NCBI GenBank assembly: GCA_003024785.1 | Contig: PUQB01000177.1 | Coordinates: forward strand, 248,001 to 312,000 | Origin: Selaginella tamariscina | Taxonomy: Eukaryota > Streptophyta > Lycopodiopsida > Selaginellales > Selaginellaceae | Direction of reading: 5' to 3' | DNA: 64,000 nucleotides | In this document: positions 1 to 64,000 of the stretch, piece after piece | Layout of the letters: each line of letters starts with the position of its first letter | How positions within the stretch are numbered: the stretch's first letter is position 1 | The notes under the pieces: generated by a model | The model's database searches: none | Told to the model about the DNA's origin: nothing | The model's input: only the letters and a program-made list of their open reading frames with translations | Program-made: the position numbers and the translations under genes

Positions 1-1176
1 GACTCCGTCCTCAAGAATGTGCAGCCATTTGTCGCTGGATATAGATTCGGCTCGGTTGCAGTTGCCCACAATGGCAACTTGGTTAACTACAACCACCTCC
101 GGATCAAACTCGAGGACAACGGCTCCATTTTCAACACTTCCTCGGACACAGAGGTGGTGCTTCATCTCATTGCCACCTCCAAGGAGAGGCCCTTCATCTC
201 CCGCCTCGTTCAGGCGTGCGAGCAGCTCGAAGGTGCTTATTCGCTCGTCTTCCTCACTGAAGACAAGCTAGTGGCTGCCAGAGATCCATATGGATTTCGA
301 CCCCTTGTCATGGGCCGCCGGGCCAACGGAGCGGTTGTCTTTGCATCAGAGACGTGTGCACTGGATTTGATCGAGGCGAAGCTCGAGAGGGAGGTGAACC
401 CAGGGGAGGTGATCATGGTGGACAAGAAAGAAGGAATCAGTTCTCTGTGTCTCATGCCCTACAGACAGCGCAAGGCCTGCATATTCGAGCATATATACTT
501 TGCACTGCCCAACTCGGTTGTGTTCGGTCGCTCGGTTTACAGCACCAGGTACAGAATAGGTGAGATTCTAGCCGAAGAAGCCCCTGTAGAATGTGATGTG
601 GTCATTGCTGTTCCGGACTCGGGCATGGTGGCTGCTCTGGGATATGCACACAAGGCCGGGGTTGCATTCCAACAAGGACTGATTCGTTCTCACTATGTGG
701 GAAGGACGTTCATTGAGCCGCACCAAAAAATACGTGATTTTGGTGTTAAGCGGAAGCTGGCACCGGTGAAGGAAGTGTTGAGCGAGAAGAGGGTGGTGGT
801 GGTGGACGACTCGATCGTCCGTGGTACCACTTCATCGAAGATCGTGAGGTTGATAAAGGACGCCGGTGCCAAGGAGGTGCATATGCGGATAGCGAGCCCA
901 CCGATTACGGGTTCGTGTTACTATGGGGTGGATACACCCAGCAGGGAGGAGCTGATATCGTACAAGATGAATGTGGAGGGTACGAGGGAGTTCATTGGGG
1001 CGGATAGCTTGGCGTTCTTGTCGCTAGAGAGGCTGAGAGCCATGTTGGGGGAAGAAGCACCCACCTTCTGTGATGCTTGCTTCTCTGGAGAGTACCCCAT
1101 TTGGCCGAGGGACGTGGAACTTCCCTCTGGCGTGGACGCTCGTATTCCGGAGCCTGTCGATGTTATGCTTGACTGA
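1..1176 (+). CDS. ASE: Amidophosphoribosyltransferase (glutamine PRPP amidotransferase), 3' part
   Basis: This enzyme makes 5-phosphoribosylamine from PRPP and glutamine, the first committed step of purine synthesis; in plants it is plastidic. The reading frame is already open at base 1, so the transit peptide, the N-terminal nucleophile cysteine and the start of the glutaminase domain lie outside the window; 391 residues are visible, without an intron. The glutaminase part includes AHNGNLVNY and SSDTEVVLHL. The PRPP loop VVVVDDSIVRGTTS is at visible residues 265-278. Four cysteines in the positions of the 4Fe-4S ligands of the Bacillus-type enzyme are present: Cys160 (KACIFEH), Cys306 (GSCYYG), Cys357 and Cys360 (FCDACF). 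The end is slightly shorter than in Arabidopsis ASE2. It converges on the TANGLED-like gene with 153 bp between stop codons. Identity is close to certain; the exact paralogue is not. Confidence 0.97.
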   Translation, partial: DSVLKNVQPFVAGYRFGSVAVAHNGNLVNYNHLRIKLEDNGSIFNTSSDTEVVLHLIATSKERPFISRLVQACEQLEGAYSLVFLTEDKLVAARDPYGFRPLVMGRRANGAVVFASETCALDLIEAKLEREVNPGEVIMVDKKEGISSLCLMPYRQRKACIFEHIYFALPNSVVFGRSVYSTRYRIGEILAEEAPVECDVVIAVPDSGMVAALGYAHKAGVAFQQGLIRSHYVGRTFIEPHQKIRDFGVKRKLAPVKEVLSEKRVVVVDDSIVRGTTSSKIVRLIKDAGAKEVHMRIASPPITGSCYYGVDTPSREELISYKMNVEGTREFIGADSLAFLSLERLRAMLGEEAPTFCDACFSGEYPIWPRDVELPSGVDARIPEPVDVMLD

Positions 1177-1329
1177 TAACAATTGAGAGAGCTTTAAACG
1201 TACAACATATTGTGATTATACAAAAATCTGCTGCCTCTCTAAGTTGATCGATCGTACGGATGATCAATCCGATTCTGTACAACTTTTTAAGTGAACGAAA
1301 ACACAGAATTAACTCTACCTACCTATTCC

Positions 1330-2790
1330 CTAATACCCAGCCTTTGGCACGTTGTAACATGGATTGTCCTGCAATATCAGAAGGTTAAGCAACCAACGAG
1401 TTACACAAGATTCAAACGCACCTGTGTTGGCCTTTCCAATGAGCGATCCGCTACCAGCCGACCAGCTCCTCTTCAAGCTCGCTTTGCCCGCAATGGAATT
1501 CTCTTTGGCCGACTGTTTCCGTCGTGGTGAAACGGACCGCGCCCTGCCGCACGTTTTTTCATCTGATACCTTCAACCATCTCTGCCCTGCATTTCTCCTC
1601 TCCTGAGCTGGCTTCACGCTGCTCTTCTGCGATTTCTTTGCTACCGTAGCATTGCTCTCCAACATCTTGAACGGCTGACCAGCATTCCGACCTGTAACTT
1701 TTCTGCTCTCAACTCTCGTAACGTTCCTGCCTGCTTGTTGGCACGGAGGGTATGGCAGCTCCTTCGACCTGGGAACTGAAAAGTTAGCAGTTGCTCGTAC
1801 AGCTCTTTTCTTCGAAGGCAGCCGATCGATGAGCTGGGGAAGTGTCCTCACGGGAGAGCCCTGGCTTCTGTTCTTACTGACTTTCTGCATATTGCCCATT
1901 ATACCACCTTTTCTGGAAGATGTGCTCTTGAAAGGAGTCACGATCCTGAAATGTCTCGAGCTTGCCGGAGGACTTGATGGAGAGTAAGCAAGATTCGGAA
2001 ACATGACGGCATCATTCGGCTTGGATGGTTTCATCTGGCTTAGCTTCCATGTCTTCTGCGACTGCTTCACCTTGGTCACCTTCATTCCTGGTGTTGTGAG
2101 CTTCGAGACGAATTTAGACATCTGAGCTTCGTCCAGAACTCGTGACCTCTTCTCTACCGCTCCATCTGCTACTCTTAAACCAAGATGTATGGAAGCGTCT
2201 TCTTTTATCCCTTGCTCCAAATGTTGGGCACCTGATCTGGAGTCATCCTCGGGAATGCTCTCGAGTTGAGTCTCCTCTGCAAATCCTTCATCTAAGACCC
2301 CATGCACGCCACTGGCGATAGCTGCTCGAATCTCGGAAAGATTTTCACAAACGATTTGTGCAGGCGCCGACCATTGCGTCCAATCAACTAATAACAGATA
2401 CCCAAGTTACTTAGTGGGTCAATGATAGATAAAATGACAGAAAAAGAACCTGGATATGATGGATTTGTTCCTGCTGGACCACGACTGTAGCACAACAACA
2501 GGAGCATTAGAATCATCTTGTAAAAGTTGGGAAACACGTACCTGTCAGCATTCCCATGCTTAAGTCTTCTTATAAGAGATGATGAAAGCTCGTATTGACT
2601 CTTTGGGCCCGTCCCAGGCAATATGGCAAGCCTCGTAATAGCGATGGCATTCTGCAATTCCTGGAGTCGAGCGACAGCCTGATCCACCTGCACAGAGAGT
2701 GATTCATCAGATGTACGAAGACGCCACACAGAGATGTGGCCATACCTTTTCAATTGCCTTCCGGATCGAAGGCGGATGCGCTGCTTCCAT
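1330..2790 (-). CDS. TAN1: TANGLED1-like microtubule-binding division-plane protein (4 exons)
   Basis: TANGLED marks the cortical division site and guides phragmoplasts in land plants. Four exons read on the minus strand: 2746-2790, 2542-2687, 2450-2484 and 1330-2387, with GT-AG introns of 58, 57 and 62 nt. They join to 1,284 nt with no stop, giving 427 residues (Arabidopsis TAN is somewhat longer). The N-terminal KVDQAVARLQELQ (residues 15-27) resembles KVDKCMERLQELQ of Arabidopsis TAN as I remember it, VDWTQWSAPAQIV (76-88) matches the DW region, and AVMFPNLAY (202-210) matches its AVLFPN motif. The rest is basic and disordered with SPVR (253) and SVSPRRK (360), as expected for a microtubule binder. 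It is divergent from the coiled-coil gene. The last 25 residues are unlike TAN and may hide another splice. The family call rests on short remembered motifs, so it is good but not certain. Confidence 0.75.
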
Positions 2791-2926
2791 GCGCGGATCG
2801 TAAGAACCCTAAACCTCTGTCAAACGGTCTACTGACCTTACAAATTTTGAAATCACCTCCGTCAGACGACGTCATATATATAAGGTTGCTCTAACGGCTC
2901 CTTTCCTCTATTTTAGGGTTTTTGAG
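2791..2926. promoter_or_regulatory. Divergent 136-bp promoter with MSA and telo-box motifs
   Basis: Only 136 bp separate the start codons of the TANGLED-like gene and the coiled-coil gene. TCTAACGGCT at 2890-2899 is an exact match to the mitosis-specific activator consensus YCYAACGGYY bound by three-repeat MYB proteins. TCAAACGGTC at 2820-2829 matches with one mismatch. Telo-box-like AACCCTAAACC is at 2805-2815 and TAGGGTTT at 2914-2921. TATATATAAG at 2875-2884 could be the TATA box for the plus-strand gene. Inference: both genes are co-expressed in G2/M. No expression data are available here. Confidence 0.65.
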
Positions 2927-4564
2927 ATGGATGTAGGCGCTGCATTCAGGGACGAAGAATTTCTGGCTCAGAAGCTCAACATTCATCTAGATCTGTGGGA
3001 GGCGGAGAAATGGCAGCTTGAGTATCAGCTAAGCACGGTATGTATTTCTCTAGGGTTTTTGGGCGCACCTCCCTGATGCTCCGCAGGCAGAGAAGGCGCA
3101 CAGTCGCAAGGAGGCTCTTCAAGCGTATGAAAATGCGCATTTGGGCGTTAAACTTGGTCTTCATCAAGAGGAGCTGCTTCTCACAAACTTCAAACTGGGT
3201 ACGGATTATAAAATGGTATAATTATTAGATGCAATTTCCATAGTAAGTACGATTATGCAAAATATAACTACCCAGCGTAAGTAAGTCCTAATAATCGTGG
3301 TGTGTGTGTATGTGTGTGTGTGGAGATGTTATAAGCTGTCATAGACACGCACACGCACTCAGGGTTGTATATCTTATTACAGAGAGCGCTTTGGACGATG
3401 TTAAAATCCTGCAGACTCGACTTGACGTTGTGAACAGTCATCTTCAGCGGGAAAAGGTACGTTGTGTTTCAATTATGTGCAAACTTTGTAAGGTAATTAA
3501 CGAATGCAGGAGAATGTTGAAAAGTTCAAAGAACAGGCTCTAGCCCGAGAATCGTATATTGCTGATAAACAAGAAGAGTTTGCACGGAGTTTGCATGATG
3601 CTTCGCAAAAGCATGTCATTGCAGAAAAACAAATTCAGGATCTTCAGCTGCAAATCAGTCGGATGCAACAGGAGCATGAAGCAGAAATGGCGAAGGAGAA
3701 GACCAACGCCGCCGACTGCAAGTCAAAGGTTTCAAAAGAGTTGGTAACTCTTATAAGAGAGCGGGACTTCGTATGGAATCAACTCAACTGCATGGAAGAC
3801 GAGTACAGCGACAAACTGAAAGCGAAGGAGGAGTTGGTAGCCACCGCAAGAGCGGAAGTTGAGAATCTCCAGGAACTGCAAGATTCGACCCAGAGGGTTG
3901 CGGACGAAAGGGCAGTCGAACTAACTATACTGAAGATGGAACTGAGGAGGGTGGAAGACGAATCGCAGGAGATGAAAGCTACGATCTCACGGCTGTCAGC
4001 TAGAAATGCCGAGGAGGATGAACTAAGGCAAGCTCTCAAAAGACTCGATGAAGTGCGACTGGAGAATGAGAACCTCAGAGTACTTTATGCAGAGTTGGAG
4101 GCCAAATATAACAACCATCAGGTACTTAGCATATGCACACGCGCGCGCACACGCAAGTAAACACATGTACATTCTTGTACAGAAACCAGAGAAGAATACT
4201 CGCAATCCAAAGAAGGATACAACCTCCCGCAACTTAACTGCCGATTTGGACGGTGCTGCTGGAAAGCGTTCATCTCGGAGAACAAGAGCAGAAGTAAGGG
4301 GTTTCGTTTGTGTGTATGGAATGCTAATTTTTGTTCAATGCAGAAAGAGAACCCAACTTCTGACAAGCGCAAGCGTACACGCTCTGAATCTGGGAAACGT
4401 CGTCAGGTGGCAAGCCAATAGAATCGTTTATATAAATTAATATAAATTATTGTTTTGCTATACAGGCCAAGGAGAGAGGTTCAGCTGTAGCTGACCATGG
4501 CATTAAGATGAGCTTCTTCACGTCTTCGTTCAGCATACCAAAAGTGAAGAGGAGTCTACCTTGA
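2927..4564 (+). CDS. Coiled-coil protein of unknown function (7 exons)
   Basis: I do not recognise the family. Seven exons can be joined: 2927-3037, 3087-3198, 3383-3456, 3510-4121, 4183-4293, 4344-4406 and 4466-4564. All introns are GT-AG and phases agree, giving 1,182 nt and 393 residues. The third exon is preceded by the longest intron (184 nt, with a GT-rich stretch), so an extra small exon there is possible. Residues about 75-303 are almost continuous coiled coil, rich in Glu, Lys, Leu and Gln (for example LEELxAxY-like heptads near the end). Residues 341-361 are basic (KRKRTRSESGKRR), a likely nuclear signal. The C-terminus is a short hydrophobic-basic tail (SFFTSSFSIPKVKRSLP) that looks like a conserved motif. 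Sharing an MSA-bearing promoter with a TANGLED-like gene suggests a role in mitosis or cytokinesis, but that is inference only. It converges on the NOL9 gene with 33 bp between stop codons. Confidence 0.8.
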
Positions 4565-4597
4565 CCACAAGCTTTCTAAGTTTGTTATCGCTTTCTC

Positions 4598-6860
4598 TTA
4601 CATCCGCCTACGCAGTATGTACGATCCCGTGCCTTCAACCACGTGTGTTCTGCACATGTAGGGGCATACATATCCTTCCACCTGTAGATATCCAATCATT
4701 AACTGCAGTAAGTCCGTATTGATCTTAACCTGTAGCAAATCGACTGGAATTTCCACGCGACCATGTAGAATGGTGTCGACTTCCTTCAGCGTCTCTGTCG
4801 GACAAGGTGTGAGCACGTGCAGAATGCGCTTCACAACATTGACTCCTCTTATAATGCCTACACCAGCAGTTCTTTAATCCTTGACAATAAAGCATAGAAA
4901 AGACTTACCAAACCCAACACATGCTTGCTTATCATCATCTACGGAGGAGCTCACACCGAGACCAACTAGCTGAGCGTTCAAACTGTACAAGCTCTGCGAG
5001 CTAGGAACCTGTTCAAACGGTGAGGTGAGAAACCACATTCAAGAGTGAGTTGCGAGACTTACCTCCATGTGGAGATGCCGGATTTGTAGATCGTCCACAA
5101 TGACTTGATACGGAACCTGACAAGCCAGCGCCTCGGCCACTTGGCTAAACTCCAGCTCCTGAAAAGAGTGCCTTCCAATGCATTCCTGAAAGTAAGAAAG
5201 CACTCTGAGAGCTCTAAGTTGAGGAGCAGTGGCCATGCTAAAAAGAAAACTTTCCACTCGTTAGCTTTTACTCATACAAGGATTATGCATACAGACCATT
5301 CGTCTTCACTATCGGTGCATAAAGCAACACCCTTAACATGAAGTACTAAAGCAGTTCCGCCAGCCGACAGACTTGGAAGTTTGCCAGTCTCGCCAGAATT
5401 GAGTTCCACCACGTGAGTGGGTGAACTATAACGTAGAATCTCAACCAAGAGGTCGTAGCCAACACCTGCATAACATATGAAACAAGACGTATTTATGAGA
5501 GAGAGGGAGAGAGAGAGAGTACGGACCGGTTCGCCAACCAGAAGAATTGATCACTAAAGGTATTTCAAGGAGCTTTTGACGAAAGTGGTCATAAAGCTTC
5601 TTGAAGTATTCAAGATACATTGCTGGATCGGATTTTGGAGTAATATCACCGTAGAAAAAGCACCTGCAAACGATGTACTAGTCTTAGCCATGGATGTATA
5701 CAAGAACCACATACCTTTGAGGAACCCGAAGATGTGATACAGGAGAGCCTGCAAATGCAAGAGTGTGACATACTACAAAAAGGTATAAAGTGACACAGTA
5801 CCTGTTATTGGTTCTTCAACAATGTGAAATGACAAACATCCAGGAATCGTAAACTCAGGTTGTCCAACATCAGTGTCCAGATATCCAACAGCCTTGTAAC
5901 TTAGAGAGAGAAACAAGGGGAAATCGTCACATTCGGGAATGCTAGCAATATATATACACGTACCTTCTGAGAAGCTTGTTTACGAGAAAACGAGCGAAAG
6001 TTGACTTGCCCGCGTTCTTAGCTCCACATACAGGAACAACGGGAGGCGACTTGTGTGCAAAAGACAGTATAGAATCCGCTGCCAAGGACCAGTCAGCAGG
6101 GACAATGGTCGGCCGAATCCTTCTCATATTCTCCGAGTTCACTTTCCTCTTTCTCACTCCTTCCTCCTGTTTGGAACTCCCTCATTTGAATGAAACCATT
6201 CCTGTTCATAAGATGCACTCAAATGCTTTTTGTTCTACATAACAGTGTCACATACTAGTCTAAAAGTCGTTGGCACATTGTCATCAGGGTGATCCAAGTC
6301 GTAGGAACGGAACTGGAGCTTACAAGCCCCGTCCGTCTCAAATGTCAAGGCCGAGCAGTGGTCCGAGTTGGAGTATATCACAACTTCAATAGCACGGGCC
6401 AGAGAGTAGCCAAGCATCGATGCACTTCCTTCCACAAGGCACACCGTTGCACAGCCATCGAAGGCCACCATCTATAAACATTACAGAGAGATTGATATAA
6501 AGCACTCCGGGTACACCCACCTGCTGCCGCACAAGCCGAACCACAGCCCTGTTATCTTGAAACTCCACCATGGGACTGTAAGGCAAATTCAGATAGAAAA
6601 TGGACACGAATAAAAAGGACTAACCATGATGAAGCTACTTCCAATGGCAAGCATGGTATTTGCTGTTCAACGGGACTGTAACAAAAAACAATTACGATGC
6701 TCAATTGACTAAACAACGCAGAGAAAGCATACCATGGCGTTTTCCGCTTTTTTGTTTTCCTCACGGACGCGTGCACCTTTTTGCGCTTGAGCGACAGGCA
6801 TTTCCCGAGGAAAAGCGTTGATGGCTTGTTGAAAATAGTCCCTGCCAATAGATCCTTCAT
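4598..6860 (-). CDS. NOL9: NOL9/GRC3-type polynucleotide 5'-hydroxyl kinase (13 exons)
   Basis: NOL9/Grc3 proteins are nucleolar ATP-dependent RNA 5'-kinases used in rRNA processing. Thirteen exons fit on the minus strand: 6733-6860, 6625-6675, 6521-6575, 6256-6471, 5964-6166, 5802-5899, 5715-5748, 5527-5663, 5297-5465, 5063-5237, 4909-5008, 4730-4857 and 4598-4681. They total 1,578 nt, 525 residues, no stop. The basic N-terminus could be a nucleolar signal. A beta-rich N-domain follows (GCATVCLVEGSASMLGYSL). The P-loop GAKNAGKST is at residues 198-206, YLDTDVGQPEFTIPG at 224-238 is the conserved Walker B region, then LVINSSGWRTGVGYDLL and a C-terminal ACVGFGIIRGVNVVKRIL block. A stop lies in frame just upstream of the chosen ATG. 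The first donor choices among the short N-terminal exons are the least certain. The last 48-nt intron is a multiple of three, so its retention would stay in frame. Confidence 0.92.
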
Positions 6861-6901
6861 AATTGCTGACGAGTACTACTAATCAATTGCTGACGGTTAA
6901 T

Positions 6902-7163
6902 CTAGCCCTGAAGCGGCTTCTCGTATGTATTCTGGTTTTTGAACTCTTCAAGGCGCTTCTGGATCATGTCCACCACATGCGGGTGCACGAATATGCGTGT
7001 ATCGTCCAATACGTAGATGATGAATCTGTGCGCAACCGGCAACGTCTCGTTCATGTGGATCACAAACTGCGCCATAGGAACATCACTAGCGGCAACATAC
7101 CAAACATATGTTCCATCAATACACTTACCAGCTCACCAGGACGCCCTTGATCGCCTGCACCAT
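6902..7163 (-). CDS. TFB5: TFIIH subunit TFB5 (TTDA/GTF2H5), 2 exons
   Basis: TFB5 is the smallest core TFIIH subunit; it binds the p52/Tfb2 subunit and stimulates nucleotide excision repair and transcription. Exon 1 is 7129-7163 and exon 2 is 6902-7085, separated by a 43-nt GT-AG intron that splits the Cys codon. The product has 72 residues, the usual family length (71-72). It begins MVQAIKGVLVSCDVPMAQF, close to human MVNVLKGVLIECDPAMKQF, and continues with RFIIYVLDDTRIFV, matching the family's FIIQDIDDTHVFV. It ends with QNTYEKPLQG. The stop codon lies only 41 bp upstream of the NOL9 start on the same strand, so the two transcripts must overlap or be joined. Telo-box repeats sit 14 bp upstream of the start. 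Confidence 0.96.
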
Positions 7164-7260
7164 TCCTTCTCTGCGCACCCTAAACCCTAAGTAAACCCTA
7201 CCTAAATTGCTGGTGCTAATAAACCTCCTGAGTTTGCAAAGTCAGAGTATGCATCAAGTG
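7164..7260 (-). promoter_or_regulatory. TFB5 upstream region with telo-boxes
   Basis: ACCCTAAACCCTAA at 7177-7190 and AAACCCTA at 7193-7200 lie just before the TFB5 start. Telo-boxes of this kind are common in promoters and 5' leaders of plant housekeeping and translation genes. Transcription start not determined. Confidence 0.5.
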
Positions 7261-8079
7261 GATCGATCTTTTCGTGCAAAGATCTCTAGAAGAGAGAAAT
7301 TTTTAGATGCCTTTCAGGAAGCATCGTTACTACAGGGAATCGAAAACTAATTAAAAGTGATCCGTAGCCATTGGAGTTGTTGAGACACAAGGTTCACTAC
7401 TCAAGACGAGGTAAAAGTAATATTTACTTTTATGTCATCTGATATCAATGCGACATTGCAGACACGCCCACTCTTTGACTTCGAAAAACACTAAGTGTTT
7501 GATGGTTGATTTAGTACCTGTCCAAACTTCCTCCGGTGAACCCACATGTCAAAGTTCTACCTTGGCATAGACACGCACCACAACACCAAGCACTGCAATA
7601 CTCACGAAAGTCTCCATGTAGTGGGTACCACCAGCGCTATACAATCTTCTGCAGTAGACTTCTCCTTCTTCCTTCCTGCAATCACATGAGCAGATGCCTC
7701 TTACTATTGAATTACCCTGCTTGATGTAAACGATATTATTTATGATCAATCAGATAAAAGATAAATAAATAAATCAATTGTGGTTGTTGAGCCACGTCGT
7801 CTCCAGACCTGTTGGCAACACTGAAATCGAGTGATTCAGAAAAATTGCTGGGCTCCGACTAAATCCGATGGAGAAACCTCCTCTCCAGTGACTCACTACC
7901 TACCTTTCTAAGATCATAATATTGACACTGAGCCTAGACCTTAGAGAAACCCGTTCGTAAGCATTCGCATGTGAGTTTCTCAATGCATATGGCTGCTTTA
8001 GGTGAAATCGGAAGTGAAGTAGACATTACTCCAATAGATTGAGTGACCTGACGTCCGTATCCCCTTGTCTTTTGTTTCA
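7261..8079. other. Intergenic stretch, nothing recognised
   Basis: No gene could be supported. Short open frames between 7536 and 7749 on both strands have no recognisable motif. This is the border between the gene island and the transposon-rich part of the window. Confidence 0.5.
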
Positions 8080-8314
8080 CACAATACCAGTTAGTATTTA
8101 ATTCCAATTCAATTAGGTTAATGAAGTTAATTCCTTAATTAAATTAAAAACTAATAAGTTTAATTTTAATATAAAAGGTTAATAAATTTTCATTCTCATC
8201 AACTTTTCTATTAAATTAAATTTATTAGTTTTTATTAAATTTATTTATTTTTTATTAAATTTAATGGTGGCTACAATTGTGACTGTGAAACAAAGGAAAT
8301 ATTTAATTTTGTTA
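8080..8314. repeat. AT-rich degenerate repeat, left of the young Gypsy element
   Basis: The stretch is made of variants of TTAATTxAATTAAATTTATTAG. The same kind of sequence resumes right after the Gypsy element at 13028, so the element inserted into it. Confidence 0.6.
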
Positions 8315-8521
8315 TGTAAGGTAATTACCATGGTATATTCTAGAAGTTTCTAGAAGTTACTAGAGATATTTATGGTCTGGCTAAATCCTTGATAGGATAG
8401 TCCAAATATAGCTAGAATATACCTTTTCCTTTGTATATATAAACCTGACCTTGAATACAAAGGATATCTGAGTTTTCTGTCTTTTCGTATATTTACTGTG
8501 TTGTGTCTCGGGGTTCTCACA
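8315..8521 (+). repeat. 5' LTR of the young Gypsy element
   Basis: It is 207 bp, starts TGTAAGGTAA and ends GTTCTCACA. It contains TATATATAAA (about 8435) as a probable TATA box. It matches the copy at 12821 along its full length by eye. Confidence 0.95.
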
Positions 8522-8645
8522 CTGGTGGAGAAGTCGGGCAATTTGTGAGAGAAGTTTCTTTTGATCTTCTTTTCTTTTATCTCTTTTCAATCTTTCCTTT
8601 TTTTTCTTTTTTCTTTTTTTCTTTGTTTCCTTTCATACGATTCTT

Positions 8646-9540
8646 ATGGAGCAACAACTTTTGGAACAACTAATTCGCATCACACACCAGCATGAACAGC
8701 TCCTTCAACACTTGCAAGTTCCAGTTCTAGCTCCTACTCCTCAATCAAACCCACGTGTACGACCTCAACCTTTTCGAGGTGCGCCGGGTGCAGATGTTCA
8801 CCATTGGTTGGCTCATTTCATCAATATTGCCACATATCATGGGTGGACAGCTACACATTGCCTTCGCGAGTTTCCAACTTGTCTTTTAGATGTTGCTCTC
8901 CAATGGTATAATAGTCGTCCACCACCAACAGGTTTACTCACAGATGAGCAATATTGGTTCACCCTTCAAGCGGAATTTAAATTGGCTTTTGGGAAAGCAG
9001 AAGATTCTGACGATGCGTTTCAACAACTTCATAGTTTGAAGCAAGCACCAAATGAATCTGTCATGCAGTTTGCTATAAAGTTTCGTGATCTCTTGATGCG
9101 GGCGGATCCCACCATGTCCGAGCGTAGCAAATTAGGAATGTTATGGCCTGCTCTTCGACCGGATCTTGTTGGTTATGTTCGGGCACTGGGACCTGTCACT
9201 TTGGAAGAGGCTTTCACTCGGGCACAACGTTTTGAAGCGGCTCCAAGAGTACAATTACCCATTCCAGAGGCCATCACTCCTCCAACTTTCAATGCGCCTG
9301 CTGGTCCTGTGCCTATGGAGGTAGAAGCTGCTCGCATTAATGGTGCTGGTCGTGTGCTGGTCGTGGTCAAGGACAAGGACGACGACGATTGTCTTGTTGG
9401 GCTTGTGGTGTACTTGGTCACACTTACCAACATTGTCGGCGGTTTCCCGATTGGCGACCACCATATCCAGGTTGGCGTCCAGGTCAGAATCAACCGGTTG
9501 CTGTTGTGGATGTTGCTCCTGTGGAGGCGGGAAACGAGTA
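8646..9540 (+). CDS. gag: gag region of the young Gypsy element
   Basis: The start follows the left LTR by about 125 bp, after a T-rich leader. The product begins MEQQLLEQLIRITHQHEQLL and contains a retrotransposon gag core: FRGAPGADVHHWLAHF, then WTATHCLREFPTCLLDVALQWY, typical of Ty3/Gypsy capsid proteins. It would package the element RNA into particles. It belongs to the element described at 8315-13027. Confidence 0.85.
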
Positions 9541-9559
9541 GGTGTGTTGGGTACGAAGG

Positions 9560-12500
9560 CACCTAACACTTTTCCTTCATCTCCTAGTCCTTCATCTTTT
9601 CTTTCTTTTTCACCTCAAGCTTCGCGAACTCCTCATAAAGGGTTATCTCCATTTACACTACAAGGTTTCATACATGGTACCCCTGTAACTATTCTTATTG
9701 ATACAGGTTCTAGTATTTCTTCGATTTCTGCTAATGTGGTTACACGTTGTGCTTTGACAACGGTGCCAAGCAAGGAAGCTTTACATGTGTTGTATGGCGA
9801 TGGATGTACTCGAGCTGCTTCGTCTACACTTGCTCAAGTACCTTTGCAGTTTGGGACTTATGCAGACGAGTTGCAACTCCATGTATTCTCACACCAGATT
9901 TTTGATATTATTCTTGGGTGTACTTGGTTAGATGCATGTAAGGCAAGTTGCCAATTTGGGCCTCGACGGTTAATACTTCCAGGTCATTCACCTTTTCTTT
10001 TGGATAAACTCCCTCTCAAGCAATGTGGAGCAATTTTGTCAAGTGCCATCATGCATGAGCTAGATGTTTCAGCAATGGTGTCCTCAGTGTCAAGGAACTC
10101 TGGAAATGTACATGTGGCAACTGAACCAACTTCTTCTCAGCGAGAGTTTCAGGTACAACAATTATTGAAGAAATATTCAGATCTTTTCTCTACAGATATC
10201 ACCCCCACTGCTAAGGTTCGAACACAACACCACATTCGAACAGGGGACGCTTTACCTTCTAAAGCTGCTGTTCGAAGGCGATCTCCAAAAGAATTGGCCA
10301 TTATACGAAAATGTGTGTCAGAGTTGCTGGAGAAGAAGCTGGCTCGCCGTTCTTTCAGTCCATGGGCATCAGAGCCCCATTTGGTGGATAAACCTGATGG
10401 ATCTAAGCGGTTCACGGTGGATTACCGTCCCGTCAATGCTGTTACAGAACCAGATAGCTATCCCTTGCCGAACACACAGGATTTGTTAGATCAATTGGGT
10501 AAGAGTCGTTGGTTTACTAAATTGGATCTTGCTTCAGGTTATTGGCAAATTCCTATGGCTCCCGAAGACATTCCCAAAACAGCATTCCGAACTCCTTTTG
10601 GTTTATATGAGTTCCTTGTTATGCCTTTTGGTTTAGTATCTGCTCCTGCCACATTTCAGCGCATGATGGATGAAGTTTTTAATGATGAGTTTCTGGAGAC
10701 AGTTGCAAAGTACTTGGATGACATTCTGGTTCATACTCAGGGATCTTGGGAAGATCATCTCAAGGAAGTAGCTCGTGTGTTTGATCGTTTACGGGAGTAT
10801 GGGCTCAAGTTGAAGAAGCCTAAGTGTGTTTTTGGCACAGTTGAAACTACGTATTTGGGGTACATGGTTTCTCGTGAGGGGTTACGTGTGGATCCATCCA
10901 AGGTGGAGGCTGTGGCGAAATTTCCTCGTCCAACAGATGTACGGTCTTTACGACGATTTCTTGGTAAGGTCACATATTTAGGACGTTTTATACCTCGTTT
11001 GGCTGATGTCAATGCTCCTTTGCGAGCTTTGTTGCATGAGGATGTTCCTTTTGTGTGGACTGACGATTGTGAAGATTCTTTTTGTAAGCTACGAAAGTAT
11101 TTGACGTCCCCTCCGGTGCTTCATTATCCGGATTTTTCTCGTCCTTTTATATTACGAACGGATGCTTCTTCCGTAGGTATTGGTGGAGTCCTAATGCAAC
11201 TGAGGTATGTGATGAGTCCGTTCGACATCCCATTGCATATGTGAGTAGGGCATTGCAAGGCCCTGAAAACAACTATTGTGCTTCAGATCTTGAGTGCTTA
11301 GCTGCAGTGTGGGCTTTTGAGCGTCTTCATGTATATCTCCATGGATCTCATACGCTTTTGGAGTGTGATCATGCAGCTGTTTTTGCCTTACTGAAGAACA
11401 AGAAGTTGCTTGGACGATCTGCCAGATGGGCACTTCGGCTCCAAATGTATGACTTTGAGGTCAAACATCGTCCCGGGGATAGTATGGTGGATGCTGATGC
11501 TCTTTCTAGGGCTCCTTGTGCAGTTATGGCCAATCAATTGGATCTTACAATTCCATCTCTTGCAGAGGTCTCAAGGGCTCAGGAAACAGATGCTTGGATT
11601 CAACCTATTCGTTTGGCACTAACCAATCCTTCTCAACCATCCAACTCTCGTTTTTCTTCATTTGTGGCACAATTTCGCATACATGACGGTGTGGTTTATT
11701 TTATTGGCACAGATGTTACAACTTCACTACGTTTGGCAATTCCAACCACTTTTGTTCCTAGGTATCTTGCAGCATATCATGATTCACCACTTTCTGGCGG
11801 ACATTTTGGTTATCGAAGAACTTTGGACAGCTTACAACGTTCTTTTTACTGGCCGAATATGCGACAAGATGTGATCCAGTACGTACGAAGTTGTTCATTG
11901 TGTCAGACTCGGAACTCCTCACGATCAACTGGTGCTTTAGAGTCTATACAGGTGGAACGGCCATTTGAACTTGTTGCATGGGATTTAATTGGTCCTTTTC
12001 CACCTTCAGCTGCAGGCAACCGATATGTTGTGGTTTTAACAGATTATTTGACACGTTGGGTGGAGGTTGGAGCTTTACCAGATGCCACGGCCCATAGTGT
12101 TGCTGATTTTCTACTCACTCGGGTAATTTTGCGCCATTCATGTCCAGAACGGATTTTATCAGATAATGGACCTGCCTTTATTGCTGAAGTTTTGAAGGTT
12201 TTGACTTCACGGATGGGAATTCAACAATCTTTCACATCTCCCTTTCATCCACAAACAGATGGATTAGTCGAGCGTTTGAATCGGACTTTTAAAGGTATGA
12301 TTTCTAAGTATGTAAATCCTACTCAGAATGATTGGGATTGGTATTTGCGATACTTAGAATTTGCATACAACACTGGCATTCAAAGTTCCATTGGCATGTC
12401 TCCATTCAAAGCATTGTATGGGCGAGACCCTCGAATGCCTCCAGAAGTTGGTTTGGCTTCTCACAAACCTAAGTATGCTGAAGCTCGATATTGGGCAACT

Positions 12501-12830
12501 TACTTAGATCGAGCTCTTCCTTTATTGTATGCTACCTCAGCAGAACATTTAGGTCGGGCACAAGTTCAACAACAACAGGATTATAATTCTCGTCATCGGC
12601 CACCTCCTCAGTTTGCTATTGGTGACCTTGTTCTTGTACATTTTCCGGAACTTCATCAAAAAGGACTCACTCCAGGTTTCTTGCGGAAATGGCTCGGTCC
12701 TTATAAGATTCTTCGTCAAGTTGGCCCTCAAGTTTACCATGTGCAAGATGTTGAGTCTCGAGAAGCACCTTTGGTTGCTCACGTTTTACGACTGAAGAAG
12801 TTTTTCTTACGGGGGGATAATGTAAGGTAA
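9560..12830 (+). CDS. pol: pol region of the young Gypsy element (PR-RT-RH-IN)
   Basis: Domains in order: aspartic protease with ILIDTGSSISSIS near 9690-9730; reverse transcriptase about 10230-10960 with TKLDLASGYWQIPM, VMPFGLVSAPATFQ and the catalytic YLDDILVHT; RNase H about 11040-11500 with LRTDASSVGIGGVL; integrase about 11640-12500 with the HHCC zinc region and the VAWDLIGPFPP and ILSDNGPAF segments of the catalytic core; and a C-terminal GDLVLVHFP...WLGPYKI domain. The order RT-RH-IN places it in Ty3/Gypsy. No clear chromodomain is seen. Overall state: nearly whole. Confidence 0.93.
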
Positions 12831-13027
12831 TTACCATGGTATATTCTAGAAGTTTCTAGAAGTTACTAGAGATATTTATGGTCTGGCTAAATCCTTGATA
12901 GGATAGTCCAAATATAGCTAGAATATACCTTTTCCTTTGTATATATAAACCTGACCTTGAATACAAAGGATATCTGAGTTTTCTGTCTTTTCGTATATTT
13001 ACTGTGTTGTGTCTCGGGGTTCTCACA
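12821..13027 (+). repeat. 3' LTR of the young Gypsy element
   Basis: It is 207 bp and indistinguishable by eye from the left LTR at 8315-8521. It is preceded by a purine-rich tract. Confidence 0.95.
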
Positions 13028-13472
13028 TTATAGTTATAAATTATTTGCTTAATTCAGTTGAAAATTGACTTAGAAATTAATGAATTTAACGAGAATGCAT
13101 ACCCATATATAATTGTTATATTTATTAAATTAAGTTAGGTGTCAATGTGATTTTTTAAAATTTATTTAATTAAATTTGCTACAAATGGGAATATATTTCC
13201 ATTAGAATATTTTAAATTAAGCTAATTAACTCAACTAAAATAAAATAATTTAATTGTTGGCGGGTGGTGGCTATTAACCTATAATGAATTTATTTTAAGC
13301 TGAATCCTTAACTTAATTGTTATTCTTAATCCAATAAATTTATTCTTAAGTTAGATCGTTAACTCAATTTTATTCTTAATTTAATAAATTTATCTTTAAC
13401 TTCATATGTTTAGGCTTAATTATTTAATAATCCTTAACTTAATTGTTATCTGAAATAAACCCTTAACATTCA
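13028..13472. repeat. AT-rich degenerate repeat between two Gypsy elements
   Basis: Recurring variants of CTTAACTTAATTGTTATTCT and AATAAATTTATTCTTAA. The same motif set returns at 17871-18411, so the older Gypsy element is embedded in it. Confidence 0.6.
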
Positions 13473-13654
13473 TGCGGTAAGGATTCTATAGAATATACCT
13501 TTGAGTATATTCTAAGGCATATACTAGAACTAAATATGGATGCCACATAGGATAAAAGGATTAGATCAAAGGTTACCTGCTTAGTTTCCTTATATATAAG
13601 GAAGGGTTTGCTATCTTTGTATGTATCCTTAAGGTTGAATACACGTTCTTTTCA
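13473..13654 (+). repeat. 5' LTR of the older Gypsy element
   Basis: It shares AGTATATTCTAAGGCATATA and CCTTATATATAAG with 17724-17870. TTGGTGGAGATGC follows, like the primer-site region of the younger element. Confidence 0.75.
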
Positions 13655-16600
13655 TTGGTGGAGATGCTGCTGGTAATCTCTAGTTCATCTTCTTTCTTAA
13701 GCCTTTCTTCTCTTTCTTTTCTTCTCTCTTTATTTAGCTATGGCTGTCTATGTGGGAATATAGCAAAATTCCAGGTTCAAACACAACAATTGCTTAGTGT
13801 TTTAACGTAAAGAACCCATAATCCAACTAGGTATAATCCTCGTCTTCGCCCTGATTCTTTCTCAGGAGCAACTACAGAAAATGCACATGCTTGGGTTGAG
13901 CACTTTCGTATGGTGGCTGCATATCACTAGTGGGATCCCCTCCAATCAACTACGTGAGCTGCCACCTGCCTACAAGGATCTGCTGCCTTGTGGTTCCAAC
14001 ACCTAGCCTCGGCATCCAAGGCTATGATTGATTTGTCTTTATCGGCATTGAAATTGCATTCGGGCATCATGCGGATGCTCTTCTGTGTCATTAGATGAAG
14101 TTTTAAGGTTGCAACAAAAAGGTGGTGAAACAGCTGCATAGTTTGGGGTCCACTTTAAGAACCATTTGGCCCAAGTGGATCCTAACATGTTTGAGGTAGT
14201 GAAAAAATGGCTCTTTTATCAAGTACTTGGTACAACATGAGTCCTTGTTCGTGGACATCGCTCAACAACCTTGGAAGATGCTATTCAAATCGCACAAGCA
14301 CTTGAAGATGGTGTTGCCTCCTCTACTACTCGCATTCAACCTGGATTGCTTGGACCAGCCCCTCTTCCACCAGCTGCTCATCCACAACCCATGGAGGTAG
14401 ATGTTGCAATTCCACAGGCTGCATTCCAACCCATGCGACGAGGATGAGGACGAGGACAAGGATGAGGACGTGGTCGTGGATACGAAGGCCGTGGACGTGT
14501 CAATAGCACGAACGTGGAATACAATGTTTTGAATGCCAAGGATTTGGACACTTAGCGGTTGAATGAGCTCATCAAGGAGTACAAGACATGGAAGTTGTAG
14601 TTCCACAATAGATGTATTACCTTTTCTTGATAATGAGCAAGAAAACTAGTTCCTGTCACCAATGCAATAGAGGGATTGTGTGATAAGGTTTTACAACCTC
14701 TGTGTTTTCATGGTGTGAGTGTGGTTGGAACACTTGAGAAGGAACCTGTTGTCTTTTCTTTTGAAGCTTCTCTTGTGATCGTCCAGTATTGATTCTAGGT
14801 TTGCCATTTCATCCATTTGACATTCTTTAGTGACATAGTGTTCTCTTTTTAGTAAAACTTGCTCAGCGAACACTTCGAATATTATATGGAGATAATAAGT
14901 CTTCTGCTATTTCTTCCTAGGCTTGTTATGCCCCTATTCATCTAGGACCGTATTCTAAGGTGTTGCCAATTGTATGATGTGATTTTGTGTTTCAATTGGA
15001 TGCATGCCGAGGGTGTACGTGTGGACTTCAACACATGGGAGTTTTCATTCCTAGTATTCTTCCCTACAATCACAACCAATACAATTTAGAGTTTGGGCAT
15101 CTCTTAAGGATGCTGCAAAGGTAGTCTTTCCTCGATCCATCTCTAGAATGTCGTCAAAGGATATGGAAAAGTTCTTCGTCGATTCCCGGATCTACAACAA
15201 TAGGGAGGACTGCAGTTAACACTCGCCATCGAATTGATACAAAAGATGCTACATTCATAAAGGCTCCAGTTTGTCGACGGTCTCCGTGAGAGAAGCAGGA
15301 AATGGCACAAGCGGTTTGGATATGTTAGCTCAATGAGTGGTACATCCGCCTTGTAGTCCCTGGGCTTCCAAGCCCCATATCATTGACAAAGCATACGGAG
15401 GTAGGCGTTTTATGATTGATTTTCGGCCTTTGAATCATGTGACGGTACCGAAGAGTTATCCTATGCCACGCATGGATGACCTTATTGACAAATTGGGGAA
15501 GAGTTGTTGGTTCATGACATTAGATCTAGCTTCAAGTTATTGACAGGTTCCTCTTAATTCAGCAGATGCAACCAAGACTACTTTTGAACACCCAATGAAT
15601 TGTATGAGTTCACGGTGATGCCTTTTGATTTGATGAATGCTCAAGCCACGTTTCAAAGACTCATGGATGAAGTCATTCAGGTTTGGAATCTTTTGTAGGA
15701 TTGTTTGTGGATGATCTTTTGGTGCATTCAATTAGTACATGAGAAAACATTTGGCTCACGTGGAGCAAATCTTATCACGATTGTGGCAATATCAATTAAT
15801 GTTGAAATTGTCAAAGTGCAAGTTTGGTCAGACTTCTGTGAAGTATTTGAGAGTTGTTATCTCTCATGAGGGTGTTCATCTAGATCTAGCAAAGATTCAG
15901 GCAGTGAAGGAGTTCCCGATTCCAAAAACACATCACAAACTTCAAAGATTTTTGGGCAAGGTGACTTACTTGGCGCAGTTCATTCCACATTTAGCAGATG
16001 AAAGGCTCCATTACGTGCTTTGCTTCATTCTCCTTCTTTCTCATGGTCCTCTTAGTGTCAGTCCTCCTTTGAGTCTCTTTATCCATTTCTTAACCTCTGC
16101 TCCCTTCTCTATTATCCTGATTTCTCTCGCCCTTTTGTTCTTCATACTGATGCTTCAGATATTGGTTTGGGTGCTGATCTCATGCAAGAAGATATACAAT
16201 CAGGTCAACGACATCCCATTGCATATGCTAGTCAAAGTCTTAGTGGTCCAAAACTCAATTATACAACTATAAATAAGGAATGTTTAGCTGTGGGCATTTA
16301 ATAAGTTTCATGCTTATCTTCATGGTTCTTCGACCTTGGTGGAATGTGATCATGTTGCAGTACATTCAATATTAAAAAAGAAACATCTAATGGGTCGACA
16401 TGCGCGGTGGGCCTTAGCATTGCAAGATTATCAATTCACAGTTCATCATCGTCCATGTTCTTCTATGGCGGATGTGGATGCTTTGTCACGAGCACCAGTT
16501 GCTGCATGTATCTTGCCGTCTTTAGAACCTATACCTTTGCCTAGTCTTTGTGAGATTAGGATGGCACAATGCTTGGAACCATGGAGTCAACGGATAATAG

Positions 16601-17723
16601 ATGCACTCAAAGCTCATGAGTTGGTTGCAGATGTTAATATTGATTTTCGGGACTATGTTACAAAGTTCACAATGGTAGAGAATCTTCTTTATTTTGTGGA
16701 CAAAGTAGTATAGGTACTCCACCTCGATTGGTAATCCCATCATGCTATGTACCTCACTTTCTTCATGCATTCCATGATGACCCTCTCTCTAGTCATCTTG
16801 GGTTTCACAAAGTGTTGGGCAAGTTACGTTCACGGTTCTATTAGTCTCAGCTCCGACATGACCTTCATCATTATTTACAAACATGTCATCTCTGTCAAGT
16901 TTGGAATCCTCGTTCCACCATTTCCGGCAACAATAGCAGGGAAACATATGCTATTGTTCTGTCAGACTATTTGACACGGTATGTGGAGGTCCAGGCTCTT
17001 TCGAAGGCCAAGGCAACTCATGTGGCAGATTTCTTATTTCATCAAGTGGTGTTAAGGCATGGATGTCCAGAGCTCTCAAATCAAGGACCCCATTTCACAG
17101 CTGAAGTTTTGAGTTTGCTAACTACAAGGTTGGGAATCAAACAATCTTTCACAACACCCTATCATCCAGAAATGGATGGTCTAGTGGAGCGACTCAACCG
17201 TACTTTCAAGTGTATGTTATCTAGTATATGAATCAGCACCAGACTGACTGGGATCAATACTTGCCCTCCTTCAATTTGCTTATGTGTCTTATGTGCACTA
17301 GTCCACTGGAGTCTCTCCATTTCAGTCCTTATATGGTCGTTCCCTTGTGTTTCCTTCTAATGTTGGTTCCCCTTCTTTTCATCTTGTTTCAACAGATGCA
17401 CAAACGTGGAACCGGTATTTGGATCAGACTCTTCTAGTATTGCGCAAGGAAATGTTAACATGAGGTGCATCAACGACACTATACGCTCGACATTCGTTTG
17501 TCCGATTATGCTGTGGGTGATGAAGTGTTAGTTTTATATCCAAAGATGCATTCCAAAGGGTTGTCCTCTGGATTAATTTCTAAACAACTTGGTCCATATT
17601 CCATTGTACGAAGATTGGGTTCTCAAGTGTACACAATCCACAATTCAGATGGAGTGGATCAGAATGTGCATGTTCAACGATTGTCTCTGTATCATCGACG
17701 TTCGAATCCAGATGGGGGAGTAA

Positions 17724-17870
17724 TGTAAAGATTTTATGGAATGTACCTTGAGTATATTCTAAGGCATATATTAGAACTAAATACGGGACAAAAGATTAGA
17801 TCAAAGGTTGCCTAAAATAGCTTAGCTTCCTTATATATAAGAAAGGGTTAAGTTTATCCTTAACCTAATA
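17724..17870 (+). repeat. 3' LTR of the older Gypsy element (shortened)
   Basis: Starts TGTAAAGATT after the purine tract GATGGGGGAGTAA. It matches the left copy up to CCTTATATATAAGAAAGGG and then fades into AT-rich sequence. Confidence 0.75.
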
Positions 17871-18411
17871 TTAAGTTTTTCTAATTACCCATACCATATA
17901 TGTTATACATAATCAAGATAGTGACCATGTAGATCTAGGATTTGGAGCCACATGGATTTAGGATTTAAATGGCCATTATAGGGTGTTGATAATATATAGA
18001 CATTAAATAAATTTATTTTATAATATAATATATATACCGATTGTTTGGTGAGCTTAACTATTTAATAATAATTTATTATTTACCCAATTATTATTCTTAA
18101 TATGGTGAGCTTATTCTTAAGCTTGTAGATTTTGGATTCTTAATTCGATGAGTTTATCCCTAAGCTAGACCCTTAATTTAATTATTATATTTAACTTGGA
18201 GTTTATGTTTTAGTTAGACCCTTAACCCAATGAGTTTATTATCCCTAACTTAATGAATTTATTCCTAAATTGGACCTTTAACCCAATTATTATCTTTAAC
18301 TTGATGAATTTATTTCTTAACACAATTTTTATTCTTTACCTAATCCTTAACCTAGTTTATATTCTTAACTTGATGAGTTTATCTTTGATAACCACTTTAA
18401 ATGGTGAGTTA
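17871..18411. repeat. AT-rich degenerate array with TTAACTTGATGAGTTTAT motif
   Basis: Many imperfect copies of a motif like CCTTAACTTGATGAGTTTAT appear from about 18050 to 18380. No coding potential. Confidence 0.6.
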
Positions 18412-18620
18412 GGATAACCATTTAGATTGAATTTGAAATAACCATCAAATACAATTTAAGATAACTATCGAATAAAATTTAGGATAAACATCAAATAGAA
18501 TTTAGAATGACATTTAAATATATTAAAATGACTGTTCAATAAGATTTAAGATGGTTGTTGATGGGGTGTTTAGGATGGCCGTTCGATGGAATTTAAAAAT
18601 GGCTATTGATAAAGTGTTAA
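18412..18620 (+). repeat. Tandem repeat of about 23 bp
   Basis: About nine degenerate units of the form GATAACCATCAAATAGAATTTAG can be laid end to end. Later units drift to GATGGTTGTTGATGGGGTGTTTA. Confidence 0.65.
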
Positions 18621-19067
18621 TGATATATGGACAAACACACACACACTAAACTTATCATATAAGATTATATATTATAGAGTCTAATTTAAAATATTATATA
18701 AATATTACATTGTATTAAATCACAATATTGATTTTAAAATTACAATTTTAAATTAAAAACTTCAATATTTTTAAAGTTACATTGCTAAATTTATAGTAAA
18801 TCTATAAATTATAATTTAAATGTTTTAAATTTAATTTTAAAATCATTCATGCACACTATAGTGATATGACAAAGGGATACAAGTTGTGGCACTTCCAAAA
18901 AGACAAGGCCTATAATGTAATAAAGTGAAGTTGTTAGAGTTTTAACTCGAAGGAGCAACACGTGGCTGCCATCCAACATCAATACCCTATATGAGCAATA
19001 CTAAATCTTTTCTAAGATATCACTATCATACCGTAAGGAATCACTCTCACTTGAGAGTACAACCCAC
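18621..19067. other. AT-rich spacer, nothing recognised
   Basis: Very AT-rich, no ORF or motif of note. AAATGGCTATTGATAAAGTGTT near 18600 resembles 17972-17993, so a larger duplication may span this area. Confidence 0.4.
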
Positions 19068-19505
19068 TGTCAAGCCACAATCCAAGAGCAAGGAGGCTTG
19101 ACTCAGGAGCAGGATAAGGACTAGGAACAAGACAAGAGCAGGACAGGAAGTAAGAAAAAGACGAGAACATGAAGTAAGGAGCAAGACAAAAACAAAACAA
19201 GAATGATCGTAGAATGACTGGTGTTGATAGTAATTGATTGTACAACAATTAGGTCGGAGCTTTTATGTTCACAACTCCAAGAGCTAATTTAGGCATGAGC
19301 TAGAAATATACTCCAAGAGTTAATCTAGTCATGAGCTAAAAATGGTTCCCTATCCTGTAGGTATATCATGTAGGCATATCTTGTAGATATATCTTGTAGG
19401 TATATTCTGTATCCCGTATCATGTATCCTGTATCGGGTCCTATAGGCAAATCTTGTAGGCATATTATGTATCCTATATCATGTATTCTGTATCGGGTCGT
19501 GACAA
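19068..19505 (-). repeat. Downstream LTR of the minus-strand Gypsy element
   Basis: Starts TGTCAAGCCACAATCC and ends GGGTCGTGACA, followed by the pyrimidine run ACACCTCCTCCCC, which is a polypurine tract on the minus strand. The last 150 bp contain tandem CTGTATCGGGTC/CTTGTAGGCATAT units. Confidence 0.75.
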
Positions 19506-22500
19506 CACCTCCTCCCCTAAGGACGAGTTCCACGAGTTCTGGGACCTGGTTTAGTAGGATAACATCAATGGAAGGCAGCAACCTTAGAAGAAGCATGGAG
19601 TAAAACGGATGTAAGTTCCCAAGTGCGATCGGTAGGCAAATAACCTTTCCAATCCACCAAGTATTGAAGTTGGTGGCGATGAAGACGAGAATCAAGGATG
19701 GCTGCAACTTTGTACTTAGGTTCATCGTCAATGACCACAGGAGGGGAGGAGAAAAAGCATGACTAGGAAGAGAAAAGGATGAAGTATAAAACACGGGATG
19801 AAGTTTCATAGTAGAGGGTAGCTCTAGTCGGAAAGCTACAGGATTGACCTCAGCCGCAATCCTGTAAAGGCCCAATCATTGAAAATCCAATTTAGAAGAA
19901 GGCATGTTGGTGCAAATATGCTGACGAAGAAGCCACACAAGATCACCAATCTTGTATGTAGGTGCCGACTAACGATGAGCATTAGCATAACGTTTGTACC
20001 ATTCCTGTGCCTGCTGAAGATGAACTCAGAGATCATCCTATACATGATGAAGATGCTGGAGACGATCCTGTATTGCAGGAGTGAAAGAAGGAGAAGCATG
20101 AGGAGCAAGGTCAAAATGTGGATGGTAGCATGTAAGAGCGAAGAAAGGTGTCTGGCCTATAGATGCGTGAATGGAGTTGTTATAAGCAAACTTTGCCTTA
20201 GGAAGAAGGTCCAATCAGTTGTCCTGTTGGTAACTGATGAAGCAGTGAAGATATTGCTCCAAGGTCTGAATCGTGCGTTTTGACTGCCCATTAGTTTGCA
20301 AAGGATATCCTAAAAAAAGATCCGCTTTAACTTGTAGACTTCAGAGAAGCTCTCGCCAAAATCTGGACATAAATTGTGGACCTCGATCAGAAACAATGCT
20401 CTCAGGAAGACCATAATGTCAAAACACTTCACGAATCACCAACTCAGCAGTTGTCTGGCATGTAGCCGTCTTGTTACATGGTAGGAAATGAACATGTTTG
20501 GTGAAATTGTCAACCACCACAAGAATTGCATCAAATCCACGAGAAGGAGGAAGATTTGAGGAAATCCATAGAAATGGACCTCCAAGGAGTAGAGGAAACA
20601 TGAAGAGGACGAAGAAGACCAGAGGGAGCGTGACGAGGCATCTTCGACCTATTACAGGTGTTACAACTCCATACAAACTTTTCCATAAAACCTCGCAACC
20701 CAAGCCACCAATAGTTGCAAGTCACCAACTCAACTGTCTTGGCCACACCAAAATGTCCTATAGCCAGGGTATCATGACAATCATGTACCACACGAGTCCT
20801 ATAAACATTAACAAGAATGTACATGAGACCTTCTCGGTATAGAAGTCCGTCCTGTATAGCAAACAACTTGTAGTTTGTACAGGAACTGGAAGAAGAGGAA
20901 CTTGCAATGTCATGACTAATGTGTCAGAACACATTCTTTGCCAAGTCGTTTGTAGTCAACTACAAACAAATGTCTTGTAGAAGTGTTGAATCTGCTAAAG
21001 CCTGATGAACCTATAGTGCTGCAAGCCAAAATCGATCAGGACTCAACAACACTTGCTTTTTTGACTGTCATATGCAGGATCGCCCAGGTCAGTGCAAGGT
21101 AAGAGCACGTAGACAATGCATCCGCTTTGCCATTCCAAAAACCAGGCTTGTAAATGATGACAAAATCAAAATGTGATAAGAATTCCGCCCACCTAACCTG
21201 TTGCTGACTGAAAACGTGAGCTGTTTGAAAAAACTCTAGGTTCTTGTGATCCGTAAGAACTTGTACAGGATGCATAACACCTTCCAGGAAGTGCCGCCAC
21301 TCCTCGAACGAATCCACAATGGCCTTGAGTTCCTTGTTATGAATCTTGTAATTGATCTCCGCCAAAAGGAACTTATGAGAGTGAAAGGTTATAGGATGAA
21401 GTAACTTATCTTCTCCAACTTGTGATAAGATAGAATATACTACAAAGTCTGAAGCATCTGCTTCAACAAAGAAGGGACGAGAAGGATCAGGATGTGCTAA
21501 AATTGGAACTATCATGAAGGCATCCTTGAGTGTTGTGAATGCATGTTCCGCCTCATCGGATCAAGAGAAATCTCTTGTGCGCTTGGTGAGTTCCGTGAGT
21601 GGAAGTACATGCTTAGAGAAGTCATGTATGAATTGCTTGTAGAAGTTTGCAAAGCCAAAGAAACATTGCACATCTCGTACAGACTTGGGCCTCTCCCACT
21701 ACATGATAGTCTTCACCTTGTGCATGTCCATGGAAACGCCATTAGGAGAGATGATGTAGCCCAAGAACTCCACAGTATCCCTATCAAAAAAACACTTCTC
21801 CAACTTCGCATATAGGCCATGCTCGCGAAGCCCAGTAGAACTAGTCGTACATGCTTGTCATGTGCCGCTTAGTCCTTGGAGAAAATATAAATGTCATTGA
21901 GGTAGATCACCACAAACTAGTCCAAGAAGTCGCAAAAGATGTCGTTCACCATGTGTTGGAACACAGCTGGGGCATTGGTAAGTCCAAAAGGCATCACTGT
22001 GTATTTGAAATGTCCATACCTTGGACAAAAGGCAATCTTCCACTCATCGCCTGGACGAATCCGTACAAGATTGTAGGCCTCTCGTAAGTTGATCTTTGTG
22101 AACACCTTTGCTCCTCATAGCCGATTGAGAAGTTTTGGGATCAATGGTAATGGTACCGATTCCGGATGATGACTTGATTCAAACCCCTGTAGTCCACAAC
22201 TAAACACAAACTCCCATCTTTCTTTCTTGACAAAGAAGATAGATGCTCCTGTAGGGGACTTTGAGTGATGAATAAAGCCGGATGCCAAGTTGTCCTCGAT
22301 GTACTGGCGAAGAACCTCCAATTCAAATAGGTAAATCGGTCTGAATGGTGAGGTCTTCCCTTTCGCAAGATTGATAGGACAATCGTAGGACTTATGAATA
22401 AGAAGAACTGCAGCTTTGTGTTTATCAAAAATGTTCTAAAAGGCATGATACTTAGATGGCAAGGAAGGAGGAAAAGGAGGAGAAGGGGATTGAAAAACAT

Positions 22501-22689
22501 GAGAGTCAGATACAAGAAAGGTAAAAGAGGACATAGGAGTTACTTGAAAAACAAAAAGATGAAAAGGAACAGAATTAGTGGCAAGTTCATGCATAGTAAT
22601 AGTAAGAACTCGGAGAGGAGAAGGAGGGAGCTATGAATGAAAAAGAGGAAGGATCTTGGGGGATGGAACAGAAGAAGAGTAATGAAAAG

Positions 22690-23110
22690 AGGCAGGATTG
22701 GGAAAAACCTATGCAGATATTGGCAAGTGTACAGAATTGGAAGAATCCTATACAGAAGTTGTGAATGCACAGGAGTGAGGAGAGCCTGAGAATGTGCTGA
22801 CAAACTGACAGGAGGTGGATCCTATTGAGGAGGAACCTTCGACGCTGATATAGAATTGGAAAAACCCTATTCAAGAATACGTGAACTTACAGGAGTGGAG
22901 AGAGCCTGCGGATGTGCTAATGAACTGACATGAGGTGAATCCTGTCGAAGAGGAATCTTCAACACTGATACAAGATTGGAAGAACCCTGTACAGGAATCT
23001 GTGAACTTACAAGAGTGGAAAGAGCATGTGGATGTGCTGATGAACTGACATGAGGTGAATCCCGTCGAGGAGGAATCTTCAACTCTGATACAGAACAGGC
23101 ACGGTCAATC
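22690..23110 (-). repeat. Tandem repeat of about 121 bp (about three units)
   Basis: Units beginning near 22811, 22931 and 23052 share AGGTGAATCC and GGATGTGCTGATGAACTGAC. On the minus strand they read as a repeat of about 40 residues with KIPPRRDSPHVSS and HPQALSTPVSS. It lies inside the retroelement between the gag and RT regions. Confidence 0.7.
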
Positions 23111-24664
23111 ATGTAGCTTGTACTGCCTCAACACTAAGGTCATATCCTGCACGCAAGAAGGTACAGGATTGATCCTGGCTGCCAGAGAGGAAAATGTGAG
23201 CATCCTAAACCTTCAATCGATCTGAGGATTTGCAACCACAAACTATGGCATGCCCAAAACGATGGGAGTCGTCTAAGTCTTGATCAAATTGAAGGAAATC
23301 GAACAGTTGAATGCGCCATGAGTTCAAGAGAGAGTGTGGTAGCATGGGTAACTGCGCCAGAAGCAATCAGACGACCATCTACAACCTCTATAGGAACTGC
23401 ACGCTTCAATTTCACCATTGGAATGCCATGTTAAGTTGCAAAAGTGTTATCCATGAAGCATGCATTTGCACTAGTGTTTAACAGGGCAAACTCCTTGAGC
23501 TTTCAATTATTGAGGTGAATGTGTACAGGAAACTTGAGTGATGGAATGGTATGAGCAACACCAATGGAGCCTGCACCTACGTCCAACTTCGCGACTCCTA
23601 GATGAAGTGGACATTGAAGATTTCCAACTGAACTTCAGCTTCAACTTCACGCATCTTAAACTTTCTGGCTTTAATAGAACATTCTACCACCTTGTGTCCT
23701 GCTTCACCACAATACAAGCATAAATTCTCACCGCACGATGTTGCTTCTCGGCATCTGAAAATGGGCCACACTTTTATTTTTCAACCTCCATAGGAACTAC
23801 TCCAGAAGGTGTCGTAGGAACATATGCTACAGCTACAAGATTGGCTTGCAGGAACTACTGACGGGATTTTTCCTGACGACGCTCGAACAAACGGTTATCG
23901 TAGTGAACGACCTATTGCATGATTTCCATTAAGGTTTGGGCATTCGGTAACGTAAGGAGAAGGTCCTTCACGTCATTCCTCAACCCAAAACGGGAGTGTT
24001 CGATCAATGCAGTCTTGTCCCATGGAATGTTCGTGCAAAGTTGCTGAAATTTGGATGCATAGACAGAAGTTAGTTGGAATCCTTATGTAAGCTTCCTTAA
24101 CTTCGTGTATGCGGAATGGTACTAATCGGATCTCCAAAGCAGGCTTCAAAGGCAGCCACAAATCCTTCAAAGTCATCCATCAATGGGTTGTCACGCTCCA
24201 GCAAAGGGGCAACCCAAGCCCATAGAGATTCAACTAGTAGGATGCCAAAAGGCCAACCTTTTGTGTATCAGTCGAGTAACGGCGTGGTTACATGTGGATC
24301 AAAAGCTTAATCTGATTTAGGAAACCTTGAAAATTGGCACAATTGCCACTGAACTTCTCTGGCATGCTGATCTTTGGCTCTGAAGTAGAGTTCGATGGAG
24401 AGGAAACCACAGATGCTTAAAAGAGAGCCTGCGCAGCAGCCTTGGAGGATACATCAGCAGCTGCATACGCCGCGTTGGTGGAACCTTGCAAATTGTGACC
24501 ACTTGGCCAATGTGGCCAGCTCATGAAGCAACATTTGGTGCTCACGTTGAAATTGCTCAAAATCTGCCATGATCCGTGAAAGAAAGAAGGAAAACAAGGG
24601 GGGAAAATTGAGGAAAAAAAAGGTAACTGAAAATTGGGGAGCTAAGAAAGTGGTTATTATCAAC

Positions 24665-24943
24665 TGTCAAGCCACGATTCAAGAGCAAGGAGGCTTTACT
24701 CAAGAGTAGGACAAGGACTAGGAACAAGACAAGAGTAGGACAGGAACTAGGAACAAGACGAGAACATGAAGCAAGGAGCAAGATAAGAACAAAACAAGAA
24801 TGATCGTAAATTGACTGATGTTGATAGTAACTGATTATACAACAATTAGGTTGGAGCTTTTATGTTCACAACTCCAAGAACTAATCTAGGCATGAGCTAA
24901 AATATACTCCAAAAGCTAATCTAGTCATGAGCTAAAATGGACC
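24665..24943 (-). repeat. Upstream LTR of the minus-strand Gypsy element (partial)
   Basis: About 280 bp align with 19068-19345 at roughly 90 percent by eye; the rest of the LTR is absent and different sequence starts near 24943. Confidence 0.75.
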
Positions 24944-26372
24944 CTTGTGGACCATGTGACATGTGACATGGCCACACATGTGTTTGGAGGTCTTTCTCTT
25001 GGCCGTGCCGCCCTTCCTGTTGTGCTTCCCTGGGGGTTCCCTATTGCAGTGGCTACTTTGCCTCGGGGTGCCTCGGTCCAAGCTCCGTCTAAGTGGATGT
25101 CCGGCTCAACATAGTTATTGTCGGCTGTTTGTTGCAGTGCTTGTCTGCCATTGCACTCCTTGCCACCTTGATGACGTTTGGTAGAGCCCACTTGGTCCTA
25201 TATGTAGGGCCTTTCTAGTTATCCCCTCCTTCCTTCCCCGGCTTCCATAGCTGGTCTCCAATTAGTTGGGGTTGTGGGTATTCTCGATCAAGGTCATAGC
25301 TGTGGTGCGTCTGGGTGGCTCCTCCATAATTATGAAGGTGGTTAGTGATCCGGTCCTTGAGCTCCTTTGCTGTGTTTGTGTTGCTTTGGGCTTCGAGTGT
25401 TCCCCTTTGGACCCTTGGTCTACTCGTGCGGTGCCTTCTTTAGTGGGGGACTTAAAAGGGGCGTGCCTTGTGGTGGGCGCATAAGGCTATGACTTTGCCA
25501 TCGTCCAATCCTCCATGCCTGCCTGGTCTGTAGTTTCTAGCACTCAAAACCTTTGCGGGGGGGGCGGACTTGCTTTGCTGATACATATAACAATCCCCTT
25601 CCGGTGCAAAACTTATCTACTGGTGCAGAAACTTATCTACTAGTGTTCCAGTCATGCTGTACCTTTGCACCCCTAAGCCAGGGGTGACTAAGAAGCAAGT
25701 TGAATCCCCTTTGGTGTGCTGTTAAGGACAACGACATTTATCCAAAATTTTGACCGTTTGGATCTTGACTCCCACTACCCTTAGGACACCTTTGGGTGTT
25801 ACCTTTTCTTGGTTTGCCATGCGTACGTGGAAGGGAGTAGGCTCTGGGGTTGGCATACTCAACTCACGATGGAGTTCCATTGACATGATTTTCACTGCCG
25901 ACTCTTTCGTATGATTGGGCAGCCGCCATTTGAACCGAAATGGATGGTACATTGTCCACGAAGTCTATTATAGTCCTAGTGCCCTTGGCCAGGGCTTGGC
26001 TGATCCTGTGGCGAGCCCCACCTAGAGTGATTGGCGCCCCTTGTCCCGTTGATGCCTTGGCCTCTTCTATGCTGATGGCAGGGTGTTCTTGCATCCTAGT
26101 GGTTCCCCTTGATCCTTGGCTCTAGTTGGGCCACCAGTTCTAGAGCAGTTGGCCCGTCAGCGCACTTCTCACCCATTGCCTCAACACTAAGAATTTTGTT
26201 GCTCGTTCCCTTCTTATGGTGCCTCTTTTCCCCTAGTTTTGCATGTGTGCGGTTGCCTTGTTTCTTTTGTTAGGGGCCTGTGGTGTTGTGTTCCCCACTA
26301 ATTCATCCTAGTAGAACGACTCTTTACCTAGTTGGCCTGCGATGTGAGGATTGGTGTCGAGCTAGTGGGGTA
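24944..26372 (-). mobile_element. Gypsy fragment with protease-like region, minus strand
   Basis: The minus-strand peptide near 25952-25722 contains LSMPTPEPTPFHVRMANQ followed by KVTPKGVLRVVGVKI. This resembles the protease to RT linker of plant Gypsy polyproteins (MANQxxxxPKG). The rest is GC-richer than the surroundings but has no intact frame. It is an old fragment with no LTRs recognised and many breaks. Confidence 0.55.
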
Positions 26373-28005
26373 TATGCATGTTGTAACAAAACGGGCATGA
26401 ACATGAAAATGGGATTAAATAAATTTAATTAATACTTAAGTTTTTTATTAATTAATCATTTAATTAATATGTAATTAAGCCTTAAATATTAATTAATTAA
26501 AATTAATCCTTCAATAACCTTACTTAGTAAGGAATATTCCTAAAATATCTTAGAATATTCATATTATTCTTTAAAAATAGTTTACAATAATAAAAATACT
26601 ATCAAACATAATTACAAATGAAATCATTTCTTATCAACATGTTAATTTATTTATAAATACTTTCTTCCTAACCATACAGAAATCTCCTCATTTTGTCTAA
26701 ATCATCACTCTCCGGATTAATCAAATCATTTTGGTCAATATCTTGATGTTGTTGCCACCTAACACTCTCACGAATGCAATTGGGAGTTGCCATCCTTGTT
26801 AATACATAAGATGTGATAAGACAGGTCTGCATAAAGGCTCATCTAAAAAATGACGTTCCTTAAGAATAATATTATAAAGCGCCCGGTTGCTATCCTTCAT
26901 TTTATAAAATTCAAAATCACGAGAAAGAAAAGCTTCAGGAAATGTTTGATACGGTGGATACTGCTCACAAAATTTTCGAGATTCTTCTTTCTGAGGCACG
27001 TATCCAAGTAGTTCACTAGCTCATCCAGATATCAGAATATGGATCGAAAGTGATTGGATGAATACAAGCAATGTTTTGGTTGAGCATAGCCTTCTGAGGA
27101 GAGTCGTCTACCACTAAATATGTGCGTTCTTCATTATCCTTAAGCGACTGATCTCCCCATGAGCCCAATTAATCTTTCATTCTTGAAGAAGTATGGCTTG
27201 CTTTCCTTTCTTATATTGTGAAATTCGAGAGGTTTATAACATTCGCTGGTCAAAAATCCAATCTTTACGAATCACCTCTTCTGCAACACTACAATGTTTC
27301 TTAAGCAAATTCAACAGCGGTGTTAAGTTATGAATCTGCATGCATGACCAAATCCCCACAAGCGCACCCATCTCCTTAAGCTTTTGAAAGAGACGATCCA
27401 ACCCTGGACGAAAAAAATATCATATCGAAATTTACCATGACAAGGAATGAAATCTCCTTGTTTGATTTCTTTTTTCTATCCTCGGGCCTTTGTCGATGAA
27501 GCAGAACACCATTGACATCCAACAACACAATATGGCCATGAGTAACAGGGATAGCGTTGCCTCTTGAATACTTTGCAAATCACTTGTTTGTCCCTTTCAC
27601 ATTTATCCGTTGACACTATTCGTTGCCTATCCCTTCATCATTTAATTGTACATCATCCTTACAAGATTCAGATATTGCATGCGCTGAAGAAATTGATTTC
27701 GGAACTGAAGCCAATAAAATGTGATGAAAAAACTGAAGTGGCCCCCATGGTAACGATGTTTTGAGCTGCATTATTATCCATTTCCTGCATGAACTCTGTC
27801 ATTCTGACATGTGGCACAAGAAATTTGCCAAACCCCTCTCTTACCTCATGGCAATGCTGAAAATCCATGTTCTCAACTGTTTCATTACATCTGCAAAATG
27901 ATAATTAGCTGACCTTAAATTATCAAGGTATATTATTTACCTTGTTAATGTGTGACCCATGTTTGAACTAAAAGCTTCATTAATCCTTGAGAATTTATTT
28001 TCTGT
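26373..28005 (-). repeat. Left terminal block (candidate long TIR) of copy 1
   Basis: About 1.63 kb matching 56440-58052 nearly end to end, starting from GCATGTTGTAACAAAA (copy 2: GCACGTTGTAACTAAAA) and ending at ATCCTTGAGAATTTAT. The outer 350 bp are AT-rich (TTAATTAATT runs). Beyond both ends the two copies are unrelated, so these are true boundaries. Confidence 0.75.
26799..27868 (-). pseudogene. FCP1/NIF-like HAD phosphatase gene, element copy 1
   Basis: HAD phosphatases of the FCP1/NIF family remove phosphate from proteins through a nucleophilic Asp. Minus-strand segments in order: PHVRMTEFMQEMDNN (27820-27770), HGHIVLLDVNGVLLH (about 27545-27500, where the usual DxDxT motif reads DxNGV as in plant DLNG-type members), a RPGLDRLFQKLKEMGALVGI segment (27420-27350, motif II area), LVVDDSPQKAML (motif IV area, about 27120-27085), and YLDTCLRKKE then CEQYPPYQTFPEAF near 27010-26930. 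The order and motifs match plant FCP1-like proteins such as the Arabidopsis DLNG group. The frame is interrupted several times, some of which may be introns. The gene lies wholly within the terminal block, so an intact element would carry two copies. Confidence 0.75.
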
Positions 28006-28240
28006 ACAAATATAAACGAAATATACAAAAATGCCTTATGTTACACTCATTTACAACTATTCGTCACTCTAAGAACTCATTAACAATTCTTCTTCGTTAT
28101 TACCTTCTGAGTGAGGCGAAGAAGGTCTAAGCCGCTTGTGAGATGGTTCAGATCTTCTATCTTCTATTGATGTTTCCATGGGTAATGGAGTGTGAATGTT
28201 CTGTACTCCTCGAGATAACTTCCGGTCTAATATCTGATTG
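28006..28240. other. Short spacer between the phosphatase and methyltransferase-like genes
   Basis: AT-rich, with in-frame remnants rich in Ser and Glu (SSEDESGSMSESED) on the minus strand at 28290-28220, probably the acidic tail of the upstream gene. Nothing else recognised. Confidence 0.4.
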
Positions 28241-30626
28241 AAGTTCGTCCTCAGACTCCGACATTGAACCAGATTCGTCTTCAGAGCTATCGCACTTCTG
28301 GAGGGAACTTTCTCAAATACTCCTTATGGTTTCGTTGGGGTAGTCAGTTGAGAACCTCTCTATCCACTTGTTCAGGTCCTCAACCATGGTCTTATCCTTT
28401 TCAACGGCAAACACACATGTATCCGAAGGTAACACTCCTTCAAGACGGACCCCCTAGTGCAGTAGTCAAAAACCCACGCATCACTGTGAGGACCCCTGAT
28501 CAAGTTGACGATGCTCCGTGCCGCTTGACTTGTAATGTTTGGATAACGTACATTGCCGAATACGTCACTCTCAGCTATCGGTGTATCGGATGGAGGTTCA
28601 GGGCCGTTGGAGTGCAAACAGATGCCTGGCCAGTCATTTGGAAGTTTGAAATTTGGCGCATTCCTAACAACCAAGTGAACAACCGTATCAATGCACTTGG
28701 ATCAGCATCGTTCATATAAAATCCTGTCCAACGATGTTATTCTCTTGGCAAAAGAAGGCAAAGTATCGGTGACATGAGCAAGAATCAAGAAATAAATACC
28801 TGAAAACGTAGATATCAGTCAAGAGTGCAAGCATGAATTCAATAATAAATACCTTCTTTGTACATGCTTGCACGGCTAAGTTTCTCCACCAAATCCTCTA
28901 GTGCCCTATCTGTCGAAGGATTTTTTGACACCCGCCGATCCATCACGAACAATTGAAACGGTTTCCTACAAGCAGTGATTACCCCATAAAGTCTCCGAAT
29001 CCAACAACAAACATCTGTAGGGCTTGATTCGTAGCATCCTCCTTTATAAGGTTCAACTCGGTTCTCCGCTGCTGAAGGACTGCCATAAGAGAAGGCGTCA
29101 TCGCAATGTTCTCCTTTTTGGCGTTGGCGTGCAATAGATTCTTGCCCAGATCTTCCGATTGATTCACCCATTCGACAAGCATATCATCGTTTGTCACATG
29201 CAAATATTTGCTGACCTCTTCGTATGTTGAAGCCGAGGTCCAACCCAGTTTGTGGCAGTGTATTCCCAACCACTCCTTGAAGTGCCTGACCGTCTTCAAC
29301 TCCATTGCCTTGAGATGAAAAGGAGAGGTGGGCTGCTGTTGTTAATCTGTAATTTGCCATCAATCACCAAATCAGCCAAGACTTCCATCTCCTCCATCGT
29401 TGTTCCATTTAAAGGCTTCAACCATGTGAGCTTGAAATCGTTGTCTACATCCTTTATAGATTAGACTTTTCGGCGTCTTACTGGGTTTCTTTGCAGACTT
29501 TCTGAGGGCTCCCTTCACTTGTCTGCTTCTTCTTCAGTGTTCCTTTTGCAAAGGATTCCATAATCCCCAACCATTTGGCAAAGATCCTATCCTCGGGACA
29601 AGAAATCAAACATCAAAAAGGATGTTTCCTTCCCGCCCACCTGGGCAAAATCAACTGCTACAATTTCTTCAACTCTCTAAAAAAAGACAGATTAATATAC
29701 CGGCGAGATAAATCCCGCCCAAACAATTTGCTTACCCGGTAGTCCGCAGATTGTGTATTCCCTGCGTAGCTCTTTGTGGTGCGCTGAAGAGATTCCCACA
29801 CGGCTCGCGTGTGTTTGAACTTCTCCCATATTTTGCTGTTGTAGTGGTTGGTGTCGCAGCGTCCCATTCCGCCGATAACTTATGGTACTGCTCGATTGTG
29901 AGATTCGGCTTTAAAAACGCCGATCTTTTGTCAGCTTCTCACGGGTATGCTCGGAAAGTTTTGTTGCCATCGTTCCTTTGTTGTGTTCATCGAGAAGTCG
30001 TTGGGCTGCCGTTATTGTGTGCTGGCCACTAATGATGTAGTACGATTGATTTTTATTCTCCGTCTGAATCTTCTGATTTGTTCTGGTGTTGTGATCCACA
30101 CTTTGTCACGCCTTTTTTCTTTCATAGTATGGCACAAAACAGCATTATGTGGAACGGTGTAAGAATTGTCGTCCTTCATCTTCTCCATGAGCTCAGCTAC
30201 ACGTTCCTGGTTGAGTGGCCTGTAATTGAAGTTTGGGTTGACGCTGCAATACTTAACCCTACACTCGTAAATCTTATCATCCAACATCATTTCCTTGTGG
30301 CTTATTGCAGCATGGATGCCACAGGTGCAGCTGACAAAACGACAATGATTTTCTTTGCGATCCGAATCAACATGTGTGATCCCCGACTGCAGCTGTTCTA
30401 ATGTTCTCGGCACACTCTTCCAGCTCCCGAAATTCCTAAGCAAATTGAACGTGATCTGTAAAGAACCTGAGACCAAGCCACCTCTCAATTCCCTTATGAT
30501 GTCGCTGTGTTCTTCTTCAATGTAAGAGGGACGATTGCTCCACTTGTGGATTTTCTGTATTGTGAAGCAATATCTACTGAGAATACACCTACTTCGATGA
30601 GTCTGGAAGATCTTCGAAGTAGACAT
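28241..30626 (-). pseudogene. ParB-like domain plus DNA-methyltransferase-like domain
   Basis: The N-terminal part (30626 downward) has ERVAELMEKMKDD (about 30215-30170) and, about 40 residues later, YYIISGQHTITAAQRLL (30042-29990). This is the spacing and form of a ParB/sulfiredoxin-type nucleotide-binding fold, where xVxGxHRxxAxxxL is the core motif. At the C-terminal end, DAWVFDYCTRGSVLKE (about 28490-28430) looks like methyltransferase motif I, and VFAVEKDKTMVEDL soon after (about 28405-28360) looks like motif II with its acidic residue. Motif I near the C-terminus would fit a beta-class DNA methyltransferase; a DPPY motif was not found by eye. ParB-methyltransferase pairs are known from phages and plasmids. 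The gene is interrupted several times. Both domain calls are by motif only. Confidence 0.5.
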
Positions 30627-31454
30627 CTAATTGGATCCTCCATAGATGGGCTTTGTTGAGTTGAAGAAGAACTACGTCAACATCATTAGTGAAACGTGAA
30701 CGTCATTATCCACAAGACAAAACCACCCGAGATTAATGTTCGTAACTGGCAACCTCTGGATGAGAACGTGACATTGGATGGAACAAGGCATATGTGTCGA
30801 GCATCATTTAATTGGTTCGCAGCTTACTTTCGGTGCTTGACTAGTAAATACTTTTCATTTTTTGCTTGTCCATGTGATGTGACAAGGTTAGTTTGACACA
30901 ACTATGGTTGCTCCAATGCACTTCCCATTATTTTAAAATATGGCCAAGTTGATTCCAGAATCCCCCTGCCCATCTCTTCTCCCCTCTCGTCTTCAATGTC
31001 ACCTTCAATTCCACATCTGAATAAAAATAATTAGTTCTTCAAGCACATATCCGAGTATAATAAAGATTTATTTTAATTCTTAACGACGACTCCATACTAA
31101 TGACTGAATCTCCTTGTTTGATTAAATAGTCCTTTATACAATAATACACTATGAATACAATTCATATAAAAACGCACACACACTTGTATAAACCCAATAT
31201 ACAAAATTAATACACTGATAAATTCACATACACCTTTCTTTGTCTCAGAGGGAAGTGGACAGGATTAACTGTCTAAAGCTCACCTTTGTGATAATGCAAA
31301 AAACTGATAACATTTGGTTTTAGAACCACCATAAATATGAGCTTTGGACAGTTTCACTTAGTTTACTGGCTTTTACTCAAAATATTATGATAAAATGATA
31401 GAAGTAAATAAACTGAGATAAGCAACTTATATATACTAATACACATATATATTC
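30627..31454. other. Upstream region of the ParB-like gene
   Basis: About 0.8 kb without a supported gene. It is AT-rich toward array 1 and would hold the promoter of the minus-strand gene. A plus-strand frame at 30696-30896 has no recognisable motif. Confidence 0.4.
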
Positions 31455-32340
31455 ACATGGAAGAGGTGGCGGGATTAATCTCACCACCCCTTCTATGCCT
31501 TTTGAAAGGGTGGGCGAAATTAATCTCGCCACCTCTTCTATGTCTTCTGAAAGGGTGAGCGGGATTAATCTCGCCACCCTTTTAAAAGGTATAGAAGAGG
31601 TGGCGAGATTAATCCCGCCACCCTTCTCAGCCTTAAAGAGAACTGGGCGGGATTTATTTAGCACACCCCTTCATGTGATCCAAAAGGGTGGCGGGATTAA
31701 TCTCGCCCACCATGGAAGGGATGGTGAAATTAATCTCATCACCCTTCTCAGTCCCCTGAAGGAGTGTGCGATAACCCTTCTCTGTTTCAGACAGAAGTGG
31801 TCGGGATTGATTTGGCTCACCATTCAGGAGACAAAGAAGGGTGGCATGATTAATCCTGCCACCCCTTCCATGCCTGGTGAGCGGGATTAATCCCGCCCAC
31901 GACACTCTCATATAAATAATGGCGCTTAGTGGGATTAATCCCGCCTTACACTCATTGAGATATAAGGGTGGCGAGATTAATCCCGCCACCCCTTCTATGC
32001 CCGGTGAAAGAAATTAATCTTCCCACCACTTTCACACCTCCTTAGAGGCTCAACGGGATTAATCCCGCCACCAGGTAGATGGGATTAATCCCGCCAGCTT
32101 ACACACAGGCCATGGGTGGCGCGATTAATCCTGCTACCCTATGCGCAAGCCATGGGCAGCGGGATTAATCCCGCCGCCTATGAGGTTAACCAAAGAGCCT
32201 ATGTGAAGGGCGGCAGGATTAATCCCGCCACTTATGACCTATGGGAAGGGCATGCATAAAGGGCGGCGAGATTAATCTCGCCGCTCATGACATGCGTGAA
32301 TCCGCCGCTCATGACTTACATGAATCTCGCCGCCCTTTGG
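31455..32340. repeat. Palindrome array 1 (GGCGGGATTAATCCCGCC family)
   Basis: About 18 copies of a near-perfect palindrome centred on ATTAAT, for example at about 31470, 31597, 31690, 31878, 31966, 32050, 32155 and 32262, at intervals of 30 to 60 bp. Arms vary together (GGTGGCG...CGCCACC, GCGGCGA...TCGCCGC), so palindromy is often kept while the bases change. It lies upstream of the ParB-like gene. Confidence 0.9.
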
Positions 32341-32514
32341 TTAATCCCACGCACACACAAATATATATATGCATATGTATTTACAAGAATGTGCAAGAGA
32401 TGAACAAACACATATATATGTATATGTATATACAGGAGTGTGCGTGTGTGCCAGAGATAGAAAAATCAATAAAATTATACATATACAAACACAAATATAT
32501 ATTATATGTATAGA

Positions 32515-32568
<54 letters not shown>

Positions 32569-32686
32569 ATATGTATATCTGTGTGTGCTAAATAAATTAA
32601 ATTATACAGATACACACACACACATATATATATAGGAGTGTGCGTGTGTGTGCGAGAGATACATAAATAAATAAATTTATACAGAT

Positions 32687-32773
<87 letters not shown>

Positions 32774-34717
32774 TGTGTGTGTGTGTGTAAATACAGATAA
32801 ATAAATATACACAGGAGTGTGCGTGTGAGAGAGAAAAATTTCACCTATGTGAATGTGCCTTTAAACCTTTTTGCACTGCCATGCCTTCTGATAAAGAGAT
32901 CTATTGATCTATGGCACAACCGCTCTATTCCACCACCATCGCCTCCTCCGCCTTTCTTCTTGAAACCCTAGGAATATACCTAAACCTTAAAAGGAATAAA
33001 ATATATATTAACCCTAATCAACTATTCCTTCTAAAAATATACTTAAACCTTAAAAAAAATAAAAATATATATTAACCCTAAACGAATATTTTTTCATTAT
33101 ATTATCATAATTTTAAATTTGTGTGCATGTGTGGGTGTGTGGGTGTATCACATACACCCCAAAAATATAAATCATGCAGGAGTTTAACATATGTGTGTCT
33201 ATGAGAGTGTTAAATTTTCATGTGTAGTAATACATATATACACACATATAATATTATACACATAGACATACATACATAGTACATAATATTGTCACGTCAA
33301 TACATATTATGGATCATGCATGGTGTGTATGTATGAAAGAAGAGAGAGTGTGTTAAAAAATTAATTTTATACACATTGCATATATTAGTACACATATATA
33401 CATACACACATGTATATACAGAAAACATACATACATATTACATGTGTAAATTCAATGTGTTACATACACATAGACTGAGTACATATGGATTATACATGTG
33501 TTGAACATGATGTTTTTTAATAAAGAAGCAACATATCTCTCCAGTTTGTTTAGGGTTTAAACCCAATGCAAGTATTTTATTATTAAATTTTATATGGTAC
33601 ATAATATATATATTAGTATAAAATCTTTATACTAATGTAAACTAAATGCATGCACATTTTTCTAATTATTTAATATAAATTTACTCTAAACACTAAACAT
33701 ATATAAGTCCCAGTGTGAGTAATTATAAATATTTGATTTTGGTTTTAAACTCTATATCATAAATACAAAGCTAAATGCTTTATTTATATTGTGATCCACT
33801 CATCGGCTTGTGCATGTGTGTGCATATATGTTTCTGTAAGTGCTTTTAATGCGTGTGCACGTGTATATATATATTAAGAAATTAATTGAAAATCCCATTA
33901 ATATATACAAATGTAGAATAATTACTGAAATAATTAAGAATAAATACTAATTTAATTATGATAATTAAGTTTAATATTGGAATATTCTTGGAATAATAAG
34001 AAAATAATAAAGAATATCCATTAATATAAGGAAATGTAAATTAATTACTTGAGTAATTAAGAAAATAATATTAATAAACACACTATGAATATATTTTAAA
34101 TGATACATAATAATATATCAATTTATTTATTGTATAAGTATATATATTTATAATATATACTTAATAATATATACTGGAATATTAAGAATGTAGAATAATT
34201 ACTAAAATTTCGTAATATTAAACAGCTTGAATCACTTGAATCACATTAAATACAATTATAAAACTCATATGTCAGAGTGTCAGTTATTTGTGTCAACTCA
34301 TCATAAATCTTATTTTATTTTATTTTATTTTCAAATTTTTTGAAATTCTGACATAACTATTGTCGGTCTGACAATGCATTTAATTTCCCACTCAAATTCA
34401 GATCTAGTTTTTTTTTCTGGCAAGGGTTTCTTTATTTCTGTAATTTTCACTTTTCATATCTTCTTTTTTCTTGATAGGATTAGCTCAGGAGTGACATTAA
34501 ATTGGGTGCTATTATTTATAGGAAAGCACGGTGCCTTCAATACTGTTTACAAGTAAGTATTATAAATAAATTTAGAAATACTTATAAAGATTCACTCTCT
34601 TACATTATTTCTTAAAATTAGAATTTAGGGGTTTAGGAATTCATTATAATTACATTATATTCTGTTAGGAATTTATCCCGTTTAAACATTCTTTTTACTT
34701 AATATTCTCGGTTAGAC
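32341..34717. repeat. Microsatellite and AT-rich spacer of copy 1
   Basis: Contains (TA)n at 32515-32566 and a symmetrical (AC)n-(AT)n-(GT)n tract at 32688-32787 that can fold into a long hairpin, then CA/TG-rich and AATAATTAATTA-rich sequence. From about 33100 it aligns, reversed, with 61660-64000 of copy 2. No gene supported except the exon-like block at 34470-34552. Confidence 0.75.
34470..34552 (+). other. Exon-like conserved block upstream of array 2
   Basis: A block reading WVLLFIGKHGAFNTVYK ends at a GTAAGT donor (34553-34558). The same block with GAFSAVYK and the same donor occurs reversed in copy 2 (about 61905-61821, donor 61815-61820). A T-rich tract and AG precede it in both. It could be an upstream exon of the DUF7869-like gene, which would put array 2 inside the first intron. 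The peptide faintly resembles a kinase glycine loop. Weak evidence. Confidence 0.35.
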
Positions 34718-35750
34718 GGGGCGGTGGGATTAATACGGCCATTTCTTTTTCGCCTCTTAGAAGAGGTGGCATGATTAATCCACCACCATCTCTTTGAAAT
34801 ATGGAAGCTGTGGCATGATTAATCCGGGCAATGCTTCTCCACCTCTGAAAAAGAGCAGTGGGATTAATCCCACCGATAACTCTCTAAAATGATGAAGAGT
34901 TAACAGAATTATTAGAAAGAGTTGAATCCATTTGATATGGGTGGATGTCAAGAAGTATTGATAAAGTCACGATTAACAAAACTGCAAGAGAATAGTTGAG
35001 AAGTTGAATGATTTGATTGTCAAAGGAACTCTAGTTTAGTATGTAATTGATGTCCCCGGCTTGCATAAGCAATGTCTAACTAAGTACACACCATAAGGTA
35101 AATCAAACTACCTACCACTTGGTAGTAAGGAACCTTGCTCATCCTACCAATCAGTTTAGGACGTAGAGAAGCATTCGCGGGATTAATCCTGCCACCCCCT
35201 CAAGATCTCTTTGAAAATATAGCTTTAGAGAGAGTTGTGGGCGGGCGCCACCTATTCCCTGTTGGTGAGAGTTGTGGGTGGGATTAATCGCGCCGCCTCT
35301 TCCTCATCAAAGGGAGTTGCGACGGGATTAATCCCGTCGCCTCTTCCTGGTCGGAGGAAGTCGGCGGCGGGATTAATCCTGCTACCTCTTCCTCATCAAA
35401 AGGAGTCGGCGACGAGATTAATCCTACCGCCTCTCTCCGAAGTGGAAGAGCCGACGACGAGATTAATCCCGCCAACTCTTCCTCGTCAGATGGAGTCGGT
35501 AGTGAGATTAATCTCGTCGTAACTCCCTCTGACAGAGGGAGTAGGCGGTGGGATTAATCTCGTCGGCTCTTCCTGGTCGGAAAGAGTGGCAGCGGGATTA
35601 ATCCCGCTAGCTCTTTCCCGTCGGAGGGAGTTAGTGGCGGAATTAATCCCGCCGCCTCTCTCCAATGAGGAAGAGTCGGTGGCGGGATTAATTTTGCCGA
35701 CCCTTCCTCGTCGGAGGGAGTCGTGGGCGGGATTAATCCACCCACCAGTT
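34718..35750. repeat. Palindrome array 2 (GGCGGGATTAATCCCGCC family)
   Basis: Four copies at 34730-34870, then about twelve between 35175 and 35740 with a regular spacing of about 45-48 bp. Between palindromes lie second, different dyads of the form CTCTTCCTCGTC/GGAGGGAG, so the array alternates two hairpin types. It corresponds to 60890-61660 in copy 2. Confidence 0.9.
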
Positions 35751-35919
35751 GTATTAATGAAGCATGAGATGTTATCCCTATACATAATTATGTATTATTG
35801 CACATGCATATTATTAAGCACCCTCAATTCAGAATTCTTAAAAATATTGCATAAACAAATATCATAAATAACACAATTATTTATGTTTATGACAATATGT
35901 TTAATACTAGAGACAAATT

Positions 35920-36475
35920 ATGTCTTCTTTGGAACAACGAGATAGTTGGTACTGGAATTGTGGAAGTTCAAAATGATAATGCATTATGTCACAATATTGC
36001 CCAAGATCTTGTGTGTACGTATGGGTGAACACCATTTACAAGCATGTTGAGGTTCTGGAAATGGAATTTGAAGTCAAGGCTGACACAGAATATGTAGAGT
36101 CACAAACAAATAGTAGTACGAGTTCACAAGATGATGGTTACCTGTTGTGATGGATGAGGTGATTCTCTTTATTTATGAGATCGAGGTTGGGAGAGGCATC
36201 ATCACAGCTATAAATCCAATGGAAGTAGTATTAGAATAGAAACTAGGGACCAACTTTGTGGGTGTAGTTGTGATAGAGGTTTCACCTAATGGCACATTGC
36301 ATCCTTGATTCCTCGTGAGGTGGCGAACATCTGAATTAAGACGGTGAAATGGTTTAGCATATTCTGGGTTGGATTTCAATAATAACAACTCGGAAGGACA
36401 ACCCATATTTGAAGAGGTTCCTTGCATTGGTCTTATAGTAAGAAAAGGCAATTCATGGGTTGCAGATCTTCAATC
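35920..36475 (+). pseudogene. 5' end of a DUF7869-like gene, element copy 1 (truncated)
   Basis: It aligns, reversed, with 60130-60710 of copy 2, including the leader MSSxEQRDSW and the FVGVVV...VSPNGTLHP segment, and stops abruptly at about 36475. Only the leader and the first roughly 80 codons remain; the zinc-rich and catalytic-like parts are missing. Confidence 0.7.
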
Positions 36476-39340
36476 ATAGTTCGGCTAATCAATAATAATT
36501 GTTCGTGTTGTGGGACCTGCATATGTTACATACTCAATAGTACTTGTCCCCACGTGCAGTGTATCCTAGTTGGGTCAGTGTTGCGGTTAAGTTTTCCTTT
36601 TGTGCTACCGCCATGTGGGATTCCCCTTGCTGTGGCTGTATGTGCTCTTTGGCTCTTGATCATCTCTCCTTTCAAGCTTTGGGACGTCCAAAAGGTTCTC
36701 CTTGTTCATGGTGGTGTCATTCGCCCCTTCAGCGTTTGATTTGTCATGCGTCTTCTTCTCATGATGTCTCTCGACTTTTTGCTTCTCCGCCTTCTTAACA
36801 TACTGGAGTAACTTGTTGAACGTCTAATCATCGTCTAGCCCAATCCACTTATAAATCTTCGGCTGTAATCCCTTTCGGTACACATCTTCTTGGTCAGGTT
36901 GACAAAGGCATCCCTTAGCTGAGCAATGTACCCAGCATATGAACAGTGTATTTATTGATTGCCTCTCCCCCTTTTTGTTTCAAGCTAGTTAGCTTGTGGA
37001 TTACCTCTTCCTCACTCTTTTCCTCCCGGAAAGTATCCAGAAACATACTCTGTGTAGTTTCCCAGCGAGCTTCCTCATTTGCCTTGTGGAATTGCATCCA
37101 CCAGGCGTGTGCCTTTTTGTCTAGAGTGTATGCGAATGCACCCAGCTTTTTGTGGTTGTCACTTACACTTCTCAACTAGCACACCTACTCAAACTTGTGT
37201 ACATGTTGGTTAGCATCTTCACCCCTTGCTCATCGAAATGTAGGTAAGGGCACTACCACTATGCTCTCCTACATCCAATTGAGTGTATGGCTAGTAAAGT
37301 CACCAGATCGACTCCCATGGCATCCCATTGAGCTTGAGAAGTGCTTTGATTTAGGCCCTCTGCTTCGAACATGCTGTAGTCCACATCCCAGTATCTTGTG
37401 GGTACTTTTTTCCTCTGCACTCCCGCCCTCCTGTTGAGGGTTGGTGACGAAATGGGCTTCTCTAGTTGTCCCTTCGAGGGACCAACCTGACAGTTTGTGG
37501 TGCAGCATACCTCAGTTGAACGATATCCCCTCATCCAGTGGGTGGCTTGACAGGACCATGCGACCCTACGAAATCCATGCATGGTAGGTGGATTCTCCTT
37601 GTCCTGAGATGGTATCCCCTCGTCTGGTGGTGGTTGCAGCTCTACCATGCGCCTTTGGGGAATCCCCTCGTGTGGTCGATATGGTCTCACTCGCTTGAGC
37701 AAATTTCCCTCACCATGGGACAAAATCCCCTTGTCCTTTGCCCAAAGTGATCATTATGTGGCCCCCCTTGCTGTACCTCTTCCTAGTCTGTCAGCTTGTC
37801 AATGTCTAGTCGCCTTCGTGCAGGTGGTCATCTCATGTGTAACCTGGCCTTCCAGAGCCTCGGGCCCTCTCCTTGTATTTACCCTAGCTGGTTGTGTCAT
37901 TTGATCAACTGAACTCTCTCGTGTAGAGGTTGTTTTATTGGTAATCGGTGCCCCTCCCTACAGGGCCTTTCAGATAAGGCTCTTTCTCATGGTCCACCTG
38001 CCAAACCTAGTGGGTGATGGCGGCCCTAGGTTTCCTACCTTGCATCCTTCATAGTGTTGGCCACACATGACCTCCAACTCTCATCCCCTATCGTTGCCCA
38101 TGTTGATGTCATCCCCTCAAGGTTTCTACTGTTCTTCTGTGTGGGGCCTCCTCCTTCGGAGGTATTCATCGAACATAGGTTCGGTTGTCAAGTGTGGGGC
38201 TTGTCGTCACTGTCACTTTCACCTATGTCGAGAGGGGGTGGAGGGCTCCCATCATCCTACCATCCGTCCCATTCTGCATTGTAGGTTATTGTCGGGTGAG
38301 GTCGCCCATCCAAGTGTTGCTTGCCTACACTTGAAATTCCATCCGGACATGGTAAGGGTTCTTCATAACTCATTTTGTCGTCTGCTTCTGGCGACTGACT
38401 TTGATGGTGCTGTGTCTAGTTTTCCACTTCTTGTAGGTTCAGCCATGTGGTGTTTGCATTGTTCCTTAAGACATGTGAGGCAGGAGCCGACTATGGCATT
38501 TGATCTCTGCCCTCCATTAGCCTCTCTTAGCCAGCCCAAAGCATCCTCCTAGCTAGCTGATACTCTCTTATCTCCAATTGTTTCAACGAGTTAATCCCAG
38601 CTCTTTAGTCTCTCCTTTGGGCTGCAACTTTGCTTGCTACGATGAACTCCATTCGCGTGTAATTAATATCCCTTTGTGGTCGCCACAAATGGTCATCAAG
38701 GATTGCATGCCAGATGTGGGGTGACCCTTGGTGGTGGCTAGGACGTTGTTATCAATGCCCAGTCCTGAGGGGTTCATATTGGTGGGCCGGCCTTTACCTT
38801 GGAAGATGTTGGAAGATGCGGGGATGGCCTTTACCTAGGCGCCGTGAGGTACGTGTATAGGTGAGTAGGAGTTCCTCCAAGCGCAGTGTCGTTGCCTTCT
38901 GAAGAAGATATCGTTGGGAAGGAGTGAGGCAGGAGGATAACAGTGACACGTGGTGGACATAAGGAATTTAGATATATATATATATATTGCTCATCCGGAT
39001 ACAAGATGGCCCCAAAGAAGGTGGAGCAAGATACAAAGAAGAAGACATACTAGAAGGACCTTGACCCACTACTAACCTTCTTGTTTATATAGTGAGTTGG
39101 CTGGTGTTAGACCTAGGTCCATGTGGCACTCCTCTACTGATATGTCGCCATGTGACAAAGTCCTGCCCTATAGCATTTATGTGCCTTCTTCACATGTGCT
39201 GTCTCAAGTACCTTGGTATTTGATTTGGATGATCGGATTTAGACCCATGTTATGCATCGCATAACAGCCATCATTGTCGGTTAGTACCTCCTATACCTTC
39301 CCCACTTGGCCACTCATTTACACCGGTTGGCAGTTTGACA
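36476..39340 (-). mobile_element. gag-bearing LTR-retrotransposon fragment, first copy
   Basis: Minus-strand gag-like peptide near 37175-36915 (YTLDKKAHAWWMQFHKANEE, then HKLTSLKQKGGEAI). The whole stretch lines up with 42241-45350 in the same orientation, including the CAAGTGTTG/CAGTGTTG start and the CTAGAAGGACC block near the end. GC-richer than its surroundings. Old, broken, many interruptions; no LTRs assigned. Confidence 0.65.
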
Positions 39341-40055
39341 ATGGTCAAACAACCGTCAACCAATCTCAATTAACTAACTCAAATGTCTTGTGTGTGCCAA
39401 AATGTCTAGCAATAAGACTATCATGACAATATTATAACATTCAAAGACAACATGGGCCATTTAGAACATAAACAAGATTTTTGTAAAGCAACAGCTTGTT
39501 TTGGAGTTTGAACCAATTGTAGTCACCATAATTATATTGGAAATTAGAACTTGAGCCTCGGTTCGAAGCAATATGGTTTAAAAAATCTTGACCAATTGGT
39601 TATATTAGTAATGTTGCACGAACCATGTCAAGAATGCTAAAATCCACTGAAGCTTACAACACCTTAGTAACCGTAACTTTATCCAGTTTGATCCCAAAAG
39701 AACTTGTCGTTGTTAATCAAATATTAGGTCGTCGAGATGAGGAGTCAAGTAGGACCATCGGGATAAACATCTACTTTACCTTGTTATGAACTTGGTTGAT
39801 ATGTGATGACAAAGCTAAATTGTGCAAAGAATTGGGCCCAATGAAATTATTGATGAAAAACTCATGCTGACTAGAAGTATATGAGATTCTTGTGGTTGTT
39901 GTAGACTATTACCTGATGTGGCAAACCCTCCAAGAAGTGCTTTCATTTTTTAAATGAATCCACAATAACCAAAAGCTCCTTGTCATGTATCTCATAATTG
40001 ATGTGCGAAACTTGCAAAAGTGAAATGTTTCTTTGGTCAAGATCCTAAAGTCTAC
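39341..40055 (-). mobile_element. Gypsy RNase H-integrase fragment
   Basis: On the minus strand it resembles the 20720-21370 part of the third Gypsy element: the zinc-region stretch around TGCCAAAATGTCTAGCAA (39400) and the RNase H stretch around AATCCACAATAACCAAAAGC (39955). Broken beyond counting. It stops where an LTR-like repeat begins. Confidence 0.6.
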
Positions 40056-40700
40056 TTGAATTTTATCCCATGTCGGTAAAGATGGTCAATTCCACCTAAG
40101 AAACTTAGACATGCTCATGCCTTAACCCTACTAAGGAGACATGCCTTACACATACCCCTTGTGACAAAGGTAAAGCATTATGACTTACCCTTGGGGAATC
40201 ATCTTCATCTTGAAGTATAACCCTTTTAGGGCAACAAGGGGTATCCTAACCCATGACTAAGCCCTAAGGGTTTGAATACCCTAGACTTAAGGCTAGTACC
40301 TAGCTAGAACACAAGTGTGTGCCATAGGTGGACATGAGTGCCCTAAGGCTAAGTTTGGATCCTAATGAGAACACCCCCTAACCAAGTGTGTCAATAGCAC
40401 ACCCAATTATGAGAGCTAAACTCCCTTGAGCTGATGTCTAAGGCTTAACATTTTGGTGTGAGCAAACTTGTTAGAGTATCTAATCCCTCGGTGTCAAACC
40501 CATGACTCAACCCCAAAGGAGTGTCTTGAGCATTGTACCATGTGCCATCTAGCCTAATGTCACATCTTCATGTGACACTATTTCCCAAGATGTGGGCTAT
40601 CTCATCATAACCCCTTAGATTCAAGAGTTACACATGGTACTAAACGTGGCTCAAATATACCAACTCTAAAACCCCTTTGTGAACCCTTAGGAACTTGGTA
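40056..40700 (-). repeat. Decayed LTR-like repeat, minus orientation
   Basis: Reverse complement of the 0.7-kb LTR at 45593-46326 and 49269-49994; shared blocks include TTAGGCTAGATGxCACA and GACTTACCCTTGxGGAATCA. It is an older copy than those. Confidence 0.65.
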
Positions 40701-42240
40701 AAGAAAACATGTTAGGTAAGATTCCAAGCCCATAATTGGACAAGAACATGAATGTGTCCTACTTAGCTACAAGTGTTGCTCTTAGCTTGATGTGGAGGAG
40801 GTGCTTTAACCTTTAACCCTCAGAACATGTATTTCAACAAGACCTCCACGGATTCACCAATGTTTGACAACTTCAGGCCCATGGTGGCAATCGTTGCATC
40901 CCGTGTTCCTTGCCAGCTGCACTTGGGTCTGTATAAGCTATACTTCCAGTTCCCAAACTCACTCGAGTGCGTGTTGTAACTCATGCTCTTTGACCACAAG
41001 CTATTGCTCTTGATGGTGTGCATGCTCCTTTAACTCCTTAATGGTGGTTCATAGCTGGGCTAGCTGGGCTTTAGTTACTCAAACATGCTTCTCCCCTCGT
41101 CTTGCTGTGATGGGATTATCATCACATGTCCTCCTAGCGTGGTCTTTTTGTGATGGGTTGTAAGCTTTGCACTACCCTCAGTCACTCTCGTTTTGCAAGC
41201 TGGTTGGTGCGTAGGTAGCTTGTACTTCTGCCGCTCTTTCTTTGCTATGCTCGTGGTCATGCCCGAGTTGGTCATGGAACCATGGAGGCCATTGTACCTC
41301 TCATGTAGCTTGTCAAGGCCCATAGCTAGTGTAGTGCAGGCCTCCTTTGCATACTTCTACTCCATCTCCATAGTCTCCCATTGTTGGACTCTTGGAGGAC
41401 TTGTTCTCATTTTCCTTGGCTTCCTTTTGAGCGGCCCAATGCCATTTTGTGAGCTTACCAATTATTGCATTGTGCTCCTTGGCCACCCCACCGTCACTAC
41501 CTTCCTAATTTATTCAAAGGCCTTTGTGATTTTGAGGTGGACCGAAGAATCCCACCGCCCATTGGCATGGAAGTGTTGATAGGTATTGCTAAGCACGTCC
41601 TTAGAATCTTTCTCCTCACCCTCCAGGTGAAACTGGTTGTGACGGTCCTACAGGGTTCCTAGCTGCTCCCTACAGCACCTCAATTGGGTTCAACAGTAAT
41701 TGAGGACCTATTGCCATAAGAACTGCCAATATGGGTTCTGTGGTTAAGGGTCTTTGCTTCTTCCTAAACCTAAGTTGTTCTTGCTCTGAAGATGCATCTT
41801 TTCTCACCTGCTTCCTTGATGACTCTAGGGTTTTTGGTTGTTTTTCATTGCTTGCCTGACATGTTGTCCCTCCTCCATGTCTTCTATCATGCTAGATCAG
41901 AGATGCATCGGTATTGGAGTTAGAACTTTTGATCAAGTAGGCGATCTCAAACACCACCATTCATGTTGATGGGGGTATTCCATGTCTTAGCCGGCTGCTA
42001 ATCAACTGTTTCGCTATAGAACCTTCCTAGCTGTCTTGTCCCCCTGAAGTGTCTAGCACTAGGTCTTGCATGATTTGCACCGAGGACCTCAGAGATTTTC
42101 CACCCTAGGGGACATCTTCAGAGGATGTCATCTCTCCCTTATATAGCTAATCTTCGATCAACTAGAACGACAAGAAGCACTTTCAGGTGAGGCTTCACTT
42201 GTGGACAACAAACATCCCTAGAAGTCCATTGAGTCCATTG
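40701..42240 (-). mobile_element. Unassigned retrotransposon-derived stretch
   Basis: GC-richer sequence continuous in character with the gag fragment to its right. Minus-strand peptides at 41023-40820 and 41323-41075 are basic and coiled-coil-like, perhaps the N-terminal gag side. No clear domain. Confidence 0.35.
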
Positions 42241-45200
42241 GTGAGGTAACATCATAGTAGTATATTGTGTAATGGTGTATGTATCCTAAGTGGTGTGTAC
42301 CTATGTATCCTAATTGGGCAAGTGTTGTGGTCAAGTCCTCCTTTTGGATTGCTACCTTGTGGGCCTCTCCTCATGGTAATTGTCCTTATTCTTTGGTTCT
42401 CGAGTATCATTCCCTTCTTGCAGGCCTTGGGGTGTCCAAGAGGTTTTCCTTGTTTGTGGTAGTGTCATTTGTCCCTTCATCATCAGATTTGTCTTGTGTC
42501 TTCTTCTCCGAGCACCTCTCGGCTTCCCACTTCTTAGCTTTTTTGGCGTACCAAAGTAACTTGTCAAATGTCTAATCATCATTTAGCCGATCCATTTGTG
42601 AATCTCTGACTGTAATACCTTCTTACTACATCTTTTTGGTAAGGTAGACCAATGAATCTCTTAGTCGAGCAATATACCCTAACATGTGGACCATCGTCAA
42701 ATGACCAGCAAAGACAAATGTGTGGCTGTTCAGAAGGGCATCTGAACAATGGAGCAGGCAATGTACAATAGGTACAAACTCACAACGTTGGCTGTCAAGT
42801 GGCGCTAATAGCAGGCTAGATTCGATTGTCTAGATCAACCACTAAGGTACTAAGGACAACATGCATGAGGGAGGTGCATTAAGTCAGTAGGATAAGACCC
42901 CGTTATACAGCAGCGGCCCAGTGGGGGAGTGCCATTTGGCCTACATCCTAGTATTACCCAACCCACTATATAAGCAGGAAGGTGAGCAGTGGGTTGGAGT
43001 CCTTATAGTCCATCTTCTTGTGTGTGTCTTGTTCCAATCATCTCTAGGAAAGGGGCCTCCTTGTACTTCTAAAAGGATATATATATATATTCTGTCTGTT
43101 GCCCACCTTTCTTCCTCTCTTCTTCTTGCTCCTCCTTAGAGGGAGCCCACACACCAAGGGAGGGGAGCTCTAGTCCATTAGCTATACATCCTAAAGTAAT
43201 AGCTGGACCCCAATTCAGAAACCCGAGGGATTGAGTGACCACCGAGACTACCTAAGTCACCTCACATTTGGCTTGTGAAGTCCCCAATGATCACTATGTA
43301 TATTCATCGATTGACTCCCATGTTTTTTGCTTCAAGTTAGCTAGCTTATGAATTACCTCCTCCTTGCTCTTCTCCTCCTAAAAAATGTTCGAGAATGTTC
43401 TTTGAGTGGACTCCCACTGAACTCCTTCATTTGCCTCATGGAATTGCATCCACCAAGCATGCGCTTTCTTGTATAGAGTGCATGCGGATGCACTTAACTT
43501 TTTGTGATTGTTGATTACGCTCGCACACATGTTTGAACTTATGCATGTGTTGGTTGGCGTCTTTGCCCTTCGCTCCCTAAAAGGCAAGCAAGGGCACTAT
43601 CACTGTGCTGTCCTATGCAGGCTAGTAAGGTTACTAGGTCTACTCTTGTGTCTTCCATTGCTCCTCAGAAGTATTTCGGTATGGTTCCTCAACTTCGGAC
43701 TTGTTGAGGTCCATATGGGTCTTGGTACTCTCTTCTCCCTCACACACCCACCCTTCCATTCAAGGTTGGTGATGAGGATCCCCTTGTCCAACAGTTGTCT
43801 TGGCTGGAATGTGCGACCTTGTGGAATCTCCTCGTGGTGTTGTGATGGTCGTAGCTACCGGGGCATCTTCTTGTCTTGAGATCGTCTTGGTTATCACAGC
43901 TCTGCTGTATGCCTTTTTAGAATCCCCTCGCATGGTTAATACTGTCTTGCTTGCTTGGGCTGAATTCTTTTTCCCTAGGACGGAATCCCCTATCCCTAGA
44001 CTAAAGTGACCACTGTGTGGCACCCCCTTCACTGGCGCTCCTTCCCAATATGTCAACTTGTCAATGTCCAGTTGCCTTCTTGTGTGCTGCTTGGCCTTGT
44101 GGACCCTTGGGTCACCATCCTAGTACTCACCTTGACATGTTGCATCATCTAATTTACTAAACTCATGGTGCGGAGGTCTCTTCATCAGTGGTTGGTGCTC
44201 CTCCTTGCGGGGGCTTTCTGAATGAGGCACTTCCTCCCCTCTATTTCGGCAATCCACGGCCTGCCTACCTTGCCTTGCTTGGTGACGACCCTAGGTTTAC
44301 TACCTTGCATCCCTCATAGCATTGGCCATGTGGGACCTCCATCTCTCATCTACCATCACTTTCTACGTTGTCGCCACTGCTTCGAGTTTTTTGCCTCTAG
44401 CGCATGTTTCCCATGTCTTATGGTTGTTCTGCACGAGGTCTCCTCCTTCTAAGGTACTCATCAAATACGGGTTCAACTATATGGTGTGGGGACTCATCAT
44501 AGCCGTCACATTCACCTACATTGAGAGCAGGTGGAGGGCTTCCTTCTTTCATCCAACCATCCATCCCACTTTGCTTCATAGGTATCTGAGTGGTGAACTC
44601 ATATTGGTGAGGCTAGGGTCGATTGTGGCATTCAAGGTACCTCCATTGGCCTCTCCTAGCCGGCATGACACATCCTCCTGGCTAGTTGATATTCACTAAT
44701 CTCCAATTGTTTAGATGAGTTAATCCTGACTATTTGATCTCTTTTTCAAGCAGAAACTTTAATTGCTATAGTGAACTCCATCCGTGTATGACAACTATTT
44801 CTATGTGGTTGCCACAAATGGTCGTCGAGGACTCCGCATGCCAAATGTGGGTGACTTTAGGTGGTCATGGTGGTCTCTAGGACGCATTTGCCAACACCCA
44901 ATCCCAAGGTTTCAAGCCAAGGTTCGTCCATTACTTCGGGATGTGCAGGAAGGTGTAATGGTGGCCTTTATCCGGATGCCGCGAGGGTTTGTGTACCAGT
45001 AGATTGGAGCTCCCCTCCTTCTGGATGTGCAAGCTCACGCTGAGGAAGTAAGAGAAGGAGAGAAAGGAAGGAGACTTGGGAGGGGCAACAATAGACGTAT
45101 ATATTGCCTCTTAGAACTACAAGGCAGCCCATTCCCATAGATGGCCAGAACAAAACACACTAAGAAGATGGACTAGAAGGACCCCGACCCCACTGCTCAC

Positions 45201-45350
45201 CTCCTACCTATCATTGGGTCTTGTCCTATTGACTTAATGTACCTCCCTCACGTGTGTTGTCCTTAGTACCTTAGTGGCTGATCTAGATCTAGCCTGCTAC
45301 CAATGCTGCCTGACAGCCATTGCTATTGATTCGTACATGTTGTATGTTGC
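42241..45350 (-). mobile_element. gag-bearing LTR-retrotransposon fragment, second copy
   Basis: Same family and orientation as 36476-39340. Minus-strand gag peptide near 43587-43378 contains YKKAHAWWMQFHEANEG. Overall similarity to the first copy is roughly 70-75 percent by eye. Broken, many interruptions. The two copies are probably separate insertions or one ancient duplication. Confidence 0.65.
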
Positions 45351-45592
45351 CCGCTCCACCATTCAACATCCTTTCTGAACCATTTGACCTCCTCCTCCAT
45401 GTCAAGCTAAGAGCAACACTCACAGCTAAGCAAGGCATGTTCGTTTCCTTCTCTAAATTTGGTCGTGGGTTCTTAATTGATAGGGTTTCCTTATCAAGTT
45501 CTTGGGTTCTAGAATTAGCATTGAGAGCCACATTCGTGGCACCTAGTGCAACTCCTAAATTCAAAGGGCTATGGCATGATAGTCTATATCTA

Positions 45593-46326
45593 AGAAACAG
45601 TGTCACATCTTCATCTGACATTAGGCTAGATGACACACATTACAACACATAAGGCACGCCCTTTAGGTTTGTCACCAAGGGTTGGATACTCTAACAAATA
45701 GGCCTGCTTGTGCTTGCACTAGGGTGTTAAGCCTTGGGCATAAGCTCAAGGGAGGTTAGGTCTTGTAACTAAGTGTGCTTGACACACTTGGCTAGGGGAG
45801 TGTTCTCCTTAGAATCCAAGGGTTGAACAACCTAAGCTTATTAGCAAGAGCCCTTTCGACACTATCATGTACTTTGGGTTATCCAAACCTAATCTTAAGG
45901 AGTTTGCTTAGTAAAAACACTCGTGTCAGCCTACAGCACACACTCATGTCCTTATTAAGTACTAACCCTAAGTCTAGGGTATGACCTTAGGGGTTAGTCG
46001 CCCTAAAGAGGTTTACTCTCAGATGAGGGTGATTCCTCAAGGGTAAGTGACAATGCCTTAGCTCTATCACAAGGGTATGTGTGAGACACATCTTATTTTG
46101 GGGGTTAAGTTAGGAGCTTGTGTAGGTCTATTGGGATAGAATCCTAAAGTCTACTCGAGATATCCTCTAGGGTTCATGGGATGGTCATTATAGAGGACTT
46201 AGAGTAGGATTCTAAATCTTCTATTTAACTAAACATCTTGGGGTCTTAGTGTTGCTCACACATGGTGATGACACTGAATGACCACTAGGCAGCCACATGT
46301 TGGCCCTTTGAATTAAAACTTTGACA
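45593..46326 (+). repeat. Left LTR (outer part missing)
   Basis: Runs from TGTCACATCTTCATC to AAAACTTTGACA. It aligns with 49269-49994 at about 80 percent by eye. Confidence 0.75.
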
Positions 46327-48935
46327 AATGGTATCGAGCCTATTCTCTATGGTCATTAGGACTGCCTAAAGTTGTAGTATATTTCAGGGTTTAGCTAGTT
46401 TAAATTTTTGAAGTACTTTATCACTTTTAGCTAATGTATGAATTCTACACGAAGAGTTGGTCCTGAGATTTATAACTCTTCAGAGAACACTTACTTCATA
46501 AGTGGGTGTGTGTTATGGACTCGAATGTCAAAGGTAGCACTCCAAGTTGTATGCCATGTTATTTTACCTTATGGTTGTTCATGTTACTTTATCATATACT
46601 TCCATAAGACATGGCATGTTAGTTTGTTATGGCTTATAAACTAAGTTTGTGAGGTGGGTCTTGTGATATCCTAAGTTTGCACATTATTGAATTTTTTTTT
46701 TTAAGGTGTATGAATTGGGATAACACATGATCGAGAACTTGACAATGTCCATTGAGTTTTGATTTATGTCAAAATTTGATATCGACTTTGGCAATAGTGT
46801 TTAAACGGGGAAAGGCTTATGTTAAATGTGTGTCTTTGATTTTGAAAGAAGATGCATATTCAAACATAAGAGTGAACACTACAATTTGACAGAAGGTGTA
46901 AAATGAGTTCTCATTATAGTGCATGCTTTTTAAAGTCTCCACTTTTATTGACTAAGTAAGGAAACTTCTTAAATTTGATAAGTTATGTTTGGTGGTGTCA
47001 AATGAGTAGAAAGCTAGTCGGATATTCATTTTGAAGGTTTAAGTACATGCACCTCCTCAGAGAGTCGATATTCGGTGAGAATTACAAGTTGGTATTGGTT
47101 TTCAATATCGATTTCATTTTAGAGTCGAATACGACTATTCAAAAGACAGTTTTTTTTTTATTATGCATCATGGTTACAAATATGGAAACTTAGAGAATAT
47201 ACTATATATCTTCAGTTCTTTCGAATATTGAAAAATAAAACTTTTCTTGACTTAAGGTTAATGGTGTTTCTTGGGTTAGTTGTCGATTCTATCTCAAGGT
47301 TTGGTGTTCCTTGAGTTTGGTTCAATATATCCTAAAAGTAAGATATCTAGTACATAGATTAGTTCAGGAAGATGGTCTCCCTTCTTGACAGTTTTCTAAC
47401 GCATAGTCCAATAGTCTTTTAAGATTGATTATAAATGCGTTGTCAAAGTATAGTTATGATATCTCTTGAATATTAAGTTTGAAGCATTCAATATTGAGAC
47501 TTGGTTATGATCACATGGTTGGCCATAATCATGAAATATAAAGACTCAAGCGGATTTGAGTCCAACACTTTGGTAAGGTAGTATCTTAATGTAATAACTT
47601 AAAATGTGTTTTTAAATTAGTTGAGAAATGAGGCATTTCTCAATACGGTGCTTAAAGAGTAATGTGGTACTTTGTGGATTACTAGGTGTTTAAATGGATA
47701 ATGTATCTTAGTTCGACGTATTGAACTAGAAATCTTATTCATGTTTAGAGAAATCTGTTGAATTATGAGATATAACTAAAACATGAAGTATTACAAGTTC
47801 ATGGAGACTCTTATCATGAAAACTACATTTTGAAATTCGGTATTTTGAACTTAGTGAGATAAAAAATTAGAAATTATTAAACGGCATCTAGTATGATGTG
47901 CTCTTTGAGGAATGAGTACAATGAGAGTGTAATTAACACACAAGCTATTTAAAGATTGCCAATTGAGGCACTAAAGATGGGTTGAATTTTGTGGTTTCTA
48001 CATTGATTTGTAAAAAAGGTATATTAGCTTATATGGTCCTTGAACTGGTCGGTGTTATTGAAGAGTACAATGTCAGTTATAAAAGGTGAATATTAGTGCT
48101 ATAACACTTGGTGATAAATTTGACCTGAATTTGATTCCCATTGGAAATGAAGTTATGTCAATGACATATCAAGTGGATGAGTTAATTTCAAATTGATAGG
48201 ACCTTGTCGTATACATGTGTACAACCATGCACCTCTAGGATTGCCTTTGGCCAGATTAACATGTCTACAAAGAACATGGTTTCGAGAATAGTACACTAGT
48301 ATCAGAAAAGAGCTTAATTTCAATAAAGTCTCATACCTAGTTTGACGTAATATATTAATGGGGGATAGGTATTAGCAAACCCTTATGTAAAGGGGTAATG
48401 AGAAACATTGAGTGATGCAGAAATGTGAAACTATAATCCCGTAACATGTGAGAATGTGGAACCATTGGAAAATCAAAGAAACATGAAGGCGTTTGGTCAA
48501 GCACTTGAGATTAACTGAAACTATTTATTGTGCACTTTACAACAAAGGTCGTCCATAGCGTTTAATATTAAGGAATAAAGCAAGTCTTTATTTCTTGTTA
48601 ACCAAGGGGCCGAACTAGAGACCTCCAATATAAATTTTATTTAAGTCAAGAAATTAACCATTGTGTTATGTGTGTTAGCTGAAAAACTTTGCAAACATGC
48701 AAAAGGTCTTTAGGTGACTTCATTTTGCAAGTGGTTCCTCCGGTAGCTGAGTTTACGACTTAATGAATGATGGTTCTAAAGTACTTGGTTTCGTATAATG
48801 CAAGGGAGGTAATGAAAATTATGTGAACTTTTTGCTAACTCCAAATAGAGTGAAATGTTAATTTTTTTTTTAACATTATCTAGTCTTAGAGTTGGACGTC
48901 AACGAGGATGTTGACATTTTCAAAGGCGGGGAGTG

Positions 48936-49994
48936 TGCCATAGTTTTGACTATGACTTAACCTTTTATTTTAAAGGTTGATTGTTGTTATTTATTGTACT
49001 TTGTTGATGAACCTTAAATGTACTGAAAATAACCCCGCTTAGTGCACTTAGGTGTTTAGGGGTAATCTAACTGACTGTCCTTAGATATGGCGAGAAACTC
49101 TAAGCAAAGAAAGCACTTACCTTCTAAAAAACCCACCCCCAATTTTGACATCTCAATTAGGTTGATTGGTTAATACATGTGATTTCGGTATGTTAATTAG
49201 GGTTAGGAACACCCCTAGGGTTGACCTTATCCACGCCCTAAAACCCCACTAGGTTTTAGGGGAAACACTATCACATTTTCATCTAACATTAGGCTAGATG
49301 GCACACAGTACAACTCATAAGGCGTGCCCTTTGGGGTTGTGTCATGGGTTTATTGCTAAGGGATTGGATACTCTAACAAACAGGCATGTTTGTGCTCGCA
49401 CTAGGGTGCTAAGCCTTGGGAATCCAAGGGTTGAACAACCTAATCTTGTTAGCAAAAGCCCTTTCGTGAGGCACTCGAATGTCATGTACTTAGGGTTATC
49501 TAAACCTAGCCTTAAAGAGTTTGCTTAGTAAAATACTCATGTCCGCCTATGACACACACTCATGTCCTCATTAAGTACTAGCCCTAGGTCTAAGTTATGA
49601 CTTGGCCACTAATCCTTAGGGGTTAGTCATGATTCAAGGTACCCCTTATCGCCCTAAAGGGGTTGTACTCCTAGATCAGGGTGATTCCTCAAGGGGTAAG
49701 TGATGATGCCTTAACTCTATCATAGGGGTATGTGTGAGACACATCTTTTTTGTGGGGTTAGGGCATGAATATGTCTAGGTCTATCTAGGGGACTTCTTTT
49801 TTGTGGGGTTAGGGCATGAATATGTCTAGGTCTATCTAGTAGAACTCTAAGTCTTTTGTTTAACTAGCGTCTGAGTCAGACTCTTGGGGTCATCTTGGAA
49901 TACTTATGGTTGCTCACATAGGGTAAAGACACCAAATGGCCACTAGGCAGTCATGTGTTGCTACGTTTTAGCCCTTCAAGTTAAAACTTTAACA
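48936..49994 (+). repeat. Right LTR
   Basis: About 1.06 kb, starting TGTGCCATAG just after GGCGGGGAG and ending AAAACTTTAACA. The last 726 bp match the left LTR. A 60-bp internal duplication (CTTTTTTGTGGGGTTAGGGC at about 49747 and 49796) is present only in this copy. Confidence 0.65.
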
Positions 49995-51580
49995 ATGAGA
50001 TTCATGACAAGGAACTTCTAGCTATTGTGGATTGCTTCAAAGATTTTTTTGAAGGCACAAGGTAATTGTCTCCACTAATCATCGAACTTGGTTTACTTCT
50101 CTTAAGCTCAAAATTTGAATCAATGTCAAGCTCAGATCCTTTCTTAGTTCTACTTAGAGATCAAGTATTAACCCAGCACTCAGCAAGTTCAATTCGATGT
50201 GCTTTTTGTCTAGAATGTCTCAAAGTACTTGTTGTTCATGTTGCCCTTTGACTCCAGCCTTCTTGATACTATCTGCTCTAAACTCATCTCTAATTCGTTG
50301 GCTCAAGATATCTTGAGTCACCTCACAGATAACATCCATCCATCTCATGACCTGACTACAATTTGTTTTGATTCACCAATAGTATGCTTCTTGATAACAA
50401 CTTGGTTTGTGTTCCACCAAGTGACTCTCAACTTCAAGTACTATAGTCTCATCACAACACTTCGCTTGCTGATCACTTTGGCATTAAACCCTAAACCCTA
50501 AACCAGTGGAACTAATTAGCCATAACTATTGGTGGTCTTAGCTACATCAATTGGTAGAAGAGTTTATTTGTACATGTGACATTTGTGCTCACTCTAACAT
50601 TCTTCGTCATTGCCCGTATGGTCTCCTCCAACTACTTCCAACTCCAATAACCCCTTGGTCTCGCATCTCAATAGACTTTGTGACTAATTTGCAACCATCA
50701 AGGATTTGACATTATTCTCGTCGTCATGGACCGTTTTATTAAGATGGCTCACTTCTTATCGTGTATGAAGACTATCTCTAGTGAAGAGACAACTGACTTA
50801 GTTATGGAGGACATTTTTCAGCTACATGGACTCCTTGACAACATTGTCAACGATTGTGATCCGTAATTTAATGCTAAGTTTCTTGCAACAACTTCTTTAT
50901 CTACTCAAGATCAAGAGGTCATTTCTTCGGGTTATCGTCTAGAATCTGATGGTTAATCGGAACACTATCCAGACCCTCAAACAATATTTATGGTGCTTCA
51001 TCAAGTACTAACAGGATGATTGATTACTACTATTGTCCTTAGCTGAGTTCTTCTACAACAACTCTAAGCATGCATCAACTGGTATGTTACCCTTCTAACT
51101 TGATCGTTTCCATCTCTATTCAAGCTATGCTTCATCAACATCTTATAGAGGCAAGGAACATTAAAAGATAGCTGCCGATCAGTATCATAAGACAATCTAG
51201 TTTATCAGGTTGGTGAGCAGGTCTAGCTTCTTCAATGTACACGACATGGTACAAAGTTTGATTATCAATGCCTCTGCACATTTCCAGTGGCATCTTGTAT
51301 CAACGATTTGGCTTATTGGTTTCCTTCTTTGATGCACATCCATCCAATATTCCATGTTTCTTTTCTTCAGCTATACCATTCAAACATGCAATCTTAGGCT
51401 CCAAGTTCCGTCACCACTAACTCTATTACTTAGTCAATTGGGTTGGCTACCCTCCAAGTGAACATTCTTGGGAACCTTCAACAAATCTGCAGCACACTTG
51501 CATGTCATCAATGAGTTTCATCACAGGTATCCGGACAAGCTCAACTCTCGAAGGAAGAGAGTGGTGTGATGATCGACTAT
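49995..51580 (+). mobile_element. Gypsy RNase H-integrase-end fragment
   Basis: Starts with a RNase H-type EIHDKELLAIVDCFK segment directly after the LTR at 49994. Integrase core pieces follow at about 50630-50880 (SRISIDFVTN, VMDRFIKMAHFL) and a C-terminal INEFHHRYPDKL-like segment near 51510-51550, as in chromodomain-type Gypsy elements. Broken, about ten or more interruptions. Its 5' part is missing. Confidence 0.7.
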
Positions 51581-52624
51581 GTCACACAAATATGGATATG
51601 ATTACAGACAAGGATACATATAGGATATAGATATGGATATGGATATGCATAAGATATAAATAAGGATCATTAAAGTTAGTCAAGCCTGGGATAAAGATAC
51701 GAATAGGGATAAGGGTCACTAAATTTAGCTAAGTCCAAATTGGCTTCAATGCTAGTTTAGAAGTTAAAGCCTTTTGTTTAATATTTATTTATTTCTTATC
51801 TTTTTGGCTTGGTTCCTAACAAAGTATTAGGTTGGGAATAATATTAAGTACTAAAAACCTGAAGGTTCCACTAATTCTCTTGACAAAGTTTCTTTCACAC
51901 TACATAGATTCATATAAGGTGGAAATTTAACAAGTTAAAAATGTGACTTATAAGTTAGATCTTCCTTAGGAGCTGGAGTGATACACATTGTGTTTCACAT
52001 CAATATGTTAAAGCCATTCCACAAGGATGAAACGCATCTAGAGAGATATGCTAACTTATGTTTCCCTTCTAAACTAAGTTGGTGAGGAGAAAGAGTTTGA
52101 GGTTAAGTTTATATTGAAAGTGAACTTGAATATCTTATTAAGTGGAAGGGTTATCTGACACACAAATTGACATGAAAACCATTGAGAATTTGTAAAATGC
52201 AATGGAGTTGATGAATGGGTTTGAGACGAGGACTCAAGTTGATTATAATAATGTTAAGGATTAAAAGTACATCTTTATTTATTGTTAACCTAGGGGCTGG
52301 CAAACAATGACCTTCAATATAAATTCCAATTAAAAATAAAGAAATTAACTAACTTGTTATATGTGTGATACAAAGGTCTCCATGTGACTTCATATTGTAA
52401 TTGGTGTTTTCAACAATTGAAATAGCAACTAAGTGAACATCGATTCTAAAATACTTGGATTCGCGTAATGTAAGGGCTAATGAAGCTTATGTGAACTTTG
52501 TGTTGACTCTACATAAAGTGATTAATATTAGTTTTCGGTTAATTTTTTCTAACTTAGTTTGGGGGGGGGGGGGAATGTAGCAAGAGTCCTAGTGTTTAAA
52601 AGAAAGTCTATTATTCTTTTATCA
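51581..52624 (+). mobile_element. Retroelement-derived stretch next to the assembly gap
   Basis: Begins with a GGATATAGATATGGATATGG-type simple repeat (51590-51670). The part from 52240 to 52556 matches 48560-48900, the interior end of the large-LTR element, and ends with a run of 13 G at 52560-52572, which is a polypurine tract or an assembly artefact. Confidence 0.5.
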
Positions 52625-52940
52625 NNNNNNNNNNNNNNNNNNNNNNNNNNNNNNNNNNNNNNNNNNNNNNNNNNNNNNNNNNNNNNNNNNNNNNNNNNNN
52701 NNNNNNNNNNNNNNNNNNNNNNNNNNNNNNNNNNNNNNNNNNNNNNNNNNNNNNNNNNNNNNNNNNNNNNNNNNNNNNNNNNNNNNNNNNNNNNNNNNNN
52801 NNNNNNNNNNNNNNNNNNNNNNNNNNNNNNNNNNNNNNNNNNNNNNNNNNNNNNNNNNNNNNNNNNNNNNNNNNNNNNNNNNNNNNNNNNNNNNNNNNNN
52901 NNNNNNNNNNNNNNNNNNNNNNNNNNNNNNNNNNNNNNNN
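52625..52940. other. Assembly gap (316 N)
   Basis: All bases are N. The sequence beyond resembles a reversed LTR, so the true distance and order are unknown. Confidence 1.
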
Positions 52941-53150
52941 TCCAAGCTTAAGCTTGTGTTGTTAAGGCACAACCCCTATTGTGTAGCCCCAACTTCTAAT
53001 ATGTAGGGGTACATCACACCCTAAGAGTTGTTCAACCCACCCCTTATGACTAGGTACGTCTTATCCAAGGAGCTAGCCAACTCATTTAATCCAATAACCC
53101 ATTTTGTCAAAGTTTTAACCTGAAGGGTTAACACATGGCTGCCAATTGGC
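52941..53150 (-). repeat. Reversed fragment of the large-LTR family
   Basis: TGTCAAAGTTTTAACCTGAA at about 53106 and ACACATGGCTGCC are the reverse complement of the LTR end at 46290-46326. The left part is only loosely similar. Confidence 0.5.
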
Positions 53151-53904
53151 TATCCCTGACATGTCCATCCTCCTAACGAGATCAAGTCATGTAGTTAGTC
53201 CCCTTGTGGACATTTTGAATATGTAACACTGTTGAGTTGATCAAGAAATAAACTACCATGTATATGTTCATAAGGGCACCTGGACTTCAAATCCAAAATG
53301 AACTGAATACTTGATCTTTTAGAGTCCTCCAACCAATGTTTTATCCTAAAAAGAAATGATGAGTATCAATAATCACAAAAAGAAATGGTACATTACTTTT
53401 GTGTTGTAGCAGGCTAGAGTGAATGTATCAATTCACTAAATTGATTATCGTCTAGAGGAGAACCATTGTTGAGGAGGATATTTCTTGCATGTTCCTTATA
53501 AATCATCTTCTAAATATACTTGGGGATGGTGGACATACTCTTTGGTGCAATATCCACAACTACAACCTTCGTCTTTTAAAGAAACTTTATGTCAACACCT
53601 TGATCAAAATGATGATTGTGCAAACCAATGTGAATACTTGATGTTGCTTTGCCCAATTCAACACCGACATGGGCGAAAGAGAACAACTATATGTTTTTTA
53701 TTTTTCTCTCTTTCTTTGTATGGTGGAATTGGTTAATTTTTCTATCCTTGTTTTTCTCCATTGAGGTTGGCCAGTAAACCCCATACATGTTTTGTCTTTA
53801 AAAATTTGTTGATTGTCCTAGGCAATGATGGGTCTTTCATATTAAATAGTCCATTGGCCATTCTTGATTTCTTTATAATTTAATTTCTTTGGGCTCGCTA
53901 GCAA
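53151..53904. other. Nothing recognised
   Basis: AT-rich; a plus-strand frame at 53485-53736 has no known motif. TCTTTAAAAATTTG and similar runs suggest old transposon debris. Confidence 0.4.
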
Positions 53905-54460
53905 ACCCTAAGTGCTTGTTCTAATCTTTTTGGGATTCTCTTAAATTGGTGGGTTAGTTATATCTATGGTAATCTAGTTTTATGGTTTGGGACATCACCA
54001 TGTGAGTGATTAACATTTGGTTTGTTTAGATTTTTTGGGGTTCGCTTACATTTTTTTGTAATTCAACTAATAAAATGTGGGTTCGCCAGAGATTTGGGCA
54101 ATACCAAGTACATATCCTTGGGTTTGCTGGCAAGCCCCATCTTTTTTGGTTGGGGTTCGCCAATGAACTCCATGGCAAACTTACATTTTTCTAGTAATTC
54201 AGAAAATATAATGTAGATATCCTTGGGTTCACCGGCAAACCCCAAGGATATCTTGCATATATGTGATTTTAGAATGTAGTTTTTGTCATAATTCAAATGT
54301 GATCCCCAAAACATTGTTTTGGAATTTGTAGTTATTAAGAATTAGTTTTCTACAACGTGAACCCCATGTCTTTCTTACATTTTTCTTGTAATTTGAGAAA
54401 TATAGTGCATATAATTGTTGGGGTTCGTTGTTAAACCCCAAGTATATCTTACAATGTCAC
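53905..54460. repeat. Repeat of about 100 bp with GGGTTCGCCGGCAAACCCC dyad
   Basis: At least five imperfect units combine TTACATTTTTxTGTAATTCA, AATATAATGTAGATATCC and a dyad like GGGTTCACCGGCAAACCCC (about 54225-54243). The dyad is the clearest common feature. Confidence 0.65.
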
Positions 54461-56439
54461 TACAAACACATTTCAATTGGCTTAATGCTATGTGGATATT
54501 AAAAAGGGCATTTCAAGGATGCTTGTCTTAAAACACTATAGTTATAGAATGTATCCTCAAGGCTTCAAGGCACACTCTTTTGAAGATTAATCCATTACCC
54601 TTGATACTTGGAACTACATAGCAAGGAACCAATCGAGGAGTTTGAGAACAACATTTATTAAAAGTACTATTCATCAAAACATAGTAGGGAGCACAACAAT
54701 CCATGTCATGTCCCACAACTGTCTTGAACATCTCTTGCAAACCAACAAGACTCAATCATCGAAAGTTCAAAGCGCACATGAAGCACCACAGGATCTTTGC
54801 CAAGCTCAAGGGGCTAGGTAGGTACAAGGCCCAATTGGACAACATGTATAAGATATTGTAGATGAAGAGCTGTTGCAGTTGCAAATTCCTACAATGTTGC
54901 TAGAGAAGAAAGGAAAAAACTCCTTAAATTATTTTAGCTTACATTAATGTGATAGGTAATTATTTTTTGCAAATGAGAGTGATAACTCGAACAATGCGGC
55001 TTTAACATTTATACTGCTTTTGCCAAATGCTATAAAAGTGCAGAAAAGACAGCTTGATAACACCTTGCCCAAGTGGAATGAACTGATTAAGAAACATGTC
55101 ACTCATGCACTAGAACTCACCAAAGGTTATCTTAATCCCATCAACATGCTCATCTTATTCTTCCAGTGTCTCCGTATTCGGTTGTTGTCCACAAAAACGC
55201 TCTTTATCATGTACACTTTCAAGAGTATGAATTCGAGGCAACACAGGTGTTCAAAGCTCAAGTCAGCAACAGATTACATAAGGTACATTGCATTCTTTAT
55301 TCAATCATTTTTCTAAGGTGTTGTATTGGAACTACCATGTTATTTACCAAAGAGATCAATCATGGTGCTACTAGACTTGTTATCCTAGGATACAATAACA
55401 ACACTGACATTATTCTGAATGTCCTATACAATGGAATGTGTGTGATTGTACCTCTTGGAGTGGAGTATAAGAATTATACAGAGTGCTCACTAAAGTTGAT
55501 GCAACTACTACTAAAGTTATATGCATCACCTCATGCTATGGTTGTCAATTTACATATGGTATGGGAAAGCATGGTTACAACTTGTGTGACCAAAGGATGA
55601 CTAATATGCAATATCAAAAGGGCATATTCACTTGTTAATATCCTCAAAGTCCTAAATCAAAGACTCATCACTGGTAATTAAAACTAGTGATTTGTAAATT
55701 ATAACATTATATATGTTATAATGTCATAACATTAGTTTATGCTGAGGAAGCAAGAAGACAAGCTAAGCTTCCTAATTTACTTGGTTATAACAAACCTTAT
55801 CAGCAAAGCCCACTTGTTAATTATGAAGCTAAAGTTTTTAAGTGACTTATGAATATAAATTTTACTATATTTTAATGCCATTCTCCAAGAATCTTAAGTA
55901 TGACATTTCATTTATTTTTTAAACTACCAAGTTTTACCAATATGAAATTACAAATTTTAAAAATTTCTTCTTTCTTTTTTAGATTTATCAACTAGATTAT
56001 TTTTTAAAAAAGGTAGTTTCATGAACTCAACTTGAACTCAACCTTGTGAACACAAATTGATAATACAAAATGCGTCCAACCTCGTTCTTTAAGACATTCT
56101 TTCCCAACTTAAGAAGAGATTTCTTTAAAACATTCTTTTCAACTTAAGGAGATATTTCTTTGCATCAATGGAAGAATGTAGTTTAGTACAAGATTAATCC
56201 TATTTTGGAAAATAAGCACTGTGACTTGAGCAAATCTTGCATGTGCAAAGAAGTATTCGAAATTGCTCATCAAGAACAAAGAGGATTTTGTAGAATGAAA
56301 TGATTTTGTCAAAATTCCAACAAAAATCAAGCTAGATCACTAAGATAATAAAATAATATTTACCTTTCGAGCTATTATGGTGTTGGTGTAGTTGTGGAAT
56401 TGCAACATAAGCACTATAAAAGCACTCAAAGACAAAAAT
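54461..56439. other. AT-rich stretch, no gene supported
   Basis: Plus-strand frames near 55020-55600 give peptides such as HALELTKGYLNPINML with no family recognised. Probably decayed mobile DNA. Confidence 0.4.
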
Positions 56440-58052
56440 GCACGTTGTAACTAAAATGGGCATGATACATGAAAATGGGAATATAAAATAAATTGCTAAT
56501 TAATACTTAAGTTTTAATTATTAATTAATTATTTAATTAATATATAATTAAGCCTTAAATAATTAATTAAATTAATCCTTCAATAACCTTACTTAGTAAG
56601 GAATATTCCTAAAATATCTTAGAATATTCATATTATTCTTTGTTGTAAAAATAGTTTACAATAATTAAAAAATACTATCAAACATAATTACAAATGAAAT
56701 CATTTCCTTATCAACATGTTAATTATTTATAAATACTTTCTCCTTAACCATACAGAAATCTCCTCATTTTGTTAAATCATCACTCTCCGATTAATCGAAT
56801 CATTTTGGTCAATATCTTTATGTTGTTGCCACCACCTAACACTCTCACGAATGCAGTTAGGAGTTGCCATCCTTGTTAATACATAAGATGTAAGACATCT
56901 GCATAAAGGCTTATCTAAAAATGACGTTCCTTAAGAATAATATTGTAAAGCGCCCGGTTGCTCTCCTTCATTTTATAAAATTCAAAATCACGAGAAAGAA
57001 AAGCGTTAGGAAATGTTTGATATGGTGGATATTGCTCACAAAAGTTTTTGAGATTCTTCTTTCTGAGGCACGTATCCAAGTAGTTCACTAGCTCATCCAT
57101 GGTATTGGTATCAGAATATGGTCGAAAGTGATTGGATGGATACAAGCAATGTTTTGGTTGAGCATAGCCTTCTAGGAGAGTCGTTACCACTAAGATATGT
57201 GCGTTCTTCATTATCCTTAACTGATTGATCTCCCATGAAGCCCAATAATCTTTCATTCTTGAAGAAGTATGGCTTGCTTTCCTTTCTTATATTGTAAATT
57301 CGAGAGGTTTATAACATATTCGCTGGTCAAAAATCCAATCTTTACGAATCACCTCTTCTGCAACACTACAATGTTTCTTAAGCAAATTCAACAGTGTGTC
57401 AAGTTGTGAATCTGCATGCATGACCAAATCCCCACAAGTGCACCCATCTCCTTAAGCTTTTGAAAGAGACGGTCCAACCCGGACGAAAAATGATATCATA
57501 TCGAAATTTACCATGACAAAATGAAATCTCCTTGTTTGATTTTTTCTATCCTCGGGCCTTTGTCAAAGCAAACACCATTGACATCCAACAACACAATATG
57601 ACCATGGGTAACAAGGGGTAGCGTTGCCTCTTGAATGCTTTGCAACTCACTTGTTTGGTCCCTTTCACATTTATCTGTTGACACTATATTGTTGCCTATC
57701 CCTTTATCATTTACTTGTACATCATCCTTACAAGATTCAGATATTGTAGGCTGAAGAAAGTGATTTAGGAACTGAAGCAATAAAATGTGATGAAAAAATG
57801 AAGTGGTCCCCATGGTAAGGATGTTTTGAGCTGCATTATTATCCATTTCCTGCATGAACTCTGTCATTCTGACATGTGGCACAAGAAATTTTTGCCAAAC
57901 CCCTCTCTTACCTCATGCCAATGCTGAAAATCCATGTTCTCAATTGTTTCATTACATCTGCAAAATGATAGTTAACTAGCCTTATAATTATCAAAGTAAT
58001 TATTTACCTTGTTAATGTGTGACCCATGTTTGAACTAAAAGCTTTTTTAATC
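56440..58052 (-). repeat. Left terminal block (candidate long TIR) of copy 2
   Basis: Matches 26373-28005 of copy 1 along about 1.6 kb, with the same outer AT-rich end and the same inner limit at ATCCTTGAGAATTTAT, after which the two copies carry different genes. Confidence 0.75.
56915..57890 (-). pseudogene. FCP1/NIF-like HAD phosphatase gene, element copy 2
   Basis: Same gene as at 26799-27868. Segments: VRMTEFMQEMDNNAAQN (57880-57820), a variable linker, HGHIVLLDVNGV (about 57605-57570), and the C-terminal half in one frame from ARAILVV to YLDTCLRKK, CEQYPPYQTFPNAFLSRDF (57110-56985). This copy keeps a longer readable C-terminus than copy 1; several breaks remain upstream. Being present in both arms of the element at the same place supports the view that it is part of the element and not flanking host DNA. 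Confidence 0.75.
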
Positions 58053-58074
58053 CTTGAGAATTTATATGTGATGT

Positions 58075-60386
58075 TCATTTCAATCTCCTCTCGCCACCTT
58101 GTTTTAGGCCAAAAAGGGTGTTGCAATTCTGTACTTGTGACATAGGCCCTTCCAACTCTCGAACAACAGTCTCCCAATAGTCGACCACATGCTTATATAG
58201 TTCTGAGTAACCAGTTGCCTTATCAGAATTCTTTGGCATCGATTTTTGAACCCATGCCACATATTTTTTGATGCCATCAATAATAACCTCTTGTTCCTTG
58301 AGCTGGGCACTCAATGGAATAGGGTCTGGTTGTCCTTCTGGGAGAAGTGGCTTTCCATTCTCTCCACTTTTGAAGAGCATTAACCCCTCTTTCGGTAACC
58401 ACTCCTGCTCTGATGGCCGTAACTTGTACTGCATAATAGGTATACCATCTCGTATGGAAAAAAGAATTTAGCGGCACAAGGTGACCAACTAAAGAATCAC
58501 TCCCTCTTTTATATACTCCTTGAGAAATTTTTTGAAGTCTGGCACCTCAGTCACAAGCAAAGCACAACTTTTTTTGGAGATGCAATTTTCAAAAAGATTC
58601 ATCATATGCGGTAAGGTAAGTGCACTTGTCCTTTTTGTAGAGTTGGAGACCTTGCTGAAGAACGCATCAATATCTTCATGAGTGTGACCAACCATAAGGA
58701 AACTGAGCGTGATTGTTCAAACACACCTTTGGCAACAAGCATTGACAAGTATGCTAGAAATATAAAAGTAAGTATGAGCTTGAGAAACCCTTAAGTAAAA
58801 TGATTTACCTATTTTTGTTCTCGCCTGCACAATTATCCATCTGTAAAAGCAAATGACGAGGAAGCTTATTTGATGTTGAGGACACATGTACACTATTTGA
58901 GCTAGATCCCTCCACTGAACCTGAACTCTCAACAGGGCCATCTGTTTTTTGTGCAGGCTGCTGACAATGCCTCTCATATTCCCAAGTAGCCTCAAGTGCA
59001 GACGTGTTCATGAGAGCATTATGTAAAGGTTGAAGGTGTTGTTTCTTCACTTTGAGATCACTGATAGGACTTGTCTGTGAGTGGGCTTCAAGGTTTCTGA
59101 AACACATGGCCAATGACCCAATAGTGAAATTGGAGTCGCTAGACCAATGTGGAAGTGAAAAGTGTCCATATGACTCACAACCGTGTCCATGTGTTAGCAC
59201 ACTGTCAATGAAATCGGAAGTTTCATGACATTTCCAAGGCACTTTGGTGTTGAACGAGCTTTGGAATGCTGGTCTTTGAATGATCCATCTTGTCATGGAT
59301 CAAGCACAGGTACTCTGATGGGCGTGACACAGAAAGCATACGGTGTGCATAGTACTGAGACCGGCAAGTTTGTTGTGCAATCATGTGGGCCTCCATCTTC
59401 TTTTGAATGGCAAGTGATCTTCCACCAAGGTTTTTGCACAAGCCTCTGCAGCCTTCAATGATGTACAAGTGTCACACTTGGAAAAGCTAGAGTGTTTTGC
59501 AATCTCCACATCCTTAAAATGAGTATTCCATATGTTGTTGAAGGTACCAGTGCAGATTGCTTGAGCCCCATCAAACTGAGGCACTTGTTCACATGTTCAC
59601 ACAGCTTCAATTGAGTGTAGATTGAAGGCAAAACCTTGAGATTTTCCCTGACCCCTGCATTTGTGGTTCGGCATTTGTGAGGCATCCTGTCTGCATTTGC
59701 TTCCACAAAAGCCTTGAGTATCTCTATGGCTGCCATAATGTGAGAGCGGGTTTTGACCAAGCGAGTGTTCCCATGTACTGAGGTTCGCGCTCCATCTAGC
59801 CACTCATCCCTCCGACGGTAGAACGTGGTCTTTGGGATCCCGTATATACTGTACCAAGCTTTGAAGCAGATGGCCACCTTATTAAATACCATGGATGTAC
59901 TCTGATAACCTGTGTCCGAGGCCATTCCATCAATACACCCAGTTAGTGCAGCATATACAAACTCATGCCTTTGCTTTTGGGTGAGCGTACGAAAGACATG
60001 TCTACATTGGGTAATTTCATTCCGGTCTGCCATCTGACAACACTTCTTCTTGCAGCAGTCAATCGTGGAAATGCTCGTAACACTTTCGGAAGATGTAGGA
60101 TCCATCTTACCCTCTTGCTGAAACTTGCAGGGGAAGATCTGCAACCCATGAATCGCCTTTTTCTTACAATAGGACCAATGCAAGGAACCTCTTCAAATAT
60201 GAGTTGTTCTTCCGGGTTGTTATTATTGAAATCCAACCCAGAATATGTTGAACCATCTTGCCGTCTTAATTCAGATGTTCGCCACCTCACGAGGGATCCA
60301 GGATGCAAAGTGCCATTAGGTGAAACCTCTGTCACAACTACACCCACGAAGTCGGACCCTAGTTTCTCTTCTGACACTGCTTCCAT
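58075..60386 (-). pseudogene. DUF7869-like protein, candidate transposase
   Basis: Minus-strand segments in order: an N-terminal VSPNGTLHPGSLVRWRTSEL region (60330-60270); a Cys-rich IDCCKKKCCQ motif (about 60060) followed by a helical region with IYGIPKTTFYRRRDEW (about 59840); CDTCTSLK (about 59475); DKMDHSKTSIPK (about 59295-59260); LLLQMDNCAGENKNR (58845-58805); and VGHTHEDIDAFFSKVS (58695-58650). The last two motifs, with conserved Asp, Asn, Glu and His, are the signature I associate with DUF7869 proteins found in repeated genes of animals, oomycetes and plants; the carboxylates could form an RNase H-like site, but this is inference. GENKNR is followed by GTAAATC and a plausible TTTCTAG acceptor, so introns are likely. 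A few breaks are also present. It is the longest coding unit of the element. Confidence 0.7.
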
Positions 60387-60719
60387 TGGATTTATAGCTG
60401 TGATGATGCCTCTCCAACCTCAATCTCATGAAGAAAGAGAATCACCTCATCCATCACAGCAGGCAAGCCATCATCTGGAAAACTCGTGCTACTGTTTGTT
60501 TGTGACTCTGTATATTCTGTGTCAGCCTTGACTTCATCCAAATTCCACAATACAGGAGAACCCTCCTCAAATTCCATTCCAGAACCTCAACATGCTTGAA
60601 AATGGTGTTCACCCATACGTACACACAAGATCCTTGGGCAATATTGTGACATGATGCATTATCATTTCGAACTTCCACAGTTCCAAGTGCCAACTATCTC
60701 GTTGTTCCGAAGAAGACAT

Positions 60720-60889
60720 ACTTTATCTCCAGTATTATACATATTGTCCTGCACATAAATAATTGTGTTATTTATGATATTGTTTATGCGATATTTTTAA
60801 GAAATCATAACTGCGGTTGCTTAATAATATGCATGTGCAATAATACATAATTATGTATAAGATAATATCTTCATGCTTTATTAATACAA
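60720..60889 (-). promoter_or_regulatory. Leader of the DUF7869-like gene next to the array
   Basis: TGTGCAG just before GACAATATG (acceptor AG at 60749-60750) could accept a splice from the donor at 61820-61815, giving a 1,072-nt intron that contains the palindrome array. In copy 1 the matching site reads TTTATGACAATATG and lacks the AG. Confidence 0.35.
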
Positions 60890-61660
60890 CTGATGGGCGG
60901 GATTAATCCCGCCCACGACTCCATCCGACGAGGAATGATGGCGATTAATCCCGCCGCGACTCTACCCCTTCAGAGTGAGTCGCGGGATTAATCCCGCCGT
61001 TGACTCTACCCCATGGAGAGATTAATCCCGCCGCCGATTCCCTCCCATGAGAAGAATCGCGGGATTAATCTCGCCGCCGTACTTCCCATCGGAGAGAGCG
61101 GCGGGATTAATCCCGCCGGCTCCCTCCGACGAGGAAGTACCGGCGGGATTAATCCGCCGCCGGATCTTCCTCGTCTGAGAGTCGGCGGGATTAATCGCTG
61201 CAAATCCCTCCGACAAGGAAGAAGGGGCGGGATTAATCCCGCCCACAACACTGACGACGGAGAATAGGCGGCGGGATTAATGCCCACAACTTGACGAGGG
61301 AATAAGCAGCGGGATTAATCCGCCCATAACTCTCTCCGAAACTATGATTTCAAAGAGATTCGGATGAATCCTGCCCACAAATATTTAAAACAGGGAAGTG
61401 GTGGCGAATTAATCCCGCCACCCCTTCTCTTCCTAAAATGTTGGCGAGATTAATCCCGACAACTCTTTCTAATAAATTCAAGTAAATCTTTATCAGTTGA
61501 GAGAGTTATCGGATTAATCCGCCGCTCTTTTTAAGAGGCGGAGAAGCATTGCCGAGACTAATTCTGCCATAACTATAAAGAGATGGTGGCGGGATTAATC
61601 CCGCCACCTCTTCAAAGAGGCGAAAAAAAATGGCCGGATTAATCTCGCCGCCCCGGCTAA
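60890..61660. repeat. Palindrome array of copy 2 (GGCGGGATTAATCCCGCC family)
   Basis: About 18 copies between 60895 and 61650, spaced about 40-45 bp in the first half. Perfect or near-perfect examples at about 60897, 61100, 61226 and 61588. Spacers again contain CTCCGACGAGGAAG-type sequences. Reverse-complement counterpart of array 2 in copy 1. Confidence 0.9.
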
Positions 61661-62990
61661 CCGAGAATATTAAGTTAAAAGTATATTTAAACGGGATAAA
61701 TCCCTAACAGAATATATTGTAATCCTAATGCATTCCTAAATCCCTAAATTCTAAAATTTAAAAGAGAATGTAAGAGAGTGAATCTTTATAAATATATCTA
61801 AATTTGTTTATAATACTTACTTGTAAACAGCACTGAAGGCGCCGTGCTTTCCTATAAACAATAGCGCACCCAATTTAATGTCGCTCCTGAGCTGATCACT
61901 AAGAAGAAAAAAGAAAATCTGAAGAGTGAAAAATAAAGAAATGAAGAAACCCTTGCCGGAGAAAGAACCAGATCTGAATTTGAGTGGAAATTAAATGCAT
62001 TTTCAAATTTACATATCAGACTGACAATACTTATGTCAGAAATTCGAAATTTTTGAAATAACAGAAAAGAAAATTTAAGATGAGTTGAAACAAATAACCG
62101 ACAGTCTGACATATATACTCTCAATTCCAATGAGTGTTTTAAAATTGCATTTAATGTCATTCAAGTGCTTCAAGCTGTTTAATATTACGAAATTTTTGTA
62201 ATTATTCTACATTCTTAATATTCAAGTATATATTATTAAGTTTATATTATATATATATATACACTAATACAATAAATAAATTGATATTATTATGTATCAT
62301 TTAAAATATATTCATAGTCTGTTTATTATTATTATTTTCTTAATTACTCGAGTAATTAATTTACATTTCCTACTATTAATGGGATATTCTTTATTATTTT
62401 CTTAATATTCAAAGAATATTCCAATATTAAACCTGATTATCATAATTAAATTAGTCTTATTCTTAATTATCTCAGTAATTATTTTACATTTGTATATATT
62501 AATGGGATTTTCTCAATTAATTTGTTATTATTTCAAGAATATTCCTATGTTAAACCTTATTATCAATATTAAATTAATATATATTATTAAAACTATATAA
62601 CTATTATTAGATAAAATGATGTATTATTATGTATAATTTAAAATATGTTCATAGTGTGTATATAATATCATTTTCTTAATTACTTGAGTAATTAATCTTC
62701 TTTATATTAATGCAATATTCTTTATTATTTTCTTATTATTCCAAGAATATTTCAATATTAAACATGATTATCATAATTAATTTAGTTAATTATTTCAGTA
62801 CTTGATTACATTTGATATATTAATGGGATTTTCTCAATTAATTTCTTATTTTTTCAAGAATATTCTAATGTTAAACCTTATTATCATATTAAATTAATAT
62901 ATATTATTAAAACTATATATGGCTATATATTAGATAAAATCATATATTATTATGTATAATTTAAAATATGTTCATAGTGTGTATATTAAT
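61661..62990. repeat. AT-rich spacer of copy 2 with repeated TTTCTTAATTACTCGAGTAATTAA blocks
   Basis: A unit of roughly 290-300 bp (TATGTATAATTTAAAATATG, TTCATAGT, TAATTACTTGAGTAATTA, AATGGGATTTTCTCAATTAA) is repeated about three times (near 62290, 62630 and 62950). It corresponds, reversed, to 33840-34200 of copy 1, which has fewer units. No gene. Confidence 0.65.
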
Positions 62991-63324
62991 ATTATTTTCT
63001 TAATTATTTGATGTTTGTTTTGCACATATATATAAACACATCATAAATTTATATATACACGTGCACACGCATTAGAAGCACTTACAGAGACACATATGCA
63101 CACACATGCACATTGCCCTAAACCAAACTTGAGAAATTATATGTTGCTTCTTTATTGAAAAACATCATGTTCAACGCATGTATGATTTATATGTACTCAG
63201 TCTGTGTGTATGTAACACATTGAATTTACACATGTAATATATATGTATGTCTGTGTGTATACACGTGTGTATGTATATATGTGTACTAATATATGCAATG
63301 TGTACGATTTTCATTTGTTAACAC

Positions 63325-63810
63325 TCTATCTCTTCTCTCATACATACACAGTGTCACCATGCATAATCCCTTCTCTCATACATACACACCATGCATGATC
63401 ATGATCCATAATATGTAGCATGTCTCTTCTCTCATACATACACACCATGCATGATCCATAATATGTACTGATGTTACAATATTATGTAATATGTATAATG
63501 TATATCTGTGTATAACACTCACTCTTCTCATACATAAACACCATGCATGATCCATCCTAACCCTAAACCCTAAACCCTAAACCCTATGTAACACATTGAA
63601 TTTACACATGTAATATGTATGTATGTCTGTGTGTATACACGTGTTATGTATATGTGTGTACTAATATATGCAATGTGTATGAATTTAATTTGTTAACACT
63701 CTTTCTCTTCTCTCATACATACACACCATGCATGATCCATATTAATATGTATTGTCTCTCTTCTCTCAAACATACACACCATGCATGATCCATAATATGT
63801 ATTGTCACTC
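63325..63810. repeat. Minisatellite TCTCTCATACATACACACCA/CCATGCATGATCC
   Basis: About six imperfect copies of a 45-50 bp unit containing CATACATACACACCATGCAT and GATCCATAATATGTA, interrupted by a duplicated 130-bp CA-rich block (63210-63290 and 63590-63670). Copy 1 has only about one unit (near 33300). Confidence 0.75.
63555..63586. repeat. Short interstitial telomere-type repeat
   Basis: About four units of CCCTAAA in a row (TTTAGGG on the other strand), inside the minisatellite region. Confidence 0.8.
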
Positions 63811-64000
63811 TCTCTCTCAGATCCTATACTCTGTCTCTCTAATATTAATATGTACTAATATGTATGTATGTCTATGTGTATAATACTATGTGTGTATATA
63901 TGTATCGCTACACGTGAAACTTTAACACTCTCATGGACACATACATGTTAAACCCTGCATGATTTTTATTCTTGGGGTGTATGTGATACACCCACGCACA

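Follow-up and report, generated by a model that had tools for sequence, protein, structure and literature searches.

Element A, at positions 26374..36471 (+ strand) of the 64,000-nucleotide stretch of Selaginella tamariscina DNA analysed here (the window), is a right-truncated copy of a repeat family that we regard, with good confidence, as a very abundant, high-copy class II (cut-and-paste) transposon of ~15 kb with a DUF7869 gene and palindrome arrays. Element A has kept its left end, while its right end is missing inside the putative transposase gene, and it aligns to copy E from the left end of the latter (E 83) through E 11733. A recurrent order was observed for the family: left end, outward left gene arm, array 1, a microsatellite and AT-rich middle (32424..34924 in A, between the arrays), array 2, outward DUF7869 gene, and right end. 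An (AACCCTA)4 run was also noted in the sequence.

The initial annotation had proposed one coherent element with two gene arms around two arrays. This core idea held up, with both arms and both arrays in place, whereas the proposed terminal architecture did not, the termini being 27-bp terminal inverted repeats (TIRs). Arms that never occur together, which the annotation had named as evidence against a single element, were looked for and not found: at least six contigs among the matches listed carry both, as do copies D and E directly. Besides, eight of nine matches to the ParB-like arm on contigs C1–C113 (one of the eight from L079) lay 3.7 kb inside a left-type end, and in none of the examined copies was the terminal block a small transposon of its own. 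We found no paper describing this element in the literature searched.

Termini, DUF7869 gene and classification

The true ends are 27-bp inverted repeats that start with ATGCA, recur genome-wide as facing pairs and gave 3,901 genome matches with at most two mismatches, against 0 for the reversed control. The left TIR of A (26374..26399, + strand) is decayed (ATGCATGTTGTAACAAAACGGGCATG vs ATGCACGTTGTAACTAAAGTGGGCATG). Target-site duplications, which the initial annotation suggested looking for, are present and measure 4 bp: they were seen in 10 of 19 facing end pairs versus 0 of 342 cross-pairs. One further pair, C42, had initially been formed with an inner end and was negative; re-paired with the next end outward, a choice made after the first result was known, it showed AAGG/AAGG and raised the count to 11/19. 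Element C (see below) adds an AAAA/AAAA duplication, a weak word. The 8/19 facing pairs that are still without a duplication after this re-pairing count against the reading; they may reflect inter-copy recombination, further mispairing or assembly joins.

At other lengths, unshifted matches amounted to 1/19 for 3 bp and 0/19 for each of 5, 6, 7 and 8 bp. In a test of 17 pairs at 4–12 bp that allowed shifts of up to 3, no match exceeded 7 bp, and the one of that length included three bases of the end itself; 6-bp matches arose with shifts in two pairs (53/54 and 63/64), both including end bases. EnSpm/CACTA elements make 3-bp duplications and have CACTA termini, and were rejected on the ATGCA ends and the single 3-bp match. 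Polinton/Maverick elements, which encode a protein-primed DNA polymerase, make 6-bp duplications, and the family has no unshifted 6-bp match. MuDR/MULE elements, for which the relevant passage of PMC10741241 gives duplications of 7–12 bp, were likewise rejected on the unshifted counts at 7 and 8 bp, the sole shifted 7-bp match taking bases from the end.

In A, only the start of the DUF7869 transposase gene is retained, cut off at 35860..36471 (start approximate, + strand); the stretch 35205-36471 aligns to E 10435-11733, and the first open reading frame (ORF) of the gene in E starts at ~11100. The DUF7869-like protein reported for the window is found in copy B (58489..60192, - strand; ORFs 59455-60192, 58805-59299 and 58489-58716), with matches at 9.3e-20 and 1e-10. 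Two open stretches of the gene in E appear to be linked by a 54-base GT-AG intron. The long exon was stop-free in 84 of the 92 copies scored (out of 6,646 candidates), and these 92 copies were 97-100% identical, with many tied scores. These observations argue for a recent burst, and the family, with its many near-identical copies, has probably been active recently.

Acidic clusters around HDKMD, QMDN and GHTHEDID were invariant or nearly so in 46 homologues; judged by sequence, these three clusters are a candidate DDD/E site of the DUF7869 protein, which would act as the transposase and cut at the 27-bp ends. A comparison of the DUF7869 profile with solved structures by sequence gave no match. 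The same domain family has members in liverworts, echinoderms, bivalves and Chromera; the names listed for these proteins do not identify them as transposases.

Sola transposons are described as having a probable DDD transposase, a 4-bp duplication and TIRs of variable length, some elements exceeding 15 kb (excerpts of PMC10741241; PMC9033089, Table 1), and Sola1 has been reported from the moss Physcomitrella (same excerpts). Our element agrees with Sola in its 4-bp duplications, TIRs and size, and the candidate acidic triad fits, in a comparison by description only. This casts doubt on the earlier claim that no named superfamily matches. For Sola, the cited excerpts mention neither an accessory phosphatase-like arm nor two palindrome arrays. 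The Sola2-Fanzor elements of dictyostelids (excerpts of PMC3627910) resemble our element in combining an accessory protein with short TIRs and 4-bp duplications, yet their accessory protein is Fanzor1 instead of a phosphatase/ParB-like one and their duplications are AT-rich. Most likely, the family is a cut-and-paste transposon of the Sola type or of a sister group, with a presumed array-based, element-encoded control. A superfamily distinct from Sola, sharing with it just the length of the duplication, is a tenable though minority reading: no printed link between DUF7869 and Sola was found, DUF7869 being mentioned in no paper of the literature searched, but the Sola traits (DDD, 4 bp, sometimes more than 15 kb, variable ends, occurrence in moss; excerpt of PMC10741241) all agree with those of the element.

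Palindrome arrays and the left arm

An array of an 18-bp palindrome lies in front of each arm. The palindrome arrays of the initial annotation are confirmed: A contains two, and the part of B that falls in the window has one. Array 1 of A (31455..32290), upstream of the left-arm gene, holds 14 GATTAATC-centred sites, and array 2 (35231..35747), upstream of the transposase gene, holds nine, with seven of eight gaps measuring 44-46 bp; array 2 of B lies at 60895..61320. Within these three stretches fall 34 of the 45 GATTAATC sites of the window, against 0.09 expected in total under a first-order Markov model. Genome-wide, GGNGGGATTAATCCCNCC occurs at 29,081 sites and its reversed control at 0. 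Across 142 units from five copies, the six bases on each side of the palindrome core carried 0.86-1.48 bits each, and bases at least 10 from the core edge no more than 0.37 bits. Conservation of the core ATTAAT itself is circular, because ATTAAT served to find the units, and the flanking bases alone count. Tandem arrays turn over through slippage, and array length indeed differs among copies, as would be expected if the arrays were selectively neutral tandem repeats; this is nevertheless unlikely, since the palindrome arms are kept while the spacers are near zero bits, on both arms and with units pooled from two arrays and five copies.

VANDAL transposons, which are MuDR-type (excerpt of PMC12730594), are similar in that their non-coding regions, among them sequence upstream of a gene, are densely packed with a short motif, and these arrays are bound by the element-encoded anti-silencing protein VANC (excerpt of PMC5735166). 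The VANDAL motif YAGTATTAY comprises nine bases in one orientation, whereas that of our element is an 18-bp palindrome (same excerpt). With less certainty than for the transposase, the palindromes upstream of both genes may be bound by a dimeric protein that the element itself encodes, probably in the left arm. By analogy with VANC on its motif arrays, this putative binder could control or de-silence the element.

A more specific version, a ParB/parS-like addressing system in which each copy offers tens of palindromes, split between its two arrays, to a ParB/methyltransferase-like protein that loads on them, seems improbable to us. If true, ParB/parS-like spreading or DNA modification might mark the element, sustain its expression against host silencing or pair its copies, and a single protein encoded by the element would have a binding landscape of ~29,000 sites across the genome. 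The ParB and methyltransferase domains of the initial annotation were not borne out: the element gave no significant match to them in any library searched, the likeness being at the level of motifs. One left-arm exon (28372..28701, - strand) contains FDYCTRGS, which resembles methyltransferase motif I; another (30012..30626, - strand) runs, in more open copies, into a ParB-resembling IISGQHTITAAQRL box (hhalign E 0.036, probability 1.4%, a resemblance only). Neither reached library significance, and searches of the left arm against Pfam, NCBIfam, PHROGs and PDB sequences returned nothing significant. Among 7,477 candidates in a protein database, none attained E <= 0.001, in a search whose length limits may hide longer relatives. 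ParB_N (PF02195) matched none of the left-arm pieces, and a search of the whole genome at E 10 gave 0 matches, against positives in 11 of 14 control genomes. PF01555 (N6_N4 DNA methyltransferase) showed no match up to E 5 in the L079 exons tried; it had 150 scored matches in the genome, and the single one examined falls in another repeat. Compared by profile with L081, a repeat that bears a methyltransferase, the motif-I region of the left arm had no match, and a weak box was seen for ParB only.

The large size, together with ParB and methyltransferase motifs reminiscent of phages, could suggest endogenous giant-virus or Polinton-like DNA, but we consider this highly improbable, as the DUF7869 profile confirmed no relative in viral contigs (0/32 pattern stretches) and the duplications have 4 bp, not the 6 bp of Polintons. 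In prokaryote contigs, 3 of 42 pattern stretches were DUF7869 relatives; these sit on contigs of <6.5 kb from metagenome-assembled genomes, and contamination is therefore possible.

Phosphatase-like gene and nested copies

The left block carries a NIF/HAD phosphatase-like gene, which is fragmented in A (26799..27904, - strand; ORFs 26799-27020 and 27668-27904). Of two window fragments tried for NIF (PF03031), one gave E 0.048 and the other no match; a phosphatase-like gene in the terminal block, where the initial annotation had placed a phosphatase, is confirmed by two fuller copies, L079 (in its equivalent stretch) and L080, at 39.6 and 38.2 bits versus a cut-off of 21.8 (5.6e-10 and 1.4e-9). 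NIF/HAD phosphatases have a D-x-D catalytic motif; D-V-N was found in its place in 30/30 left-block loci (L005-L034).

Two further copies lie near the right edge of the window, B inside C. The host copy C begins with its left TIR (56438..56464, + strand), and its left end and left block (56438..58065, + strand) match E; it picks up again at 69501 and terminates at 80976, beyond the window, with AAAA at both flanks. Copy B is reversed and spans 58068-69500, its window part being 58068..64000 (- strand); its left end is at 69500, beyond the window, and its right end is lost at 58068. The blocks common to 26374-36471 and 56438-64000 agree with the initial annotation within a few bases. Its shared blocks, phosphatase-like gene, DUF7869 and arrays stand; its ParB/methyltransferase domains find no statistical confirmation, and the inverted terminal blocks (1.63 kb) do not stand. 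These blocks appear inverted because B sits nested, reversed, inside C. The idea that the transposon ends in inverted repeats of kilobase length, suggested by the 90% identity of the inverted copies 56432-58065 and 69506-67874, is refuted at this locus and retains next to no probability, given that the fuller copies D and E lack such a repeat and that nesting accounts for the blocks, with C matching E on either side of B and carrying AAAA at both flanks.

Implications for DUF7869 and the Selaginella genome

The uncharacterised DUF7869 domain gains a concrete candidate role, namely that of a transposase that would act on the 27-bp ends and leave 4-bp duplications. Counting a full copy of 14.7 kb for every two of the 3,901 ends, the family would occupy at most ~9.5% of the 300.7-Mb genome, an upper estimate and not a measurement. 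An 18-bp palindrome is present ~29,000 times in one genome and, where examined, forms part of this transposon family. Its arrays, with conserved palindromes and drifting spacers, may represent, in addition to VANDAL/VANC, a case in which motif arrays give an element sequence-specific control that it encodes itself.

Ends, target duplications and nested copies

The source genome (300.7 Mb in 1,391 contigs) holds the window as C479:248001-312000, and comparison drew on the contig DNA past the window's right edge together with two fuller copies of the transposon on other contigs, D (C697) and E (C738), which measure 12,413 and 14,668 bases from end to end. Both share the left end ATGCACGTTGTAACTAAAGTGGGCATG, while the right end of E, reverse-complemented, reads ATGCAAGTTGTAACTAAAATGGGCATG, with D departing from it at two bases. 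A combined end pattern allowing up to two mismatches gave 1,995 forward and 1,906 reverse matches genome-wide, and its reversed control gave none in either direction. Among 100 end matches listed, we chose 17 facing pairs by eye; as originally paired, 14 of them span 13.9-15.0 kb and the remaining three 10.2 (C42), 11.9 and 18.1 kb. The target-site duplications that the initial annotation had suggested looking for were indeed found: the flanks of these 17 pairs plus D and E carry an exact 4-base duplication in 10/19 cases, versus 0 of 342 cross-pairs. Shifting the test by one base in either direction gave none, and by +2, one. A second outward end on C42, found after the fact, results in a 14.2-kb span with AAGG on both sides and a total of 11/19. 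The duplicated words (TAGA, CTAT, ATAA, TGGT, ATTG, CGTT, ATGT, AAGA, TATC, ATCT, AAGG) have no fixed sequence in common. Eight of the 19 facing pairs lack the duplication, likely through mispairing, assembly joins or recombination between copies that are nearly identical. At one locus (L051, G000:C80:563690-564010), a solo left-end piece of ∼250 bp directly precedes a full copy with its own ATAA duplication.

By sequence comparison, copy A, the stretch under study (26374-36471), matches 56438-64000 piecewise and in both orientations. Its match to E starts at the left end and breaks off at E 11733, inside the transposase gene, so that A represents a truncated copy. Two 1.63-kb inverted blocks of 90% identity (56432-58065 versus 69506-67874) resemble long terminal repeats and had been annotated as long inverted terminal blocks of the element. 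We rejected kilobase-long terminal repeats, because D and E lack such blocks and matching the 56438-80977 region to E explains those seen here by the nesting of one copy, B, in another, C. The two parts of copy C (56438-58065 and 69545-80977, forward) match E as a single element, in which ∼1.7 kb of the transposase gene is missing and whose right arm contains a piece of E's middle (E 7230-9010). Copy B (58068-69500), again by its match to E, lies reversed within C and has lost its right end. AAAA flanks both outer ends of C; this is the expected duplication length, but a low-complexity word. The ∼1.8-kb stretch in E's middle (L037 7230-9010), which D lacks at the corresponding position and which recurs at window-extended 77867-79599, is perhaps another inserted repeat.

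Besides, two copies of a 208-bp direct repeat (8314-8521 and 12820-13027), identical and separated by 4.5 kb, enclose ORFs of 306, 634 and 529 aa, and 8314-13027 looks like a young LTR retrotransposon. At 19066-24902, 240-bp direct repeats (91% identity, 5.6 kb apart) perhaps delimit a second LTR element.

Two arms in one element

The left and right arms belong together in one element, as initially annotated. Pairing the best 150 of 5,629 candidates for the ParB-like piece of the left arm with the 92 scored of 6,646 DUF7869 candidates (same contig, up to 30 kb) gave at least 10 arm pairs among the matches listed. At least six (C113, C603, C630, C830, C938, C1145) are ordered outwards, as expected, and their starts lie 7.7-9.1 kb from each other; C496 has this order at 18.0 kb, and three pairs among the matches listed (C472, C570, C571) are arranged in another order, at 12.6-18.6 kb. 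On contigs C1-C113, a left-type end lies 3.7 kb from the ParB-piece match in eight of nine cases among the matches listed, seven of these ends coming from the genome-wide end matches listed and one being seen in L079, a fuller left-arm copy; the ninth (C1:2378997) has no left-type end that near among the matches listed.

In L079, frames of 477 and 280 codons occur along with other open stretches; the 280-codon one matches NIF phosphatase (5.6e-10), in line with the phosphatase gene annotated in the shared block. D-x-D is the motif expected in a NIF phosphatase; its replacement by D-V-N in 30/30 left-block loci suggests that this phosphatase may be changed or inactive. The ParB-like and methyltransferase-like domains annotated in the same arm come down to motif-level resemblance only, namely a GxH box (IISGQHTITAAQRL) and a motif-I-like string: library searches of the left arm were negative for both domains, and a genome-wide ParB_N search gave no match while its controls did. 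In a different repeat (L081, G000:C565:328001-335000), an N6_N4 methyltransferase half is significant (PF01555, 4.2e-8; WDIGSGTGS motif), with a GNHRLQA box resembling ParB upstream of it. A genome search with PF01555 gave 739 candidates, the 150 scored falling nearly all on profile positions 163-220. Past the transposon's left end, a 211-aa frame (L079:7222-7854) resembles a Harbinger-type transposase by eye, but Pfam gave nothing for it up to E 5.

In the right arm of E, a 462-codon open frame is followed by a putative 54-base GT-AG intron and a 392-codon open stretch, the latter matching DUF7869 (E 1e-26). ORFs of copy B bear out the DUF7869-like protein annotated within the window (9.3e-20 and 1e-10). 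With the 462-codon first piece as the only query, a first look at the genome gave 6,646 candidates. Of these, 92 were scored, and all are 97-100% identical, many with equal scores; 84 of the 92 lack an internal stop, and open frames reach 671 residues. The protein database holds 172 relatives at E ≤ 0.001, those named among the 120 listed coming from liverworts, sea urchins, bivalves and Chromera. Across an alignment of 46 relatives, the acidic residues D169, D172, D327, E366, D367 and D369 show little or no variation, a pattern that a DDD/E transposase would show.

Palindrome arrays between the arms

Two palindrome arrays had been annotated between the arms, and both stand (142 units over copies A-E): array 1 precedes the left-arm gene and array 2 the transposase gene, with both genes pointing outwards. 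The consensus is GGCGGG-ATTAAT-CCCGCC, most often at a spacing of 44-45 bp. Arm bases carry 0.86-1.48 bits, the next three bases 0.31-0.46 and those further out at most 0.37. As the palindromes are kept while the spacers drift, a bound dimer would be the simplest explanation. The pattern GGNGGGATTAATCCCNCC has 29,081 sites genome-wide (reversed control, 0). The 100 sites among the matches listed, all on C1, form 13 clusters by eye, five of them consisting of a pair of arrays separated by 3-4 kb. At least six of the 13 adjoin a transposon end or left block among the matches listed; for the rest, none lies within a few kb among those matches.

Proposed mode of transposition and relation to Sola

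The ends, duplications, gene order, arrays and copy number are established by observation. Mechanistically, the DUF7869 protein would cut and paste the element via an RNase H-type site, and the arrays could serve as control sites recognised by an element-encoded protein. Such control is modelled on the VANC proteins, described as reading motif arrays of VANDAL elements and thereby lifting silencing (PMC5735166).

Sola transposons, which occur in Physcomitrella, are described as having 4-bp duplications, DDD transposases, variable ends and sizes sometimes above 15 kb (PMC10741241, PMC9033089). The features of our element that could be compared agree with this description. Because the likeness covers descriptive features, not the defining similarity to Sola transposases, we use the term Sola-like for the element instead of assigning it to Sola. 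What makes it a new variant is the accessory arm together with the paired palindrome arrays.
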